DNA of 64,000 nucleotides from Dyadobacter fanqingshengii (lineage in GTDB: Bacteria; Bacteroidota; Bacteroidia; Cytophagales; Spirosomataceae), in assembly GCF_023822005.2 (NCBI RefSeq), contig NZ_CP098806.1, positions 4,030,001 to 4,094,000 on the forward strand, written 5' to 3'. Of the stretch, positions 1 to 64,000 are shown piece by piece. The notes under the pieces were generated by a model. The model was not told the origin of the DNA and ran no database searches. It saw only the letters and a program-made list of their open reading frames with translations. Within the stretch, counting starts at the first letter, position 1, and every line of letters begins with the position of its first letter. The position numbers and the translations under genes were made by a program.

Positions 1-1671
1 CTGGGGAGCAAATCTTTGTACAATCTCGCAGCTGGCGGTAATGCGTTGACAAAAGCATTTTCGGGAAGCAGTTTCACAGCTTTTGATTTGGCCAATAAAG
101 GCAAGAACATTGTAATCGGAACCGCTGAGGGTTATTTGCTTTTTGATATAAACTCAAAAAAACAAACCGGAGACATTTATAAAAAACTGCCTGTTAATAA
201 AATAGCTGTTATAAAGGAGGTTAATAACCGCATCTGGTTTGGTTCTGACGAAGGTGCGTTCGCGCTTAGAGCTGATGGTAAATTTGATTATTACTATGGT
301 GAACGCTGGCTGCCGGGCAACAAAATTACCGACATTGCGGAAGGACCGAACAATTCTGTTTTACTGCTGACAAACAAAGGTTTAGGACAAATTATTTTCC
401 AAACCATGTCGCTGGAAGAAAAGGCAATGATCTTTGAAAAACAGGTGAGACAGCGGCATATCAGAAATGGATTTAATGCCTCGCGCGTGAACATGGATCA
501 TGGAAACGTTGCAACTGGATATATGGATGACTCTGATAATGACGGTCTTTGGACTTCCATGTATCTGGGCGGCGAGATATTCCGCTACGCAGTAACCAGA
601 GATCCCGAAGCATTGCAAAATTGCCGCGAGTCGCTGGATGCGATGGAAAGATTGTATTCCGTAACGGGCATTCCCGGCTTTCCAGCACGTTCATTTGAGA
701 GATCCGGACACATAAAAGAACTGAGCGACAGCGATCGCTGGCAGCATTCGACCGAAAAAGAATGGGACTGGAAATCCACCACCAGCAGCGATGAAATCAT
801 AGGACATATTTTCGCATTTGGCGCCATGGCCGAGCTGGTGGATGACCCGCCGATGAAAAGGCGCGCCGTTGCGCTGATCGACACAGTGATGTCCCACATT
901 GTTAAAAACGACTTTTATCTGATCGATTTCGACGGAAAGCCAACCATGTGGGGCAAATGGAACCCTGAGTATGTGAATGCTTTCCCGATCAATGTGGGCG
1001 ACCGCAAGTTAAATTCTTCCAACATTGTTGCGATGCTTCAAACAGCTTATCATTTTACGAAAAAAGAAAAATACAAGGCCAAAGCGTTTGAATTAATGAA
1101 CAAACACGGCTATTTCGAAAATATGATGCGCCCCATGAAAGTGATCGGTAAAGCGCCGGAAAATGCGGACGAGCATAGCAAGCAAATGTCCGACGGCTGG
1201 AACCACTCCGACGACGAAATGTATTTTGTGGGCTACTGGGGCCTTTATCGCTATGCATTCAATGATACGCTCAAAGCAAAATATAAGCAGCAGATCCTGG
1301 ACCACTGGGAAATTGAACGCCCCGAAAAAGAAGGCGCCTGGAACATTTTCACCGCATTAACCGGCGTTAAAGATTTCGACCTGAAAGAAGCTGTCTGGTA
1401 TTTGCAGGAACACCCGCTCGATCTGATCGATTGGAGCATTAAAAACAGCCACCGAAAGGACATTGAATTGCTTGAACCCAACTTCCGCAGGCAAACGACC
1501 AAAGAAGTGCTGCCGCCGGACGAACGTCAGGTTCAGCGTCACAATGCCAACATGTTCAGCCTGGACAGAGAGGGGAGAAATGGCGATGCGGAGTATAGTG
1601 CGGGCGATATCTGGCTTTTGCCCTATTGGATGGGACGTTATCTCGGCGTAATCAGCGCACCTCAAAAGTAG
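1..1671 (+). CDS. Propeller / alpha-toroid hybrid protein, 5' truncated by the window edge
   Basis: The reading frame is open from base 1, so the true start lies upstream; 556 residues are visible. Residues 1 to about 130 are beta-propeller-like, with repeats such as IWFGSDEGAF and NKITDIAEGPNNSVLLLTNKG that resemble two-component-regulator propeller blades. From about residue 136 the protein becomes a helical region rich in Trp and acidic residues (DNDGLWTSMYLGGE, WKSTTSSDEIIGH, DGWNHSDDEMYFVGYWG), as in six-hairpin (alpha/alpha toroid) glycan-active proteins of Bacteroidota. No catalytic residue can be fixed from the fragment. It ends 4 bases before a DUF3748 lipoprotein and heads a uronate/sugar catabolic set. 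The fold is probable; the substrate is unknown. Confidence 0.7.
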   Translation: MGSKSLYNLAAGGNALTKAFSGSSFTAFDLANKGKNIVIGTAEGYLLFDINSKKQTGDIYKKLPVNKIAVIKEVNNRIWFGSDEGAFALRADGKFDYYYGERWLPGNKITDIAEGPNNSVLLLTNKGLGQIIFQTMSLEEKAMIFEKQVRQRHIRNGFNASRVNMDHGNVATGYMDDSDNDGLWTSMYLGGEIFRYAVTRDPEALQNCRESLDAMERLYSVTGIPGFPARSFERSGHIKELSDSDRWQHSTEKEWDWKSTTSSDEIIGHIFAFGAMAELVDDPPMKRRAVALIDTVMSHIVKNDFYLIDFDGKPTMWGKWNPEYVNAFPINVGDRKLNSSNIVAMLQTAYHFTKKEKYKAKAFELMNKHGYFENMMRPMKVIGKAPENADEHSKQMSDGWNHSDDEMYFVGYWGLYRYAFNDTLKAKYKQQILDHWEIERPEKEGAWNIFTALTGVKDFDLKEAVWYLQEHPLDLIDWSIKNSHRKDIELLEPNFRRQTTKEVLPPDERQVQRHNANMFSLDREGRNGDAEYSAGDIWLLPYWMGRYLGVISAPQK

Positions 1672-1675
1672 CCTC

Positions 1676-3052
1676 ATGCAATTGCAACGTTATTTTCTTT
1701 CTACATTAATTCTGATTCCAATGCTGTCTTGCCAAACTGACTCCTATCTGCAAGAAAAACAGGTTACCCACGATTACGATTATCATCACGATCTGGATAA
1801 CAACGATAATTTCTCACCGGACGGAAAATGGCTGGTTTACGACACCCGGACAGACAGCGGCGGCATTGCGGAATCGGGGAAAATTGAGAAAGTAAACATT
1901 GAAACAGGCGAGAAAAAGGTCTTATTTGAAATACAAAACAACGAAATATGGGGTCCGGGGGCTGGTGCTGTGAGTTACAGTCCAATGCAGGAAGCGGTGG
2001 TTTTTATTCATGGTTTGGCCAATAGCACAAAGGAAAACCCTTACCAGCAATGGCGCAGAACGGGCGTCATCATTGAAGACGCAAACCCGAACGTTCCTAT
2101 TTACATGGACGCGCGCGAGGTAACTTTTCCTTTCACGCAGGGCGCATTACGCGGTGGCACGCACCGGCACGAATGGAGCGGCGATGGAAAATGGATCGGT
2201 TTCACTTATAATGATGCCATCCTGAAAGCGCTGGAAGATTCCACCGGCCAAAAGCGGAATCTGCGGACGATTGGCGTTTCTAAAAAAATACGACCCGTTA
2301 ATGTTGATAAAAACGACGAAAATGTTTCCGGTGAATGGTTTAGCGCATTGGTGGTTCGTGTGGTGCCAAACCCTGCGCCTGGGACCGACGAGATCAGTCA
2401 TGCGGCAGGCGATAGCTGGGTTGGGACGAAAGGTTACTTACAGAAAAACGGCCAAAGACAGGTTGCAAGAGCATTTATTGGTGTAGTAAAAGACAAAAAT
2501 GGCAAGGATGTGAACGAAGTTTTCATCGTTGACATTCCCGAAGACATTACGCAACCGGGCGAACTGGGACCATTGGAAGGAACAAAAGATGATTTCCCCA
2601 TGCCGCCGAAAGGTGCAAGCCAAAGAAGACTGACATTCACCGCAGAAACCAAATATCCGGGCTGCACAGGCATAGTGCGATCCTCACCCGATGGAAATTC
2701 ACTCGCCTATATGGCAAAAGACGAAAATGAAGTTGAGCAAATATTCCTGATTGCTCCGTTCGGAGGCAAGCCCCGCCAGCTCACAGTACACGATTCCAAT
2801 GTTTCAGGAAATGTAAGATGGCACCGGAGTGGAAACGCAGTGAGTTACATTTACCAAGGAAGCATTATGCTTTGCAAGCTCGGCGAAGCGCCTTTTGAAC
2901 AAAGAATTACAAAACTTACCCCACCGACCAATCCCGCACCATCCAATTTAGTGTGGTCTCCTGACGGTAAAATGCTAGCGTTCAATCGTTTGATGCTAAA
3001 AGAAGGCAAGGCTGCCTCTCAGCAAATATTTGTCGTTGAAGTGACGATGTAG
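1676..3052 (+). CDS. DUF3748 (YidR-like) beta-propeller lipoprotein
   Basis: 458 residues. The N-terminus has a lipobox-like sequence (PMLSCQ, Cys19), so it is probably a lipoprotein. Several TolB/WD40-like blades carry the pattern SPDGK-W/L (FSPDGKWLVYD near residue 47, WSGDGKWIGF near 167, SSPDGNSLAYM near 338, WSPDGKMLAF near 430). The ordered core including TFPFTQGALRGGTHRHEWS matches my memory of the DUF3748 family, whose E. coli member is YidR; its biochemical role is not established. It starts 4 bases after the upstream stop, indicating co-transcription, and lies before uxuA, which fits a role in sensing or handling uronate-containing glycans. That link is inference from position. Confidence 0.8.
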   Translation: MQLQRYFLSTLILIPMLSCQTDSYLQEKQVTHDYDYHHDLDNNDNFSPDGKWLVYDTRTDSGGIAESGKIEKVNIETGEKKVLFEIQNNEIWGPGAGAVSYSPMQEAVVFIHGLANSTKENPYQQWRRTGVIIEDANPNVPIYMDAREVTFPFTQGALRGGTHRHEWSGDGKWIGFTYNDAILKALEDSTGQKRNLRTIGVSKKIRPVNVDKNDENVSGEWFSALVVRVVPNPAPGTDEISHAAGDSWVGTKGYLQKNGQRQVARAFIGVVKDKNGKDVNEVFIVDIPEDITQPGELGPLEGTKDDFPMPPKGASQRRLTFTAETKYPGCTGIVRSSPDGNSLAYMAKDENEVEQIFLIAPFGGKPRQLTVHDSNVSGNVRWHRSGNAVSYIYQGSIMLCKLGEAPFEQRITKLTPPTNPAPSNLVWSPDGKMLAFNRLMLKEGKAASQQIFVVEVTM

Positions 3053-3108
3053 GGGGAAGCGCAAACAATTGCGTCTGCATATTTATAACTTAATATGCAA
3101 TTTATCCT

Positions 3109-4308
3109 ATGATTCATACCATGCGCTGGTTCGGGCCGAATGATCCCGTCTCGTTGATGGACATACGCCAGGCCGGATGCGCCGGAGTTGTGAGCGCGCT
3201 GCATCAGATTTCAGTCGGAGATATATGGTCTACCGAGGCTATCAAGGAACGAAAAGCGCTCATTGAGGCTGGTAATGAACAATTTACATCCTTGCAATGG
3301 CTGGTTGTCGAAAGTCTCCCCGTTCATGAGCATATCAAAAAAGGGCTTCCTACTCGTGAACTTTACATTGAAAATTATAAGCAATCATTAAAAAATCTGG
3401 CCGCTTGCGGGATTAAAACGGTTTGTTACAACTTCATGCCTGTCCTGGATTGGTCGCGCACCCAGCTGGATTACACTATGCCGGAAGGCCACAAAACGCT
3501 TCGCTTCGTTTGGGAAGATTTTGCGTTGTTTGACCTTTACATCCTGCATCGGCCCAATGCGGCGGTTGACTATGAGCCTGAAATTCAACGATCGGCCTCG
3601 GAAAAATTAAGCCGCATGTCGCCCGATGAGATTTTTCATTTAACGAACACCGTTTTATTAGGCTTACCTGGCTCGGAAGAAGCTTTTGATCTCGTCAATT
3701 TTCAAAGTTTGCTGGACGCTTATGCGCACATTGACGACAAGCAGCTGCGTGAAAACCTGTATTATTTTGTAAAAGAAGTCGCGCCGGTAGCGCAGGAATT
3801 GGGCATTAACCTCTGCATTCACCCGGACGATCCGCCAAGGTCATTACTGGGCTTACCGAGAGTTGTCAGCACCGAAGCCGATCTGGACGAATTGATGCAA
3901 GCCAGTAACGTCCGGGCAAACGGAATCACTTTTTGCACCGGCTCACTGGGCGTAAGGGCTGATAATGACCTTATTCATATCATTGAGAAATTCGGCGACC
4001 GCATTCATTTCGTGCATTTGAGAACAACGAAGCGGGAAATCGGAACGCGGAATTTTCACGAAGCGCCGCATCTTCATGGCGACGTGGATATGTATGCCGT
4101 TGTCAAAGCAATATTAGCCGAAGAAAAAAGACGAAAGGATGCTGGCTATCAGGACAATGCCTTACCCATGCGCCCGGATCACGGTTTCCAGATGCTTGAC
4201 GATCTGCACAAGAAGACCTATCCTGGTTATTCAGGAATCGGGCGATTGAAAGCATTAGCTGAGCTTCGCGGACTTGAAACGGGCATTAAGCGCTCGCTTA
4301 GCATTTAA
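3109..4308 (+). CDS. uxuA: Mannonate dehydratase
   Basis: 399 residues, the usual UxuA length. It converts D-mannonate to 2-keto-3-deoxygluconate in hexuronate degradation. The start RWFGPNDPVSL and the following QAGCAGVVSALH are characteristic of the family. Metal-site segments are all present: LCIHPDDPP (His238), TFCTGSLGVR (Cys276), HFVHLRTT (His303) and RPDHGFQML (His358). It is cytoplasmic with no signal peptide. The 56-base gap upstream and 39-base gap to the SDR gene suggest one operon. The expected UxuB-type fructuronate reductase is absent from the window; the adjacent SDR is the candidate replacement. Confidence 0.95.
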   Translation: MIHTMRWFGPNDPVSLMDIRQAGCAGVVSALHQISVGDIWSTEAIKERKALIEAGNEQFTSLQWLVVESLPVHEHIKKGLPTRELYIENYKQSLKNLAACGIKTVCYNFMPVLDWSRTQLDYTMPEGHKTLRFVWEDFALFDLYILHRPNAAVDYEPEIQRSASEKLSRMSPDEIFHLTNTVLLGLPGSEEAFDLVNFQSLLDAYAHIDDKQLRENLYYFVKEVAPVAQELGINLCIHPDDPPRSLLGLPRVVSTEADLDELMQASNVRANGITFCTGSLGVRADNDLIHIIEKFGDRIHFVHLRTTKREIGTRNFHEAPHLHGDVDMYAVVKAILAEEKRRKDAGYQDNALPMRPDHGFQMLDDLHKKTYPGYSGIGRLKALAELRGLETGIKRSLSI

Positions 4309-4347
4309 AAACAACATTATCCTCTTTTTAACTTACGATTTTCTAAA

Positions 4348-5133
4348 ATGCCTGAAATTGAGAATACTAACGCAGCATTGAATGTTTTTTCTCTCGAAGG
4401 GAAACTGGCGCTGGTGACCGGCGGCGGGAGCGGAATTGGCTTTTACATTGCGCAAGCCATGATCCAGTCGGGCGCAAAAGTGATTGTTACCGGCCGTCGT
4501 GAGGCGGTTTTGCAGGAAGCCGTGGCTTTACTCGGAGCGAATGCCAGTTATTTTGTCAATGACATTACGCAGCTCAGCACCATTCCGAACCTGATCGCAT
4601 CGATCGAAGAAGCGCACGGGCCGATTGATATTCTGGTTAATAATGCAGGCATAAATATGAAAAAACACGCTGTTGAGGTCACTGACGAAGATTTTGATCG
4701 TGTTATTCAGACCAATTTGCATGCTGTTTTTGCGATTACCAGAGAATGTGGCAAGCGCATGATCGCGCGAAAGCAAGGCTCCATTATTATGATCACTTCT
4801 ATGGCTGCATTATACGGAATTGACCGCGTAGTGGCCTATACGGCTTCAAAATCGGCCGTCGGCGGCATGGTGAAGGCGCTGGCCACTGAATTTTCTCCCT
4901 ATAATGTAAGGATAAATGCAGTCGCTCCGGGTTTTATTGAAACACCCATGATGCTCACCGCCATGAACGGGGATCCCTCACGCCGCGACAAAGCCATGGA
5001 CCGCACACCCATGGGAACCTGGGGAAAACCGGACGACATCGGCTGGGCAGCCGTCTTCCTGGCCTCCCCCGCAGCCAAGTTCATCACTGGCGTTTCATTG
5101 CCTGTAGATGGCGGGAATTCGATTGGGTTTTGA
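4348..5133 (+). CDS. SDR-family oxidoreductase, probable fructuronate reductase or gluconate 5-dehydrogenase type
   Basis: 261 residues, a classical short-chain dehydrogenase. The nucleotide-binding motif TGGGSGIG begins at Thr24, NNAG is at 98-101, and the catalytic set is Ser151, Tyr164, Lys168 (YTASK). The TGRR sequence after the second beta strand suggests preference for NADP(H), but this is inference. The C-terminal VNAVAPGFIETPM and PVDGGNS are typical of the family. It lies 39 bases downstream of uxuA, so the likeliest role is interconversion of fructuronate and mannonate; gluconate 5-dehydrogenase or 2-keto-3-deoxygluconate oxidation are alternatives. Confidence 0.88.
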   Translation: MPEIENTNAALNVFSLEGKLALVTGGGSGIGFYIAQAMIQSGAKVIVTGRREAVLQEAVALLGANASYFVNDITQLSTIPNLIASIEEAHGPIDILVNNAGINMKKHAVEVTDEDFDRVIQTNLHAVFAITRECGKRMIARKQGSIIMITSMAALYGIDRVVAYTASKSAVGGMVKALATEFSPYNVRINAVAPGFIETPMMLTAMNGDPSRRDKAMDRTPMGTWGKPDDIGWAAVFLASPAAKFITGVSLPVDGGNSIGF

Positions 5134-5188
5134 CATTGAAACACCATTTATACACTATTATAATAAACATTTCCTAAATCCGAGATCA

Positions 5189-6025
5189 ATGAAAAGTATG
5201 AGTTTGATTAAATCGATTTCCCTGTTTCTGCTCCTTGCTATTTTTTCAATTGCAGAAACCCACGCCCAAAAAATCAAGTGGAATAAAGTTAAAGTCCTTA
5301 TTTATACCAAAAACGGTAAGGGTTATGTGCATGATAACATTGCGGCTTCGGTGGCGGCGATGCAGGCTTTGGGGAAGCAGCATGGATTTGGAGTGGATGT
5401 GAGCGATGATCCTTCGAAATTTACGGATGAAAATTTGAAACAATATGATGCGCTTATTTTTTCCAATACAAATAATGATGTATTTGATACTGACGCACAG
5501 CGCGTTGCGTTGATGCGTTATATCCAGGCGGGCGGAAACTTCGTCGGGTTGCACTCGGCCTCCGGGACTGAGCGGAAATGGAGATGGTTTAAGGATATGC
5601 TGGGTGGAACATTCTTCTGGCACGAACCCGGACAAAGCTTTACCGTGAATGTTTTGGATTCCAAAAACCCTTCATTAGCGCATTTGCCTGCTAAATGGGA
5701 GCGCAAAACGGATGAATTTTATTTCATAAAAGAACTGGGCGTGAACCTGAATGTCCTGGCTGTCAACGACCATACGACCATTCAAAAACCGGCTGGAAAA
5801 GCCCTGGACACTTTCGGGACCGTGTTTCCTTCGGTTTGGTGGCACGAGTATGACGGCGGCCGCGCATTTTATACTTCGCTCGGACATCAGAAAGAAGATT
5901 ATGAGCAGGAAGATTTGAAAAAACACATTCTGGGAGCCATTGAATGGGCAATAGGTCCGCAAAAGGCCAGAAATTACAGCAAGGCTTACGCGACGAGCCC
6001 GGCTGATGAAGTGCGTAAAAAGTAA
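5189..6025 (+). CDS. Secreted ThuA-domain protein
   Basis: 278 residues from the ATG at 5189. This start is preferred because it gives a clean signal peptide (KSISLFLLLAIFSIAETHAQ); an earlier in-frame start at 5108 would overlap the SDR gene. The mature part is a single ThuA domain (trehalose-utilisation family, class I glutamine-amidotransferase-like fold): VKVLIYTKNGKGYVHDN, YDALIFSNTNND, GGNFVGLHSAS, VWWHEYDGGRAFYTSLGH. ThuA proteins accompany oxidised-sugar (3-keto-sugar) pathways, but the reaction is not well defined. The next gene, a Tat-exported Gfo/Idh/MocA protein, starts 25 bases later, a pairing common in Bacteroidota. Confidence 0.9.
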   Translation: MKSMSLIKSISLFLLLAIFSIAETHAQKIKWNKVKVLIYTKNGKGYVHDNIAASVAAMQALGKQHGFGVDVSDDPSKFTDENLKQYDALIFSNTNNDVFDTDAQRVALMRYIQAGGNFVGLHSASGTERKWRWFKDMLGGTFFWHEPGQSFTVNVLDSKNPSLAHLPAKWERKTDEFYFIKELGVNLNVLAVNDHTTIQKPAGKALDTFGTVFPSVWWHEYDGGRAFYTSLGHQKEDYEQEDLKKHILGAIEWAIGPQKARNYSKAYATSPADEVRKK

Positions 6026-6050
6026 CATCAAAATATTAATCCTGAATCCA

Positions 6051-7487
6051 ATGAAAAATTCAACAGAAGAAAACGGCCAGAACAGAAGGTCGTTCCTGAA
6101 AAGCGCTGCCACCGGAACTGCAGGGATTATCGCGGCTTCGATGTTTCCAACGATCGTTCCTGCAAGCGTTTTTGGCAAATTTGCGCCTAGCAACCGGATC
6201 AACATTGGCCAGATAGGCATTGGCCGCATTGCTACCACGCACGATTTACCAGAGGTTTTAAAGAACGAAGTGGCTCACGTTATGGCGGTTGCAGATCTGG
6301 ACAAAAACCGTCTTGCACAAGGTAAAAAGTGGATTGAAAAAAAATATGCAGATAAAACAGGCAAAGCAAATTACGTCGATGTAAAAGCATATGACGACTA
6401 TAAGGAGCTTTTGGCCAATAAAGAAATCGATGCAGTGATCATCAGCACGCCAGATCACTGGCATGCGCAACCTGCAATGGAAGCAGCCGTTGCCGGGAAG
6501 CACATTTACATGCAGAAACCGACTTCACTGACGATTAAAGAAGGCCGGATGATGGCTGAAATGATCAAGAAAAAGAAGGTTGTTTTCCAATTGGGGAGTC
6601 AGCAGCGGTCTATGAACCCGTGGCCACAATTCAAAAGAACTTGCGAATTGGTGCGCAATGGTCGCATTGGTAAGCTGAAAAAGGTTTATGTAGGCTTACC
6701 GGGCGATCCGGCGGGTGGCAACACGGAAAAAATGCCTGTGCCAGCGAATTTAAATTACGACATGTGGCTCGGCTCAACGCCTGAGGTTTATTATACATTG
6801 GATCGCGTGCATTCGCAAACGGACATTAATGACCGTCCGGGATGGCTGCGTCTGGAGCAGTTCGGCGCGGGAATGATCACGGGCTGGGGTTCGCACCACA
6901 TCGACATTGCGCATTGGGGCATGGATACCGAGCTCACCGGCCCAATCGAAATTGATGGAAAAGCGACATTCCCTGCTGCTGGTTCCGGCCTCTGGAATGT
7001 GCACGGGGACTTTTTGGTTAATGCAAAATATGCCAATGGCGTGGAAATGGAAATTGGCGGCACCAATCCGAACGGAGTTAAATTTGAAGGAACGGATGGC
7101 TGGATCTTCGTGTCCCGTGGTAATGTGGGCGTGACAGCTTCCGATCCGGGAGCGGCCGCTTCTGCGAAGGAAAACAAAGCATTTTATGCCAGCGATCCCA
7201 AAATCCTTGGCTCGGTGATCCAGGCAGATGAAATTCATTTATACGAAAGTCCGGAGCAACATCAAAACTGGCTGGAAAGCATCCAGAATGGCAAGCAAAC
7301 CATCAGCCATGCTGAAATCGCACAACGCTCCTGCTCAGCATGTCTGATCGCACATACAGCGATGAAACTGGGCCGTAAATTGAAATGGGATCCGAAGAAA
7401 GAAGAATATATTGGTGATAAGGAGGCCAACGAAACACTGTCAAGACCGCAGCGCGGGCCTTATGGGACGAATAATGTAAAAGGCTAA
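6051..7487 (+). CDS. Gfo/Idh/MocA-family oxidoreductase with Tat signal
   Basis: 478 residues from the ATG at 6051; the frame extends upstream into the ThuA gene but this start gives a twin-arginine signal (NRRSFLKSA, then a hydrophobic stretch). The Rossmann part begins INIGQIGIGRIA, with VDVKAYDDYKELL and AVIISTPDHWHAQPAMEA, and the family EKP motif appears as QKP in IYMQKPTSLT. The C-terminal half holds GSHHIDIAHWGMD, the usual substrate-side motif. Length and Tat export match the secreted Bacteroidota subfamily that oxidises or reduces glycosides with a tightly bound nucleotide. It closes the 1-7487 set and is followed by a strong terminator. Confidence 0.92.
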   Translation: MKNSTEENGQNRRSFLKSAATGTAGIIAASMFPTIVPASVFGKFAPSNRINIGQIGIGRIATTHDLPEVLKNEVAHVMAVADLDKNRLAQGKKWIEKKYADKTGKANYVDVKAYDDYKELLANKEIDAVIISTPDHWHAQPAMEAAVAGKHIYMQKPTSLTIKEGRMMAEMIKKKKVVFQLGSQQRSMNPWPQFKRTCELVRNGRIGKLKKVYVGLPGDPAGGNTEKMPVPANLNYDMWLGSTPEVYYTLDRVHSQTDINDRPGWLRLEQFGAGMITGWGSHHIDIAHWGMDTELTGPIEIDGKATFPAAGSGLWNVHGDFLVNAKYANGVEMEIGGTNPNGVKFEGTDGWIFVSRGNVGVTASDPGAAASAKENKAFYASDPKILGSVIQADEIHLYESPEQHQNWLESIQNGKQTISHAEIAQRSCSACLIAHTAMKLGRKLKWDPKKEEYIGDKEANETLSRPQRGPYGTNNVKG

Positions 7488-7506
7488 ACGGATTTTTAAT
7501 GTTGAG

Positions 7507-7543
7507 AGACTTTCCAGGATTAATAAACTTGGAAAGTCTTTTT
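7507..7543 (+). terminator. Rho-independent terminator
   Basis: A perfect 10-bp stem, AGACTTTCCA (7507-7516) with TGGAAAGTCT (7530-7539), is followed immediately by a run of T. It lies 20 bases after the Gfo/Idh stop and ends the uronate/sugar operon. The minus strand has no U tract after the stem, so it serves the plus strand. Confidence 0.85.
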
Positions 7544-7564
7544 GCTTTAAGAGCACATGCTGTA

Positions 7565-8425
7565 TTAATAATTCCCTTTGTACTCCCTCGGCGTGTGGCC
7601 GATGTATCTTTTGAAGTTCCTATTGAAATTAGATAAAGAGTCAAATCCGCTGTCATAAGCAATCTGTGCGATCGTCCATTTGTCTTCCAGGAGCAATTTG
7701 CAGGCATGACCAATGCGGATTTCATTGACAAAATCGATAAAGGTCTTATTGGACCTTGCTTTGAAATATCTGCAAAAAGCCGCTTCTGTCATTCCTGCCA
7801 ACGACGCCACATCCCCCAATCTGATTTCCTGAGAAAAATGCTGCAGCACATAATTGTGCACTTTATGCATGCGCTCGGTTTCCGAAACCTTATAAGTATT
7901 TACATAACCATAACTTGAAATGGGAGAACCGCCTGTTTCATGCGCAAGCTTGTCAAGCAATGTAAGGAGTTGAATGATCGTTTGGAAGCCTTCGGAGTGC
8001 ATGATCGACATTAATTCCGAGCGGATATGGTTACGGAGTTCGCCTTTGTATTCAATGCCGCGCTTGGAATCCAGAAGCAACTGTTTCAAAGCCAGCATCT
8101 CCGGTTTGTCCAAAAAATCCTTTCCCAGAAAATCCTCCTGAAAGTATAAAACGACGCCATGCGTCAGCAGCGATGAACCGGTATCGAAATAAGCAGCGTC
8201 GCTCCGCCACAGGTGTGGGACGTCGGGCCCTAAGAAAACAGTGTCGCCCGGACCGAAAGTTTGCACGGAATCACCGATTAATCGCTTGCCTGTTCCTTCT
8301 AAAACAGTGAACAACTGATAATGCGGATGAAAATGCCAATTAGGATCAAAATGCGGTGCTTTCAGCTCCTGGATTGTCACAGTCCTGACCTGGCTTTCAA
8401 TATTTTTATGGATTGGCGCCTTCAT
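7565..8425 (-). CDS. AraC-family transcriptional regulator
   Basis: 286 residues. The N-terminal cupin-like sensor domain is recognisable by HFHPHYQLFTVLEGTG and FGPGDTVFLGPDVPHLW. The C-terminal 100 residues form two helix-turn-helix units: IRLGDVASLAGMTEAAFCRYFKARSNKTFIDFVNEIR, then WTIAQIAYDSGFDSLSNFNRNFKRYIGHTPREY. It is convergent with the upstream sugar operon and a likely local regulator, though the target cannot be read from sequence. A second protein of the same architecture is encoded at 21407. A perfect palindrome GTTTTGCAAAAC (8450-8461) lies 24 bases upstream of the start and could be an autoregulatory site. Confidence 0.9.
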   Translation of the reverse strand: MKAPIHKNIESQVRTVTIQELKAPHFDPNWHFHPHYQLFTVLEGTGKRLIGDSVQTFGPGDTVFLGPDVPHLWRSDAAYFDTGSSLLTHGVVLYFQEDFLGKDFLDKPEMLALKQLLLDSKRGIEYKGELRNHIRSELMSIMHSEGFQTIIQLLTLLDKLAHETGGSPISSYGYVNTYKVSETERMHKVHNYVLQHFSQEIRLGDVASLAGMTEAAFCRYFKARSNKTFIDFVNEIRIGHACKLLLEDKWTIAQIAYDSGFDSLSNFNRNFKRYIGHTPREYKGNY

Positions 8426-8710
8426 AAACCTGCCTTATTTTACCTTAATGTTTTGCAAAACTAACGCAACGCAATCAAAATACGACTAGTAATGATTTCT
8501 ACTTGCTGTTTCAGATCTAAAATCAATTTGTGAAAGGCAAAAGAATTTCAGCATATTCTCGTTGTAATAAGCGGAAGACAGCATTTTGAAACCCGGAAGC
8601 CCCGGACTGGGTGGCACACTTTTTTGATATTTCAATGCTCGTAAATCCCGTTCCAACCTTTTTAATCCGGTGGCGTCCCTAATAATTCAATCCGAAGCAT
8701 TTAAGCAGTC
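8426..8710. other. Intergenic stretch without a recognisable gene
   Basis: This 285-base gap separates the divergent AraC gene and the small lipoprotein gene. Near the AraC start it holds the 12-bp palindrome GTTTTGCAAAAC (8450-8461), overlapped on the minus strand by TAGTTTTG (8456-8463), which fits the Bacteroidota -7 pattern TAnnTTTG but has no -33 element at the usual distance. I see no coding potential or RNA gene in the rest. Confidence 0.5.
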
Positions 8711-9139
8711 ATGAAAAAATTCATCCCTCTCTCAACCTTCCTGTTTGGCATTTTTGCCCTTTTCAGTTGTGGAAAAACAACCACAATCAGCAGTAATATG
8801 GAGTTAACCGGCAAATGGGAGCTCCAAAGTATAGTACAAAATTCTGACACCATACAAAAGCCTGCATTAGCCAAAGGGCAAATGCCAGTCAGTCTTAATT
8901 TCAAAGAAAAAGGAGAGCTCGAAGGCACCACGTCAACCAATATTATGACCGGCTTCTACGAGACCGCCCAACAAAATACCATTCAACTCGGTGGCGGCGG
9001 AACGGAAAGAGCGGAAACGCAATGGGGCAACCTCTTTGTGAATGCACTTCCGAATGTAAACCTGTACGACCTGAAAATGAACCGGTTAGTGCTATATTAC
9101 GAAAATAACAATCAGATGATTTTTAGCAGGGTGCAGTAA
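8711..9139 (+). CDS. Small lipoprotein, META/lipocalin-like
   Basis: 142 residues with a lipoprotein signal ending FALFSCGK. The mature part begins MELTGKWELQSI, the typical opening of META/HslJ-like and lipocalin-like small lipoproteins of Bacteroidota, followed by beta-strand-rich sequence (VSLNFKEKGELEGTT, NTIQLGGGGTERAE, RLVLYYENNNQMIFSR). The alternation of GKW, a polar middle and a closing MIFSR strand supports a META-like barrel. No function is known. It stands alone, with no operon partner in close range. Confidence 0.75.
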   Translation: MKKFIPLSTFLFGIFALFSCGKTTTISSNMELTGKWELQSIVQNSDTIQKPALAKGQMPVSLNFKEKGELEGTTSTNIMTGFYETAQQNTIQLGGGGTERAETQWGNLFVNALPNVNLYDLKMNRLVLYYENNNQMIFSRVQ

Positions 9140-9360
9140 CTTCCCTGACATATCCCATTTCACAGTTGGCGGCCTTATCACAGATAGGAGCTGCCATTTT
9201 TTATGCCCGCCGCATTTATTGTCATATTTTACCTCAATCTCAGCACCGGAACGATTTAACAGGTCAATATGTGACTAATAATTATCAAATCAGGCAAACA
9301 GAAAAGTGGTTTTTTGTTGTAAAATTGCATATTGACGGGAAGATCAAAAAAAATATATTG

Positions 9361-10197
9361 ATGAAGTACAGTATGAATATGCTCCTTTGGGGCCCACAAA
9401 TAGATGACAGTCTTTTTCCAACCCTGGAACTGATCAAAGAAATTGGCTTTGACGGCGTAGAAGTCCCGATTTTCAACACAGACCCGGCACATTGGTTTAA
9501 GTTTCGTAGAAAGCTGGACGAACTTGGCCTGGAATGTGAAACAGATACGATCTGCGGTCCTTCGGAACATTTGATCAGCCCGGATCCTGCCATGCGCAGA
9601 CATACGATTGACCATTTGAAAAGCGCATTGGACTGCTCGCTCGTGCTCGGCGCAACCAAGTTAATGGGGCCTTATCACTCCGCATTGGGCGTTTTCACAG
9701 GCCAGCCTGCCACACCGGAAGAATGGCAATGGGCCATTGAAGGCATCCGCGAAGTGGCGGATTATGCTGAATCCCTGGACATTACATTAGGTTTGGAATA
9801 TCTCAACCGCTTCGAGCTTTATCTTACATCTTGTGGCGACGAACTGATCCGCTTCGTAGACGAGGTGAACCACCCGAATTGCAAAATCATGTTCGACACT
9901 TTCCATGCGAATATTGAAGAAAAGAACATTGGCGACACCATGCGTAAAGCCGGCGACCGCATATCATTTATTCAGCTTTCCGAAAACGACAGATCTACGC
10001 CTGGAAAAGGGAATGTAGATTGGGACGGTGTTTTTCAGGCGATTAAAGACATCCGTTATGACGGCTGGATCAGTATCGAAGCATTTAGCCAAAAACTTCC
10101 TGTGGCTAACATTTGGCGGAAGATGTTTGAATCGGAAGAGCAGCTGATGCGGGATGGGTTGGCCTTTATAAAAGAAAAAATTGAACATTTAAAATGA
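9361..10197 (+). CDS. Sugar isomerase/epimerase TIM barrel, D-tagatose/D-psicose 3-epimerase type
   Basis: 278 residues from the ATG at 9361; the frame stays open upstream, but the family always starts with a sequence like MKYSMNMLLWGP. It is a TIM barrel of the xylose-isomerase-like superfamily. The metal-binding residues of tagatose/psicose 3-epimerases have clear counterparts: Glu in LGLEYLNRFE, Asp and His in MFDTFHANIEE, and Glu in ISIEAF. LTSCGDELIRFVDEV is also typical. It is cytoplasmic. Such isomerases often serve the 3-keto-sugar pathways suggested by the ThuA and Gfo/Idh genes nearby, but the gene stands alone. Confidence 0.85.
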   Translation: MKYSMNMLLWGPQIDDSLFPTLELIKEIGFDGVEVPIFNTDPAHWFKFRRKLDELGLECETDTICGPSEHLISPDPAMRRHTIDHLKSALDCSLVLGATKLMGPYHSALGVFTGQPATPEEWQWAIEGIREVADYAESLDITLGLEYLNRFELYLTSCGDELIRFVDEVNHPNCKIMFDTFHANIEEKNIGDTMRKAGDRISFIQLSENDRSTPGKGNVDWDGVFQAIKDIRYDGWISIEAFSQKLPVANIWRKMFESEEQLMRDGLAFIKEKIEHLK

Positions 10198-10243
10198 ATT
10201 TACGCTCCGGCGTATATTGGTTCCATTTCTGTTGGATTATTAT

Positions 10244-10273
10244 TTTGGATTAGTCTAAATAAGACTACTTTTG
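10244..10273 (+). promoter_or_regulatory. Promoter with palindromic operator, probably iron-responsive
   Basis: TTTG (10244-10247) and TACTTTTG (10266-10273) are separated by 18 bases, matching the Bacteroidota promoter pattern TTTG / TAnnTTTG. Within the spacer is a perfect inverted repeat TAGTCT-AAATA-AGACTA (10251-10267) whose last two bases are the first two of the -7 element. The site lies 38 bases before the siderophore-receptor start. Repression by a Fur- or DtxR-type iron regulator is inferred from the downstream genes. Confidence 0.65.
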
Positions 10274-10311
10274 CTTCCCATATCGAAAGTAAGATCTATT
10301 TATTCAAAACC

Positions 10312-12786
10312 ATGCGCATACCATTTTTACTATTCTTCTCACTGATCTGCGCTGCTGCAAATGCTCAGAGCGGCCATATAAAAGGACAAATTAAGACAGG
10401 ATCGGGCCAGGGCGTTGAGTCCATAAACGTGATTTTGAAAGGAACAGGCAAAGGAACCGTCACTTCGGCTGACGGTTCCTTTGAATTTACGGGTGTTAGC
10501 GCGGGTAATTATCAGCTGATCGGAACGGGAGTTGGTTTCAGGAGAATTGATAAAAATATTTCCGTAAAAGCGGACGAAACTGTTTCGCTGGAACTCTCTG
10601 CCATTGAAGATGCGCAGGAACTGCAAACCGTTGAAATTACAGGCCGCAGGGAAACCACTTACAAAAACGATCTCTCCTTTATCGCGAGCAAAACCGCCAC
10701 GCCGATTAAAGACGTGCCGCAGGCGATCAGCTACATTACTAAAGAAGTGATGCGTGACCAGGGAACATTCCTGATGGGCGATGCTGTCAAAAATATGAGC
10801 GGCGTAAACCAATTTACATTTTATGATGACCTCACCATCCGCGGTTTCCGAATGAATGGCGGCAGCACAACGCAGCTGGTGAATGGATTAAGGACGTTTT
10901 CAGGATTTTGGAAACAACCGCCGGTGAATTATCTGGAACGAGTGGAAGTGATCAAAGGCGCTGCCTCCGCATTATACGGAAACACTTCACCGGGCGGAAC
11001 AATCAACCGAGTGACTAAAAAACCACTGACCACGCCACAAAAATCCCTGACGTTTACAACCGGAAGTTTCAATACATTACGCACATTGGCCGACTTTACC
11101 GGTCCGATGAACGAAAGCAAAACATTGCTTTACCGCCTGAACCTGGGGTATGTTAATGCGCAAGGCTTCCGTAATTTACAATTTGATAAAAATATCATCG
11201 TCGCGCCGTCCGTATCATTCCTGCCGACAGACAAAACCCGCATCAACTTTGACCTCGTATATAACCGGTCGAACAGCCGCCTGGACCGCGGACAATCTGT
11301 AAAAGGAAATGACCTTTATTCCAGCTCAATCAAAACATCGCTGAATGCAGTGAATGATTATTTGAATGAAGAAACTTACCTGATTACCACCTCATTAAAT
11401 CACCAATTTACCCAAAACACCTCTTTCAGCGTCGCTTACTTGCGCACGGGCTATTCCGAAGATCTGCTGGAACATAGAAGCAGCAATGTAAACGGGATTG
11501 ATTCAGCCGGAAAAGCAATCGATAATCTGGTGGCAAGACAGGTTTTTGTGAGAAAGACGAAGTCTTTTATGGACAATGTTTCTCTTTTTCTAAATCATAA
11601 TTTCAACACAGGAATTGCTGAGCACAAGTTGGTTGTGGGCTATGATTACATTCAGTCATCAACGCCAAAAGGTTCGGGACAACAGACGGCGAACGGTTAT
11701 TTGCTCAAAGCCGGTGGCGCTGCAAATTACAATGCCAAAACGCCTGAGAAATACGTCTTTTACGATTACACAGAAAATGGCGTAACCCGGAGCATTCCAA
11801 AACCCAACATTTCGCATTACGATCTTTCGTTGCAGAACAACAACATGGAAGACCCGTCCAAATACACGTATAATGTTGTTACAAACGCTTCCACGACCCC
11901 GACTTTTTATCAGTTGCACGGACTTTATTTGCAAGAACAACTGGACCTCAACCGCCTGCAAATTCTGCTCGGCCTGCGTTACGACACTTACGTTGACAAA
12001 AAAGGCTACACGACTAACAAGGAGCAAAATGTGACACAGCACGCGTTTTTGCCGCGGATCGGAGCAGTGTATACGCTTACAAACAACATTAACATTTACG
12101 GAACTTACACCAAAGGCTACAACCCGCAAGACGCCACCGTGCAAAGCGACCCGTTATCCGGCGGACCATTTGACCCGATCCGCAGCAGCTTGTATGAAGC
12201 CGGTTTGAAAACAGAGTGGCTGGATGGACGCGTTACTGCCAATGCATCTGTTTACCAGATTGAGCAATCCAACACATTATATTCAGCCAATGCACCTGAA
12301 AATCCAAATTTGATGACGCAAATTGGTTCGGAAAAAGCAAAAGGGGTTGAATTTGACATAACCGGAAACATTCTACCAAACTGGAACCTGATCGTAGCTT
12401 ACAGTTATAACGATGCCAAAATCACAGACGCTGGTTCAAAAGCAACGGATCAAGTCCTTGTGAATTTGCAAAAACCCAATGCACCGAAGAATCAGGGAAG
12501 CATTTGGACTAAATATACTTTCGTAAATCAGGCATTAAGCGGCCTTGGAGTTGGACTGGGAGCCAATTTCGTAACAGAGAGGAATTTATCTCTAAATAAT
12601 ACGCAAACATTGCCGGGTTACGAGTTGCTGAATGCAGCCATATATTACAAGATTGACAAATTCCAATTCCAGGTGAATCTCAACAACCTGGCAAACAAAA
12701 CTTACTGGGTTGGTGGATATGATTATTTGCGCCTTTTCCCCGGAGCGCCGAGAAATTTCATGGCTACGATTTCATATACATTCTAA
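10312..12786 (+). CDS. TonB-dependent siderophore receptor
   Basis: 824 residues. A signal peptide (ending ANAQ) is followed by a carboxypeptidase-regulatory-like domain (about 22-105: IKGQIKTGSGQGVESINVILKGTGKG) and then a plug domain (PIKDVPQAISYITKEVMRDQ, LTIRGFRMNGG, LERVEVIKGAASALYGN, SPGGTINRVTKKP) of the FhuA/FhuE siderophore type. The C-terminal beta barrel ends RNFMATISYTF, with a terminal aromatic as expected for outer-membrane assembly. It imports ferric siderophores using TonB energy. A PepSY membrane protein follows 30 bases later, and an operator-bearing promoter precedes it. The siderophore cannot be identified from sequence. Confidence 0.93.
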   Translation: MRIPFLLFFSLICAAANAQSGHIKGQIKTGSGQGVESINVILKGTGKGTVTSADGSFEFTGVSAGNYQLIGTGVGFRRIDKNISVKADETVSLELSAIEDAQELQTVEITGRRETTYKNDLSFIASKTATPIKDVPQAISYITKEVMRDQGTFLMGDAVKNMSGVNQFTFYDDLTIRGFRMNGGSTTQLVNGLRTFSGFWKQPPVNYLERVEVIKGAASALYGNTSPGGTINRVTKKPLTTPQKSLTFTTGSFNTLRTLADFTGPMNESKTLLYRLNLGYVNAQGFRNLQFDKNIIVAPSVSFLPTDKTRINFDLVYNRSNSRLDRGQSVKGNDLYSSSIKTSLNAVNDYLNEETYLITTSLNHQFTQNTSFSVAYLRTGYSEDLLEHRSSNVNGIDSAGKAIDNLVARQVFVRKTKSFMDNVSLFLNHNFNTGIAEHKLVVGYDYIQSSTPKGSGQQTANGYLLKAGGAANYNAKTPEKYVFYDYTENGVTRSIPKPNISHYDLSLQNNNMEDPSKYTYNVVTNASTTPTFYQLHGLYLQEQLDLNRLQILLGLRYDTYVDKKGYTTNKEQNVTQHAFLPRIGAVYTLTNNINIYGTYTKGYNPQDATVQSDPLSGGPFDPIRSSLYEAGLKTEWLDGRVTANASVYQIEQSNTLYSANAPENPNLMTQIGSEKAKGVEFDITGNILPNWNLIVAYSYNDAKITDAGSKATDQVLVNLQKPNAPKNQGSIWTKYTFVNQALSGLGVGLGANFVTERNLSLNNTQTLPGYELLNAAIYYKIDKFQFQVNLNNLANKTYWVGGYDYLRLFPGAPRNFMATISYTF

Positions 12787-12816
12787 TATCATGTGACTAT
12801 TCTTAAACCTTAAATT

Positions 12817-13989
12817 GTGAAAAAAGCACTTAAGAAACTTGCGTCGCAACTGCATTTATGGCTGGGGATTTCCTCCGGCCTTGTGGTTTTTATAGTGGCC
12901 CTGACTGGCTGCCTACTGGTTTTTGAAGACGAACTTGAACCCGTCATTGATCGACAATTTCACATCGTTGAAGCGCATCAAGGAGAGCAACGCCTCCCGC
13001 TCGATCAGTTACAAACGCGTGTTTCCGAAACTTATCCCGGCAAGAAACTTGTCAGGATCACCATTGAAAAAGAGCCGGAACGCACGATTGTTTTTGGTTT
13101 AAAAAATGGTAAAAAAGAAAAAGACATCTTGTCGGTGGCTGTGAATCCTTACACAGGAAACATTGCAGAAGCAAGAGTGGAGCAGGATGCTTTTTTCAGT
13201 GTTGTGCTACGTTTGCATCGTTATTTATGTCTGGAAGAAACAGGAAAAATCATCACCGGCATCTCCTGCGTAATGTTCCTGATCATCATGACCACCGGGT
13301 TAATAATGTGGTGGCCAAACAGAAAAAACCGCAAACAGCGCTTCACGGTCAAGTGGAATGCCAGATTCAAGCGGCTGAACTGGGATCTGCACGCTATTTT
13401 CGGCTTTTACGTGCTGCCTTTCATATTCCTAATCGCGATAACTGGCCTGGTATGGAGCTACAAATGGGTCAATAACATCATCTTCATGACCTTCGACGGA
13501 AAGCCCCAGCAAAAACGCGAAGCCCCAGCCAACGTTCAACCAGTTTCAAACCAAGACAACACATTGTTCCAGAAGATTTACGCCGAAACCAATCAACAAC
13601 TCCCAAATCCTGGAAAGATTCTCATAACCTTAGGCGAGTCCGACAGTCTATCCGTCACTGTCTCTAAAACCAATGACAATGCTGCTATCAGCAACATTGT
13701 CGACTTTCTTTATTTCGACAAAAACAATGGTCAGTTAATCAAAAAGCGACTTTATGCCGATGAAACCAAAGGCATGAAAGTCCGTAGGCTGATTTATCCT
13801 ATCCACACGGGAAGCCTGCTTGGCTTGCCGACGAAAATTATTGCTTTCCTAACTGCGCTAGTTGCTGCAACATTGCCGGTTACGGGCATTGTTATCTGGT
13901 TGGGAAAGAAGAACAAGAGTAAGAAGGAGATTAAACCAAACGTGTCAGGAAGTATTCGTACAAAGAGAAAACCGATCATTGCAGGTTGA
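12817..13989 (+). CDS. PepSY-associated transmembrane protein
   Basis: 390 residues from a GTG at 12817; no ATG lies near the conserved N-terminus KKLASQLHLWLGISSGLVVFIVALTGCLLVF, where the first membrane helix lies. Further helices are visible around ITGISCVMFLIIMTTGLIMWW, LHAIFGFYVLPFIFLIAITGLVWS and IIAFLTALVAATLPVTGIVIWLG. This is the iron-uptake-linked PepSY family, whose members are proposed to act as ferric-siderophore reductases in the inner membrane. The position 30 bases after a siderophore receptor supports that role. The paired histidines in the helices could bind heme; this is inference. Confidence 0.9.
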   Translation: MKKALKKLASQLHLWLGISSGLVVFIVALTGCLLVFEDELEPVIDRQFHIVEAHQGEQRLPLDQLQTRVSETYPGKKLVRITIEKEPERTIVFGLKNGKKEKDILSVAVNPYTGNIAEARVEQDAFFSVVLRLHRYLCLEETGKIITGISCVMFLIIMTTGLIMWWPNRKNRKQRFTVKWNARFKRLNWDLHAIFGFYVLPFIFLIAITGLVWSYKWVNNIIFMTFDGKPQQKREAPANVQPVSNQDNTLFQKIYAETNQQLPNPGKILITLGESDSLSVTVSKTNDNAAISNIVDFLYFDKNNGQLIKKRLYADETKGMKVRRLIYPIHTGSLLGLPTKIIAFLTALVAATLPVTGIVIWLGKKNKSKKEIKPNVSGSIRTKRKPIIAG

Positions 13990-13993
13990 TTGA

Positions 13994-14024
13994 AAGGGAT
14001 GGGATAATCTATACCCCATCCCTT
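13994..14024. terminator. Stem-loop between convergent genes
   Basis: A perfect 10-bp inverted repeat, AAGGGATGGG (13994-14003) and CCCATCCCTT (14015-14024), lies in the 40-base gap between the convergent PepSY and GH125 genes. It probably stops transcription from both sides, although neither strand has a long U tract, so efficient intrinsic termination is uncertain. Confidence 0.5.
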
Positions 14025-14029
14025 CAACC

Positions 14030-15475
14030 TCAATAAACCTTCGCCAGCAAGTGCGGCCGCTCCTTTTCCAATTTCAAAATCAACTCCCCAAACAACGTAT
14101 TAACCCAGGCAAACCATTTCCTCGTAAACTTGGACTGATCATCCTTATCAAACGATTCGTGCATGAAGCCGGTGTTGTTGTGGGTGGTTTTTAAAAGTTT
14201 TAATTGGGCTTCAATTTCTTTATCGTCCGTAGATGTGATGGCTCTCGCAATGATGCCCATGGGCCAGATCTGGTTGACCAATGTGTGTGGGCTGCCTAGT
14301 CCTTCTCCTGCTTTACCTTTGAAAAAATATGGATTGGAATCGCTTAACACGAATTTTCTGGTGTTGACGTAAATCGGATCTTTCACCGACATTGCACCCA
14401 GATATGGCATACTGATTAAGCCTGGTATGCCTGCGTCGTCCATCAGGAGATAATTTCCGAAACCATCGACTTCGAATGCATAAATCTTGCCGAATTCCGG
14501 ATGTGTATACACCGCGAATTTTTGCAGTGCAGTTTCAACTTCGGTTGCTAATGCCTTGAACTCGCCTGCGAGCTTAGCTCCTTCTCCGCCTGTTTTTTCC
14601 AAAAGCTCGGCGATTTCCCGAAAGGAAACGACTGCGAAAAAATTGGAGGGAACAAAAAACGGATACATTGCCGCATCATCCGATGGTCGGAATGTGCTCG
14701 CTATCAAGCCATTTGGCTTAATTGGATTGCCATAACCATTGCCAGGAACTGTGTCAGTAGACCAGGACGTGACACGGCCAAATTTATATGGGCCGGGTCC
14801 ATCTTTGCGCTGCTGTTCTTTGCAGGTTTTCAGGATAAGTCCCATTGCCTTCGTCCAATCGGCGTCGAATGGCTTGGTATCCCCTGTTATTTTCCAATAA
14901 TTATAGGCCAGCCTAACCGTGTAACAAAGCGAATCCAATTCCCATTTGCGTTCGTGGAGCATGGGTTTCATGTCCGTTACGTCTTTTGTCCACTCGCTTT
15001 CCTTTGGTCGGTCGTAAAATGCGTTGGCGTAAGGATCAATGTTGATGCATTTTGTTTGGCGATTGATGAGGCCTGCTACCATATCCTTCAACTTTGCGTC
15101 TTCTTTGAGCAATGGCAAATAGGGCCAAACCTGCGCTGTGCTGTCGCGGAGCCACATGGCATCGATATCGCCGGTGATTACAAATGTGTCTGGCTTGCCG
15201 TCAATGGGTTTGTAATGGACAGTTGTGTCAATGGTGTTGGGAAAACAGTTTTCAAAAAGCCACGCCAATTCGGGGTCCTTGATCACCTTTTGCATGCGGG
15301 TAATCGTGGCTTCCACTGCCGGGCTGGTGAAGCTCCGCTTATCGGCTGCGACGCGCACCACGGGGAAATCAGCAGGACTTTTGGCAAATGACCATTTTGA
15401 AACGGCTATTCCAGCCACGGCCAATGCGCTGGTTTTTATGAATGTTCTCCGTTGAGAGTTGCTCGTTTGAGACAT
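14030..15475 (-). CDS. GH125 exo-alpha-1,6-mannosidase with Tat signal
   Basis: 481 residues. The N-terminus carries a twin-arginine signal (QRRTFIKTSALAVAG). The family hallmark GDIDAMWLRDSTAQVWPYL is present, as are FRPSDDAAMYPFFVPSNFF, DAGIPGLISMPYLG and MHESFDKDD, all typical of glycoside hydrolase family 125 (formerly DUF1237). Known members are metal-independent inverting exo-alpha-1,6-mannosidases that trim alpha-mannans. Export by Tat means the folded enzyme acts in the periplasm. No other mannan gene is adjacent, so it is an orphan enzyme here, convergent with the iron-uptake genes. Family assignment is firm; the exact linkage is inferred. Confidence 0.92.
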   Translation of the reverse strand: MSQTSNSQRRTFIKTSALAVAGIAVSKWSFAKSPADFPVVRVAADKRSFTSPAVEATITRMQKVIKDPELAWLFENCFPNTIDTTVHYKPIDGKPDTFVITGDIDAMWLRDSTAQVWPYLPLLKEDAKLKDMVAGLINRQTKCINIDPYANAFYDRPKESEWTKDVTDMKPMLHERKWELDSLCYTVRLAYNYWKITGDTKPFDADWTKAMGLILKTCKEQQRKDGPGPYKFGRVTSWSTDTVPGNGYGNPIKPNGLIASTFRPSDDAAMYPFFVPSNFFAVVSFREIAELLEKTGGEGAKLAGEFKALATEVETALQKFAVYTHPEFGKIYAFEVDGFGNYLLMDDAGIPGLISMPYLGAMSVKDPIYVNTRKFVLSDSNPYFFKGKAGEGLGSPHTLVNQIWPMGIIARAITSTDDKEIEAQLKLLKTTHNNTGFMHESFDKDDQSKFTRKWFAWVNTLFGELILKLEKERPHLLAKVY

Positions 15476-15582
15476 GGGTTCAGGAAATGTGATTTATTAA
15501 AAATTTTTAAAGAAGCAATTTAGACAAAAATCCTTCATCGCGAACAGAGAGAAGCAGGATTGGCTGGGGGAGCAAATGACTA

Positions 15583-16143
15583 TCAAACTTCCCGAATCAT
15601 GTGATCGTACGAGTGCCCCATAAAATCCCTTTCGCCAACCACACGGAAACCCACTTTTTCATAAATTTTCCTGGCATCCGGGTTCACGTGATCAACGATC
15701 AATCCAACGCGTATGAAATGTTGCGAAGCTGCTAGCTCGGACATGGCATCGAGCAACTTTTTACCAATTCCCTTCCCCTGATGCGCAGGATCGACATTCA
15801 CGCAATCAATGTAATATTCTCCAGCTTCCGTTTCATCATTGGGCGAGAAATCGGGATCAGACTTTCTGATCACTTTCAAAACCGGCTCACGCAGCTCGTG
15901 CAAACGCGCGCCGTCATAACCCACAATAGAGCCGATGACACCGTTTTCATCTTCGTAAACCAATGTATTTTCATAACTATATTGATTGCCTCTGCTTCCG
16001 ATAAACTGCTCCATGAGCGGAATAGCATCCTTCGGGTCGTCGGATTGGGCGAATATGCAGGCAATATGGCCTAATGCTAAAATAATGAGCGGGGCAAGGT
16101 CGGGAGCATCTTCCGGTGTGGCTTGTCTGATCATAAATTTCAC
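15583..16143 (-). CDS. GNAT-family N-acetyltransferase
   Basis: 186 residues. The acetyl-CoA binding signature is VDPAHQGKGIGKKLLDAMSELA (R/Q-x-x-G-x-G/A form), preceded by YYIDCVNV and followed by VDHVNPDARKIYEKVGFRVVGERDF, the canonical end of a GNAT fold. The N-terminus IRQATPEDAPDLAPLI is also typical. Substrate unknown. It lies 107 bases upstream of the GH125 gene on the same strand, without obvious functional relation. Confidence 0.88.
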   Translation of the reverse strand: MKFMIRQATPEDAPDLAPLIILALGHIACIFAQSDDPKDAIPLMEQFIGSRGNQYSYENTLVYEDENGVIGSIVGYDGARLHELREPVLKVIRKSDPDFSPNDETEAGEYYIDCVNVDPAHQGKGIGKKLLDAMSELAASQHFIRVGLIVDHVNPDARKIYEKVGFRVVGERDFMGHSYDHMIREV

Positions 16144-16293
16144 AATTTGTATCTATATTTTGCAAGAATTCGACCCTGCTCCGAAAAATAGGTCAAAATC
16201 GAGTCAGTACTAATCAAAAGACGTAAAGTTTTTAGCACTATTTTGTTTTAAAATTGTATTACCCAAAATCCGATCATTAACCTAGTAATAAAT

Positions 16294-17421
16294 ATGTCTC
16301 AAAAAATTAATGTTGCAATCGTTGGACTTGGCTTCGGAGCCGAATTTATCCCCATTTACCAGCAACATCCTAATGCAAACATGTACGCAATTTGCCAGCG
16401 CACAGAATCCAAACTGAATGAAGTTGGCGATCAATATGGCATTGAAGTGCGTTACACAAGTTACGACGACCTTTTGAATGATCCGAATGTAGATGCAGTG
16501 CACATCAACTCCCCGATCCCCAATCATGCCGAGCAAACATTGAAGGCATTGCGCGCCGGAAAGCACGTGGCCTGCACAGTGCCGATGGCGACGAGCGTAG
16601 AAGATTGCATTGAAATCGTAAAAGCGACCAAAGAATCGGGCAAAAAATACATGATGATGGAAACCGTGGTTTACGCGCGGGAATTCCTTTTTGTAAAAGA
16701 ATTGTACGAAAAAGGTGAGTTAGGCAAAGTGCAATTCCTGAAAGCTAGCCATCAGCAAGACATGGAAGGCTGGCCTGATTACTGGCCTGGATTGCCTCCT
16801 ATGCATTACGCAACACATTGCGTAGGACCAGTTGCGGGACTTTTGAAACTTGAAGCTGAGTATGTTTCCTGCTTCGGTTCGGGAACAATCAGCGAAGATC
16901 TGGCAAAAATTCACAACTCACCTTTTGCAGTTGAATCTGCGCATATTAAATTTAAGGACAGCGACTTATCAGCTTATGTCTATCGCTCGTTATTTGATGT
17001 GGCGCGTCAGTACAGAGAAAGTTTTGAGGTTTACGGAAGCAAAAAATCATTCGAATGGCCATTGATCGAAGGCGAAGATCCTGTGATCCACACGGCTAAA
17101 AAACCGGAACACGAAATTGCTGAAAAAGTGGCAACGCCTGATTACGCACATTATTTGCCAGAGGAAATCCGTCATTTCACCGGAAAGGGCGTTTACAACC
17201 TGGACGAAAACGCGCATTTGTCATTTGTACAAGGCGGAGGCCACGGCGGCTCACACCCGCATTTGGCGCACGAGTTCATCACCGCATTAATCGAAGACCG
17301 CGAACCTTTCCCAAATGCCTGGCAGTCAGCCAACTGGACGAGTGTAGGGATTTTAGCGCACGAGTCGGCATTGCAAGGCGGGGCATTGATACAGCTGCCT
17401 GATTTCAAGGAGTTAGCGTAG
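16294..17421 (+). CDS. Gfo/Idh/MocA-family oxidoreductase lacking the EKP lysine
   Basis: 375 residues, cytoplasmic (no signal). The Rossmann start is INVAIVGLGFGAEFIPIYQ, followed by VDAVHINSPIPNHAEQTLKALRAGKHV. The motif normally written EKP is CTVP here (Cys94-Thr95-Val96-Pro97), so the conserved lysine is replaced by Val96. The C-terminal domain contains HYATHCVGPVAGLL and a Gly/His-rich segment, VQGGGHGGSHPHLAHEF, where other members have substrate residues. It is probably a divergent dehydrogenase or a binding protein of the family. A perfect 25-bp inverted repeat begins 3 bases after its stop. Confidence 0.87.
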   Translation: MSQKINVAIVGLGFGAEFIPIYQQHPNANMYAICQRTESKLNEVGDQYGIEVRYTSYDDLLNDPNVDAVHINSPIPNHAEQTLKALRAGKHVACTVPMATSVEDCIEIVKATKESGKKYMMMETVVYAREFLFVKELYEKGELGKVQFLKASHQQDMEGWPDYWPGLPPMHYATHCVGPVAGLLKLEAEYVSCFGSGTISEDLAKIHNSPFAVESAHIKFKDSDLSAYVYRSLFDVARQYRESFEVYGSKKSFEWPLIEGEDPVIHTAKKPEHEIAEKVATPDYAHYLPEEIRHFTGKGVYNLDENAHLSFVQGGGHGGSHPHLAHEFITALIEDREPFPNAWQSANWTSVGILAHESALQGGALIQLPDFKELA

Positions 17422-17423
17422 CC

Positions 17424-17494
17424 TGTCAGCCTGAGCGTAGTCGAAGGCACGTTACCAAGCAAGTAGCGCGCCTTCGACTACGCTCAGGCTGACA
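17424..17494. repeat. Perfect 25-bp inverted repeat with TGAGCGTAGTCGAA core
   Basis: Left arm 17424-17448 and right arm 17470-17494 are exact reverse complements over 25 bases, separated by 21 bases. The arm runs from TGTCAGCC through the core TGAGCGTAGTCGAA to GGC. It begins 3 bases after a stop codon and would fold into a very stable hairpin, so it may terminate transcription or protect mRNA ends. Related units occur at 62925-63000, which indicates a dispersed repeat family rather than a simple terminator. Confidence 0.9.
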
Positions 17495-17535
17495 AAGTAA
17501 AAAGCATAAATCAAATAAGACACAAACCAAACCCA

Positions 17536-20500
17536 ATGAAAACCAAAGCGTTATCCTTTATACTTGGTATTGTCCTGCTGGGCTGTGCCTCTCAGCCTTC
17601 ATCGCAGAATGCGTCGGTGAAGAGCTCCTCGGCCAAGAGTGAGGCCGGAAAGGCGCGGCGTCTAGAAATCCTGTTTCTGGGAGACAACGGACATCACAAG
17701 CCTGCCGAACGCGTTCCGCAGATCATGGCTGCATTAGGCCCGAAAGGTTTCAACTTTACCTACACGGATAACCTCAATGACCTTAATCCCGAGACACTTA
17801 ACAAATACGATGCCCTGATGCTTTATGCAAACTGGGATTCCATCGCGCCGCAGCAAGCGAAAGCATTGCTGGATTACGTGGCAAGCGGAAAAGGCTTTAT
17901 CCCCATTCACTGCGCTTCGTATTGTTTCCGCAATAACCCGGATGTCGTGAAGCTGATGGGCGGCCAGTTTTGGAGACATACCTGGGACACGATTCAGCCT
18001 GTTTGGACAAAACCCGATCATCCTGCGATTGCTGGCGTGAAGGAGTTTAAAACGGTGGATGAAACCTATCTGCACGAAAAGTTACAGCCCGATAACATTG
18101 TTCTGACAGAACGGTTGATCCAGAAAGATCAGGAAAAAGACAGACCGGGACAGCAAAAAGAGCCTTACACTTGGGTGAGAACGCACGGAAAAGGCCGCAT
18201 TTTTTACACGGCTTATGGTCACGACGAACGCACCTGGTCGGTTCCTGGATTCCAGGATATGATTGAAAAAGGGATTCTTTGGGCAGTTAATGATGACGCA
18301 AGAAAATCATTGGCAGCTTTGGCTCCAAAACCTTTTGAATATCGCGCAGCCAAACTTCCTAACTATGAGCAACGCCCTGGCGCACAAATGCAGCAATTGC
18401 CTTTGTCGCCGGAGGAATCTGTAAAGCACATTCAAATCCCGGTTGACTTCACATTGGACGTTTTTGCGCACGAGCCGGATGTCATGCACCCGATCGCGAT
18501 GACTTGGGATGAGCGCGGCAGGTTGTTTGTTTTGATCACAAAAGATTATCCAAACGAGCGCAAAGACACAGGCGGAAGCGATTACATTTTGATTTGCGAA
18601 GACACGAATAAAGATGGCAAAGCTGATAAATTCACAAAGTTTTCAGACGATTTGAGCATTCCGACAGGTTTGGTTTTTGCCAATGGCGGGATCATCGTTT
18701 CGCAAGCGCCGCACATGCTTTTCTTGCAGGATACAAATGGCGATGACAAAGCGGATGTGAAAAAAATCCTCTTCTCAGGCTTTGGAACGGGTGATACGCA
18801 CGCAGGACCTTCTAACCTGCATTATGGATTCGACAACTGGGTTTACGGATCGGTTGGTTATTCCGGTTTCAAAGGCAAATTCGGAAGCGCAGACTCCTTG
18901 AATTTCGGTCAAGCACTTTTCCGCTTCAAGCCGGATGGAACAGATATGGAAATTGTTGCTAAAACTTCAAATAACACGTGGGGACTTGGTTTCAACGAAG
19001 CTGGTGATCTTTTCGGCTCAACGGCCAACAACTCGCACGGCTGGTATAGTGCCATTCCAAACAGATATTTTGGTAAAAGCAAAGTGGATAACGGAAGCCG
19101 CAGCACGGATACGCACAAGGACATGCAGCCGATCACGCCGAAAGTGCGTCAGGTGGACGTTTTTGGCGGGTTTACTGCCGCAGCCGGACATAATTTTTAC
19201 ACAGCAAGAGCATTTCCAAAACAATATTGGAACAAAGTCGCATTCGTTTCTGAGCCTACGGGGCACATTTTGCACCAAAACGTTATGAACCAAAAAGGAA
19301 CTGACTTTGAAGATGGATTAGGCTTCAACTTGTTGGCTGGTGCGGACGAATGGGTTGCTCCTGTTTTTGCAGAGGTTGGCCCGGATGGCGCTGTGTGGGT
19401 GGCTGACTGGTATAGCTACATTATCCAGCATAACCCGACACCAAAAGGATCTGAAAACGGAAAAGGAAATGCATATCAAACCGATCTGCGTGATTTTACA
19501 CACGGTCGTTTGTATCGCATTGGCTGGAAAAATGCGCCAAAATATACGCCAATCGTTTTGAGCAAAGACCGCCCAGACGAACTGGTTGCCACATTGAAAA
19601 ACACGAATATGTTATGGCGCCGCCACGCGCAACGCCTTTTGGTAGAACGCGGACAGAAAGATGTTGCGGCTAAATTGGTTGAGCTGGTTAAAGACAAATC
19701 AGTTGACGAAGTCGGCTTGAACACCGCTGCTATTCACGCATTGTGGACATTGCACGGGCTAAAAGCCATTGAAGACCCGCAGGTTTTGGCTGCCGTAACG
19801 GAAGCATTGAAACACCCGTCTGCTGATGTGCGCAAAACGGCAGTTCAAGTGTTGCCACGCAATCCTGCAACTGCTCAAACATTGCTGACAGCCGATGCAT
19901 TGCACGACAAAGCGCCGCTTGTAGTGTTGAACTCATTGCTTGCATTCTCAGAAATCCCTTACACGCCGGAAGTTGAAACTGCGGTTTTGGGATTGATGGA
20001 CACTTATGCACAGCCAGAAGATCGCTGGATGCCGGATGCTTTTGCAGCCGTTTTGAATGCACAAGATGGCAAATTGCGTGAAAAATATTTAGCACAACGC
20101 GTAAGCAAATCTTCGGCAACGGCCGCTGCAACACAAAAAGCAGACGCAGCCAAATCGATGGATCACAGCAACATGGACCACAGCGCGCACGCCGCAGCTG
20201 CGAAGCCAACTGTGGAAGGTTCTGCTGAACTGGCCATTACAAACATTACGATTGAGCCAAAAACACCTTACGTTCGTGAATATGCGCGTGTGGTGATCGA
20301 GATTACAAACCAAGGCACAGTGGCGGTTCCAAAAGAACTGGTTCCAGTTGTGAATGTAGGCATCAGAAGCCGTTCATTGAACACGAACTACATCAGCCGC
20401 CAGCTAAATAACGGCATCGCGCCGGGCGAAACTGTGAAACTGATCGAAGGAAATAATGGCCCTTGGAAATCAGGTTTCGGCTTTACATCAGACGAGTCGG

Positions 20501-21300
20501 GTAAGGTAAATATCACGGCGACTGTGGATGTTGACAATGTAGTTCCTGAGAAGGATGAGAACAAAAACAACACCATGAGCAAAAGCTTCGAAGTGAAGCG
20601 CATGGATAAATTGTCGGATTTTGCTTTGGAGCGCGCAACGCGCGGTTACACCTCCTATGCAACCGGTGACGATGTTTTGAAACTAATGAAAACTGCGCAA
20701 ACACTTGATCCACAAGGACGCAATGCGATTTTCAAAGGAATTGTTGGCGCATGGAATCCAAAACGCAAGGAAACCGCAAATGACGAAGGCAAAACATTGC
20801 TGGCTTCTGTAAAAGGCGATCTTCCAGAAGATTTGAGCGCTCGTTTCACGACATTGATGGAATCTTACGGCATTAAAGAAGATGTCGCAGTTGATCCAAA
20901 TGTACAAGTTGTTCAAATCAAAGCAATCCGCGAAGAAATGAAGTTCAGCTTAACCGAATTCACTGCTATTGCAGGCAAAACGATCGAGCTTGTTTTCGAA
21001 AACCCGGACGCGATGCAGCATAATGTTGTCGTTGGAAAACCAAAATCAACAGAGATCATCGGCGCAGCTGCTGATAAAATGATCACCGCAAAAGACGGCG
21101 CTGAGAAAAACTACGTTCCGAACATTCCGCAAGTTTTGGCTGCAACGCCGCTTGTGAACCCGGGACAAACTTTCCGCCTGAAATTCGTGGTGCCTGATGT
21201 AGTAGGCGACTATCCTTACGTCTGCACATTCCCGGGTCACTGGAGATTGATGAAAGGCAATATGAAAGTGATTAAAGAGCAGGCGGTTTTGAGTAAATAA
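17536..21300 (+). CDS. Secreted ThuA / dehydrogenase-propeller / HEAT / azurin-like fusion lipoprotein
   Basis: 1254 residues with a lipoprotein signal (VLLGCAS). Order of parts: ThuA domain (about 42-250: LEILFLGDNGHHKPAERV, GFIPIHCASYCF, GRIFYTAYGHDERTW); a membrane-bound-dehydrogenase-type propeller (about 300-660: FAHEPDVMHPIAMTWDERGRLFV, GPDGAVWVADWYSY); HEAT-like helices (about 680-850); a His/Met linker MDHSNMDHSAH (875-885); a CARDB-like beta domain (about 893-1005); and a C-terminal cupredoxin with type 1 copper ligands His1162, Cys1230, His1235 and Met1239 in CTFPGHWRLMKG, the azurin spacing. Similar proteins often carry a CxxCH heme group; none is present here. Probably a periplasmic redox enzyme passing electrons to copper; substrate likely a sugar (inference). 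Confidence 0.88.
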   Translation: MKTKALSFILGIVLLGCASQPSSQNASVKSSSAKSEAGKARRLEILFLGDNGHHKPAERVPQIMAALGPKGFNFTYTDNLNDLNPETLNKYDALMLYANWDSIAPQQAKALLDYVASGKGFIPIHCASYCFRNNPDVVKLMGGQFWRHTWDTIQPVWTKPDHPAIAGVKEFKTVDETYLHEKLQPDNIVLTERLIQKDQEKDRPGQQKEPYTWVRTHGKGRIFYTAYGHDERTWSVPGFQDMIEKGILWAVNDDARKSLAALAPKPFEYRAAKLPNYEQRPGAQMQQLPLSPEESVKHIQIPVDFTLDVFAHEPDVMHPIAMTWDERGRLFVLITKDYPNERKDTGGSDYILICEDTNKDGKADKFTKFSDDLSIPTGLVFANGGIIVSQAPHMLFLQDTNGDDKADVKKILFSGFGTGDTHAGPSNLHYGFDNWVYGSVGYSGFKGKFGSADSLNFGQALFRFKPDGTDMEIVAKTSNNTWGLGFNEAGDLFGSTANNSHGWYSAIPNRYFGKSKVDNGSRSTDTHKDMQPITPKVRQVDVFGGFTAAAGHNFYTARAFPKQYWNKVAFVSEPTGHILHQNVMNQKGTDFEDGLGFNLLAGADEWVAPVFAEVGPDGAVWVADWYSYIIQHNPTPKGSENGKGNAYQTDLRDFTHGRLYRIGWKNAPKYTPIVLSKDRPDELVATLKNTNMLWRRHAQRLLVERGQKDVAAKLVELVKDKSVDEVGLNTAAIHALWTLHGLKAIEDPQVLAAVTEALKHPSADVRKTAVQVLPRNPATAQTLLTADALHDKAPLVVLNSLLAFSEIPYTPEVETAVLGLMDTYAQPEDRWMPDAFAAVLNAQDGKLREKYLAQRVSKSSATAAATQKADAAKSMDHSNMDHSAHAAAAKPTVEGSAELAITNITIEPKTPYVREYARVVIEITNQGTVAVPKELVPVVNVGIRSRSLNTNYISRQLNNGIAPGETVKLIEGNNGPWKSGFGFTSDESGKVNITATVDVDNVVPEKDENKNNTMSKSFEVKRMDKLSDFALERATRGYTSYATGDDVLKLMKTAQTLDPQGRNAIFKGIVGAWNPKRKETANDEGKTLLASVKGDLPEDLSARFTTLMESYGIKEDVAVDPNVQVVQIKAIREEMKFSLTEFTAIAGKTIELVFENPDAMQHNVVVGKPKSTEIIGAAADKMITAKDGAEKNYVPNIPQVLAATPLVNPGQTFRLKFVVPDVVGDYPYVCTFPGHWRLMKGNMKVIKEQAVLSK

Positions 21301-21322
21301 TTCAAAAAAACGAAGCTTAAAT

Positions 21323-21367
21323 AGAATCCTGGGTGCAACTTTTCCTGCGCCCGGGATTCTTTGTTTT
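21323..21367 (+). terminator. Rho-independent terminator
   Basis: An interrupted stem pairs AGAATCC (21323-21329) with GGATTCT (21354-21360), with an inner GGG / CCC part, followed by TTGTTTT. It lies 23 bases after the stop of the ThuA/azurin fusion gene. Its tail merges into the palindrome TTTGTTTTAAAACAAA (21360-21375) in front of the next AraC gene. Confidence 0.75.
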
Positions 21368-21406
21368 AAAACAAAAGCCTATTATTACATCGCAGGCACC
21401 ATTTCA

Positions 21407-22285
21407 ATGAAAGTCGTTCAATTCACCATTCCCGTTTCCAAGGAGCACACCATTGTGGTGCAGGAAGATATTTTGCCGCATTATTACAATCATTTGCACC
21501 GGCACCGGGAAGTTCAGATTGAATGGGTGGTGGAAGGCTCCGGCATCCTCATCGCCGGGAATTATATGCAAAGGTTTGAGTCAGGCGAAGTCTACATTAT
21601 CGGCGCCAATCAGTCGCATATTTTTAAAAACGACGAAGCCTATTTCAATCCCGAAGAAAAAAAACAGATCCACTCCGTTTCCATTTTTTTCAATCCAACG
21701 CAGCTGCACCAAAACATTCTGAGCCTGCCGGAAATGGCCAGCATCAGGAAATTTGTGGACGGCCTGCACAATGGTTACCAGATTCCGGAATCCGCATTGC
21801 CCATCGTCCAAAAAACGATTTCAGAATTAAAACAAAACAAAGACAGCATGCGGGTCGCGTCGTTCATTTCGCTCCTGCATTTGTTCTCCACCATCCGCGA
21901 CATTAAACCACTGGCGACCAACAACAGCGAGCAAATCATTTCCGAAGTCGAAGGAATCCGCATGGACCAGATTTTCCAATATCTGGTCACCAATTACAAA
22001 AGGCACATTTCCCTCGCCGAAATCTCCGAAATCTCAAACCTCACGCCCCAGGCATTCTGCCGCTATTTCAAAAAACACACCGACAAAACCTTCATCAGCT
22101 TCCTCAACGAAGTCCGCGTCAACGAAGCCTGCAAAATTATCATTTCAGGGAAATTTGACAGCTTTTCGGATGTGAGTTACCAGACTGGGTTCGATAATGT
22201 GACTAACTTTAATAGGGTTTTCAAAAAGATTATGGGAAAGTCACCGAGGGAATTTCACAAGGATTTCCGCGAGCGGGTTGGGTGA
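21407..22285 (+). CDS. AraC-family transcriptional regulator
   Basis: 292 residues. The N-terminal cupin-type sensor shows HYYNHLHRHREVQIEWVVEGSG and FESGEVYIIGANQSHIF; the C-terminal two-HTH domain shows ISLAEISEISNLTPQAFCRYFKKHTDKTFISFLNEVR and FSDVSYQTGFDNVTNFNRVFKKIMGKSPREF. The architecture matches the AraC protein at 7565, and the two are probably paralogues. It is followed 62 bases later by the 5-oxoprolinase gene on the same strand, so it may control the oxoprolinase/transporter pair. A 16-bp palindrome lies 31 bases before its start. The inducer is unknown. Confidence 0.9.
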   Translation: MKVVQFTIPVSKEHTIVVQEDILPHYYNHLHRHREVQIEWVVEGSGILIAGNYMQRFESGEVYIIGANQSHIFKNDEAYFNPEEKKQIHSVSIFFNPTQLHQNILSLPEMASIRKFVDGLHNGYQIPESALPIVQKTISELKQNKDSMRVASFISLLHLFSTIRDIKPLATNNSEQIISEVEGIRMDQIFQYLVTNYKRHISLAEISEISNLTPQAFCRYFKKHTDKTFISFLNEVRVNEACKIIISGKFDSFSDVSYQTGFDNVTNFNRVFKKIMGKSPREFHKDFRERVG

Positions 22286-22347
22286 GTTGGTTTTATTTCA
22301 AATAGCACCTATTTTGGAGCTTTGCATCACTTTTTGGTTTATCGGTT

Positions 22348-25300
22348 TTGGGAAAAATTAATGCTCCTTATTGGAAAATCTGGGTTGATACGGGTGGGAC
22401 TTTTACGGATTGCCTGGCCATCGATTCAGAGGGAATTAAGACCAGATTGAAAGTTTTGAGTTCGGGCTGTGTACGAGGACGAATTGTTGGCAAAGTTGCT
22501 GACAACACATTTCAATATGCGGCTTCCTGGCCTTTTGAAGCCGGCTTGTTAAAAGGTTATACATTGCGCGTGCTTGAAAATGGGTTAATTAGCAAAGTCG
22601 TTTTAGTCGATTCTTTCAATCAGACATTCAAGCTGGAAAATGATCTTCCATTTTCCAAAAACACCGATTTTGAAATTTTCAGCGGTGAAGAAGCGCCGGT
22701 TCTCGCGGCAAGGCTATTGACCAAAACACGCCTGAGCGAAACATTGCCTGCGCTCGAAATGCGTCTGGGGACAACAAAAGGGACAAACGCATTACTTGAA
22801 CGGAAAGGAGCCAAGACACTTTTAGTGGTTACCAAAAGTTTTAAAGACCTGCTTTACATTGGCAACCAACAACGCCCTTCCCTTTTTCAACTAGACATTC
22901 CCGAACCAAGGGTGCTTTATTCGGAAGTTTTGGAAGTTGATGAGCGATTGGACGCTTCTGGAAATGTGATTCACGATTTGCATGTTGCAGATTTAACAAC
23001 ATTAACATCTTCGGAAAATGCAGATTCCATTGCTATTTCCCTGCTTCACTCCTATCAAAACAATGCACATGAGCTTTTGGTAGAAAGGGCTTTTTGTGAT
23101 GGTGGAGCAAAATACGTTTCCGTTTCGTCCAAACTTTTCCCGTTCTCGCATTATCTCCGCCGCACGCAAACTGCCGTAGTGAACGCTTATCTCTATCCTG
23201 TTTTAGATCAATATTTGACTAATATTAAAAATTCGCTGGGCGGCAGTCCGCTGGGGGAATGCAGCCTGAAAGTAATGACAAGCACAGGCAGCCTTTCGGA
23301 AGTCAATGGCTTCCGCGCGAAAGACAGCTTACTGAGCGGTCCGGCGGGCGGAATGGTGGCGGCGGCAAATGCTGGCAAACGGCTTGGATTTCCCAAAACC
23401 ATCACCTTTGATATGGGCGGGACGAGCACCGATACGGCGCTCATTGATGGCCGGCCGGAACTGAAATACGTTACGGAAATTGACGGCATAGAATTCCATA
23501 ACCCAACATTGGCGATTGAAACCGTTGCTGCGGGAGGCGGATCTATTTGCTGGTTTGATGGTTTTTCACTGCAAGTAGGGCCGGAAAGTGCCGGCGCTTC
23601 GCCTGGACCTGCGTGTTATGGAGCCGGTGGGCCGCTTACGATTACGGATGTGAATTTGCTTTTGGGGAAATTGGATGCCTCTAAATTTGGGATTCCGGTT
23701 CGGGCTGACGCTGCAATGGATGCACTAATCGCTTTGCAAAACAACATTAAAACGCAAACTGGAAACTCACTTTCATTTCAAGAGCTGTTGTCTGGCTTGG
23801 AAAGCATTGCCAATGAGAAAATGGCTGATGCGATCCGTAAAATCTCTGTTGAAAAAGGCATTAATCCTGCTGATTTTGCGCTCATCACTTTTGGCGGCGC
23901 GGGTGGTTTGCACAGTTGCCAGCTGGCCGATTTACTGGATATAAAAACGGTCATTATTCCTTACGACGCGGGACTTTTCAGTGCCGTGGGAATGGGCGAG
24001 GCGCTGATCAGCACCATTGTTTCAAAACAAATCCTGCTGCCATGGCGAGTAGCGGAGGATAAAATTGAACATTGGAAAAATGAGCTTTTGCAAGAAGGCG
24101 CTGAAAAACTACAAAATCAAGCTGTTAATGTGTTTGAGACTGCATTTTGCTATGTTTATCTCCGGTTTGCAGGACAGGAAAATACGATCGAAGTCAATTA
24201 CGACGGCGCTGAAACGTTAAGCGCTTTTAAAAAACTTTACACTGCACAATTTGGCTATTATCCTGCAAACCTGACGGTTGAATTAGAAAGTTTGAAACTG
24301 ATGGTTCAGGAAAGAGCTGCTCCTATTGTGCCGGAAACGATCATTAAGGACGGACTTCCAGCAAATGCATTAAGAACCATTAAACCACTATTTCAGACTG
24401 ACTTGTCCAAGTCTGAATTAATTAAAACTAAAAACTTTGATTCTGAGAACGCTGCGAACCTTTTCGAATGGGACCAGCTTGATGCGGGCGACCAAATCAT
24501 TGGCCCGGCAATCCTATTGAACAGCACTTCCACCGCTTACATTCCGAATGGCTGGAAACTAATTATTCAAAACAGCAAAGACGCGGTTGCTTTCAAGACT
24601 TCCGAAATGCAGGTTAAAGCCGAAAAGCAAAGCGAAGAAATTGCATTGCAGCTTTTTACCAACCGTTTCAAATCCATTGCGGATGAAATGGGCGTCCAGT
24701 TGCAGCGGACTGCCTTTTCGGTGAATGTAAAGGAGCGGCTGGATTTTTCGTGTGCATTGCTCGATCAGAATGGCGAATTGCTGGTGAATGCGCAGCATAT
24801 CCCGGTGCATTTGGGCAGCATGGGCATTTGCGGACGGTTAGTAAAGAAGGCGATTGAGATTGGTCCAGGGGATGTGGTCATTACAAATCATCCAAAATAC
24901 GGCGGCTCGCATTTGCCTGACATTACATTAATTTCGGGCATTTTTACGGCTGAAAGAGAATGCGTTGGTTACGTTATCAACCGCGCGCACCATGCGGAAG
25001 TGGGAGGAAAAACGCCGGGCTCTATGCCGCCGGATGCGACTTGTCTGGCCGAGGAAGGCGTCATTATTCTGCCTCAATACTTGATTAAAAAAAATGTATT
25101 TCAATGGGACGCCATTCGCAGCCTGTTCACCGAAGGCCCCTTTCCTACCCGGCATTTCTTGTCCAATGAGGCCGACATTATCGCCGCATTATCTGCATTA
25201 AGGAAAGGCAGCGAGCAGATGTTGAAATTGGTGGATTTGCATGGATTGGAAACGGTGCGGAAATACATGACGCTTTTAAAGAAAAACGCAGTTGCACAAC

Positions 25301-26160
25301 TTGAAACAGCATTAATGTCTCTTCACGGCCAAACTTTTGAAGCAACGGAGCTTTTGGATGATGGTCATAAAATCCAGGTCGTGGTTTCTATCGCTCGTGA
25401 AAAACAGGTTTTTGATTTCACAGGAACTTCAAAAGTCCATCCTAACAACCTCAATGCAAATATTTCGATCTTGTACAGTGCGATTTTATATGTGTTAAGG
25501 TTATTGGTAAACAAAGAAATCCCACTAAATGATGGCTTGATGAAGAATGTGGACATTATCCTGCCCGAAAATAGTTTTCTGCATCCTGACTTTTCTGACG
25601 ACCCTTTTGAATGTCCGGCTGTGGTCGGCGGCAACACGGAAGTGAGCCAGCGGTTGGTGGATACATTGCTCAAAGCATTTGGATTGGCGGCGTGTAGCCA
25701 GGGGACGATGAATAATTTCCTTTTCGGCGACGAGCAATTTGGCTATTATGAAACCATAGGCGGCGGAACAGGCGCAGGTCCGGGCTTTCATGGCCGGTCT
25801 GCCGTGCACCAGCACATGACCAACACACGCATTACCGATCCTGAGCAGTTGGAACGCAAATATCCGGTGCGCTTATTGGAATTCGGCATCCGAAAAAATT
25901 CAGGTGGAAAAGGAACATTCAACGGCGGCGATGGCATTGTGCGGAAATTCGAATTTCTGAAACCATTGCAAGTGACCTTAATGGGACAACACAGAAAATA
26001 TGCACCTTATGGATTGAATGGCGGAGAGGATGGAAAGTGCGGCGCGCACACATTGATTAGTGGAGACGAAACATCCTTACTACACGGAATTTGCAGTTTG
26101 AAAGCGAAGGAAGGCGATATTCTGGTTATCGAAACGCCAGGCGGCGGCGGATTTGGTTAA
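22348..26160 (+). CDS. Hydantoinase/oxoprolinase, HyuA-HyuB fusion (5-oxoprolinase type)
   Basis: 1270 residues, close in length to eukaryotic ATP-dependent 5-oxoprolinase. The start is TTG at 22348: the phosphate-binding motif VDTGGTFTD is already at residues 13-21 and no ATG precedes it. The HyuA half (to about 755) contains GTTKGTNALLERKG (from 141), DMGGTSTD (from 355) and ITFGGAGGLHSCQLADLL. The HyuB half (from about 762) contains RTAFSVNVKERLDFSCAL, NHPKYGGSHLPDITLI, VVGGNTEVSQR and GGTGAGPGFHGRSAVHQHMTN. It should open 5-oxoproline to glutamate with ATP in the cytoplasm; hydantoin is the alternative substrate. About 45 more residues than usual separate the first two motifs. The NRAMP-fold transporter gene follows after 13 bases. 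Confidence 0.92.
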   Translation: MGKINAPYWKIWVDTGGTFTDCLAIDSEGIKTRLKVLSSGCVRGRIVGKVADNTFQYAASWPFEAGLLKGYTLRVLENGLISKVVLVDSFNQTFKLENDLPFSKNTDFEIFSGEEAPVLAARLLTKTRLSETLPALEMRLGTTKGTNALLERKGAKTLLVVTKSFKDLLYIGNQQRPSLFQLDIPEPRVLYSEVLEVDERLDASGNVIHDLHVADLTTLTSSENADSIAISLLHSYQNNAHELLVERAFCDGGAKYVSVSSKLFPFSHYLRRTQTAVVNAYLYPVLDQYLTNIKNSLGGSPLGECSLKVMTSTGSLSEVNGFRAKDSLLSGPAGGMVAAANAGKRLGFPKTITFDMGGTSTDTALIDGRPELKYVTEIDGIEFHNPTLAIETVAAGGGSICWFDGFSLQVGPESAGASPGPACYGAGGPLTITDVNLLLGKLDASKFGIPVRADAAMDALIALQNNIKTQTGNSLSFQELLSGLESIANEKMADAIRKISVEKGINPADFALITFGGAGGLHSCQLADLLDIKTVIIPYDAGLFSAVGMGEALISTIVSKQILLPWRVAEDKIEHWKNELLQEGAEKLQNQAVNVFETAFCYVYLRFAGQENTIEVNYDGAETLSAFKKLYTAQFGYYPANLTVELESLKLMVQERAAPIVPETIIKDGLPANALRTIKPLFQTDLSKSELIKTKNFDSENAANLFEWDQLDAGDQIIGPAILLNSTSTAYIPNGWKLIIQNSKDAVAFKTSEMQVKAEKQSEEIALQLFTNRFKSIADEMGVQLQRTAFSVNVKERLDFSCALLDQNGELLVNAQHIPVHLGSMGICGRLVKKAIEIGPGDVVITNHPKYGGSHLPDITLISGIFTAERECVGYVINRAHHAEVGGKTPGSMPPDATCLAEEGVIILPQYLIKKNVFQWDAIRSLFTEGPFPTRHFLSNEADIIAALSALRKGSEQMLKLVDLHGLETVRKYMTLLKKNAVAQLETALMSLHGQTFEATELLDDGHKIQVVVSIAREKQVFDFTGTSKVHPNNLNANISILYSAILYVLRLLVNKEIPLNDGLMKNVDIILPENSFLHPDFSDDPFECPAVVGGNTEVSQRLVDTLLKAFGLAACSQGTMNNFLFGDEQFGYYETIGGGTGAGPGFHGRSAVHQHMTNTRITDPEQLERKYPVRLLEFGIRKNSGGKGTFNGGDGIVRKFEFLKPLQVTLMGQHRKYAPYGLNGGEDGKCGAHTLISGDETSLLHGICSLKAKEGDILVIETPGGGGFG

Positions 26161-26173
26161 AAATGATATAAAA

Positions 26174-27337
26174 ATGGCAAGCAACAAGTCCTCCAAAGCA
26201 TTACTAGGCGCTGCATTCCTGATGGCAACCTCGGCAGTTGGACCGGGTTTTCTGACGCAAACAACCGTTTTTACCCAGCAACTTGCCACCAGCTTCGGCT
26301 TTATCATTCTACTGACGGTCATCATTGACCTTTGTGCGCAATTTAACATTTGGCAAATTATCACCGTTTCGGGAAAACGAGCGCAAGAGCTGGCGAATGA
26401 ATTGTTTCCCGGACTGGGTTATATGCTGGCTTTTCTGATCGTGATTGGCGGTTTTGCATTTAACATTGGCAATGTTGCCGGGGCTGGTTTAGGCTTGGAG
26501 GCCATGACCGGAATGAATGTGAAAGTCGGGGCAGTTTTGAGCGCGGCGATTGCGATTGGAATTTTTCTATTCAAAGAAGCTGGAAAAGTAATGGACATTT
26601 TCAGTCGTGTGCTGGGCATGCTCATGATTATTTTGATCTTATACATTGCCTTCACCTCGCACCCGCCGCTCGTTTCCGCATTGCATCACACCATTTTACC
26701 CGAAAAATTTGACGCGATGGCGGCTGTGACATTGGTCGGCGGGACAGTTGGCGGATACATTTCATTTGCAGGCGCGCACCGGTTGCTGGATAGCGGGATC
26801 AGCGGGGAGGCTTCATTGTCGCAAGTGAATCGGAGTGCTGCGACAGGCATTTTAATCACGACCGTCATTCGTTATTTGCTATTTCTTGCAGCATTGGGTG
26901 TCGTTTTATCCGGTGCCACCATAAATCCCGAAAATCCAACCGCTTCCATTTTCGAACAAGCCGCAGGATCGGCGGGACGGCAGATTTTCGGTTTGGTAAT
27001 TTGGAGCGCAGCCATTACTTCCGTAGTCGGCGCGGCTTACACGTCGATTTCTTTCGTCCGTTCATTTCATCCGTTTTTGGAAAAATATCATTCTGCATTG
27101 ACCATTACTTTCATTGCCATTTCCACCGCCGTGTTTGCAATGATTGGTAAACCCGTGAAAGTGCTGGTCTTTGTGGGCACGTTGAATGGTTTTGTGCTGC
27201 CAGTAGCGTTGGCTACTTTACTGATTGCAAGCGGGAAATCGCGGCTAATGGGCACTTACAAACATTCGCGCATCTTACTCGTGATGGGCTGGCTCGTTGT
27301 TGCGGTCATGGCGGTATTGGGATTTGGAATCTATTAA
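26174..27337 (+). CDS. NRAMP-fold transporter without metal ligands, YcsG-like, probable 5-oxoproline/amino-acid transporter
   Basis: 387 residues from the ATG at 26174 (a TTG at 26153 would overlap the oxoprolinase end). About eleven hydrophobic helices are visible. The family opening SAVGPGFLTQTT is present, but the metal-binding DPGN of helix 1 reads FTQQ, and the MPH motif of helix 6 is replaced in GGTVGGYISFAGAHR. It therefore should not carry divalent metals. This matches the YcsG-like branch, which in Bacillus lies beside the 5-oxoprolinase genes. Here it sits 13 bases after a HyuA-HyuB oxoprolinase, which supports uptake of 5-oxoproline; that substrate is inference. Confidence 0.85.
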   Translation: MASNKSSKALLGAAFLMATSAVGPGFLTQTTVFTQQLATSFGFIILLTVIIDLCAQFNIWQIITVSGKRAQELANELFPGLGYMLAFLIVIGGFAFNIGNVAGAGLGLEAMTGMNVKVGAVLSAAIAIGIFLFKEAGKVMDIFSRVLGMLMIILILYIAFTSHPPLVSALHHTILPEKFDAMAAVTLVGGTVGGYISFAGAHRLLDSGISGEASLSQVNRSAATGILITTVIRYLLFLAALGVVLSGATINPENPTASIFEQAAGSAGRQIFGLVIWSAAITSVVGAAYTSISFVRSFHPFLEKYHSALTITFIAISTAVFAMIGKPVKVLVFVGTLNGFVLPVALATLLIASGKSRLMGTYKHSRILLVMGWLVVAVMAVLGFGIY

Positions 27338-27538
27338 CCTAGCGAATCAGAATGTGCACCATTGTTTATTCTAAACTTCTGCACATATCCAGAATTAAAT
27401 CCTCTGTTTTAACCTAAAAGCAAAATCTAAGACTGAAATAAGTTAATATCGGTAAAAAAGGCGCTAATTATAACGAAGTTTATTGCTTGCCGGAAAGGTA
27501 ATTTTACCCATACGAAATTGAAGATAATCTCTCTTAGT

Positions 27539-29860
27539 ATGGCGCAAAATTCCAGTCAAAAGCATCGTTTGCTGACGCTCTTTGCCGGCTCGCTGATCAC
27601 AATGTTTTCCCAAAAAAGCATTGCCCAGCAATCCGCATTGCCTCCTTATCATCCCGATGCTTCCGAAATCAGTGCATCTTACAAGCACATGGAATTGATG
27701 GATTCTGTGACCAAAGGGACGATTTTGAAGGCAACGATCCAGCCCACATGGCAATCGGACGGAAATTCTTTTTGGTACAGAAACGTGTTGAAAGACAGCC
27801 TTACGGAATATGTTTTTGTAAATCCAACGACAGGTAAAAAGACGAGTCCACTAGACAAGAAAGAACTGGCAAACGCAATTTCAAAAACGCTGGATTCAAC
27901 ATTGTCAGCCGATAAATTGTTGCTTAGCGAGATTTATTCAGACCCTAAAAATCAAACCTTATTTGTACAAACAACAGGCAAATGGTTCGCATTTAATACA
28001 AAAACCAAAACAGCTAAAAAGCTTGACAAACTGCTTATCGAACGCCCGAAAGAAATAGGCTGGACGCGGGCGAGAAGTCGATGGAGACCGTTCCGGGCGG
28101 ACAGCACTTCGCCGGATAAAAAGCTTACCGCTGTCATCCGAAACGGCAATATTTTTTTAGAGAAAAAAGAAGAAAAAAATGCCCAACAGCTCACATTTGA
28201 AGGAAATCCGCTGAAACCTTTTGGCGAACTCAGCTGGTCGCCGGATGGAAAATACATTGTTGCTTACCGGATTACGCCGCATGAAGAACGGCAGATCAGC
28301 ATCATTATGTCGTCTTTGCCGAACACGACGCGCGGCGAGGTGAAAACGCGTGGCTATGCGCAGCCAGGAGATGAATTTACGTCTTATGAAATGTTTGTGG
28401 TGAATGTCGAGACAAAGGCATTGACCAAAGTCAAATCGGACATGATCGACTTTTTCGAGGCGCCGGTGATTCGTTGGCGGCATGGGGATAACACGCATTT
28501 TACTTACGAAAAAGTGGATCGCGGGCACCAGCGTTTCCGGGTGATTGATGTGAATGCGGCGACGGGTGAAACGCGGAATCTGATTGACGAAAAAACGGAG
28601 ACATTTATTTACCAAAACCTGATTTACACGCATTACCAGCCCGAAAAACACGAAATCATCTGGTCATCGGAAAAAGACGGCTGGCGGCATTTATATCTGG
28701 TGGATGAGCTTTCAGGAAAGATCAAAAATCCGATTACCAAAGGCAACTGGGTGGTTCGTGACATTGACAGCATTGACACACAAAAACGCGAAGTGTGGTT
28801 CCGCGCGAGCGGCATGAATGCGGATGAAGACCCTTATCACATTCATTATTACAGAATCAAATTCGACGGCAGCGGACTCGTAAAACTGACGGATCATGCG
28901 AAAGCAACGCACCAACTCACTTTTTCACCCGACCGCACTTACTACATTGACACTTACTCAACGATGATGAGCCCGCCGGTTTCTGAGCTGCGGAAAACGG
29001 TGGACGGCTCATTGGTTACCAAACTCGAAGAGGCCGACATTTCACAATATCTGGCATTGGGCTTCCAGTTACCCGAGATTTTCAAGGCCAAAGGACGCGA
29101 TGGCGAAACGGATATCTGGGGCATTGTTTACCGGCCAAGCAAGTTTGATCCAACTAAAAAATACCCGATCATCGAGAACATTTACGCCGGTCCACACGAT
29201 TCGTTTGTTCCCAAAGCATTCCGTTCTTACGGCGAAATGCAGAGCATGGCCGAGCTTGGATTTATTGTGGTGCAGATGGATGGAATGGGCACGGCCAACC
29301 GCTCGAAAGCTTTTCATGATGTATGTTGGAAAAACCTCGCCGATGCCGGTTTTCCCGACCGCATTGCCTGGATGAAAGCATTGGCCTCAAAATACGCTTA
29401 CATTGATTCGACCCGCGTGGGCATTTACGGCACGTCCGCGGGCGGGCAAAATTCACTCGGCGCATTGCTTTTCCACCCCGGATTTTACGACGCAGCTGTT
29501 TCGGCCTGCGGATGCCATGACAACCGCGTGGATAAGCAATGGTGGAATGAACAATGGATGGGTTACCCCGTCGGCAAGCATTACGACGAACAATCCAACA
29601 TTACCAACGCCGCAAAATTGCAGGGCGACTTGCTGCTGATCGTGGGTGAAGCGGATACGAATGTGCCACCCGAATCGACTTACCGCGTTGCGGATGCATT
29701 AATCAAATCGAATAAGGATTTTGAATTGCTGGTGGTGCCGGGCATGGGCCACAGCGACGGCGGGACTTACGGACGAAGGAAAAAAAGAGACTTTTTTGTG
29801 AATAAGCTATTGGGCGTAACGCCTCCGAATAGGAATAAAACAGACCTAACACCACAGTAA
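27539..29860 (+). CDS. S9-family prolyl peptidase (DPP IV-like), secreted
   Basis: 773 residues from the ATG at 27539, preferred over an upstream TTG because it gives a signal peptide ending SQKSIAQQ. The N-terminal half is a DPP IV-type beta-propeller (WSPDGKYIVAYRITPHEERQ; FTYEKVDRGHQRFRVIDV). The C-terminal alpha/beta hydrolase has the catalytic triad Ser633 (GTSAGG), Asp706 (GEADTNVPP) and His738 (GMGHSDGG). Family members cleave after proline, often releasing X-Pro dipeptides. It acts in the periplasm and lies between the oxoprolinase/transporter pair and a SusC/SusD pair, which points to peptide rather than glycan use. Confidence 0.92.
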   Translation: MAQNSSQKHRLLTLFAGSLITMFSQKSIAQQSALPPYHPDASEISASYKHMELMDSVTKGTILKATIQPTWQSDGNSFWYRNVLKDSLTEYVFVNPTTGKKTSPLDKKELANAISKTLDSTLSADKLLLSEIYSDPKNQTLFVQTTGKWFAFNTKTKTAKKLDKLLIERPKEIGWTRARSRWRPFRADSTSPDKKLTAVIRNGNIFLEKKEEKNAQQLTFEGNPLKPFGELSWSPDGKYIVAYRITPHEERQISIIMSSLPNTTRGEVKTRGYAQPGDEFTSYEMFVVNVETKALTKVKSDMIDFFEAPVIRWRHGDNTHFTYEKVDRGHQRFRVIDVNAATGETRNLIDEKTETFIYQNLIYTHYQPEKHEIIWSSEKDGWRHLYLVDELSGKIKNPITKGNWVVRDIDSIDTQKREVWFRASGMNADEDPYHIHYYRIKFDGSGLVKLTDHAKATHQLTFSPDRTYYIDTYSTMMSPPVSELRKTVDGSLVTKLEEADISQYLALGFQLPEIFKAKGRDGETDIWGIVYRPSKFDPTKKYPIIENIYAGPHDSFVPKAFRSYGEMQSMAELGFIVVQMDGMGTANRSKAFHDVCWKNLADAGFPDRIAWMKALASKYAYIDSTRVGIYGTSAGGQNSLGALLFHPGFYDAAVSACGCHDNRVDKQWWNEQWMGYPVGKHYDEQSNITNAAKLQGDLLLIVGEADTNVPPESTYRVADALIKSNKDFELLVVPGMGHSDGGTYGRRKKRDFFVNKLLGVTPPNRNKTDLTPQ

Positions 29861-29968
29861 AAATATAATCATAAGTCTGCCGGTTTAATACATCAGGTTG
29901 CAGAATAGCAACCCATGGGAGACGTATATCCAAGGTCGTTACAAAAATCACCATCTAACTTTTGACAC

Positions 29969-32959
29969 ATGAATAAACAATTATCCAGACTTATTCAGGA
30001 AGTGGCCTGTTACCTGCTTTGCAGTGTCGCCATGCTGCTCGTCCTGCCAGGAAATGTACAGGCAGCCGATCGCCAGATTACCGGAACAGTGGTTTCAGCG
30101 GAAGATAAAAATCCGCTGCCGGGTGTGACCATTATTGTGAAAGGAAATAATACGATGGGAACTGCGACAGACACCGAAGGAAAATTCAAAATGACTGTTC
30201 CTGAGGACGCAACGCTGATTTTGAGCTACATTGGTTATACAAGCCAGGAGTTGGTTGTGGGAACTCAGAGCGATTTTACCATTGAAATGGCTTCGGACCA
30301 AAAACAGCTTTCGGAGGTGGTCGTAATCGGTTATGGAACGCAGAAAAAAGGCGACATTACCAGTTCGGTCGCGAGCATTAAGCGGGAGGATTTTGTGAAA
30401 GGAACCGTGCGCGATGCCGCGCAATTGATTCAGGGGAAAGTGGCCGGTTTGCGCATAACAACGCCCAGCGGCTCGCCTACTTCCAACACACAGATTAACC
30501 TTAGAGGAATCAACTCCATCAACGGAACTTCAAACCCGTTGATTTTAATCGACGGAATTCCCGGCAACTTGAACACGGTTGCGCCGGAAGACATTGAATC
30601 TGTGGACGTTTTGAAAGACGGTTCTGCGGCTGCGATTTATGGAACACGTGCAACCGGCGGCGTAATTCTGATCACCACGCGTAAAAACCGTGGTAACAAT
30701 TCGCGCTCAACGGTGGAATATTCGAATTACGTAAACATTCAAACCATTGCACGCAGACCAGACCTGCTTACCGGCGACGATTATCGTCAGAAAATTAGTG
30801 AAGGCATTGATTACACGGATTACGGTGGCAACACAGATTGGCTGAAAGAGATTATGCAAAAGCCTGTCAGCCACAACCATAACCTGACATTCTTCGGCGG
30901 AAACAGCACGACCAACTTCACCGGTTCTGTAAATTACAGAAACTGGGAAGGGATCTTTTTGAGATCAGGACAAAGCCGTTTCACCGGCCGCGCCGATCTT
31001 AATCATGCGATGTTCAATAATAAATTAAAAACCAATATTCAGATCATTAACCGCATTACCTCGTCCAATGGAGCGGTTTCGCCGGATAATAATGATGCAC
31101 TTTATGGCTATGCTTACCGCCAGGCGATGATCCGCAACCCGACGGACAATGTCAGAACCGAAACGGGCGCCTGGCAGGAAAGGGACGGGTATTTTTATGA
31201 AAACCCGGTTTCGTTGTTAAACGAATCCAATTATGAGGCCAAATTCAAAGAGATGCGGATGAGTGGAAGTCTGGACTATGCGCCGATTGCTGATCTGAAT
31301 TTCAAATTATTGGTTTCCAATGTACAAAACAGCAATCTGGCAGGCGGTTCCACTACATTCCTGCATACCGCAACGCGTCTTAACAACCAAAATGCAACGG
31401 CATTCAGGAACACAAATGCGAACAACGAAAACCTGCTGGAATTCACAGGAAATTATGCCAAATCATTTGGCAAACACCGTTTTACATTGCTCGGCGGATA
31501 CAGTTGGCAGGACGCAACGTATGAAGCTTTTGATGCAAGCAACTGGGATTTTCCAACGGACGCTTATGATTGGAACAACCTTGGCGCCGGTGGTGCATTG
31601 CAAAAAGGACAAGCTGCCATGTCAAGCACAAAAAACAAATGGCAGTTGGCCGGATTTTTTGGTCGCTTGACTTACAGTTTGGACGAGAAATATCTGTTTA
31701 TGGCCAGCGTGCGTCGCGAAGGTTCTTCCAGATTTGGGATTAACAACCAATGGGGAACGTTTCCTGCCGCTTCGGTGGGGTGGAGAATCAGCAAAGAACG
31801 CTTTATGGAAGGGCTTACGGGCGTTTCTGAGATCAAGCTTCGTGCTGGGATTGGTGTAACCGGGACTATTGCGAGTGATCCTTATTTGTCTCAGATCAGC
31901 TACAATTTTACCCGGACCGAAGGTGCATTCATTGGCGGAAAATGGGTTCCTGGCTTCGTCCCAGCGCGTAACTTCAACCCGGATCTGCGTTGGGAAAAAA
32001 AGGAAGAGGTTAATGCGGGTGTAGATTTTGGTTTCCTGAAAAACAGGATCAATGGTTCGGTTGATTTTTACAGCCGCAAGGTGAAAGATCTGCTTTACGA
32101 TTTCCCAGTTCCGGTTCCTCCTTACCTGATCGGTTCTATGCTGATCAACGCCGGAACCATGAAGAATGAGGGTATGGAAGTGCTTTTGAACATTGTACCG
32201 GTTCAAACGGCCAACCTGCAATGGAATACTGGCTTTACTTATTCGACAAACCGGAACAAACTGGTGAGTCTTTCCAATGATCAGTTTCAGGCAGCAAACG
32301 ACTTTTTTGACGATGGTTACACGGGCGAGCCGATCCAGGTTTCCACGCACCGCGTAAAAGTGGGCGAGCCTATCGGACGGTTCTTTGTTTGGAAAAGTGT
32401 AGGTGTTGATGAAAATGGCGCTTGGTTAGTTGAAAACAAAGATGGTGAAGTGATTCCTATTGCCAATGCGACGCCGGAAGACCGCCAGTATTACGGAAAT
32501 GGTATTCCAAAACACAATGTAGGCTGGAACAACTCGGTTCGTTACAAAAACTTTGACCTGGCTGTAAACATGCGCGGCGCATTCGGATTCGACATTCTGA
32601 ACTTCCAAAGCATGTTTTATAATAACCCAAGAAACAAGGCTTACAACATGCTCAAAACAGCTTATGATCCAATCGACGGCAAAGTGTTGAACAATGAGCT
32701 TGTATATGTTTCCAATTACATTGAAAAAGGCGATTATTGGAAGATCGACAATGTTACGTTTGGCTACACGCTTCCTAACCTCAAAGGCTTGAAAAATGCC
32801 CGGATTTTTGTTTCCGGCCTTAACCTGGCGACCATCACCGGCTACACCGGCGTTGACCCGGAAGGCGTTGACATGACCGGCTTCTTCCCAGGAAGTGACC
32901 AGCGCGACAAATATCCTACAACCCGGACATTCACAGCAGGCCTTAGTGTAACATTCTGA
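29969..32959 (+). CDS. SusC-family TonB-dependent outer-membrane transporter (first pair)
   Basis: 996 residues. After a signal peptide (ending NVQAAD) comes a carboxypeptidase-regulatory-like domain (QITGTVVSAEDKNPLPGVTIIVKG), the SusC motif LSEVVVIGYGTQKKGDIT, the plug (VAGLRITTPSGSP, INLRGINSINGTSNPLILIDGI, IESVDVLKDGSAAAIYG) and the barrel ending TFTAGLSVTF. It is the energised outer-membrane importer of a nutrient complex whose lid is the SusD protein 22 bases downstream. No glycosidase is linked to it; a prolyl peptidase lies just upstream, so imported oligopeptides are a reasonable guess. Confidence 0.95.
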   Translation: MNKQLSRLIQEVACYLLCSVAMLLVLPGNVQAADRQITGTVVSAEDKNPLPGVTIIVKGNNTMGTATDTEGKFKMTVPEDATLILSYIGYTSQELVVGTQSDFTIEMASDQKQLSEVVVIGYGTQKKGDITSSVASIKREDFVKGTVRDAAQLIQGKVAGLRITTPSGSPTSNTQINLRGINSINGTSNPLILIDGIPGNLNTVAPEDIESVDVLKDGSAAAIYGTRATGGVILITTRKNRGNNSRSTVEYSNYVNIQTIARRPDLLTGDDYRQKISEGIDYTDYGGNTDWLKEIMQKPVSHNHNLTFFGGNSTTNFTGSVNYRNWEGIFLRSGQSRFTGRADLNHAMFNNKLKTNIQIINRITSSNGAVSPDNNDALYGYAYRQAMIRNPTDNVRTETGAWQERDGYFYENPVSLLNESNYEAKFKEMRMSGSLDYAPIADLNFKLLVSNVQNSNLAGGSTTFLHTATRLNNQNATAFRNTNANNENLLEFTGNYAKSFGKHRFTLLGGYSWQDATYEAFDASNWDFPTDAYDWNNLGAGGALQKGQAAMSSTKNKWQLAGFFGRLTYSLDEKYLFMASVRREGSSRFGINNQWGTFPAASVGWRISKERFMEGLTGVSEIKLRAGIGVTGTIASDPYLSQISYNFTRTEGAFIGGKWVPGFVPARNFNPDLRWEKKEEVNAGVDFGFLKNRINGSVDFYSRKVKDLLYDFPVPVPPYLIGSMLINAGTMKNEGMEVLLNIVPVQTANLQWNTGFTYSTNRNKLVSLSNDQFQAANDFFDDGYTGEPIQVSTHRVKVGEPIGRFFVWKSVGVDENGAWLVENKDGEVIPIANATPEDRQYYGNGIPKHNVGWNNSVRYKNFDLAVNMRGAFGFDILNFQSMFYNNPRNKAYNMLKTAYDPIDGKVLNNELVYVSNYIEKGDYWKIDNVTFGYTLPNLKGLKNARIFVSGLNLATITGYTGVDPEGVDMTGFFPGSDQRDKYPTTRTFTAGLSVTF

Positions 32960-32981
32960 TCCACAGCAAACTTTTGAAACA

Positions 32982-34565
32982 ATGATTAATAAAAGTAAAA
33001 TATACATCGTCCTCGCATCCATGATGGGTGCGGCCACGCTCTACTCCTGCACGGACCTGGAAGAACAGGTTTATTCAGAGGTTTTATCGAGCACTTATCA
33101 GCCAACCGAAAAGGACATTCCAGCGATTATAGCGCCTGTTTATTCGTCTCTTCGGGGGTTAATGTTAGGCTGGCAGGGCTATTTTGATTTGCAGGAAGAA
33201 GCAGCCGACGCCATCGTTACGCCCGTTCGCCCGAATGGCTGGGATGACGGCGGAACGTATCGCCGGATGCACCAGCACACGTGGACTTCCTTGCAATGGC
33301 AACCTGAAAACGCATGGCAAAGCTCATTCCGCAGCATTACAACAGCAAACAGGGTTTTATCTCAAATCGCAGAAGGTGAAATTCCTTTGACGACGGGAAA
33401 AGTGGAATTGGAAGCTGAGTTGAGAGCAGTGCGGGCATTGGCTTACTATCTTTTGCTCGATAACCACGGCAATGTGCCTATCGTCACCGATTTCAAAGAC
33501 ATTAATTTACCAAAACAAAACACGCGCAAAGAGGTGTATGATTTTGTGGTAAAAGAATTGCTGGAAGTGATGCCAAACCTGAGCGAAAACGCATCCACAA
33601 CTTACGGTCAGCTTAACCGTTGGGGTGCAAAAGCACTTTTGGCAAAAATATATTTGAACGCGCAAGTGTACACCGGAACGCCTGAATGGGAAAAAGCCAT
33701 TGCACAGGCTGATGATGTGATTAAAAGCGGCAAATACGTGCTGGACGCTAATTATTCAGACGTTTTCACCTGGACCAATTTCAATTCCAAAGAGATCATT
33801 TTCGCAATCCCTTACGATGAAATTTACGGAACCGGCAACCAGATCCACATGAAAACGCTCGATCCATTGAGCCGCACCGTGTATCCGATGAACGCCGGTC
33901 CATGGGGCGGAAACTGCGCCGTGCCGCAATTTATCGACACTTACGACGCCGAAGACAGCCGTCTGGCCGACACCTGGATTATGGGCCCACAGAAAAACGC
34001 AACAACCGGAGCCGTGGTTATCACTTATTCCAGAACAGTCCCAGGCATCGATAAAACCGCCTCAACCGACGGTTACCGCATTGGAAAATATAAAATCAAA
34101 CCCAACGCAACCGGCAGTTTGGACAACGACTTCCCATTGCTCCGCTATGCCGACGTCATGATGATCAAAGCCGAAGCACTTCTCCGCACCGGCAAAGCCG
34201 CCGACGCAGCAACCATCGTAACGGAAGTTCGCAAACGCGCATTTAAAACCAATTCTGCAAAAGCCACTGTAACAGCCGCAGACCTCGCAAAAGGCAGTCG
34301 CTATAACTACGGTTACCAGGCCACAAACGGCACCATCACAGAGCGCCAAGGCGGAGACGATATCAAGTTCGGCCGCTTCCTGGACGAGCTAGGCTGGGAA
34401 TTCGCAGCCGAAGCACACCGTCGCCAAGATTTGATACGGTTTGGTGTATACGAAACCAAAAAATGGTTCAACCACCGTCCGCAAGCGCAGCAACGGGCGT
34501 TGTTTCCAATTCCGCAAACAGAGTTGGACAAAAACACAAACCTGAAACAGAATCCAGGATATTAA
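32982..34565 (+). CDS. SusD/RagB-family outer-membrane lipoprotein (first pair)
   Basis: 527 residues with a lipoprotein signal (TLYSCTDLEE, Cys about 23). Typical SusD parts are LRAVRALAYYLLLDNHGNVPIVTDF near residue 150, LLAKIYLNAQVYTG, the C-terminal LRYADVMMIKAEALLRTGKAADA and FAAEAHRRQDLIRFG, and the closing FPIPQTELDKNTNLKQNPGY. It forms the surface ligand-binding lid on the preceding SusC. The 22-base gap shows co-transcription; a terminator follows 31 bases after the stop. Confidence 0.95.
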   Translation: MINKSKIYIVLASMMGAATLYSCTDLEEQVYSEVLSSTYQPTEKDIPAIIAPVYSSLRGLMLGWQGYFDLQEEAADAIVTPVRPNGWDDGGTYRRMHQHTWTSLQWQPENAWQSSFRSITTANRVLSQIAEGEIPLTTGKVELEAELRAVRALAYYLLLDNHGNVPIVTDFKDINLPKQNTRKEVYDFVVKELLEVMPNLSENASTTYGQLNRWGAKALLAKIYLNAQVYTGTPEWEKAIAQADDVIKSGKYVLDANYSDVFTWTNFNSKEIIFAIPYDEIYGTGNQIHMKTLDPLSRTVYPMNAGPWGGNCAVPQFIDTYDAEDSRLADTWIMGPQKNATTGAVVITYSRTVPGIDKTASTDGYRIGKYKIKPNATGSLDNDFPLLRYADVMMIKAEALLRTGKAADAATIVTEVRKRAFKTNSAKATVTAADLAKGSRYNYGYQATNGTITERQGGDDIKFGRFLDELGWEFAAEAHRRQDLIRFGVYETKKWFNHRPQAQQRALFPIPQTELDKNTNLKQNPGY

Positions 34566-34596
34566 GAACGAATTTAACAAGGTTAGGTAATAAGTT

Positions 34597-34632
34597 CCTG
34601 CTCCCGGCAATGTTGGTGAGCAGGATTTTTTT
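34597..34632 (+). terminator. Rho-independent terminator
   Basis: TCCTGCTC (34597-34604) pairs with GAGCAGGA (34618-34625) and is followed by a run of seven T. It ends the first SusC/SusD transcript. Confidence 0.85.
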
Positions 34633-34735
34633 GTATTTCGTATTTTTATTTACACCTTTGTAACAGCCTGTTATGCATGAAGGTCGGCTCCACGCCGTTG
34701 AAGGGTATCCTTCTTAGTGCACTTACGGGCTTTTT

Positions 34736-35557
34736 TTATGGGATAAAATTTAACTTCGAAAGCTTGTTTTTGCGGCCATAATAGTTTCCTGCTCTCCCAT
34801 CTTCAAGCCGATATTTATCAAAATCATACAGATCTATTACCAAGCCGATTTGATCGCTGATATAATCGTAGTAGCGCGTTTCACCTTTTTCGAAAACCCG
34901 CTGTATTGCCCAGCAGAAGTAGTCTGCAATATTAAGCAACGGCTCCGTTGTCGGTTGCTGGACATTGAAAACCACCCGGCAGTCATTCGACTTGTCCGGA
35001 GTTTTTGTTTTTGACCGTTCGACTGATTTGTCCAATCCTTTTTGCAGGTTAGCATGTGTCGTACATTGCGATCGATGTGCAATGTTCAGCACCAGGCTAT
35101 CATATTTATTAAGTTTGTTTTTAAGCAAATGAGACATTAAATCGGCGTAAAACTCCGCTTCCTTACCATTATGTTTGCTTTGATAAAGGTTATATATTTT
35201 TCTTGCTATAATGGCCTCAAAACTACAATCAACGCTTTTGATCAAGTCAAACGCCATTTTCCTAACTTCCGGAATATCATCTTTCGCATGAATATAAAAT
35301 CCCATCTTATCTTTCCTTTTTTGAATGCTGGGAATTCCAGTGAAGTAAGGATCATGGGCGATTTTGGATTGCAAATCGACGACTTTTTGCCTTGTAACGT
35401 CCAAGGGTTCGTTTATCTTCAGCATTCCAAGGATAAAGCATTTCGAAACGCCATCGTTACCAACAATTGGCGTGTTACCCTTGCCATAGAAAGTTGTATC
35501 ACCAGCTTCGTCCAGAAAACGGTGATGATGGAAAAGAGGTAATTTCTTTGTAGTCAT
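34736..35557 (-). CDS. DUF3800 domain protein (RNase H-like fold)
   Basis: 273 residues, no signal peptide. The N-terminal FLDEAGDTTF corresponds to the family's F-I/L-D-E-S/A-G-D acidic motif, and the C-terminal part has the conserved PTTEPLLNIADYFCWAIQRVFEKGE. These are hallmarks of DUF3800, a family with a predicted RNase H-like fold that is common in accessory and defence islands; its activity has not been established to my knowledge. The gene is AT-richer than its neighbours and sits opposite to the SusD and M24 genes, suggesting insertion. Its leader contains AACACACTAT (35568-35577, minus strand), shared with both DUF6934-like genes nearby. Confidence 0.85.
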   Translation of the reverse strand: MTTKKLPLFHHHRFLDEAGDTTFYGKGNTPIVGNDGVSKCFILGMLKINEPLDVTRQKVVDLQSKIAHDPYFTGIPSIQKRKDKMGFYIHAKDDIPEVRKMAFDLIKSVDCSFEAIIARKIYNLYQSKHNGKEAEFYADLMSHLLKNKLNKYDSLVLNIAHRSQCTTHANLQKGLDKSVERSKTKTPDKSNDCRVVFNVQQPTTEPLLNIADYFCWAIQRVFEKGETRYYDYISDQIGLVIDLYDFDKYRLEDGRAGNYYGRKNKLSKLNFIP

Positions 35558-35567
35558 TATGATTTTT

Positions 35568-35577
35568 ATAGTGTGTT
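35568..35577 (-). promoter_or_regulatory. Leader motif AACACACTAT, copy 1
   Basis: On the minus strand AACACACTAT lies 10 bases before the DUF3800 start codon, inside TTTAACACACTATAAA. The same ten bases precede the DUF6934-like genes at 37126-37135 and 38366-38375. It may be a regulator site or shared leader ancestry. Confidence 0.5.
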
Positions 35578-35688
35578 AAATAAATAGACGTTTCAAATAA
35601 GTAAATTAAAATCATTCATCAAAACGATCTTTTGATATAAACAAAAACAGCCGAAAGTCGATCGCTGACGGCCGAAAGCCAAAACATT

Positions 35689-37074
35689 ATGTTCTCAACA
35701 GACACTTACAAACAACGCCGCCGGATCTTAAAACAGAAAGTAGGGAGCGGTTTAATTCTTTTTCTCGGCAATGATGAATCCGGGATGAATTATCGGGATA
35801 ATGTTTATCCATTTCGTCAGGACAGCACTTTTTTATATTATTTCGGGCTGGATACGGCTTCGATTCATGCGGTTATTGACATTGACAATGATCAGGAAAT
35901 CATTTTCGGCGACGAACTGACGATTGATGACATTGTCTGGACGGGTTACCAGGAGCCGCTTGTTGAAAAAGCTGCCAAAGTGGGTGTTAACCAGGTGAAA
36001 CCGCTTTCGGCGCTCGCTGGATATCTTCGGGATATTCAAAGCAGGAAACAGGAAGTGCATTTTTTACCCCCTTACCGCGCTGAGCATAATCTGAAATTGC
36101 AGGAATGGCTGCAAGTTTCACCGGCCGAAGCGCCGCAACGAGCATCCGTGAAGCTGATCAAAGCCGTCGTTTCCATGCGTTCTTACAAGTCATCGGAGGA
36201 GATCGCCGAAATCGAAAAAGCCGTCAACACTTCCATTGACATGCATTTGGATTTCATGCGCACAACCCGCCCGGGCATGACGGAAAAAGCCATTGCAGGA
36301 AAGTTACAAAGCATTGCCATCGCGCAAGGCGGCGACATTTCATACCCGATCATTCTGACAGTCAACGGAGAAACATTGCACACGCACGCCCGTGATCGCG
36401 TTATAAAGGACGGCGAAATGGCATTATGCGACGCCGGTGCCGAAACCGCCATGCGTTACTGCGGCGACCTGACCCGCACCATTCCGGCCGGAAAGCAGTT
36501 CAACAGCATTCAGAAAGAAATGTATGAGATAGTGCTTAATGCACAAGTTTCAGCCATTGAAGCGTGCAAACCAGGTGTTTTATTCAAAGATGTGCATGCA
36601 TTAGCCTCCACAAAATTACTGGAAGGTCTAAAATCAGTAGGCATCATCAAAGGCGATCCGCAGGAAGCACTCGCAAATGACGTTCACACGCTTTTCTTCC
36701 AATGCGGCCTCGGCCACATGATGGGCCTGGACGTCCACGACATGGAAAACCTCGGCGAACAATACGTAGGCTACTCCGACGACCTCATCAAAGGCACCGC
36801 CTTCGGCTGGAAATCCCTCCGCCTAGGCCGGGCATTGGAACCAGGCTTTGTGCTAACCGTCGAGCCTGGTTTGTATTTTATCCCAACATTAATTGATCGC
36901 TGGAAGGCGGAAAATAAACTTTCCCAGTTTATTGATTATGGGAAATTGGAGCAGTTTAGGAATTTTACGGGGATTAGGGTGGAGGATAATTTGGTGATTA
37001 CAGAAGATGGGAATCGGGTATTGGGGAAGGAATTGGTGAAGGATGTGGTGGGGATTGAGGCGTTGCGGGGGTGA
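35689..37074 (+). CDS. M24-family aminopeptidase P (Xaa-Pro aminopeptidase)
   Basis: 461 residues, cytoplasmic. An N-terminal AMP_N domain (about 1-165: GSGLILFLGNDESGMNYRDNVYPFRQDSTFLYY) precedes the pita-bread catalytic domain. All five metal ligands of dinuclear M24 enzymes can be placed: Asp248 (CDAGAE), Asp260 (GDLTRT), His343 (GLGHMMG), Glu392 (TVEPGLYF) and Glu432 (RVEDNLV). It removes the first residue from peptides whose second residue is proline, consistent with the prolyl-peptide theme of the region. The accessory DUF3800 and DUF6934-like genes flank it on both sides. Confidence 0.93.
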   Translation: MFSTDTYKQRRRILKQKVGSGLILFLGNDESGMNYRDNVYPFRQDSTFLYYFGLDTASIHAVIDIDNDQEIIFGDELTIDDIVWTGYQEPLVEKAAKVGVNQVKPLSALAGYLRDIQSRKQEVHFLPPYRAEHNLKLQEWLQVSPAEAPQRASVKLIKAVVSMRSYKSSEEIAEIEKAVNTSIDMHLDFMRTTRPGMTEKAIAGKLQSIAIAQGGDISYPIILTVNGETLHTHARDRVIKDGEMALCDAGAETAMRYCGDLTRTIPAGKQFNSIQKEMYEIVLNAQVSAIEACKPGVLFKDVHALASTKLLEGLKSVGIIKGDPQEALANDVHTLFFQCGLGHMMGLDVHDMENLGEQYVGYSDDLIKGTAFGWKSLRLGRALEPGFVLTVEPGLYFIPTLIDRWKAENKLSQFIDYGKLEQFRNFTGIRVEDNLVITEDGNRVLGKELVKDVVGIEALRG

Positions 37075-37078
37075 GTAA

Positions 37079-37114
37079 CAAAGCTATAATAATTCCAGAA
37101 ATCTTATAGCTTTG
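37079..37114. repeat. Inverted repeat after the M24 gene
   Basis: CAAAGCTATAA (37079-37089) and TTATAGCTTTG (37104-37114) are perfect 11-bp reverse complements with a 14-base loop. There is no U tract, so termination is doubtful. The right arm contains TAGCTTTG, a candidate -7 element for the following DUF6934-like gene. Confidence 0.6.
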
Positions 37115-37135
37115 CGGAATAAGTTAACACACTAT
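37107..37135 (+). promoter_or_regulatory. Candidate promoter and leader motif of DUF6934-like module 1
   Basis: TAGCTTTG (37107-37114) fits the Bacteroidota -7 pattern TAnnTTTG, and AACACACTAT (37126-37135) follows after 11 bases. The second module has the same two elements 12 bases apart. No clear -33 TTTG is visible. The start codon is 18 bases after the second motif. Confidence 0.5.
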
Positions 37136-37153
37136 TATTGAAACACAACATTA

Positions 37154-37615
37154 ATGAACCAACCAAAATATCTCTGTCGATCAGGGAAGTCATTTTTTGT
37201 TTTTAAGTTTACAAGTAAAGGATCGAAAGGATTAGTAGAAAAAATTGTCGAATACACTGAAACTGATTTTGAGAATATTTACAATCTCGGTTTTGGTGAT
37301 TATGACCAAGTTACTGATTCCATGAATGATCTTTCCATAACCGATAATGGAGACAGCAGCAAAGTATTAGCCACGGTGGCATCAACCGTTTATACTTTTA
37401 CAGATGAATATCCGTCTGCCGCAATTTTGTTCACCGGAAGTACCCCCGCTAGAACAAGGCTATACAGGATGGCGATCACCATAAATTTGGCGGAGATTTC
37501 TCAGGATTTCGTTATATTTGGTTTTAATAGTGAACAAAACTGGGAGCACTTCATTGTTGATAAATCATATAGTGCTTTTTTAGTAACAAAGAGAGAAAAC
37601 ATCTACACATTATGA
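37154..37615 (+). CDS. DUF6934-like protein, module copy 1
   Basis: 153 residues, no signal peptide. It resembles the Bacteroidota family I know as DUF6934: YNLGFGDYD near residue 45, ITDNGDSSKVLATVASTVYTF near 60-80, TGSTPARTRLYRMAI near 95-110, and a final SAFLVTKREN. The second copy at 38378 shares these blocks (YNLAFGDYD, ITDNGDSFKVLATVASTV, GSTPSRTRLYRMGI). No activity is known. Its stop codon overlaps the ATG of a 53-residue gene (ATGA), the usual arrangement of translationally coupled partners. The AT-rich composition and duplication suggest an acquired element. Confidence 0.82.
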   Translation: MNQPKYLCRSGKSFFVFKFTSKGSKGLVEKIVEYTETDFENIYNLGFGDYDQVTDSMNDLSITDNGDSSKVLATVASTVYTFTDEYPSAAILFTGSTPARTRLYRMAITINLAEISQDFVIFGFNSEQNWEHFIVDKSYSAFLVTKRENIYTL

Positions 37616-37773
37616 AAACACATGAAGTAAACAAGTCGAAAAGACCGGCTATAATCATAGACGATTCGCTGGAAAAGTTTAAGGGAAGAAACCTCTTTCC
37701 TGAAAAACTCAAAAAAGCAAATGAAATTTTGGCACAGGCAGGAGTGCCTGATTTCAATAAATTAAAGAAATAA
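37612..37773 (+). CDS. Small coupled partner protein, 53 residues, module copy 1
   Basis: The ATG at 37612 overlaps the upstream stop as ATGA. The 53-residue product starts MKTHEVNKSKRP and is basic at both ends. It aligns over its whole length with the 52-residue product at 38836: both have D-x-SL, then G-x-N-x-FPE-K/R-LK and an AG-V/L-PD-x-x-KLK ending. Conservation between the two copies, together with repeated coupling to a DUF6934-like gene, argues that it is a real gene despite its size. I do not recognise the family. The small-basic-partner layout resembles toxin-antitoxin or effector-adaptor pairs, but nothing in the sequence proves this. A strong bidirectional terminator follows after 9 bases. 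Confidence 0.75.
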   Translation: MKTHEVNKSKRPAIIIDDSLEKFKGRNLFPEKLKKANEILAQAGVPDFNKLKK

Positions 37774-37782
37774 TCAATACCA

Positions 37783-37820
37783 AAAAGAAAAGACGCATCC
37801 TCAAATGCGTCTTTTCTTTT
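37783..37820. terminator. Bidirectional rho-independent terminator
   Basis: Perfect 16-base arms at 37783-37798 and 37805-37820 pair around the 6-base loop CCTCAA; the GC part is GACGCAT / ATGCGTC, and each strand ends in a T-rich tract. It lies 9 bases after the small gene at 37612-37773 and 4 bases beyond the stop of the opposing reading frame at 37825, which supports both as genes. Confidence 0.88.
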
Positions 37821-37824
37821 GAGC

Positions 37825-38247
37825 CTAGCCCAAGCGTTTGAAGTCTTTCCCATAATCCCCAATCTCTTTCAACAATCGGGTAATCACTTCACTCGTATCC
37901 AGCGCAAGCAACGCGTACTTGCGACTAAGATTCCATTCATCAGTTGGGCGGAGATAATGTCGGAGCATTTCATTATGCATCCGTTCGATTTCAATTAGGT
38001 CTACATCCTGATTCAGATAGTTACCGAGCAGCTCCTCGGCTGCGTTTTGGCGGCTTTCTTGACATTGTTTTGTGTGCATCTTACTCGTTATTGGACGTTT
38101 TGTGCAGCAAAAAACGGTGCCGCACTTGCCGTTGTCCAACCCGAGTAAGGCAATGGTGTTCAAACCATTACGGTAGTTACGACACCGTTCATTGGTGTAC
38201 GCAGCATTATATAGCATCGTAAGTGCCGACGAATGTTGACGACGCAT
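37825..38247 (-). CDS. Hypothetical Cys-rich protein between the two modules
   Basis: 140 residues if started at the ATG at 38247 (frame open to 38397). The middle, CGTVFCCTKRPITSKMHTKQCQESRQ, looks like a degenerate zinc-ribbon/FCS-like finger (C-G-x-x-F...K-x-H/C...C-Q), and the C-terminal part (LIEIERMHNEMLRHYLRP, SEVITRLLKEIGDYGKDF) is helical and charged. It has no close relative that I recognise. Support for a real gene is its position: its stop lies 4 bases from a bidirectional terminator and it is divergent from module copy 2. The odd Cys pattern leaves open a decayed gene. Confidence 0.45.
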   Translation of the reverse strand: MRRQHSSALTMLYNAAYTNERCRNYRNGLNTIALLGLDNGKCGTVFCCTKRPITSKMHTKQCQESRQNAAEELLGNYLNQDVDLIEIERMHNEMLRHYLRPTDEWNLSRKYALLALDTSEVITRLLKEIGDYGKDFKRLG

Positions 38248-38345
38248 ATTACAGCTTACTCGGGAAATTGGACGCTGTAAACTTAGTGGGTTTGTTGGAA
38301 AAAGCAAAAGTGAATACAACTTCAAGGAATATTCATTGTAATTCT

Positions 38346-38375
38346 TAGCTTTGCTAAAATTCAAGAACACACTAT
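38346..38375 (+). promoter_or_regulatory. Candidate promoter and leader motif of DUF6934-like module 2
   Basis: TAGCTTTG (38346-38353) and AACACACTAT (38366-38375) are 12 bases apart, the same pair of elements seen before module 1. The start codon follows the second motif after 2 bases, so if TAGCTTTG is the -7 element the leader is short. Confidence 0.5.
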
Positions 38376-38377
38376 AA

Positions 38378-38839
38378 ATGAAGCATAACAAATACATTAG
38401 TCGCGCAAACGACTCATTTTTACTCTATCAATTTACCAGCGAAGGCACAAAGGGTTCGGTTAGAAAACAAGTGATTTACTCTGCTACTAGTGCTGAGAAT
38501 ATTTACAATCTTGCATTTGGTGATTATGATCCACTAACCAAGACGATTGATGATTTTTCCATTACTGATAATGGAGACAGCTTTAAAGTGCTGGCTACTG
38601 TTGCTTCGACCGTAATAACTTTTACGGAGCGTTACCCCAAAGCGTGGATTTTAGTAATGGGAAGCACGCCATCCAGAACTCGATTATATAGAATGGGGAT
38701 CACCAATAACTTAGCCGAGATTTCTGAGGATTTTGCTATATTTGGATATAATTGCGAACGACAATGGGTGCGATTTGCAATTGGTGAAGGATATGACGCA
38801 TTTTTAATAACAAAAAAAGAAAACGGACACACATCATGA
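38378..38839 (+). CDS. DUF6934-like protein, module copy 2
   Basis: 153 residues, exactly the length of copy 1 at 37154, and alignable along its whole length without gaps: FTSEGTKGSVRKQV, SAENIYNLAFGDYDPLTKTIDDFSITDNGDS, VLATVASTV, GSTPSRTRLYRMGI, NNLAEISEDFAIFGYN, YDAFLITKKEN. Differences are spread out, so the duplication is not recent. Function unknown. It again overlaps a small downstream gene as ATGA. Confidence 0.82.
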   Translation: MKHNKYISRANDSFLLYQFTSEGTKGSVRKQVIYSATSAENIYNLAFGDYDPLTKTIDDFSITDNGDSFKVLATVASTVITFTERYPKAWILVMGSTPSRTRLYRMGITNNLAEISEDFAIFGYNCERQWVRFAIGEGYDAFLITKKENGHTS

Positions 38840-38994
38840 AAACAAACGAATCGACAAAGTCAAAGACTCCAACAATTGTTGTAGACAAGAGCCTAAATGA
38901 TCTTCAAGGGATAAATTTTTTTCCAGAAAGATTGAAGCAGGCGAATGAGTTTTTAAAAAAAGCCGGCTTGCCTGATCTTAGTAAGCTGAAATAA
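38836..38994 (+). CDS. Small coupled partner protein, 52 residues, module copy 2
   Basis: The ATG at 38836 overlaps the preceding stop as ATGA. The product begins MKTNESTKSKTP and ends AGLPDLSKLK, with central FFPERLKQANEFL. It corresponds residue by residue to the 53-residue protein at 37612. Its conservation relative to that copy, with changes mostly to similar residues (K/R, V/L, I/V, F/L), indicates selection on the protein. Family not recognised. It is followed by a 63-base gap and the convergent end of the M28 peptidase gene. Confidence 0.75.
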   Translation: MKTNESTKSKTPTIVVDKSLNDLQGINFFPERLKQANEFLKKAGLPDLSKLK

Positions 38995-39057
38995 CATAAT
39001 GCGGCTGACTATCAAGAAATAGCAATCAATAATTTCCTCAGCAAAAATCTTGAAGGA

Positions 39058-40608
39058 TTATCGTCCCACGCCTGCCGCTGCCTTGGCTTTAGGCAGTTCT
39101 TTTCTTGGAATCTTCTGGTTAAGCTGCGCCGTGTTGTAAACGAAGGTTGCAACCACCACGGCCATTTGCTTCAAATCATCCATAACCAATCGCTCGTAAG
39201 TGTCCACGTTCGTATGGTGCGTGCGGGAGCCGTATTCGATTCCATCTTGAATGAACTGAAAACCAGGCAATCCCAATACATCAAATGCAAGGTGATCGGT
39301 GCCTCCGGTGTTTCGGGATGTGATCGTGGGATGATCTATGATGTCGTTGAATGGAGCAAACCATTTTTCGAAAAGCGCGCGCGGGCCTTCGTTTCCTTGC
39401 AGGTAAATGCCGCGGATGCGGCCTGTGCCATTATCAATGTTATAATATGCGGAAAGCTTTTCATGCGCCGGCAACAGTTTCATGGTTTCGTAGTCACCAA
39501 AAGTGTTTTTGGTATAATTCCGCGAGCCATGCAAGCCCTGTTCCTCGCCCGACCAAAGTGCAATGCGAATGGTTCTTCTTGGTTTCAAGCCGGATGCTTG
39601 CAAAATTCTCACCGCTTCCAACATCACCGTGCAACCGGCTGCATTATCCGTTGCGCCCGTGGCGCTGTGCCAGGAATCGAGGTGGCCGCCTAGCATTACG
39701 ATCTCGTCTTTTAGCTTGGGATCGGTACCAGGGATTTCGGCGATTACGTTGCCTGTGGTGAGTTTTTTGTTGAAGAATGAAGTTTGTGATTCGGCTTCCA
39801 ACGTTACCGGGATGCCGCTTTCGATGAGTCGGGCTACGAGTCCGGCGTGCTCCGGAGCCATTTCGAATGCGGGACCGGCTATGGGTGCGTCACCTTTGTA
39901 GGATGCGCCGTTGCTGGTGAAGAATGTGCCATGCTTGCCTGCTCTGCCTGCCAATTCCAGACTGATTTTCTGTGCCTTCATTGTGCTGTCGACGCGGCTG
40001 CGGAAACTGCGCATGGTGCGCATCCGTTCGGCTTGTTCGGGTGTAAAATTGCTTTGGCCAAATGGCTGCGAATTCGTCATTTTGTCCAAATCCTCCGTTG
40101 TGTAACGCACAGCATCAGGCTTGAATGTCGGGTCAGTGTCGGCGGGGCCTTTCACCAAAACGATTTTTCCTGTCAGCTTTCCGTCTGCATATTTTTTGAG
40201 GTCTTCTTCATTTTGAATGTTCACAACCACCACTTCGCCTTTGATCGGCCCTGCCGTTCCGGAAGTCCAGGCTTTTGGAATGGCGATAAAGGGCATGTAA
40301 TAAGGCTTGGTCATGGCCAAATAGCTTTTTTCAACCTGCCAGCCTTTTCCAAATTCACCCCAATCTTCAATGCGCGAATTTTGCAAACCCCACTTTTTCA
40401 GCTCACTTACCGACCATTCTGCGGCTCTTTGGAAGCCGGGTGAGTTGGTTAGGCGTGGGCCGGAAACGTCTGTTAGCTGATGGGCGATTTCTTTCACCTT
40501 GGAATTCTCCATTCCTTCCTTACGGATTTTGGCGAGGGCGGCTTGTTCGATCTCCTGCGCCAGCAGAAGCCCTGGACAAAACAGGAGTGAGTAAAAGATC
40601 TTTTTCAT
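39058..40608 (-). CDS. M28-family zinc peptidase, secreted
   Basis: 516 residues from the ATG at 40608, chosen because it gives a compact signal peptide (MKKIFYSLLFCPGLLLAQ); an in-frame ATG at 40632 is possible. A PA-like insert lies in the middle of the protein. The catalytic M28 domain shows all zinc-site motifs: GGHLDSWH, TGATDNAAG, WSGEEQGLHGS, YYNIDNGTG, NTGGTDHLAFD and RTHHTNVDTYE. Family members are aminopeptidases or carboxypeptidases of the periplasm. It is the last gene of the DUF885-permease-M28 run (gap to the permease 44 bases) and fits peptide breakdown. Confidence 0.93.
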   Translation of the reverse strand: MKKIFYSLLFCPGLLLAQEIEQAALAKIRKEGMENSKVKEIAHQLTDVSGPRLTNSPGFQRAAEWSVSELKKWGLQNSRIEDWGEFGKGWQVEKSYLAMTKPYYMPFIAIPKAWTSGTAGPIKGEVVVVNIQNEEDLKKYADGKLTGKIVLVKGPADTDPTFKPDAVRYTTEDLDKMTNSQPFGQSNFTPEQAERMRTMRSFRSRVDSTMKAQKISLELAGRAGKHGTFFTSNGASYKGDAPIAGPAFEMAPEHAGLVARLIESGIPVTLEAESQTSFFNKKLTTGNVIAEIPGTDPKLKDEIVMLGGHLDSWHSATGATDNAAGCTVMLEAVRILQASGLKPRRTIRIALWSGEEQGLHGSRNYTKNTFGDYETMKLLPAHEKLSAYYNIDNGTGRIRGIYLQGNEGPRALFEKWFAPFNDIIDHPTITSRNTGGTDHLAFDVLGLPGFQFIQDGIEYGSRTHHTNVDTYERLVMDDLKQMAVVVATFVYNTAQLNQKIPRKELPKAKAAAGVGR

Positions 40609-40652
40609 AGGAGAAGATATTTTTCTATTCAATTTCTATCAAAGAAGATTCT

Positions 40653-42080
40653 TTATGCTTTGATCTCTTTTCTTGCAATCAGATAGTAAACTGGAATGCC
40701 CAGCAGCACAATGATCAGCCCAGGCCATGTGTATTCTGGTTTGTAAATGATCAGCAAAACACAGAAGGCAACGCCCATGATGATATAAATGATCGGCAAA
40801 AATGGATAGCCAAATGCTTTATAAGGCCTTTCCGCATCCGGTCTTTTTTTCCTTAGAATAAAAATCCCAACAATGGTCAGCATATAAAACACAACTACCA
40901 CAAATGAGATCATATCCAGGAGATTACCATACTTTCCGCTCAATGCCCAGAGTGACGCAATGACACATTGAATCCAAAGCCCAAATTCGGGAACAGAATT
41001 CTTGTTAAGCTGCCCTACTTTGCTAAAAAACAGACCGTCTTTGGCCATAGAATAATAAACCCGCGCGCCTGACATGATCAATCCGTTGTTACAGCCAAAT
41101 GTTGAAATCATGATCATCACCGCGATAATGATCGTTCCAGAATTGCCAAAAATTACTTGTGAAGCGCTTACCGCAACGCGATCTTTATCAGCAGCCGCAA
41201 TTTCCTGCAAAGACAACACGCCGGTGTACATAACATTGGTTAGCAAATAAATCACCGTCACAATGATGGTTCCTAATGCAAGGCTGAGTCCAATGTTACG
41301 CTGTGGATTTTTGATTTCTCCTGCGATGAAAGTTACATTATTCCAGGAATCGCTACTGAAAATAGAGCCGACCATGGATGCAGCGATGGCGCCGAAAGCG
41401 GCGATTGTGGTGTAAGAGGCAATACTCCCGTCGACATTCAGTTTATGCATATCCCACATGGTCGCTGAGTCCCAGTTGGCAGCCCAGATCTCCGGTTTCA
41501 TGAAAATTAAACCAAAAACGATCAAGCCTAGCAAGCTTAATAACTTGGTGAGCGTGAATGTGGTCTGGATAATTTTGCCGCTGTTGACGCCGCGTGTATT
41601 GATGAACGTTAACAGCACAATGACGACAATGGACAATAACTGGGCGGGGGTTATTTGTAAAAAACCGAGATCTAGTGCGACAATGTCTTCGCTGAATTGC
41701 GGCAATAAATAGGCTGTGAATTTAGCAAAAGCCACGGCCACGGCGGCAATGGTAGCGGTTTGAATTACGGTGAAAAAACTCCAACCATATAGAAAGCTGA
41801 TCAGTGGATTATAGGCTTCTTTGAGATAAATATACTGGCCGCCGGCTTTGGGAAACATGGCGCTCAGCTCGCCGTAACTCAATGCGGCCGTGAGCGTCAT
41901 AAAACCGGTGATGAGCCAAACGAACATGAGCCAGCCGACGCTTCCGGTGTTTCGTGTAATGTCCGCGCTTACAATGAAAATGCCCGATCCGATCATACTG
42001 CCGGCAACGAGCATGGTTGCGTCTACGAGACCTAATGTGGGTTTAAATGCGGTTTTTTCCGGGACAGGTTCTACAGACAT
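40653..42080 (-). CDS. APC-superfamily amino-acid permease
   Basis: 475 residues, about 12 membrane helices. The first helix motif LVDATMLVAGSMIGSGIFIVSADI is the G-S/A-G-I-F unwound region of amino-acid/polyamine/organocation carriers; helix 2 has LSYGELSAMFPKAGGQYIYLKEAYNP. Substrate cannot be read from sequence. The gene lies between a DUF885 hydrolase and an M28 peptidase and next to the hydroxyproline operon, so uptake of (hydroxy)proline or other amino acids freed by these peptidases is the simplest guess. Confidence 0.93.
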   Translation of the reverse strand: MSVEPVPEKTAFKPTLGLVDATMLVAGSMIGSGIFIVSADITRNTGSVGWLMFVWLITGFMTLTAALSYGELSAMFPKAGGQYIYLKEAYNPLISFLYGWSFFTVIQTATIAAVAVAFAKFTAYLLPQFSEDIVALDLGFLQITPAQLLSIVVIVLLTFINTRGVNSGKIIQTTFTLTKLLSLLGLIVFGLIFMKPEIWAANWDSATMWDMHKLNVDGSIASYTTIAAFGAIAASMVGSIFSSDSWNNVTFIAGEIKNPQRNIGLSLALGTIIVTVIYLLTNVMYTGVLSLQEIAAADKDRVAVSASQVIFGNSGTIIIAVMIMISTFGCNNGLIMSGARVYYSMAKDGLFFSKVGQLNKNSVPEFGLWIQCVIASLWALSGKYGNLLDMISFVVVVFYMLTIVGIFILRKKRPDAERPYKAFGYPFLPIIYIIMGVAFCVLLIIYKPEYTWPGLIIVLLGIPVYYLIARKEIKA

Positions 42081-42132
42081 ACAAAGGTTTAGGTTTAAAC
42101 TTGGCAGAAGTTTCGACTCTTAAAGTACGCTT

Positions 42133-43920
42133 TTATTTGAAACTATAAAATTTCCACTTTGTTTTAAAGTCACGCATTACAGGCTGATTGATCAATGTGG
42201 CCCTTACCATTTCAATGGGCATATTATTTTCCTTCATGATGGCATCGTGGAAATCCTTGTATGTCATTTTTCCACTGTCGACCAGTTCATTTTTCAGGCT
42301 CAGGATCTGCAAGCCGCCGATGAGATAGGCCACCTGGTAAAGCGGACTGTAACTGCCTTCGAATGACCGGCGTACTTCGCCTTCCGCATTAGCGCGTTCG
42401 TGACCAACCCTATCCACCAGAAAATCAATGCATTGCTGCGGGCCCCACTTGCCTAAATGATAATTGAGCGAAAAAATAATCCGCGCACAACGGTGCATCC
42501 GCCAGAACAACATCCCGATCCGCTCCTCGGGTGTTTTGGCAAAACCTTTGTCATACAACAACAATTCCCAATAAAGCGACCAGCCCTCCGTCCAAAACGG
42601 CGTCCTGAATTCGCTGCGGTAAGCCTTGTAACGGCTGTTCATATAGTATTGCAAATGATGCCCCGGCACAAGCTCGTGATGCACAGTCGCCCTTGAAAAA
42701 TAAGGGTTGTTGCCACGCATGCTCATGAGCTTATCCTCATGCTGCATGGTGTTGGTGGGATAGGAAATGATAATGTCGCGGCCACCCAAGAAGAATGGGT
42801 TAATGAGCTGACGTTCAGGCGTCATCATCTGCATTCCCCAGGTTTCGTCGGCGATTTCGGGATAGTCGAGCAGGTTGTTGGCAGTGATGAAAGTTTTTGC
42901 GTCGTCGTAGAGTTTCAGGATCAATTCGGGCTGCGTTCCGGCTTTTACATAACTGTTTTTGACCTTTTCTTGTGCCTTTTTCCAATCATTTCCAAAGCCC
43001 ATTTCCTGTGAAGCTTTCAGCAATTCCTTGTCGCACCATGCAAATTCTTTGTTGGCCAAATCAATCAGTTCATCCGGCGTGTAACTGATCATTTCTGCGT
43101 CCAGCTGCCGGATTAGCTCATCACGGCCGATGGGAACGCCTTTGATTCCGCTGTTATCGTCTTTCTGGGTTGTGGTCAGCTTGCCTTTGCTTTTGATGGC
43201 TTTGGCATAAGCGGTTAATGCGCTGTCTAATGCGTGGTACGGTTCAGGAACCCACCATGAAAACATGGGGTCGTATCCTTTATAAAACTCATAAGTGCTT
43301 TTTAATCTGGATTTCAAGCCACTTACCGCCTCTTCGCCGCGTTCTGCGAGTGGCATTTCAATGCTTTCTATTTTCTTGAATGCGTCTGAGGCTGTTTTTA
43401 CTTCTTTCAAAATATCATTCAGTAGACCTGCAACTGCTTGTCCATCAACGGTTGCACCGCGGCGGCGGCCTTTTTCTAATGCATAAATTTTATCGGCAAA
43501 GGGGAAATGTGTCTTTACAGCATTGTATTCTTTTTCTTCTTTGATTAATGTTAATAAATCGTCCTCAATGCTCCGTTTGAGCAAAATATAATCCACTTTT
43601 CCATAAATGCTCATGGCATCAAAATCGAGCTTGGCTAATTTTTCAAGATAATTTTGATCCACTTCCCGGAGGCGCTTGCGCTGTTCAGGTGCATTCAAAA
43701 CACTGATAGGCGCTCCAAAACCGCCTCTTCCACGTTCCATAGGCGAGTAAAAGGAGCGGATTGCACGCGAGTCCTGTCCATATTGAATGATGAGTCCGGC
43801 TGTTTCGCTGGTTTGTTCGTAGAGGTTGAATTTGCTTTGGGCAAATGTTTTTGGAAGAAAAAAAGTGGCGCTTATCAAGAAAATAACGCACAAGAAAATG
43901 CGATGGTTGAAGTGGTTCAT
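42133..43920 (-). CDS. DUF885-family secreted metallohydrolase
   Basis: 595 residues with a signal peptide (FLICVIFL... region ending KTFAQ). The family signature HHELVPGHHLQYYMNSR, an HExxH-like zinc motif with PGHH, lies near residue 425, and FWTEGWSLYWELLLYDKGF follows, both diagnostic of DUF885. Some members are known or predicted peptidases or dipeptidases. It begins 58 bases after the terminator of the hydroxyproline operon and leads the DUF885-permease-M28 set, so it is probably a periplasmic peptidase in the same nutritional programme. Confidence 0.92.
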   Translation of the reverse strand: MNHFNHRIFLCVIFLISATFFLPKTFAQSKFNLYEQTSETAGLIIQYGQDSRAIRSFYSPMERGRGGFGAPISVLNAPEQRKRLREVDQNYLEKLAKLDFDAMSIYGKVDYILLKRSIEDDLLTLIKEEKEYNAVKTHFPFADKIYALEKGRRRGATVDGQAVAGLLNDILKEVKTASDAFKKIESIEMPLAERGEEAVSGLKSRLKSTYEFYKGYDPMFSWWVPEPYHALDSALTAYAKAIKSKGKLTTTQKDDNSGIKGVPIGRDELIRQLDAEMISYTPDELIDLANKEFAWCDKELLKASQEMGFGNDWKKAQEKVKNSYVKAGTQPELILKLYDDAKTFITANNLLDYPEIADETWGMQMMTPERQLINPFFLGGRDIIISYPTNTMQHEDKLMSMRGNNPYFSRATVHHELVPGHHLQYYMNSRYKAYRSEFRTPFWTEGWSLYWELLLYDKGFAKTPEERIGMLFWRMHRCARIIFSLNYHLGKWGPQQCIDFLVDRVGHERANAEGEVRRSFEGSYSPLYQVAYLIGGLQILSLKNELVDSGKMTYKDFHDAIMKENNMPIEMVRATLINQPVMRDFKTKWKFYSFK

Positions 43921-43954
43921 CCAGGTCTGATTAAGGTTTAGAAAAGCTATTCAA

Positions 43955-43980
43955 ACAAAAAACCCGGATCATTCCGGGTT
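43955..43980 (-). terminator. Rho-independent terminator overlapping a stop codon
   Basis: On the minus strand AACCCGG (43980-43974) pairs with CCGGGTT (43967-43961) around a 6-base loop, followed by a T run. The stem begins inside the stop codon of the D-amino-acid oxidase-type gene (43979-43981) and separates the hydroxyproline operon from the DUF885 operon. Confidence 0.85.
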
Positions 43981-45241
43981 AATTATATCGTTCAGGATTG
44001 TAAAGTTTGATATCCGCCGACAATGCAGACTCGTTGGCTAGCTCCGCCACCATCTTGCCCGTGGCAGGTCCGAGGCTGATGCCCATCATGCCATGACCGC
44101 CGGCGACGATCAGGTTTTTCAATTTTTTGCTATAACCCAGATAAGGCAGCCCATCCGGAGAACATGGACGGAAACCATACCAAATCCGCTCTTTGGCCGG
44201 AACACTCACATTCAGTTCAGGATAATAATTGGGAATGGAGTTCACAATGCCCTCCACGCGGTTCATATTAATGTTGTCATTCACGGCTGCGAGTTCCATT
44301 GTCCCGCCGAATCGAACTTTACCATTCATTGGCGTAACGGCGACGCGGGCTTCAATCAGCAATGCGGGATGTTCAATTTTATGCTCCGAATTAGGCTCCA
44401 TGAACGAATAACCTTTTCCAGGCATGACTGGAATGGATAATCCTGCCAACTTGGAAAGTTCAGGAAGCCAGGTTCCGCCGGTCATGATAACGAGGTCGCC
44501 TTCCACTGTTTTGGTTTCAGTTTGAACGCCTTTTATTTCTCCGTTTTTTATATCAAAACCTTTAACCTTTGCATTTAAGATTACTTCCGCGCCTTGTGAT
44601 TTGATGTATTTCAAAAGCTGCGAAAACAATGCAGTGGGATATAAATGTGCATCGCAATGATAATGCACTGCGCCTATTACATCCAATTGAATGTTCGGTT
44701 CAATGGCTTGAACTTGCTCCTTAGTCAGCATTTCAATGTCCAAACCCAGTTTCTGGCCGTCTCTAGCAACGTGGATTTCTTCTTCTCCGGCTTTCTCCGT
44801 TTTGTAAAGCATGAGAATGCCTTTTTCTTCCAGACCAAAATCAAAACCATCTTCTTTGTCCAGATCTTCGTAAAGCTGCTTGCTAAGCAAATGATAGTCT
44901 CGCAAATAAGGCGCGGCACGTTCTACATTCGCAGGCGTGGCGCTTTTCATGAATTTCAAACCCCAGGAAATCAGTGACCAGTCGAGCGAAGGTTTTACAT
45001 AAAAAGGGCTTCGGCTGTCGAACATCCATTTGATGCCTTTGGAAATCATGCCGGGAGCCGCCAGCGGAATAAAATGACTTGGAACGATCATTCCAGCATT
45101 ACCTTGTGAACAATTGTCCGCCAGATCGCCCTTATCAATCAACGTCACTTTCCATCCGCTTTTAAGCAAATAATAAGCCGAAGTCAACCCCATAATCCCG
45201 CCGCCAATGATGGTGGCTTTTCCCTTGTTCGTCACGTTCAT
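43979..45241 (-). CDS. FAD-dependent D-amino-acid oxidase/dehydrogenase, probable cis-4-hydroxy-D-proline dehydrogenase
   Basis: 420 residues, DAO/DadA type. The FAD-binding motif IIGGGIMGLTSAYYL is at 11-25 and is followed by the DadA-like NCSQGNAGMIVPSH; a C-terminal GYSKKLKNLIVAGGHGMMGISLGPATG closes the FAD site. The family oxidises D-amino acids to imino acids. It is placed 15 bases after the 4-hydroxyproline epimerase, and with the deaminase and aldehyde dehydrogenase upstream it should oxidise cis-4-hydroxy-D-proline to pyrroline-4-hydroxy-2-carboxylate. Substrate is inferred from the operon; general D-amino-acid dehydrogenase is the alternative. Confidence 0.88.
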   Translation of the reverse strand: MNVTNKGKATIIGGGIMGLTSAYYLLKSGWKVTLIDKGDLADNCSQGNAGMIVPSHFIPLAAPGMISKGIKWMFDSRSPFYVKPSLDWSLISWGLKFMKSATPANVERAAPYLRDYHLLSKQLYEDLDKEDGFDFGLEEKGILMLYKTEKAGEEEIHVARDGQKLGLDIEMLTKEQVQAIEPNIQLDVIGAVHYHCDAHLYPTALFSQLLKYIKSQGAEVILNAKVKGFDIKNGEIKGVQTETKTVEGDLVIMTGGTWLPELSKLAGLSIPVMPGKGYSFMEPNSEHKIEHPALLIEARVAVTPMNGKVRFGGTMELAAVNDNINMNRVEGIVNSIPNYYPELNVSVPAKERIWYGFRPCSPDGLPYLGYSKKLKNLIVAGGHGMMGISLGPATGKMVAELANESALSADIKLYNPERYN

Positions 45242-45256
45242 ATTTTGTAAAGCTCC

Positions 45257-46258
45257 CTAAATCACCTGAAATCCAAATGCATATGGATCTTCCTCGTCGT
45301 CGATAATGATTGTATTGTAACCCGTCACCACCGCCCAGCCTTCGATGCCTGGAATAATGGCAGGCTTGTCTCCTATCGTTACTTCGTCCTCAACGGATCC
45401 TGTGAATTTGGATCCGATAATACTTTCGTGAATGAACTGATCGCCTTTTTTGAGCTTTCCCTTAGCATGCCATTGCGCCATCCGGGCCGAAGTTCCGGTT
45501 CCGCAGGGTGATCTGTCAATAGCTTTATCTCCGTAGAAAACTGCATTGCGGGCTGTTGAAGTCTCGTCCAGAACCGCACCGGCCCATAGAAAGTGGCTCA
45601 ATCCGTTGATGTGCTCGTTTTCAGGATGGACAAACTTGTATTTTTCGTTCATCCGCGTGCGGCAAACGCGGCTCCAACTGATCAGCTGATCAGCTGTGTA
45701 ATGCTCGATTCCTTTGAAATTTTCCTGCGGGTCCACAATGGCGTAAAAGTTGCCGCCATAGGAAACATCCACCTTCAATGTGCCCAGTTCAGGACACTCC
45801 ACTTCGAGGTTCTCGGCTGCTAAAAATGATTTTATATTGATCAGTTTAACAGATTTCACTCTTTTGCCTTCCTGCACATATTCCACCAAAACCAGTCCGG
45901 CAGGCGTTTCGAGGCGCAGTTTTCCTGGGATTTTGGGGGTTACCAAACCTTCCTGAATCGCTATGGTGACAGTTCCAATGGTTCCGTGACCGCACATCGG
46001 GAGGCAGCCGCTGGTTTCAATGTAGAGCACGCCAATGTCGTTCGCGGGATCGACGGGCGGATATAAAATGCTTCCGCTCATCATGTCGTGCCCGCGCGGC
46101 TCGAACATTAATCCTTTTCTGATCCAGTCAAATTCTTTCAAAAAGTGAAGCCTGCGCTCCATCATGCTATTGCCCTGCAAAAGCGGGCCGCCACCGGCCA
46201 CCACACGAACGGGATTCCCGCAAGTGTGCGCGTCGATGCAGAAAAACGTTTTTCTCAT
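45257..46258 (-). CDS. 4-hydroxyproline 2-epimerase (proline racemase family)
   Basis: 333 residues. Both catalytic cysteines are present: Cys89 in MCGHGT and Cys252 in DRSPCGTGT. The second Cys separates epimerases/racemases from trans-3-hydroxyproline dehydratases, which have Thr there. The start FFCIDAHTCGNPVRVVAGGGP and the segment RGHDMMSG are typical of the hydroxyproline branch. It interconverts trans-4-hydroxy-L-proline and cis-4-hydroxy-D-proline in the cytoplasm. Its ATG overlaps the stop of the aldehyde dehydrogenase gene (TAATG), indicating translational coupling. Proline racemase is unlikely given the operon. Confidence 0.92.
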   Translation of the reverse strand: MRKTFFCIDAHTCGNPVRVVAGGGPLLQGNSMMERRLHFLKEFDWIRKGLMFEPRGHDMMSGSILYPPVDPANDIGVLYIETSGCLPMCGHGTIGTVTIAIQEGLVTPKIPGKLRLETPAGLVLVEYVQEGKRVKSVKLINIKSFLAAENLEVECPELGTLKVDVSYGGNFYAIVDPQENFKGIEHYTADQLISWSRVCRTRMNEKYKFVHPENEHINGLSHFLWAGAVLDETSTARNAVFYGDKAIDRSPCGTGTSARMAQWHAKGKLKKGDQFIHESIIGSKFTGSVEDEVTIGDKPAIIPGIEGWAVVTGYNTIIIDDEEDPYAFGFQVI

Positions 46259-47733
46259 TACAAAGCCTCCTTCGTTAGCTCGTTATTAACCGTCCGCCAG
46301 ATGCCGAGCGGATTGGCATTTTTCAATTCTTCGGGTAAAAATTCGTCCGGCCAGTTCTGGAAACTCATCGGCCGCACAAAACGCTTGATCGCGTCCGAGC
46401 CAACCGAAGTAAACTGGCTGTTGCTCGACGATGGGAATGGCCCGCCGTGGTGCATGGATTTACAAACTTCGACGCCCGTCGGGAAATTATTAAATAAAAT
46501 ACGGCCACATTTGTCGGTTACCAAGCCGATTAGTTCTTCGTTTTCAGCGAGGTCTTCGTTGCTTGCAAGCAATGTGGCTGTTAACTGTCCGTGCAGTTTT
46601 CCACCGACAGAAATCACTTCATCAATGCTTTCACACTTGATAATCAACGCAAACGGACCGAAAACCTCTTCCTGCAGAGCATCATTTTTCAGGAATGTTT
46701 GCGCATTCACCGTTGCAACCGTTGCGCCGCCTTGTCCTTCCAAAACTTCGGTTTCAGTAACGGCAAGGATTTCAACGCCGGGCTGCGTGGTTAACTTTTG
46801 GCTTCCTTTAATATAGCTTTCTGCAATGCCGACATGAAGCATATGCGCCGGAGCGATTTTTACAATTTCTTCTTGCAAGGCATTCTCGAAAGTGTCCAAG
46901 GCAGGGCTTTCAATGGCAATGACAATGCCGGGATTTGTGCAAAATTGACCTACGCCTAATGTTAGCGAGCCAGCATATTGTTTTGCCAATTCAGCAGCAG
47001 ATGCTTCCAATTTTTTTGGTAATAAAAACACAGGATTAACACTGCCCATTTCAGCAAAAACCGGAATTGGATTTGGTCTTTTTCCCGCAATCTCAGCCAA
47101 TGCAGTTCCAGCATGGTAAGAACCGGTAAAACCAACGGCCTTAATGATCGGATGGCTTACCAAAAATTGCGACTCCTCATTGGTTTCGAAATAAACGTGT
47201 GAAAAAGTGCCTTCCGGAAAACCGCTTTTGCTAACCCCGCGACTGATGGCATCGGCCATGATCTGCGAAGTTTCGGGATGGCCGGGATGTGCTTTTACCA
47301 CAACCGGGCAGCCTGCCGCAATGGCGCTGGCTGTGTCGCCGCCTGCTGTTGAGAATGCGAATGGGAAATTGCTTGCGCCGAAAACGGCAACGGGTCCTAA
47401 TGCAATGCTTGTTTTGCGAATATCCGGCTTAGGAGGCGTCCTTTCGGCATTTGCTGTGTCGATGCTGGCATCCAGCGGAGCGCCTTTTTCCAATGCTTCT
47501 GCATAGCTTCTCCATTGGAAAATCGTCCGTGCTTTTTCGCCGGTTAAGCGTGCTTCGGGCAAGTTGGATTCTGCTTTGGCCGTTGCAATGAGTTCAGGCC
47601 CAATGGCTTCGATCTCATCCGCAATGGTCCGCATCAGCGCAACACGCTTTTGAATTGAATATTTTTTCATGATCACAAAAGCCTCGAGAGACTTTTGCAA
47701 TATGGCTTCCAGTTGTTCTTTTGAAGTTGTCAT
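46258..47733 (-). CDS. Aldehyde dehydrogenase, probable 2-oxoglutarate semialdehyde dehydrogenase
   Basis: 491 residues. Catalytic Cys265 is in GQFCTNPG, general base Glu228 in FAEMGSVNP, and Asn122 in GASNFPFAF; these forms, rather than the common GQxC and ELGGK forms, are those of the branch acting on 2-oxoglutarate semialdehyde (2,5-dioxopentanoate). The product, 2-oxoglutarate, enters the TCA cycle. It lies 90 bases after the deaminase gene and overlaps the epimerase gene. The cofactor preference cannot be settled from sequence. Confidence 0.92.
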   Translation of the reverse strand: MTTSKEQLEAILQKSLEAFVIMKKYSIQKRVALMRTIADEIEAIGPELIATAKAESNLPEARLTGEKARTIFQWRSYAEALEKGAPLDASIDTANAERTPPKPDIRKTSIALGPVAVFGASNFPFAFSTAGGDTASAIAAGCPVVVKAHPGHPETSQIMADAISRGVSKSGFPEGTFSHVYFETNEESQFLVSHPIIKAVGFTGSYHAGTALAEIAGKRPNPIPVFAEMGSVNPVFLLPKKLEASAAELAKQYAGSLTLGVGQFCTNPGIVIAIESPALDTFENALQEEIVKIAPAHMLHVGIAESYIKGSQKLTTQPGVEILAVTETEVLEGQGGATVATVNAQTFLKNDALQEEVFGPFALIIKCESIDEVISVGGKLHGQLTATLLASNEDLAENEELIGLVTDKCGRILFNNFPTGVEVCKSMHHGGPFPSSSNSQFTSVGSDAIKRFVRPMSFQNWPDEFLPEELKNANPLGIWRTVNNELTKEAL

Positions 47734-47823
47734 GGTTGGTTAGGATAATTTCTGTTTGTAAAAGTCGCGAATTGAATGCTAATCCAGCTTTAAAGTAAAG
47801 CCGGATTACGTCATGCGACAATG

Positions 47824-48762
47824 TTATGCAACAGAAAAATCCGAAGACAAATTCAAATAATCTGGCAATGCAGGCTGAGTTGAAATAGCTTGATCAATAA
47901 TTGCAAGCACTTTTTCACGCTCTGCGCCTTCCAAAACTAATCTTGGTGCGCGAACGAATTCCGAGCCAATGCCTGCTTTGGTAGCGGCAAGCTTGATGTT
48001 TTGAACCAGTTTTGGATGAATGTCCAGTTCTAGCAAAGGAAGATACCAACGGTAAACGGCCAAGGCTTCTTTATATAAACCAGCTTTAACCAGATTGAAA
48101 ATCGCAACGGTTTCTTTTGGGAATGCGTCAACCAAGCCACCCACAACGCCGTCGCAGCCCAGCATAACCTCTTCCATAATCAATGTATCCACGCCGCAGA
48201 AAACTTTGAAACGGTCACCGAAACGGTTGTACAGGCGGGTAACATTGCTTACGTCACGTGTTGATTCCTTGATTGCGTGCACATTCGGAATCTCGGCAAG
48301 CTGCTCGAACATTTGTAACGTCACTTCGATTTTGTAATCTACCGGATTGTTGTAGATCATTAATGGCAATGAGGTGCTTTGCGCGATGGTTTTGAAGTAA
48401 ACAACCGTTTCGTGATCGTCGGCTTTGTAACGCATTGGAGGCAAGACCATTAGGCCGTCTGCACCCGCAGCTTCGGCTTCTTTGGCAAGGCTTACCGCTT
48501 CCGCAGTGGATTGCTCGGCAATGCAGACCACGATCGGGAAATCCTGCGCAACAATGCTTTTGGCATATTTAACCAATTCCACTTTTTCCGCTTTCGTCAA
48601 TGTGCTTGCTTCGCCCAGTGAGCCTGAAACGATCGCGCCAGTCACGCCTGCTTCGATCTGCACTTCCAGATTTTTGCGAAAAAGATCAAAATCAATGCTG
48701 TCATCTGATTTGAAAGGCGTTAGCAACGCCGGAAATACACCTTGCCAGGATTCCTTGTTCAT
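47824..48762 (-). CDS. DapA-family lyase, probable pyrroline-4-hydroxy-2-carboxylate deaminase
   Basis: 312 residues, dihydrodipicolinate-synthase superfamily. Tyr137 (MIYNNP) and Schiff-base Lys165 (AIKES) are in place, as is the carboxylate-binding loop SGSLGEASTL (Ser46-Leu55) in which the usual GTTGE reads GSLGE. True DapA is not expected in this operon; members in hydroxyproline clusters deaminate and dehydrate pyrroline-4-hydroxy-2-carboxylate to 2-oxoglutarate semialdehyde. It is the first gene of the operon, with a candidate promoter 40 bases upstream. Confidence 0.88.
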   Translation of the reverse strand: MNKESWQGVFPALLTPFKSDDSIDFDLFRKNLEVQIEAGVTGAIVSGSLGEASTLTKAEKVELVKYAKSIVAQDFPIVVCIAEQSTAEAVSLAKEAEAAGADGLMVLPPMRYKADDHETVVYFKTIAQSTSLPLMIYNNPVDYKIEVTLQMFEQLAEIPNVHAIKESTRDVSNVTRLYNRFGDRFKVFCGVDTLIMEEVMLGCDGVVGGLVDAFPKETVAIFNLVKAGLYKEALAVYRWYLPLLELDIHPKLVQNIKLAATKAGIGSEFVRAPRLVLEGAEREKVLAIIDQAISTQPALPDYLNLSSDFSVA

Positions 48763-48801
48763 ATATTGATTGTGTTAACTATGAAAGATCTTAATTTTTG
48801 T

Positions 48802-48829
48802 CAAAGTTAATGGTTGAAAAACCGACAAA
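48802..48829 (-). promoter_or_regulatory. Candidate promoter of the hydroxyproline operon
   Basis: On the minus strand TAACTTTG (48809-48802) fits the Bacteroidota -7 pattern TAnnTTTG, with TTTG (48829-48826) 16 bases upstream, slightly closer than usual. The expected transcript would begin near 48795, about 30 bases before the deaminase start. Confidence 0.45.
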
Positions 48830-48885
48830 CATTTCTGGTTTTAATCAATAATATACGAATTTTAACATAAAACCGAATCCGGAGT

Positions 48886-50814
48886 TCAAGGTTTGTTTTC
48901 GACGAATACGACTTGGGCGCGGTCTGCTTTCCTTACCTTTTTGAGGAAATCGATCCAGGCGGGAAAATCCTTGGCGTTGTAGCGCCCGCCGTTCATAACG
49001 ACCTTCCGTGCACATACAAGCTTGTTATTTTCCAAAACCGTCTTTGATTCATAAGTGCCAAAAACCGATTTGATCTGAACAGACGGCAATGTTGTTTCCA
49101 GCTTATAATTCGCTGGAATGACGTAGGAGACCGTGTCAGAATCGGTAAAGTCGTACACCGAACCGGGCAAATAGAAATCTGTTGTGCGTTCTGTGGTGGC
49201 GGGCAAATCAAACGGGCGGCTTAATAGTGTGGGTTTGATAAAAAGCCGTGTCCCTGTTTTGGTGGCGCAATTTCTTACATTAAGGGAAAGCTTTTCGGTC
49301 ATGGTCGGTTCTGTTTCGCGGCCTTCCATAAGTTCAAATCGTTGCAGATCAAGGCTAGGCAGATTAATGTGGTTCATCAGCCACTTTCTTTGCTCTTCTT
49401 TATTACCATTGTGAAAAACGGTGTTCCGCGATTCCTGTTGCAAACCCGCATACAATGTCTGCACTTCCACCTGTCCGTTCCCGCCTTCGTCCAGATTTAC
49501 ATTGGCGCGGCTTTTTCTGGTATTCTGGTGTGATTTGTAAACGGGCGTTGGCACCAGTTTTCCGCCTTCGGGTGTGATGAGCAAGGCGTGGCGGCTGCCG
49601 GTGAATGTGCCCATGAAGTTGGGGGTTGTAGTCTGGCTGGTGCATTCCAGCCACATGGTGTCTTTCGCCACCACGGCGCAGGCAATCACGTGATTGAACT
49701 GACTGCTGGGAAAATCAGGTTTCATGAATGCCTCGTCACCAGCTTTGATAAGAGCGACATAAGCAGGGATTCCAGCCTGGCGTAATGCAGCAACGGTGAA
49801 ATTGCTCAATGCCTTACAATCGCCATAACCTTTGTTGGCGACGGTCATTGCGTCAATGGTCTGCCAGCCGCCGATCCCGAGCTGAATGCTCACATAACGC
49901 GAGCGCGCCTGCATCCATTTGTATATTTTCTCAACTTTCTCCCGATCCGTTTTCGCATTGGCAATCAACGACTTGATCTCTGTAACCGTCGCTGGCGGAA
50001 GCACGTCGCGGCCTGCATTTAATGTATGATAGAATTTACCAAAATCGTCCCAGCTATTGAAATTTCCCTGATAATCCTGCACTTCAAAATCGGATGGCGC
50101 AGCCATGACCATAGGCGTGTAATCCATTAACGGAAGCGGATAAAAGTCCGTGGTGAGGGGCACGGCATACTTTTCCACAATCCAGGTGTAAATGTCCGAA
50201 CCGTCGTCTCCCCTGGATTTTTGAACGGCTTTTATACCATTATATTCTTTATACCGAAACTTGAAACCGGCTGGCGTCTTGATCGTAAAATGGGCGCGTT
50301 CAACAGCGGTTTTGGAGTCGGATAAAGGCATCCAGCGGGGATAGAACATCATGTTTTTCTCCTTGGTCTCGTAAATGAACTCAACCGTGTAAGGATAGGA
50401 ATAGCTTTTCTTACCAAAATCGGCCAGCTTAATCCTTGCGTCGGTAATGTTGTCGCCGCCGCCGCCATATCCATAATCCGTAATGTCTGCGTTTTTAAGC
50501 TTCTTTTGCAGTTTGCCGGTGGCGTCGTAAAGGTTGCCGCTGATGTCGTTGATTTTGGTAAACTTATCATAACCCACCATGAGTTGCCCATATTCCGCTT
50601 CCCCGCTTTCATTCAAAATGGTCACAACCGTCCGCTTTTTGTGGCGCGCTTCTGCTTTTGATACAACCTCAAAAATATCCTCATCCACACGGATAACAGC
50701 ATTTGCCCCGGCATTGAGCTCGGGGCTTATTTTGGTGACATCAAATTCACCTTGTGCCTGTACATGCAAGAAATGGGAGCAGGCTAAAAATATTACTGAT
50801 ACTAAAAATCGCAT
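48886..50814 (-). CDS. DUF3857 and transglutaminase-like domain protein, catalytic residues intact
   Basis: 642 residues with a signal peptide (FLACSHFLHVQAQ). The N-terminal half is a DUF3857 beta domain (about 30-240). The transglutaminase-like core follows: Cys333 in GYGDCKALS and His375 in FNHVIA are present, and the third position is Glu390 (WLECTSQ) instead of the more common Asp. The C-terminal part returns to beta structure. Such periplasmic proteins are common in Bacteroidota; a peptidase or cross-linking activity is possible but unproven. It starts 9 bases after the stop of the upstream paralogue, so the two form one operon. Confidence 0.85.
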   Translation of the reverse strand: MRFLVSVIFLACSHFLHVQAQGEFDVTKISPELNAGANAVIRVDEDIFEVVSKAEARHKKRTVVTILNESGEAEYGQLMVGYDKFTKINDISGNLYDATGKLQKKLKNADITDYGYGGGGDNITDARIKLADFGKKSYSYPYTVEFIYETKEKNMMFYPRWMPLSDSKTAVERAHFTIKTPAGFKFRYKEYNGIKAVQKSRGDDGSDIYTWIVEKYAVPLTTDFYPLPLMDYTPMVMAAPSDFEVQDYQGNFNSWDDFGKFYHTLNAGRDVLPPATVTEIKSLIANAKTDREKVEKIYKWMQARSRYVSIQLGIGGWQTIDAMTVANKGYGDCKALSNFTVAALRQAGIPAYVALIKAGDEAFMKPDFPSSQFNHVIACAVVAKDTMWLECTSQTTTPNFMGTFTGSRHALLITPEGGKLVPTPVYKSHQNTRKSRANVNLDEGGNGQVEVQTLYAGLQQESRNTVFHNGNKEEQRKWLMNHINLPSLDLQRFELMEGRETEPTMTEKLSLNVRNCATKTGTRLFIKPTLLSRPFDLPATTERTTDFYLPGSVYDFTDSDTVSYVIPANYKLETTLPSVQIKSVFGTYESKTVLENNKLVCARKVVMNGGRYNAKDFPAWIDFLKKVRKADRAQVVFVENKP

Positions 50815-50823
50815 AGCTGAGGG

Positions 50824-52860
50824 TTAATTGGCCTTTTTCTTAATAACCAGCGGTTGCGCATGTTTTTGGACTACGCGCTCAAAAAACTCTTGCAATGCAT
50901 GATATTCGTCGGGCGCAAAGTTTGTTTTGGAAAGCACCATTGTGCTGTTGACCTGAATTACATCACCAGCCTGCCGCACCTGATATACAAATTTCCCGGC
51001 TTTATCCGGAAGCATAATCATCTCCGCCTTTGGCATTTCTTCCAAAACATAACCTGCCGGAAGCTTATAATTCGCAATAAACGACTCCGACATGCCGCTG
51101 GTAAAGTCAAGCGGATAGATCCGTTCTTTCGATTTCAGCGGGTTACTTTCCCAGCGACCGGCCATGATGGGATTGAAATAAAATAATTCGCCCGAAGCAT
51201 TCTCGTCTTCCAGTTCGAAATCACAGGCCACATTCACCGCCAGTTTCAAATCATCACTCTTATTTTTAACAGCAATGTTGCTGATCTTCCATTCCGGCGA
51301 TCGCTTTTTAAGCGCTTCGTGGTAAGTGTCATCAGGCTCTTTCACATATTTGTCCCGCCATCGTAATGCTTCATAACCCGCATAGGAAATGCTGTAATTG
51401 CCTTTTATGCTTCCGTCTTCGGGCTGGATGTTTGCATTCACCATTTCCAGTCTGGTCTGCATATCCTGTGGTTTTATATCCAAAAACCGCCCAGCTCCCT
51501 TTTTAGGGATAAGCCTGCCATAACCGTTCAATGCATGCTCTGGTAGAAGGCCGAGCTTGGCATAGGGCTGAGTGGCGTCCAGAAAATATTCTTTTCCGGC
51601 GATCTCAACGTGGCTGACCACATAATTGCAGCTTTCCAGAAGCGGGATTTCTTTCAGAAACCTGCCATTGGAACGTGTGCTCAGGATCACAGGATCAGCA
51701 TTCAGGTCTAATTCGCGAAGCAGTGAAGTGAGTATCAAATTCACCTCCGTAGCATTGCCTGCCTTATTTTCGTAGGCTTTTTTGACACCGTCTCTGGAAC
51801 CAAGATACGACGAACCGTCCCATTTCATATGGCTTTGCAGATGCCTGTATGCCAGCTCCATCTTTTCCTCCGGCGTCTTGGCGGTTTGCATAATTTCATC
51901 GCGCTTGGCTTTGAGGAATGATGATTTACGCAACTCTACGCCAAACCAGCTTGCCTCGTTCAATGTCTTTTCAACATTGTCCCAGGTGTTGGAAAAATGC
52001 TTCGATATTTCACCAGGCACCTGAATGACGGAAAGCTCAAAATTAACCTTGGACAAATAATCACTTTCTGTCGTTATAAAAGGTTCGTTGACAAATGCTG
52101 GCGCATCCTTCACAACAAAACGATAGGCGACGCCGCGCCCGTTAAGCTTGGACAAGCTAAAATGCACGTCCGTAGGCTCCTGTTCGCTGATATACAGGGG
52201 CAGGTAACCGCTCATGGTTGTTTTATATTCCAGAAAAAACGGGATCGTAATGCGGAACTCACTCCACTTACTCGGCACGGAGGCCTGAAAAGACCAGGGA
52301 GCGGGTTTATCGCGGACAGTCAATGGCGTTGTGCGCCTGTACGAATATTCGATCACCGAACCTTTGCGTGCATTGGCGAGGTTGAATTTGTAAGCATAAT
52401 ATTTACCCGTGGCTTTTTCCCGCTTGATCGACTTCCTGTCCATCGCAGTTCGTACAACCTGTCCGTTCTCCATATTATACGTGTATCCCTGAATGTCGTC
52501 CAACATTTCCTGGTTCTCGGGTCCGCTGCCTTCGTAAGTATTGATTGCAATGGAAGCTCGGTCCAGGGCTGACTCTTTTAGGATTTTGATCCTGATCCAG
52601 GATTCCATCACCATCACAAGTCCGCGGATGTCGTCGTAACGGTAAGTAACTTCGCCAAAATCGTAGAGGTAAACTGCGGCGGCCGAGCTATCGCCCGGGA
52701 AAGCAGTCATTTCTACCGCGGCACGGTCCACAACCCCGAATTTGGGTTTGAAATCATCCTGGGCAAAAGCATTGAGTGAGAGAAACGTGAGGATTGAAAG
52801 GGCATAAACCCTCCATGAAACAACGCAGGACAGTCTGCACTGAAGTAAAAAGTGAGTCAT
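50824..52860 (-). CDS. DUF3857 / transglutaminase-like protein with missing catalytic Cys and His
   Basis: 678 residues from the ATG at 52860, which gives a signal peptide ending LNAFAQ; the frame remains open to 52971. DUF3857 occupies roughly residues 30-260. In the transglutaminase-like core the catalytic Cys is Ala370 (KAGNATEVN, compare GYGDCKALS in the next gene), the His is Tyr413 (CNYVVS), and only the Asp remains (Asp428, YFLDATQ). It should be catalytically dead and may be a binding or structural partner of the active paralogue 9 bases downstream. Confidence 0.82.
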   Translation of the reverse strand: MTHFLLQCRLSCVVSWRVYALSILTFLSLNAFAQDDFKPKFGVVDRAAVEMTAFPGDSSAAAVYLYDFGEVTYRYDDIRGLVMVMESWIRIKILKESALDRASIAINTYEGSGPENQEMLDDIQGYTYNMENGQVVRTAMDRKSIKREKATGKYYAYKFNLANARKGSVIEYSYRRTTPLTVRDKPAPWSFQASVPSKWSEFRITIPFFLEYKTTMSGYLPLYISEQEPTDVHFSLSKLNGRGVAYRFVVKDAPAFVNEPFITTESDYLSKVNFELSVIQVPGEISKHFSNTWDNVEKTLNEASWFGVELRKSSFLKAKRDEIMQTAKTPEEKMELAYRHLQSHMKWDGSSYLGSRDGVKKAYENKAGNATEVNLILTSLLRELDLNADPVILSTRSNGRFLKEIPLLESCNYVVSHVEIAGKEYFLDATQPYAKLGLLPEHALNGYGRLIPKKGAGRFLDIKPQDMQTRLEMVNANIQPEDGSIKGNYSISYAGYEALRWRDKYVKEPDDTYHEALKKRSPEWKISNIAVKNKSDDLKLAVNVACDFELEDENASGELFYFNPIMAGRWESNPLKSKERIYPLDFTSGMSESFIANYKLPAGYVLEEMPKAEMIMLPDKAGKFVYQVRQAGDVIQVNSTMVLSKTNFAPDEYHALQEFFERVVQKHAQPLVIKKKAN

Positions 52861-53079
52861 GCAACGAACAAATGAAGAGGTAGAAATTATTATGCATAAT
52901 TGCAGCATTAATTTGATTTTCACAAAAAATTTGTAACTCTTGGTAGATTTTTTTTCACTCAAATCCGTCAAACTGCAAAAACAGATTTTAATGCCTATTT
53001 TTGAGACGAAACAGAGCCCGGCCTTGTTCCCATTTTACCTATTCCTATTAACCCGGATCATTAACATTTTACAATTACT

Positions 53080-54171
53080 ATGTCATCTTTTGAAAATGGA
53101 AGCCCACTTCGCGTACTAGTCGTCGGTTGTGGCAACATGGGAGCCTCCCATGCATTTGCATATCATTCGCTGGACGGTTTTGAGATCTGCGGGATCGTTT
53201 CAACAGGCAAAAGCAAAGAAGTTCTGAATGAAAAACTTGGCGGCGGTTATGCGCTTTTCAGCGATTATGACACTGCTTTGAGGGAAACAAAACCGGATGC
53301 AGTCTGCATTTCAACTTACCCGGACACGCATGAGGACTTTGCAATAAAAGCGCTTGAAAGCGGTGCGCATGTTTTCATCGAAAAACCGCTTGCTGATACT
53401 GTTGAAGGGGCTAAGCGTGTGGTGGAAGCTGCGAAAACGGCTGGTAAGAAAGTGGTTGTAGGTTATATTCTTCGTGTGCATCCTTCGTGGGAGCGTTTTG
53501 TTGCTGAGGCACAAAACCTTGGAAAACCATTGGTTATGCGCATGAACCTGAACCAGCAAAGCCACGGATATATGTGGGGCGTTCACCGGAACCTGATGAA
53601 AAGCCTGAGCCCCATCGTGGACTGCGGAGTGCATTACATAGACGTAATGTGCCAGATGACGCGTTCGAAACCTTTGCGCGTAAACGCAATTGGTGCACGT
53701 TTGACGGAAGACATTCCTGCGGGAAATTATAATTACGGTCAATTGCAGATCTGGTTTGAAGATGGTTCCGTAGGCTGGTACGAAGCGGGTTGGGGACCGA
53801 TGATCAGTGAAACTGCATTCTTTGTGAAAGATGTGATCGGACCGAAAGGAAGCGTTTCTATCGTAGCAAAAGATGCGGGCGGAACGGGAAAATCTTCTTC
53901 CGTAGAAGCGCATACGAAGACCGAATCGATCCGTGTGCATTATGCAGACCTGAATGATCAGGACGAATTTGTGAAAGAAGATTCCTGGATCAATCTGGAA
54001 GACGAGCCGGATCACCAGGAACTCTGCAACCGCGAGCAGCGCTATTTCCTGAATGCGGTCCGTGAGGATTTCGATCTGACAGACCACTTGCAGGATGCTG
54101 TGACGAGTTTACAAATTGCATTTGCATGTGACGAATCAGTGAAGACCGGACGCACCGTGGACCTGGTTTAA
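53080..54171 (+). CDS. Gfo/Idh/MocA-family oxidoreductase
   Basis: 363 residues, cytoplasmic. The Rossmann start is LRVLVVGCGNMGASHAFAYH, and the conserved lysine is in HVFIEKPLADTVEGAK. The C-terminal domain has SPIVDCGVHYIDVMCQM, the usual family substrate motif. Substrate unknown, probably a sugar or inositol derivative. It is transcribed in the same direction as the SusC/SusD pair, but a strong terminator and a 600-base gap separate them. A TATTTTTG element at 52996-53003 could be its -7 box. Confidence 0.9.
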   Translation: MSSFENGSPLRVLVVGCGNMGASHAFAYHSLDGFEICGIVSTGKSKEVLNEKLGGGYALFSDYDTALRETKPDAVCISTYPDTHEDFAIKALESGAHVFIEKPLADTVEGAKRVVEAAKTAGKKVVVGYILRVHPSWERFVAEAQNLGKPLVMRMNLNQQSHGYMWGVHRNLMKSLSPIVDCGVHYIDVMCQMTRSKPLRVNAIGARLTEDIPAGNYNYGQLQIWFEDGSVGWYEAGWGPMISETAFFVKDVIGPKGSVSIVAKDAGGTGKSSSVEAHTKTESIRVHYADLNDQDEFVKEDSWINLEDEPDHQELCNREQRYFLNAVREDFDLTDHLQDAVTSLQIAFACDESVKTGRTVDLV

Positions 54172-54190
54172 CAGCTTCGGAATAAATAAA

Positions 54191-54240
54191 TGCCTTGTTA
54201 CTTTTCGGTTACATACGGAAAAAGTAACAAGGCACTTTTA
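54191..54240 (+). terminator. Rho-independent terminator
   Basis: Fifteen-base arms (54191-54205 and 54220-54234) pair perfectly, with the core GCCTTGTTAC / GTAACAAGGC, followed by CTTTTA. It lies 19 bases after the Gfo/Idh stop. Confidence 0.85.
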
Positions 54241-54301
54241 TGTATACTAATGGTTAACTAATTGATTCCGAGCGAAAATTGATCATTTATGGCTGAATTT
54301 A

Positions 54302-54315
54302 TGCAAACGTTTGCA
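54302..54315. promoter_or_regulatory. LacI-family operator, perfect palindrome
   Basis: TGCAAACGTTTGCA is an exact 14-bp palindrome with the central CG typical of LacI/GalR-family operators. It lies 456 bases before the SusC start at 54772. The shared core AAACGTTT recurs at 54747-54754, 17 bases before the start codon. No LacI regulator gene is in the window, so it would act in trans. Confidence 0.65.
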
Positions 54316-54771
54316 CAGAAAATTCTATATTTTCTCTGCCTCTCATTCGAAATTTATTGTTAATTATTATAATATTGCAACGTATTTTTAAGACTTTTAA
54401 AAATCTCATCCGATTGGATATTGTTTTGCATCGTTTTTACACTTTGAAAAGTCACGCAAATACCCTGGCACAAATCACGCTCCTGGCACCTCTCACGATT
54501 AATAATTTCGTTGCACCTGGTTTGCAAATCAAAACCCTCTAAACATCAAAATCCCAAAACAGAACATTGCCGATGCCAAAAATTTGTCTTTTCAAAAATT
54601 GAATTAATTAAATAATAACCATAATTTAATACATAAGCATAAATTCATTTCCTCACCTGTAAACTACTAATTTATGACACAGAAAACACTCAATTGCTAA
54701 AATTCACTTTGTACCAGTTTATGAACATTTGCCAAGATTGCATGAAAAACGTTTAACCAATACTAACCTAC

Positions 54772-57700
54772 ATGAAAAATACCGATACCTATCAATGGTT
54801 GTTCCGAATGCGGAATATCCGGAATGCATTGTTTTTAATACCCGCTCTTTCAAGTCCCTTTGTGGCTTCTGCCAACACGATCATCGCTTCGGGGACTGCT
54901 GCTCATGCTAAAATTGATAAAACTTTAAAAGGAAAAGTTACCGATAAGGAAAACGGGGACGGCTTACCAGGTGTAAACGTCGTTATAAAAGGTTCCAGCA
55001 CAGGTACAACAACTGACGGAACTGGAAATTACACACTGCAAGTGCCTGACGCAGGCGCAACGCTTGTTTTCAGCTTTGTGGGTTACATTGGTCAGGAAGT
55101 TGAAGTGGGAAACCGCACAACGCTTGACCTTGCATTGGAATCAGATTCAAAAGCGCTTAGTGAAGTGGTCGTTATCGGTTACGGTACCGCTAAAAAGTCT
55201 GACTTAACAGGTTCCGTAGGTTCTGTTAAGGAAGATCAGCTGAAAGAGCGTCCGGCACCATCTTTGAACCAGGCTCTTCAGGGTAAGGTTTCCGGTGTGC
55301 AGGTTAACGTGAACTCGGGACGCCCAGGTGGTCGTGCCAATGTGCGTATCCGTGGATTTAGCTCTATTAACTCTTCAAACAACCCATTGTACGTGGTGGA
55401 TGGTGTAATGCTTCCGCAAGGAAACCAGAACCAGCAAAGCCAGGCCATCGACTTCATTAACCCTAACGACATCGTGTCTGTTGAGGTTTTGAAAGATGCT
55501 TCGTCGACAGCTATTTATGGTGCAAGAGGTGCGAATGGTGTTATTTTGGTTACCACTAAAAAAGGAAAATCGGGCGAAGGTGTTGTTACTTACAACCTGG
55601 ACCTGAGCGTTCCGACAGCGGGGCCAAAAAGAGCAAAAGTGTTGAACGCAAAAGAATATCTTGCGGTTGAAGACCTTGCTTATGCAAACATTGCAAAATA
55701 TGACCCTGCTGGATGGGCTGCCGGAAAATATGCTCCGCAAAACCCGAAAGTGCGCCGCGCAGAACTGAACGCGAAACACCCTGATATCTTTACAGTAGAC
55801 GGAAGCGGTAATTTCATCCCAAACTATGATACCGACTGGTTCAAAGAAGCTACGCAAAACAAGGTTTCCCAAAACCATCAATTGGGCTTCAGCGGTGGTA
55901 ACAACAAAACAACTTACTCGTTGTCATTGAACTATCGTGACGATCAGGGTTTGATCAAAACATCTTTCCTGAAACGTTATTCAACTCGTTTCAGCATTGA
56001 TGACCAGGTTAAAAAATGGTTGAAAGTCGGAGCTACATTGAGCTATAACAACCAGGCTGAAAACCTTGTCGATATCAATGATGCGGTTCCACGTCAAATG
56101 GTAGAGGATTTTCCTTTCCTTCCTGTTAAATACCCGGACGGAACTTATGCCAACAACCGTGATTATCCACAGGCTGAAGGTGCATTCAGCTCGGTTCACC
56201 GTTTGAATGGTCGTAAATACAACCAGAATACGCAGACTACTTTGGGTAGCTTATATGCTAACGTGTCACTTGCTCCTGGCCTTGAATTGCGTTCAATCCT
56301 TGGTGCGAACATTTTGACTCAAGAGATCAACGAATCGCAGACGCGTACATTGGCTATCGGTGAATCTGGTACAGCTGGTAAATACAACAGAAAAGAAACA
56401 TTCTGGTCTTTTGAAAACTACCTGACTTACAACAAAACTTTCAATGGTATCCACGCGATCAACGCGCTTTTGGGTATTTCATGGCAGGAAACAAACATTG
56501 CGACAACTGGTGCAAGCGTTCGTAACTTCTCTACGGATTACTTCAACTTCAATAACCTCGGAGCGGGCGCAACCTTGCCGACTGTAGGTTCTGGTGCTGC
56601 ACGTTTTGCGTTCAATTCTTACTTTGGACGTGTGAACTACACATTGAAAGAGAAATATCTGTTAACAGTAACGGGCCGTATCGATGGTTCATCTAAATTC
56701 GGTGATAACCACAAATATGCGGTGTTCCCATCTGCTGCTTTGGCATGGAAAGTTTCTGATGAAGAATTCCTGAAAGGAAACACGCTTATCTCGAACCTGA
56801 AACTGAGAACCAGCTATGGTTTGACTGGTAACTCTGAAATCCCTGCATATTCTTCATTGTCTCTGCTGAGCGCTAACTACGCAACCATCTACAACGATGC
56901 GAGATTTAACGGAACGGGTATCAACAGACTTGCTAACCCTGATTTGAAGTGGGAAAAAACAGCGCAAACTGATGCAGGTCTTGAAATTAGCTTCCTGAAA
57001 GGCAGAATCTCTCTTGAGGCGGATTATTATTACAGAAAAACGACAGATATGCTTCTGGATGCACCGGTTCCACGTACAAGCGGTTACGCGGTTATCAGAA
57101 AGAACATTGGTTCAATGGAAAACAAAGGAGTTGAGCTTGCTTTGAATACGACGAACATTGAAAGAGCTAACTTCTCATGGAATACTAACTTCAATATCTC
57201 GTTCAACAGAAGCAAAGTATTGTCATTGGCAACACCTTCTGACATTTTCGGAGTGGGTGGTCCTGGTATTACCAACCAAACGAGCATTATCCGTATCGGA
57301 GAGCCTGTTGGTGCATTCTGGGGACTTACACGTCTGGGCGTATGGAGCGAGGCTGAAAGAGATGAGGCTGCTAAGTTTACCAGCTATCGTAACAACCTTA
57401 AAATGTTGCCTGGTGATATCAAATACAAAGATTTCAACGGCGACGGTGCCATCACAGATGCGGATCGCAGCATTATCGGAAATGGTAGCCCAAAAGGCTG
57501 GGGAACTTTGGCGAACACAGTTCGTTACGGCAACTTTGACCTGACATTTGACATGCAGTTCTCTTATGGAAATGATATCATGGACATGAACCTGCACGCT
57601 AGTGAAGACCGCGTTTCTATCGCAAACAGCTACGCTACTGTATTGGGTGCATGGACTCCTGAGAACCAGAATTCACAAATTGCTGAAATTCGTGAAACAC

Positions 57701-58002
57701 GTGCAGGTTACGTAACAAACGTGGATACACGCTGGATCTTTGACGGTTCATTCCTTCGTGGCAGAAACTTGCTTTTGGGTTACAGCTTCCCATCGGAAAT
57801 GATCAGCAAGATGAAATTGAGCAAATTGAGAATTTATGTTTCTGCTCAAAACTTCTTCTTATTGACCAAATACCCACATGGTGATCCTGAGCAAACACCA
57901 ATCCGTGGTGGAGATGCTGATAACGTATTTTCACAAGGTATGATCTGGCACAGCTATCCAAAACCAACTACTTACATGGCTGGTCTGCAGATCGCATTTT
58001 AA
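54772..58002 (+). CDS. SusC-family TonB-dependent outer-membrane transporter (second pair)
   Basis: 1076 residues. After a signal region (ending SPFVASANT) come the carboxypeptidase-regulatory-like domain (GKVTDKENGDGLPGVNVVIKG), the SusC motif LSEVVVIGYGTAKKSDLTGS, the plug (SGVQVNVNSGRPGG, VRIRGFSSINSSNNPLYVVDGV, IVSVEVLKDASSTAIYG) and a barrel ending TYMAGLQIAF. Codons are more biased (GGT, GCT, CGT, AAC) than in the first pair, suggesting strong expression. A LacI-type operator lies in its leader. SusD follows 39 bases later. Confidence 0.95.
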   Translation: MKNTDTYQWLFRMRNIRNALFLIPALSSPFVASANTIIASGTAAHAKIDKTLKGKVTDKENGDGLPGVNVVIKGSSTGTTTDGTGNYTLQVPDAGATLVFSFVGYIGQEVEVGNRTTLDLALESDSKALSEVVVIGYGTAKKSDLTGSVGSVKEDQLKERPAPSLNQALQGKVSGVQVNVNSGRPGGRANVRIRGFSSINSSNNPLYVVDGVMLPQGNQNQQSQAIDFINPNDIVSVEVLKDASSTAIYGARGANGVILVTTKKGKSGEGVVTYNLDLSVPTAGPKRAKVLNAKEYLAVEDLAYANIAKYDPAGWAAGKYAPQNPKVRRAELNAKHPDIFTVDGSGNFIPNYDTDWFKEATQNKVSQNHQLGFSGGNNKTTYSLSLNYRDDQGLIKTSFLKRYSTRFSIDDQVKKWLKVGATLSYNNQAENLVDINDAVPRQMVEDFPFLPVKYPDGTYANNRDYPQAEGAFSSVHRLNGRKYNQNTQTTLGSLYANVSLAPGLELRSILGANILTQEINESQTRTLAIGESGTAGKYNRKETFWSFENYLTYNKTFNGIHAINALLGISWQETNIATTGASVRNFSTDYFNFNNLGAGATLPTVGSGAARFAFNSYFGRVNYTLKEKYLLTVTGRIDGSSKFGDNHKYAVFPSAALAWKVSDEEFLKGNTLISNLKLRTSYGLTGNSEIPAYSSLSLLSANYATIYNDARFNGTGINRLANPDLKWEKTAQTDAGLEISFLKGRISLEADYYYRKTTDMLLDAPVPRTSGYAVIRKNIGSMENKGVELALNTTNIERANFSWNTNFNISFNRSKVLSLATPSDIFGVGGPGITNQTSIIRIGEPVGAFWGLTRLGVWSEAERDEAAKFTSYRNNLKMLPGDIKYKDFNGDGAITDADRSIIGNGSPKGWGTLANTVRYGNFDLTFDMQFSYGNDIMDMNLHASEDRVSIANSYATVLGAWTPENQNSQIAEIRETRAGYVTNVDTRWIFDGSFLRGRNLLLGYSFPSEMISKMKLSKLRIYVSAQNFFLLTKYPHGDPEQTPIRGGDADNVFSQGMIWHSYPKPTTYMAGLQIAF

Positions 58003-58041
58003 TGAACAGGTTAAGTTATTTTTTAAAAACAGATATTCATT

Positions 58042-59619
58042 ATGAAGTTATATAAATTAAAAAACATAGGGACGGCACTTCTTTTCGGCGCTATTTTGCT
58101 GGGACCGACGAGCTGCTCAGACTTCCTGGACGAAGAAGATCCATCCAACCTTACCCCGGAGAGCTTCTACACAATTCCGGATCACGCAGAAGCTGCTGTG
58201 GCGGCAACATACGCTGGTCTTCGGTTTTATGGTGATGGAGCCGGGATCTTTTCTGCCAACTGGCAATTGCTGGAAGCAGTAACTGGAACTGCAACTACTG
58301 AAACGGGACAGAACTCCGATTTGAACAACCTTTATTCGTTGACTTACGATGGTAACACCGCGCATATCAACAACTGGTGGAACGGATTGTACCGCATTAT
58401 CGCTAACGCGAACCTGGCTTTGGAAAAAATCCCAACCATTCCTTTCCTGGCTCCTGCAACGCCTGCGCAGCAAACTAAGCTGATCGGTGAAGCTCGTTTC
58501 CTGAGAGCATGGGCTTATTTCAATGCTGTTCGCCTCTGGGGTGATGTTCCTTTGGTTACTAAACCACAAACTGCGACTTCGGAAGATTTCTTTGCAACAA
58601 GAGCTCCTCAGGAAGAAGTTTACAAGCTGATCGTTGAAGACCTGGTTGCAGCAGAAGCTGCCGGACTTCCTGTTTTTGAAACAAGCGGTCGTGCTACGCA
58701 GATGGCTGTGAAATCATTGCTTTCAAAAGTCTATCTGACAATGGCTGGTTTCCCGCTAAGCAAAGGTGCTTCGCATTACAAACTTGCGGCTGACAAAGCT
58801 TTTGAAGTGATCACTTACTCGAAAGCAAATCCAACAACGGTGAACCTTTTCCCTACTTACAAGGAAATCCATACCGAAGCGTTGAAAAACAGATTGGAAC
58901 ATTTATTCCAGATCCAGTATAATGTGGCTGTTGCAGCGTTCCCGTTGAACGATTACTTCCCGAACTTTAAGGCTGTAACTTATGCAGGTCCAGGTGGAAC
59001 CGGAAGTACGATCCCTACAACGAGTTTTTACAACTCTTATGAAAAAGGCGACTTGCGTACCTTGGATCAGGAAGGTTGGTTCTACACTACGTATTATACC
59101 AATGGTGACGGAGCGAAATTCAACCTTGGTGCGCCATATGTATTCAAGCATTTCAACCAGACTGCATTGGGTGCTCCTGGCATCACAGCAACACGTAACA
59201 ATAACCTGAACGTGAACCTGATCCGTTATGCAGAAGTGTTGCTGATCTATGCAGAAGCACAAAACGAAGTAGGCGGCCCAACTGCGGAAGCTTACGCGGC
59301 TTACAAAAGAATCCGTGACCGTGCCAAGTTGACGACGCCTGCGATCGGAACATTCACTGCTGCAACATTCCGCGAAGCGGTTTGGAGAGAGCGTTGGTAT
59401 GAATTCGCTTACGAAGGCATCACATGGTTTGACATGGTTCGTCTGCGTAAAGTGTTCAACGAAAAAACAAAAGGATTTGACAATTTCGTTGGTCACCTTA
59501 ACTTGAACGTTGGCTCAGGTGTTCCTTTGCAGGAAAAACATTTGCTGTTCCCATTGGGAATCCAGGAAATGAAGAACAATCCTGGCCTGACTCCTCAAAA
59601 TCCAGGTTACGGTCAATAA
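58042..59619 (+). CDS. SusD/RagB-family outer-membrane lipoprotein (second pair)
   Basis: 525 residues with a lipoprotein signal (GPTSCSDFLDEEDPS). Typical blocks are NWWNGLYRIIANANLALEKIP, IGEARFLRAWAYFNAVRLWGDVPLV, LLSKVYLTMAGFPL, LIRYAEVLLIYAEAQNEVGGP, WRERWYEFAYEGITWFDMVR and the end KNNPGLTPQNPGYGQ. It is the lid of the preceding SusC. It shares the biased codon use of SusC and is followed by a strong terminator. The ligand is probably a glycan, given the esterase downstream. Confidence 0.95.
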   Translation: MKLYKLKNIGTALLFGAILLGPTSCSDFLDEEDPSNLTPESFYTIPDHAEAAVAATYAGLRFYGDGAGIFSANWQLLEAVTGTATTETGQNSDLNNLYSLTYDGNTAHINNWWNGLYRIIANANLALEKIPTIPFLAPATPAQQTKLIGEARFLRAWAYFNAVRLWGDVPLVTKPQTATSEDFFATRAPQEEVYKLIVEDLVAAEAAGLPVFETSGRATQMAVKSLLSKVYLTMAGFPLSKGASHYKLAADKAFEVITYSKANPTTVNLFPTYKEIHTEALKNRLEHLFQIQYNVAVAAFPLNDYFPNFKAVTYAGPGGTGSTIPTTSFYNSYEKGDLRTLDQEGWFYTTYYTNGDGAKFNLGAPYVFKHFNQTALGAPGITATRNNNLNVNLIRYAEVLLIYAEAQNEVGGPTAEAYAAYKRIRDRAKLTTPAIGTFTAATFREAVWRERWYEFAYEGITWFDMVRLRKVFNEKTKGFDNFVGHLNLNVGSGVPLQEKHLLFPLGIQEMKNNPGLTPQNPGYGQ

Positions 59620-59635
59620 GCAGAATATGCTTGCG

Positions 59636-59669
59636 AGAGCCGGTCCAGATTTGGGCCGGCTCTTTTTTT
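59636..59669 (+). terminator. Rho-independent terminator
   Basis: AGAGCCGG (59636-59643) pairs with CCGGCTCT (59656-59663), followed by an unbroken T run. It ends the second SusC/SusD transcript 17 bases after the SusD stop. Confidence 0.9.
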
Positions 59670-59739
59670 ATGCAATAAGGTAAAGGCCGCAGCGTAATAT
59701 AAGTTAGATTTAAGTATTCAAAAAGTAACACAAAGGTTA

Positions 59740-61806
59740 ATGACGAGAAAATTACGCGAACATTGCTTTCAAGTATCCCCGGGCGATTCGTTTGATTTTC
59801 GCTATTTCTGCTTGGCCTTATTGCTCCTTTTTTCTATTTGCGCAAATGGTCAACTTGCATTAACTACACCAACTAACAACCAGATTGTCCAGCGCGACAA
59901 TGCTGGTTCCGCACTCATCGCGATAACTGCCTATGCATTCCGACCTTACGCAAGCATCCAGGGACACCTTACGCCAATCGAAGGGAATGTGCATAAAGCG
60001 AAAACCTGGGTTTTTGAGGAGGAACAACTTCGTCAAGGATTCCTTACCGCCTCCATTAAGGCAGAAACGGGCTGGTACAACCTGAAAATATCGGCTGTCT
60101 TGCCAAATGGAAACATTGATTCTGTTTTGATTGACCGGGTCGGCGTGGGCGAAGTTTTTCTTGTGGCGGGCAATTCCAATGCCATGGGCTTGCCCGGGTT
60201 AGGCGCAAAAAGTGCCTCAAACCAGGTCATTTCCATCAATGCTGTAAACAAGGCACTGAATGCTGAGAATATTACGGTTGCGCCAAACGAGCCTATGCGG
60301 CAGTTGGATTTTAGTATTTTGGAAAAAGACAACTTCATTTTTCCCTCGGGAGAAACGGCCTGGTACTGGGGTGAATTGGGTGATTTGATATCGAAAAGAC
60401 TGAAAACCCCGGTCCTCTTTTTAAATGCAGCCTGGGCAGCAGCCAATTCTGACAGCTACCGCGACGCGGCAACTGGGAAAGACGCTTTCAACCCTTATGT
60501 AGGAAAATCCTGGCCAAACAGACAGCCCTATTCTAACATTGTAAACACAATCCGATATTTAAATTCAAGGCTTGGCATTCGTGCGGTGCTTTGGTCACAC
60601 GGAGAAAATGATGCGCAGTTGAAATTCACTGAGCAAGATTATTTCAATAACATCCAGACATTAATTACAAATGCCAGGGCGGATGCGGGTTATCATGTGC
60701 CCTGGGTGATTGCCCGGAATTCGGCCAGCAACATTGTTAAAGATCCTTATTTGCCGGTTATCAATGCGCAAAACAGGCTTTCGTCACTCAATGGCTTCAA
60801 TACATTTCCCGGCCCGAATTTGGACACCATTCAAATCCCAAGACCGGTTTCCGAACATTTCGAAAACGTGCCCGGTGGCATTCAGGGATTAACATTAGCT
60901 GCCTCTGCCTGGAACCGGGCCTTAACCGACTCTCTTTTCAAAAAAATCATCCCTGTTCAACCCGCTAACTCCATTCACTCCGGCATTGTGCCTTCCACGG
61001 CATTTCCAGGTTCATCGTTTTATGTTGGTTACAAAGTCAATGGGGAAAATGAAACCGGGCTTGCTTTGCGCGCAGAATTGTTTGATGAAAGCGGAAAATT
61101 TGTTGACACAGTCGGCATAGGGAGTGAAAATCCTTTGCTTATCAAACTTCCCACCAATCTGGCGGATGGACAATACAACATCCGGCTGGCAGGCACAACG
61201 CCCAATCTCGCGGGCAGCACTTCGTCGCTGTTTTATGTAAATAATGCTTACAAATCCGTGCAGGTTGTGAACACAATCAGTGCGGTCAAAATGAATCAAA
61301 CCATTCACGTAACGTGGTTGGTGGCCGCTAATCCTGGCATGCAGCGGATGGTTCTCGAGAAAACGACGAACGGAGACATTTACACAGATCTACAACAATA
61401 CAGTATTTCCGACAGCGGGAAAAGTTCAGGCATTTACGCTTTCACCGACTCGGATCCGGACGCAAAGATCATTTTCTACCGCGTCCGAATGGAGTATGCG
61501 GATGGCACGACATCCTACTCACCCATTGTCACCATTCTGGAGCCGGGCGCATTGCCACGGCTTGTTGCATTCCCCAACCCGGTTACAAGGCAGGCATTTT
61601 ATCTGGAAACAGATCAAGCCAGGCCGGCTCCCCGGCTCTCCCTGTTTGATATCTCTGGTAGCGCGCATCCTTTGTTTGTGTCCGACCGCGAAATTATCGG
61701 TTTGTTGTCTGTCCGCCCCATTTACCCATTGCCCGCAGGCATCTACGTCTTGCGCATTGTAACGGAAGCAGGCACGAGTACGCAGCGAATGACATTTGTT
61801 GATTAA
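59740..61806 (+). CDS. Sialate-O-acetylesterase-like SGNH hydrolase with T9SS-like C-terminal domain
   Basis: 688 residues. A signal helix (YFCLALLLLFSICANGQ) follows an unusually long polar N-terminus of about 20 residues. The SASA-type core has the nucleophile Ser146 in VAGNSNAMG (usual form GQSN) and His287 in LWSHGENDAQ (usual form QGE-N). The C-terminal 85 residues (VAFPNPVTRQAF, RLSLFDISG, LPAGIYVLRIVTEAG) form a type A type IX secretion sorting domain. It is therefore exported to the surface or medium, where it probably removes acetyl esters from glycans. It lies 120 bases after SusD and likely serves the same nutrient. Confidence 0.82.
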   Translation: MTRKLREHCFQVSPGDSFDFRYFCLALLLLFSICANGQLALTTPTNNQIVQRDNAGSALIAITAYAFRPYASIQGHLTPIEGNVHKAKTWVFEEEQLRQGFLTASIKAETGWYNLKISAVLPNGNIDSVLIDRVGVGEVFLVAGNSNAMGLPGLGAKSASNQVISINAVNKALNAENITVAPNEPMRQLDFSILEKDNFIFPSGETAWYWGELGDLISKRLKTPVLFLNAAWAAANSDSYRDAATGKDAFNPYVGKSWPNRQPYSNIVNTIRYLNSRLGIRAVLWSHGENDAQLKFTEQDYFNNIQTLITNARADAGYHVPWVIARNSASNIVKDPYLPVINAQNRLSSLNGFNTFPGPNLDTIQIPRPVSEHFENVPGGIQGLTLAASAWNRALTDSLFKKIIPVQPANSIHSGIVPSTAFPGSSFYVGYKVNGENETGLALRAELFDESGKFVDTVGIGSENPLLIKLPTNLADGQYNIRLAGTTPNLAGSTSSLFYVNNAYKSVQVVNTISAVKMNQTIHVTWLVAANPGMQRMVLEKTTNGDIYTDLQQYSISDSGKSSGIYAFTDSDPDAKIIFYRVRMEYADGTTSYSPIVTILEPGALPRLVAFPNPVTRQAFYLETDQARPAPRLSLFDISGSAHPLFVSDREIIGLLSVRPIYPLPAGIYVLRIVTEAGTSTQRMTFVD

Positions 61807-61884
61807 AACAATGAAAGTCAATATTTTCCAACGATTTTATCCATATTGGTGTCAATACGGATAGCAACCTAAGCCCCGACCGCT

Positions 61885-62892
61885 ATGAGATTTTCTACAT
61901 TGATCTTTGCTTTACTGCTGTTGTTCGGTTCTTGCAAAAAGGACTCAGACGACGTTGCACCAGACGGCCGCAGGCTTTCGGATATTACATTAAAAGAATA
62001 TTTCATCACCAGCATTGCATTTGATAAAAATGGCATTGCCTGGCTGGGAACATCTAAAAACGGGCTGATCCAATATGATGGCAAGTCGGCCAGGATCTTC
62101 GATTCCTCCAATTCTATCCTTACGGATGCAGGGATCATGGCCGTGGCTGTGGACAAGGCAAACAACATCTGGATTGGCAGCGATGACCTGATCAAATATG
62201 ACGGCTCAAAGTTCACCCGATATGAGGCGAGTCAATTTGGTTTTCCCAAAAACGCCGTCCGTTCCATAGCCGTCGATGCCGATGATAACATTTGGTTTTC
62301 GTGCAGCAGTTATCAGTCCGGTGGATTGGTAAAATATGATGGAACTGCATTCAAAACATTTACCCCTGCCAATTCAAAGTTGCCCGGAAATATGGTGCAA
62401 AGCATTGTCATCGACCAATCCAATCATGCCTGGGTGGCGATCAATGACGGTGTTAACGAAGTTTCTCTGGCGAAGATAAATCCTGACAACTCAATCTCTG
62501 TGGCTGGTTCCAGGGAATTGGGTTTCAAACCGTATTACTTCGGCAACATCGTTGTTAATAATAGCAATGAATTAGTGGCGTCGATCGATTATAGTTTATC
62601 CAGCTTAATGGCTGCGGGAAGACCTCAGATTTTCAAATTCAATGGCAGCAAAGCACAAATCCTGAACCTGCCTGACGAGAAGAATGTGTACTATTTCACA
62701 CATCGCATCTTCTCAGCTAAAAACGGAAACCTCTGGGTGTCATTTTTCGCTGCTGATAAAAAATGTGGAATTTTCAACGGCAAAGATTGGACATTTCCTA
62801 AGCTGGGAACGAGCGGGATTTTTGCATTTGCCGAAAGCCCCGACGGCGAAATGTGGCTGGGAACCGGTGAAGGGCTTTATATTCTGAAATAA
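61885..62892 (+). CDS. Propeller-repeat lipoprotein (two-component-regulator-propeller type)
   Basis: 335 residues with a lipoprotein signal (LLLLFGSCKKD). About five blades carry the Y-x-x-F/G...W-x-G/S-x-x-x-G-L-x-x-Y-D pattern: GIAWLGTSKNGLIQYDGK, NNIWIGSDDLIKYDGSKFTRYE, DNIWFSCSSYQSGGLVKYDGTAFKTF, GNLWVSFF and GEMWLGTGEGLYIL. These repeats are the sensor part of hybrid two-component regulators, but here no membrane or kinase part follows. It probably binds a ligand or partner at the cell surface. The N-terminal part of the protein at 1-1671 is similar in style. Confidence 0.82.
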   Translation: MRFSTLIFALLLLFGSCKKDSDDVAPDGRRLSDITLKEYFITSIAFDKNGIAWLGTSKNGLIQYDGKSARIFDSSNSILTDAGIMAVAVDKANNIWIGSDDLIKYDGSKFTRYEASQFGFPKNAVRSIAVDADDNIWFSCSSYQSGGLVKYDGTAFKTFTPANSKLPGNMVQSIVIDQSNHAWVAINDGVNEVSLAKINPDNSISVAGSRELGFKPYYFGNIVVNNSNELVASIDYSLSSLMAAGRPQIFKFNGSKAQILNLPDEKNVYYFTHRIFSAKNGNLWVSFFAADKKCGIFNGKDWTFPKLGTSGIFAFAESPDGEMWLGTGEGLYILK

Positions 62893-62924
62893 AAAAGGCA
62901 AGCACTTTCGCGCTTACCCTGGAC

Positions 62925-63000
62925 TGTCACACTACGACTTCGCTCAGTGTGACAAAGTGTTTGTCATATTGAGCGAACCGGGCCGCCGGGCGGTCGAAAC
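62925..63000. repeat. Two further units of the TGAGCG / GTCGAA repeat family
   Basis: TGTCACACT (62925-62933) and AGTGTGACA (62946-62954) are perfect arms around a minus-strand GAGCGAAGTCG core, and a second unit (from TGTCATATTGAGCG near 62962 to GTCGAAAC near 63000) follows. Both match the core of the inverted repeat at 17424-17494. They lie between the convergent ends of the propeller lipoprotein and AIM24-like genes. Confidence 0.75.
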
Positions 63001-63001
63001 A

Positions 63002-63781
63002 TCAACCTTCAAACATTCTGCCTAGTCCTCCAATTACAGAACCACTTTCTTTATTTGCATTCGGACCGCCGACAGACAGTCGTTGGATTAATTTTGAAAT
63101 GGGCATAGACTGGATCCAGCAGCGGCCTGTTCCACGCAATGTGGCCAGGAACATTCCCTCTCCGCCGAAAACCATGGACTTCAACCCGCCGGAACGCTGA
63201 ATGTCGAAGCTCAATGACTGTTCAAAAGCAACCACGCAGCCTGTGTCTATGCGAATGGATTCGTTGTTCAATTGTCGCTCCATCACAACGCCGCCTGCAT
63301 GCACGAATGCCATTCCGTCGCCTTTGATTTTTTGTAATATAAAACCTTCACCACCAAACAAACCTGATCCAAAGCGCTGGTTGAAATGGATTTTCATGCT
63401 TGTGCCCATCGCAGCGCATAAGAAGCCATCTTTCTGAACGATCAGCTCATTTCCATAGATTTTGGAAAGATCAATCGGCATCACGGTCCCCGGGTAAGGT
63501 GCTGCAAATGCTACTTTTTTCTTACCATAACCTCTGTTGGTAAAGTGGGTCATAAAAAGTGATTCGCCCGTGATCAAGCGCGTTCCTGCCTGGAAGATCT
63601 TGCCCATAATGCTCTGGTTCGCTTCCGAGCCATCGCCCATTTTGGTTTCAAACTCAATGCCATCTTCCATGAATAACATCGCGCCGGCTTCTGCGATCAC
63701 CGTTTCGTTCGGGTCCAGCTCAATTTCTACGACCTGGATATCGTCGCCAATAATTTTGTAATCAATTTCGTGTGAGATCAT
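63002..63781 (-). CDS. TIGR00266/AIM24-family protein
   Basis: 259 residues, no signal peptide. The family pattern is clear: [44 protein letters not shown] at the N-terminus, [75 protein letters not shown] and [22 protein letters not shown]. It folds as a beta-rich trimer-like barrel; the function is unknown, with a proposed link to membranes. It is convergent with the propeller lipoprotein across a repeat region and shares direction with the partial gene at the window end. Confidence 0.9.
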
Positions 63782-63832
63782 CTTTGCGTAAAAGGTTTAT
63801 TTGATAGTAAGTTGAACTGCAATGACCACTTG

Positions 63833-64000
63833 CTACTCTTCTTCCTCCTCCTCTTCCTCGCTTGTTTTCTTCTTTTTGCGGGTTTTCCGGCCGGGAATAT
63901 CCTCCCGGTCCCGGAGCTTTTTGTCGTCCACATTTTTATTCAAAAATTCATTGATACGGTCCATATCAAAACTCGTGGTGATCTCACCGAATGAGTTGAT
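63833..64000 (-). CDS. C-terminal fragment of an unrecognised protein with a charged tail, cut by the window edge
   Basis: The frame is open to base 64000, so the start is outside. 55 residues are visible: a folded-looking segment (INSFGEITTSFDMDRINEFLNKNV), a basic patch (KLRDREDIPGRKTRKKKKTS) and eight glutamates before the stop. This basic-then-acidic tail gives no family by itself; I do not recognise it. It is co-directional with the AIM24-like gene, 51 bases away. Confidence 0.6.
   Translation of the reverse strand: MNSFGEITTSFDMDRINEFLNKNVDDKKLRDREDIPGRKTRKKKKTSEEEEEEEE

Follow-up and report, generated by a model that had tools for sequence, protein, structure and literature searches.

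The window analysed here, a 64,000-nucleotide stretch of a Dyadobacter genome, carries seven open frames on its minus strand (39058–48762), each scoring above its Pfam family cut-off (Table 1). Their order matches that given in an initial annotation made from the letters alone: deaminase, semialdehyde dehydrogenase, epimerase and FAD oxidase, followed after a terminator by a DUF885 protein, an APC permease and an M28 peptidase. The catalytic residues which that annotation claimed for the four enzymes are present when read by eye from the DNA, namely the lysine in AIKEST of the DHDPS-fold protein, AEMGS and GQFCTNPG in the aldehyde dehydrogenase, MCGHGT and DRSPCGTG in the epimerase, and IGGGIMGLT in the FAD enzyme. 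Its placement of the host among soil-type Bacteroidota agrees with Dyadobacter, the closest named relatives being D. psychrophilus and Dyadobacter sp. CY347. The terminator consists of a stem of 8 pairs (43980–43961) with the tail TTTTGTTTGA and stands at the top of the list for its strand; single sites of this kind are weak evidence, since the scan of the window returned 28 of them against 19.0 expected in shuffles. An Rfam scan at gathering thresholds and a tRNA scan of the window gave no matches.

Table 1. Genes and sequence elements of the locus, in window positions.
Feature	Position	Strand	Basis
DHDPS-fold gene	47824–48762	-	PF00701, 197 bits
Aldehyde dehydrogenase gene	46258–47733	-	PF00171
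Epimerase gene	45257–46258	-	NF010578; the genome's only PF05544 match
DAO (FAD amino-acid oxidase/dehydrogenase) gene	43979–45241	-	PF01266
Intrinsic terminator-like site, 3' of the four-enzyme operon	43961–43980	-	terminator scan
DUF885 gene	42133–43920	-	PF05960
APC permease gene	40653–42080	-	PF13520
M28 peptidase gene	39058–40632	-	PF04389
AraC-family regulator	21407–22285	+	member of operon-linked clade by tree
DPP-IV-like S9 peptidase	27518–29860 (probable start 27539)	+	PF00930 and PF00326
SusC-type TonB-dependent receptor	29969–32959	+	sequence match
SusD-type lipoprotein	32982–34565	+	sequence match
M24 Xaa-Pro aminopeptidase or dipeptidase	35689–37074	+	PF00557 and PF05195
27-base regulatory box 5' of the hydroxyproline operon	48840–48866	-	common to Dyadobacter operon upstreams
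Promoter -7-type element TAACTTTG, 30 nt 3' of the box	48802–48809	-	spacing rule
Second, weaker box, 5' of S9-SusCD	27442–27468	+	matrix match
TAATTTTA, 30 nt 3' of the second box, possible -7 element	27499–27506	+	spacing

The extent first proposed for the locus is too small, as operon-linked genes for an AraC regulator, an S9 peptidase, a SusCD pair and an M24 enzyme lie at 21407–37074. The nearest solved structures of the S9 protein, which has a signal sequence as judged by eye, are the dipeptidyl aminopeptidase IV entries 2d5l and 2ecf. Those of the M24 protein are a Xaa-Pro dipeptidase and aminopeptidase P; this protein is probably cytoplasmic, because no signal sequence is seen by eye. 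A SusC homologue (50%) adjoins the operon in locus L076, and SusD homologues (47–59%) do so in L076, L107, L108 and L109. The window AraC protein sits in a clade of 27 rows (100/100) made up of AraC proteins encoded beside the operon, two rows lying instead by DUF885 or S9. Outside this clade fall the second AraC protein of the window and seven other fetched AraC genes of the genome, one of them read in part.

The epimerase reaches 594.5 bits against the NCBIfam model for 4-hydroxyproline epimerase (NF010578, cut-off 376) and falls short of the NCBIfam thresholds set for proline racemase and for trans-3-hydroxyproline dehydratase. An alignment read by eye gives a Cys-Cys catalytic pair and Ser, His and Tyr at the three discriminating sites, which fits the HypE-type pattern described in the available text of PMC4364671 (site 1 other than Phe, site 4 His, site 5 Cys or Tyr). 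Family score and specificity residues thus predict a 4-hydroxyproline 2-epimerase. The family also includes proline- and trans-3-hydroxyproline-type members, as the available parts of PMC4364671 and PMC4113996 describe, and an operon serving D-proline or 3-hydroxyproline would follow if the enzyme worked on one of these substrates. This is very improbable given the scores and the three discriminating residues, a Cys-Cys pair unlike the Cys-Thr of the dehydratase type, and DHDPS-fold and aldehyde dehydrogenase partners which are those of the 4-hydroxyproline route.

For the three partner enzymes the chemistry is suggested mainly by family and operon context. The DHDPS-fold protein falls below the dapA cut-off (178.5 vs. 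206.15), belongs to one cluster spanning 72 of 81 sources, and would be a delta1-pyrroline-4-hydroxy-2-carboxylate deaminase of the DHDPS/NAL fold. The aldehyde dehydrogenase lies nearest to the solved structures 3v4c (424 bits) and 1eyy (421 bits), matches the named KGSADH structure 5x5t with 69 bits, and has NCBIfam matches of which the best 25 of 39 are all far below cut-off; it may act as a 2-oxoglutarate semialdehyde dehydrogenase. The FAD enzyme, whose nearest solved structures are glycine and sarcosine oxidases, has NF001933 (D-amino acid dehydrogenase) as its top NCBIfam match, at 239 bits and below the cut-off of 383, and its operon context suggests a D-hydroxyproline dehydrogenase. 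The proposed conversion of trans-4-hydroxy-L-proline to 2-oxoglutarate is therefore supported by a complete predicted set, as judged from families and from the score and residues of the epimerase. The pathway is already known: in proteobacteria it consists of HypE, D-hydroxyproline dehydrogenase, Pyr4H2C deaminase and KGSADH, and the Dyadobacter locus holds the same four families. Genome-neighbourhood work, in the available text of PMC4113996, also connects the 4-hydroxyproline epimerase with three families, DAAO, DHDPS and aldehyde dehydrogenase.

Gene linkage was counted in a phylum sample of 296 genomes, 61 of which have an epimerase orthologue; all expectations assume independence among genomes, which does not hold. 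DUF885 lies within 10 kb of the epimerase in 14 of the 61 (0.32 expected; own genome counted), and GH127 in 7 (0.36 expected), rising to 10 of 61 within 25 kb. At 15 kb, with the own genome left out, the window-type S9 gene is linked in 6 of 8 genomes (0.05 expected), M24 in 5 of 13 (0.08), APC in 4 of 18 (0.15) and the top AraC match in 31 of 42 (0.30). DUF885, APC, S9, M24 and AraC are thus found near the epimerase far beyond chance across Bacteroidota. The APC gene even lies within or directly 3' of the operon in L036, L050, L055, L108, L109 and L110. The DUF885 protein meets the PF05960 gathering score and has a signal sequence by eye; its predicted fold matches DUF885 structures best and M32, M3 and ACE peptidases next, close to oligopeptidases such as Pz-peptidase A. 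It is a putative exported metallopeptidase.

A regulatory element precedes the operon. Its 27-base box (consensus GTTAAWATnTGyrnAnnATTGATTAAt) stands 30 nt 5' of a TAnnTTTG promoter box and is matched once in the window, against 0.02 expected. Across 75 cases, training sites counted, TAnnTTTG follows at exactly 30 nt in 54. A Dyadobacter-only matrix finds 12 sites with 29–31 nt spacing in 60 other genomes, 11 preceding the operon and one a GH127 gene. In other genera, a matrix built from 10 Dyadobacter sites scores above 16 before 19 of the 61 DHDPS genes, while 100 column-shuffled matrices give a mean of 0.11 and a maximum of 1. Among 47 loci fetched after the spacing rule, the Dyadobacter-only matrix yields 14 boxes with TAnnTTTG at 10–50 nt, eight at 30 nt and one at 31 nt, and all nine of these precede DHDPS. 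Of the 59 sample loci in which a DHDPS or HypE frame was called, just 11 carry the full element. When thresholds are low, the box by itself is hardly more frequent than in reversed sequence (257 vs. 200 and 75 vs. 57), and an earlier test on 20 sample loci gave three sites above 16 vs. one in the reversed control.

The second box precedes S9 with 30-nt spacing in the window and in all seven Dyadobacter loci with a window-type S9 gene; it matches well in its first half alone, and TAATTTTA differs from TAnnTTTG. No box above 11 lies upstream of DUF885 in the window, and DUF885-APC-M28 has none of its own there. The 10-site matrix gives one match each for S9 and M24 in other genera and none for DUF885, APC, M1 or GH27, which gives weak support for peptidase co-regulation beyond Dyadobacter. 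The AraC protein is predicted to bind the 27-base box.

The locus could instead be a plain operon for free hydroxyproline with peptidases, SusCD and glycosidases as unrelated neighbours, as might be argued from the many loci that hold the core genes without them and from the M28 and 5-oxoprolinase genes, which are unlinked elsewhere. We regard this as improbable, because DUF885, S9, M24 and GH127 occur near the epimerase far above expectation, DUF885, APC or GH127 lie inside the operon in some genomes, and S9-SusCD has a related element in Dyadobacter.

The glycosidases bear on the source of the hydroxyproline, for which collagen and plant hydroxyproline-rich glycoproteins had both been proposed. 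The plant source is favoured because some relatives have beta-L-arabinofuranosidases and alpha-galactosidase in or beside the operon: a GH127/GH146-type gene lies within it in L049, L050 and L096, and GH127-GH27-DHDPS share one strand in several Mucilaginibacter loci. The relatives' enzymes match the beta-L-arabinofuranosidase 8k7x and 3wkw, which we take to be HypBA1. GH127 genes in L023, L026, L057 and L106 carry the box at 29–30 nt. Dyadobacter itself has four GH127 genes, none near the locus; some 0.65 Mb separate the operon from the closest of them. In the own-genome tiles that include these four genes no box stands 29–31 nt before TAnnTTTG; a box before the own GH127 genes was rejected (best site in L082–L087, 11.2), and the four tile sites that score above 15 with the Dyadobacter-only matrix (best 20.3, L140) have neither TAnnTTTG nor variants within 60 nt 3'.

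The same regulon might draw chiefly on animal remains, as a source of peptides from collagen or gelatin. The hydroxyproline enzymes, DPP-IV-like S9, Xaa-Pro peptidase and DUF885 would suit collagen peptides equally well, and most sample genomes, Dyadobacter among them, lack a nearby GH127 gene. We nevertheless consider collagen an unlikely chief source, as the use of collagen offers no evident role for the beta-L-arabinofuranosidase and alpha-galactosidase genes that several genera carry within or next to the operon, the box precedes some GH127 genes, and no collagenase occurs among the neighbour clusters identified by Pfam, which cover part of the neighbours. A plant hydroxyproline-rich (extensin-type) glycoprotein is the most likely natural substrate.

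Observed gene content, the epimerase's family and residues, linkage counts, the AraC clade and the box with its spacing are together best explained, in our judgement with good probability, by a locus that imports and burns hydroxyproline-containing peptides of plant extensin type as an AraC regulon acting via the box. Three of the four chemistry steps, the export and transport roles, AraC binding and the substrate enter this explanation as predictions. SusCD would carry (glyco)peptides over the outer membrane, exported S9 (and DUF885) peptidases would shorten peptides that contain proline and hydroxyproline, amino acids would enter the cell through the APC permease, and the M24 enzyme would cleave Xaa-Pro bonds in the cytoplasm. 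HypE would then convert trans-4-hydroxy-L-proline to cis-4-hydroxy-D-proline, the FAD enzyme would oxidise it, deamination of the product by the DHDPS-fold enzyme would give 2-oxoglutarate semialdehyde, and from this the aldehyde dehydrogenase would yield 2-oxoglutarate. Acting at the box 30 nt 5' of the -7 element, AraC may switch on S9-SusCD as well as the catabolic operon. We give even chances to a broader reading, an old Bacteroidota AraC regulon for plant hydroxyproline-rich glycoproteins that would combine GH127/GH146 de-arabinosylation, GH27 de-galactosylation, SusCD uptake, proline/hydroxyproline peptidases including a putative DUF885 gluzincin, and hydroxyproline catabolism, and that would be marked by the box standing precisely 30 nt 5' of the -7 element.

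In plant cell walls, extensins and glycoproteins related to them form a component rich in nitrogen. Unlike the proteobacterial pathway, the Dyadobacter locus is tied to SusCD, exported peptidases and an AraC-associated box before TAnnTTTG, and its relatives add beta-L-arabinofuranosidases. It resembles the SusCD polysaccharide utilisation loci of Bacteroidota in its SusC/SusD pair, exported hydrolases and dedicated regulator and differs from them in a proposed (glyco)peptide substrate and a plain AraC regulator. In Bifidobacterium longum, HypBA1 and HypBA2 act on beta-L-arabinooligosaccharides of plant hydroxyproline-rich glycoproteins, according to the available text of PMC7263609 and PMC10850190; GH127 and GH146 for plant beta-L-arabinosides are shared with the Bacteroidota relatives, but that system is described there as sugar release and import, whereas the loci in Bacteroidota also include the half that handles peptide and hydroxyproline catabolism. 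Latescibacteria literature, in its available part, discusses GH127 acting on extensins, and a bifidobacterial review is the one match in the open-licence literature that brings hydroxyproline, SusD and arabinofuranosidase together. The open-licence literature, in the parts available, covers mainly the sugar half of bacterial extensin-type glycoprotein breakdown; it yielded nothing joining an arabinofuranosidase with a hydroxyproline epimerase and nothing on an AraC hydroxyproline regulon in Bacteroidetes, and no title on such a locus appears among the matches listed (scope: outside subscription journals). If real, the regulon would show that soil Bacteroidota eat the protein half of these glycoproteins too, give DUF885 peptidases a physiological setting, and provide a DNA element with which to seek further genes of the system in Bacteroidota genomes.

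Two neighbours proved local. The first proposal counted M28 with DUF885 and APC as part of the locus, and M28 alone drops out: of the 22 other genomes that encode a close homologue, none has it within 15 kb of the epimerase, and it is present at 4 of 81 sources (L001, L002, L004 and the window), as a lineage-specific neighbour unlinked outside Dyadobacter. The 5-oxoprolinase and NRAMP transporter genes (22348–27337) were likewise rejected as a conserved part (0 of 12 outside Dyadobacter). In the window the 5-oxoprolinase gene sits between AraC and S9. The M28 protein has a signal sequence as judged by eye, and its start is probably the ATG at 40608 rather than the TTG at 40632.

The seven genes proposed as a hydroxyproline degradation operon joined to secreted peptidases and a permease were all confirmed as ORFs at the positions claimed for them, and their families were confirmed by Pfam. 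The core operon, correctly read in the initial annotation, is real and of a known kind, and its make-up matches the neighbourhoods of 4-hydroxyproline epimerases described in PMC4113996. The epimerase is the best-identified part of the locus: its score with the NCBIfam model of 4-hydroxyproline epimerase is 594.5 bits, where 376 is the cut-off. It falls below the cut-offs of proline racemase and trans-3-hydroxyproline dehydratase and is the sole PF05544 match in the 6.27-Mb genome, in which the window spans G000:C1:4030001-4094000. In an alignment inspected by eye, it keeps both catalytic cysteines, and the sites given in PMC4364671 as discriminating HypE within the family hold the residues typical of HypE (Ser, His, Tyr). 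Its identity is 98% to the epimerase of Dyadobacter psychrophilus and 97% to that of Dyadobacter sp. CY347, on which basis the genome was assigned to Dyadobacter. The DHDPS-fold, aldehyde dehydrogenase and DAO proteins belong to the right families; since no curated family gives the exact reaction (NCBIfam; nearest structures compared), we infer their chemistry from the operon.

Neighbourhoods were compared across 81 sources (the window and the best 80 of 587 epimerase matches), in which ORFs were called and clustered and representatives of new neighbour clusters identified by Pfam. Within this set, the DHDPS-fold gene lies near the epimerase in 72 sources, DAO in 71, aldehyde dehydrogenase in 67, AraC in 39, DUF885 in 25, APC in 20, GH127-type genes in 18 (two clusters of 11 and 7), M24 in 15, S9 and M1 peptidases in 12 each, GH27 alpha-galactosidase in 8 and M28 in 4. 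APC stands between operon enzymes in three fetched loci (L036, L050, L055), and a GH127-type gene between HypE and DAO in two (L049, L050).

As these loci had been picked by similarity, 296 Bacteroidota genomes were drawn as a sample, of which 61, own genome counted, hold an epimerase orthologue (at least 62% identity; remaining matches, 34-38%). Against random placement over these 61 genomes, and as indicative figures only because sample genomes share kinship, DUF885 lies within 10 kb of the epimerase in 14/61 (0.32 expected) and GH127 in 7/61 (0.36), own genome counted. With the own genome excluded, linkage within 15 kb was found for the best AraC match in 31/42 (0.30 expected), window-type S9 in 6/8 (0.05), other S9 in 2/30 (0.36), M24 in 5/13 (0.08) and APC in 4/18 (0.15), and for neither M28 (0/22; 0.20) nor 5-oxoprolinase (0/12; 0.10). 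Nine of the linked DUF885 genomes have matches below 200 bits; in the five with at least 200 bits the gene lies 32-60 bases from the epimerase, in three (G103, G107, G029) between dehydrogenase and epimerase.

What is new, and can be tested, is a predicted larger regulon marked by a specific DNA element. A box, GTTAAAATnnGTAnnnnATTGATTAA, is common, with few deviations, to the regions upstream of the operon in Dyadobacter, and matches once in the window (0.02 expected). A 27-base matrix built from 10 distinct Dyadobacter sites was applied to other genera at a threshold above 16. Judged against 100 column-shuffled matrices (means in brackets), enrichment is strong before DHDPS (19/61; 0.11) and HypE (7/68; 0.06). 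Before each other class, taken singly, it is weak: GH127-type, 2/11 (0.01) and 0/7 (0.02) in the two clusters; S9, 1/10 (0.02); M24, 1/10 (0.03); unclassified genes, 3/601 (0.76); and none before DUF885 (0/19), APC (0/7), M1 (0/11) or GH27 (0/8).

Features of the window around the operon
Feature	Position	Detail
Fusion protein, 1254 aa	17536-21300	ThuA, DUF7133, HEAT-like stretch, plastocyanin-like copper domain
ATP-type 5-oxoprolinase overlapping NRAMP-family transporter	22348-27337	PF05378/PF01968/PF02538 (5-oxoprolinase)
Second box copy	27442-27468	30 nt ahead of TAATTTTA, upstream of S9-SusCD
Two DUF6934 genes	37154-38839	Either side of 190-aa ORF (37825-38397)
Operon box	48840-48866	TAACTTTG at 48809-48802
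Two large transglutaminase-core proteins	48886-52971	Directly upstream of operon

The box is followed at a preferred distance by TAnnTTTG, the -7 promoter type of Bacteroidota. With a 21-site matrix, scored at distances of 10-50 nt in L001-L115 and the window with training sites counted, TAnnTTTG lies exactly 30 nt past the box in 54/75 cases, and every other distance accounts for at most four. When 60 sample genomes (67 loci) were scored with the Dyadobacter-only matrix, 10/23 cases fell at 30 nt; a spacing of 29-31 nt was seen at 12 sites, which stand before DHDPS (11) or GH127 (1). In the 47 of these loci fetched after the spacing rule was fixed, 8/14 lie at 30 nt and one at 31, all nine before DHDPS; in the 20 earlier loci only 2/9 lie at 30 nt. 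The full element precedes DHDPS or HypE in 10/11 Dyadobacter loci (in the remaining one, L010, the element is present but the DHDPS frame was not called), in 32/69 other named loci, on whose sites the matrix was partly trained, and in 11/59 sample loci with a called frame; it is therefore lineage-limited, or too diverged elsewhere to score. At 29-30 nt it also stands before GH127 (L023, L026, L057, L106), SusC-like genes (L050, L066, L112; tblastn), M1 (L051) and, weakly, DUF885 (L020). The second-box arrangement recurs in 7/7 Dyadobacter loci with window-type S9 (L088-L094) and is absent from the more distant L095; 4/11 Dyadobacter genomes have no S9 match at 1e-150. No box 29-31 nt before TAnnTTTG was found in 40 own-genome tiles (~0.79 Mb outside the window).

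No regulator gene adjoins the operon in the window. The AraC protein encoded at 21407 falls inside a 27-row clade of locus AraC proteins (support 100/100), nearest to that of L050 and one adjoining DUF885 in genome G253. Seven other fetched own-genome AraC genes (one, own_L156, a partial read of 177 aa) and the second window AraC fall outside this operon-linked clade. The stretch that separates the gene at 21407 from the operon holds S9, SusCD and M24 genes; in other genomes, relatives of these genes are found next to the operon.

In six Mucilaginibacter loci (L023, L026, L027, L031, L032, L035), GH127 and GH27 genes precede DHDPS on the same strand. Serine of extensins bears alpha-galactose. 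Their hydroxyproline bears beta-L-arabinosides, according to PMC4454575, and beta-L-arabinofuranosidases of solved structure are matched by the GH127-type proteins encoded next to the operon (6ex6, 4qjy and 3wkw by that of L057; 5opj and 8k7x by that of L096). GH127-type, GH27 and hydroxyproline catabolism together thus favour plant glycoproteins ahead of collagen as substrate, with the caveat that the four GH127 genes of Dyadobacter lie away from the operon, without the element.

Among other observations, the 190-aa ORF has no Pfam match at 0.001. One transglutaminase-core protein carries DUF3857, the other a weak DUF3858 match, and both genes lie upstream of the operon in 8/11 Dyadobacter loci. 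A second proline-racemase-family gene, 37% identical, lies ~3 kb from the epimerase orthologue in L182 (G085:C4). The operon, AraC gene and promoter on a contig labelled Williamsia (Actinomycetota; L029) are of Bacteroidota type, and this contig is probably misbinned. Growth of C. glutamicum on 5-oxoproline requires an NRAMP-family protein, as stated in PMC13274462. Homologues of 5-oxoprolinase and/or NRAMP lie near the operon in four Dyadobacter loci (L003, L005, L007, L010), and on two sample contigs (G034:C57, G131:C70) the N-terminal half of 5-oxoprolinase lies ~4 kb from a GH127 gene.
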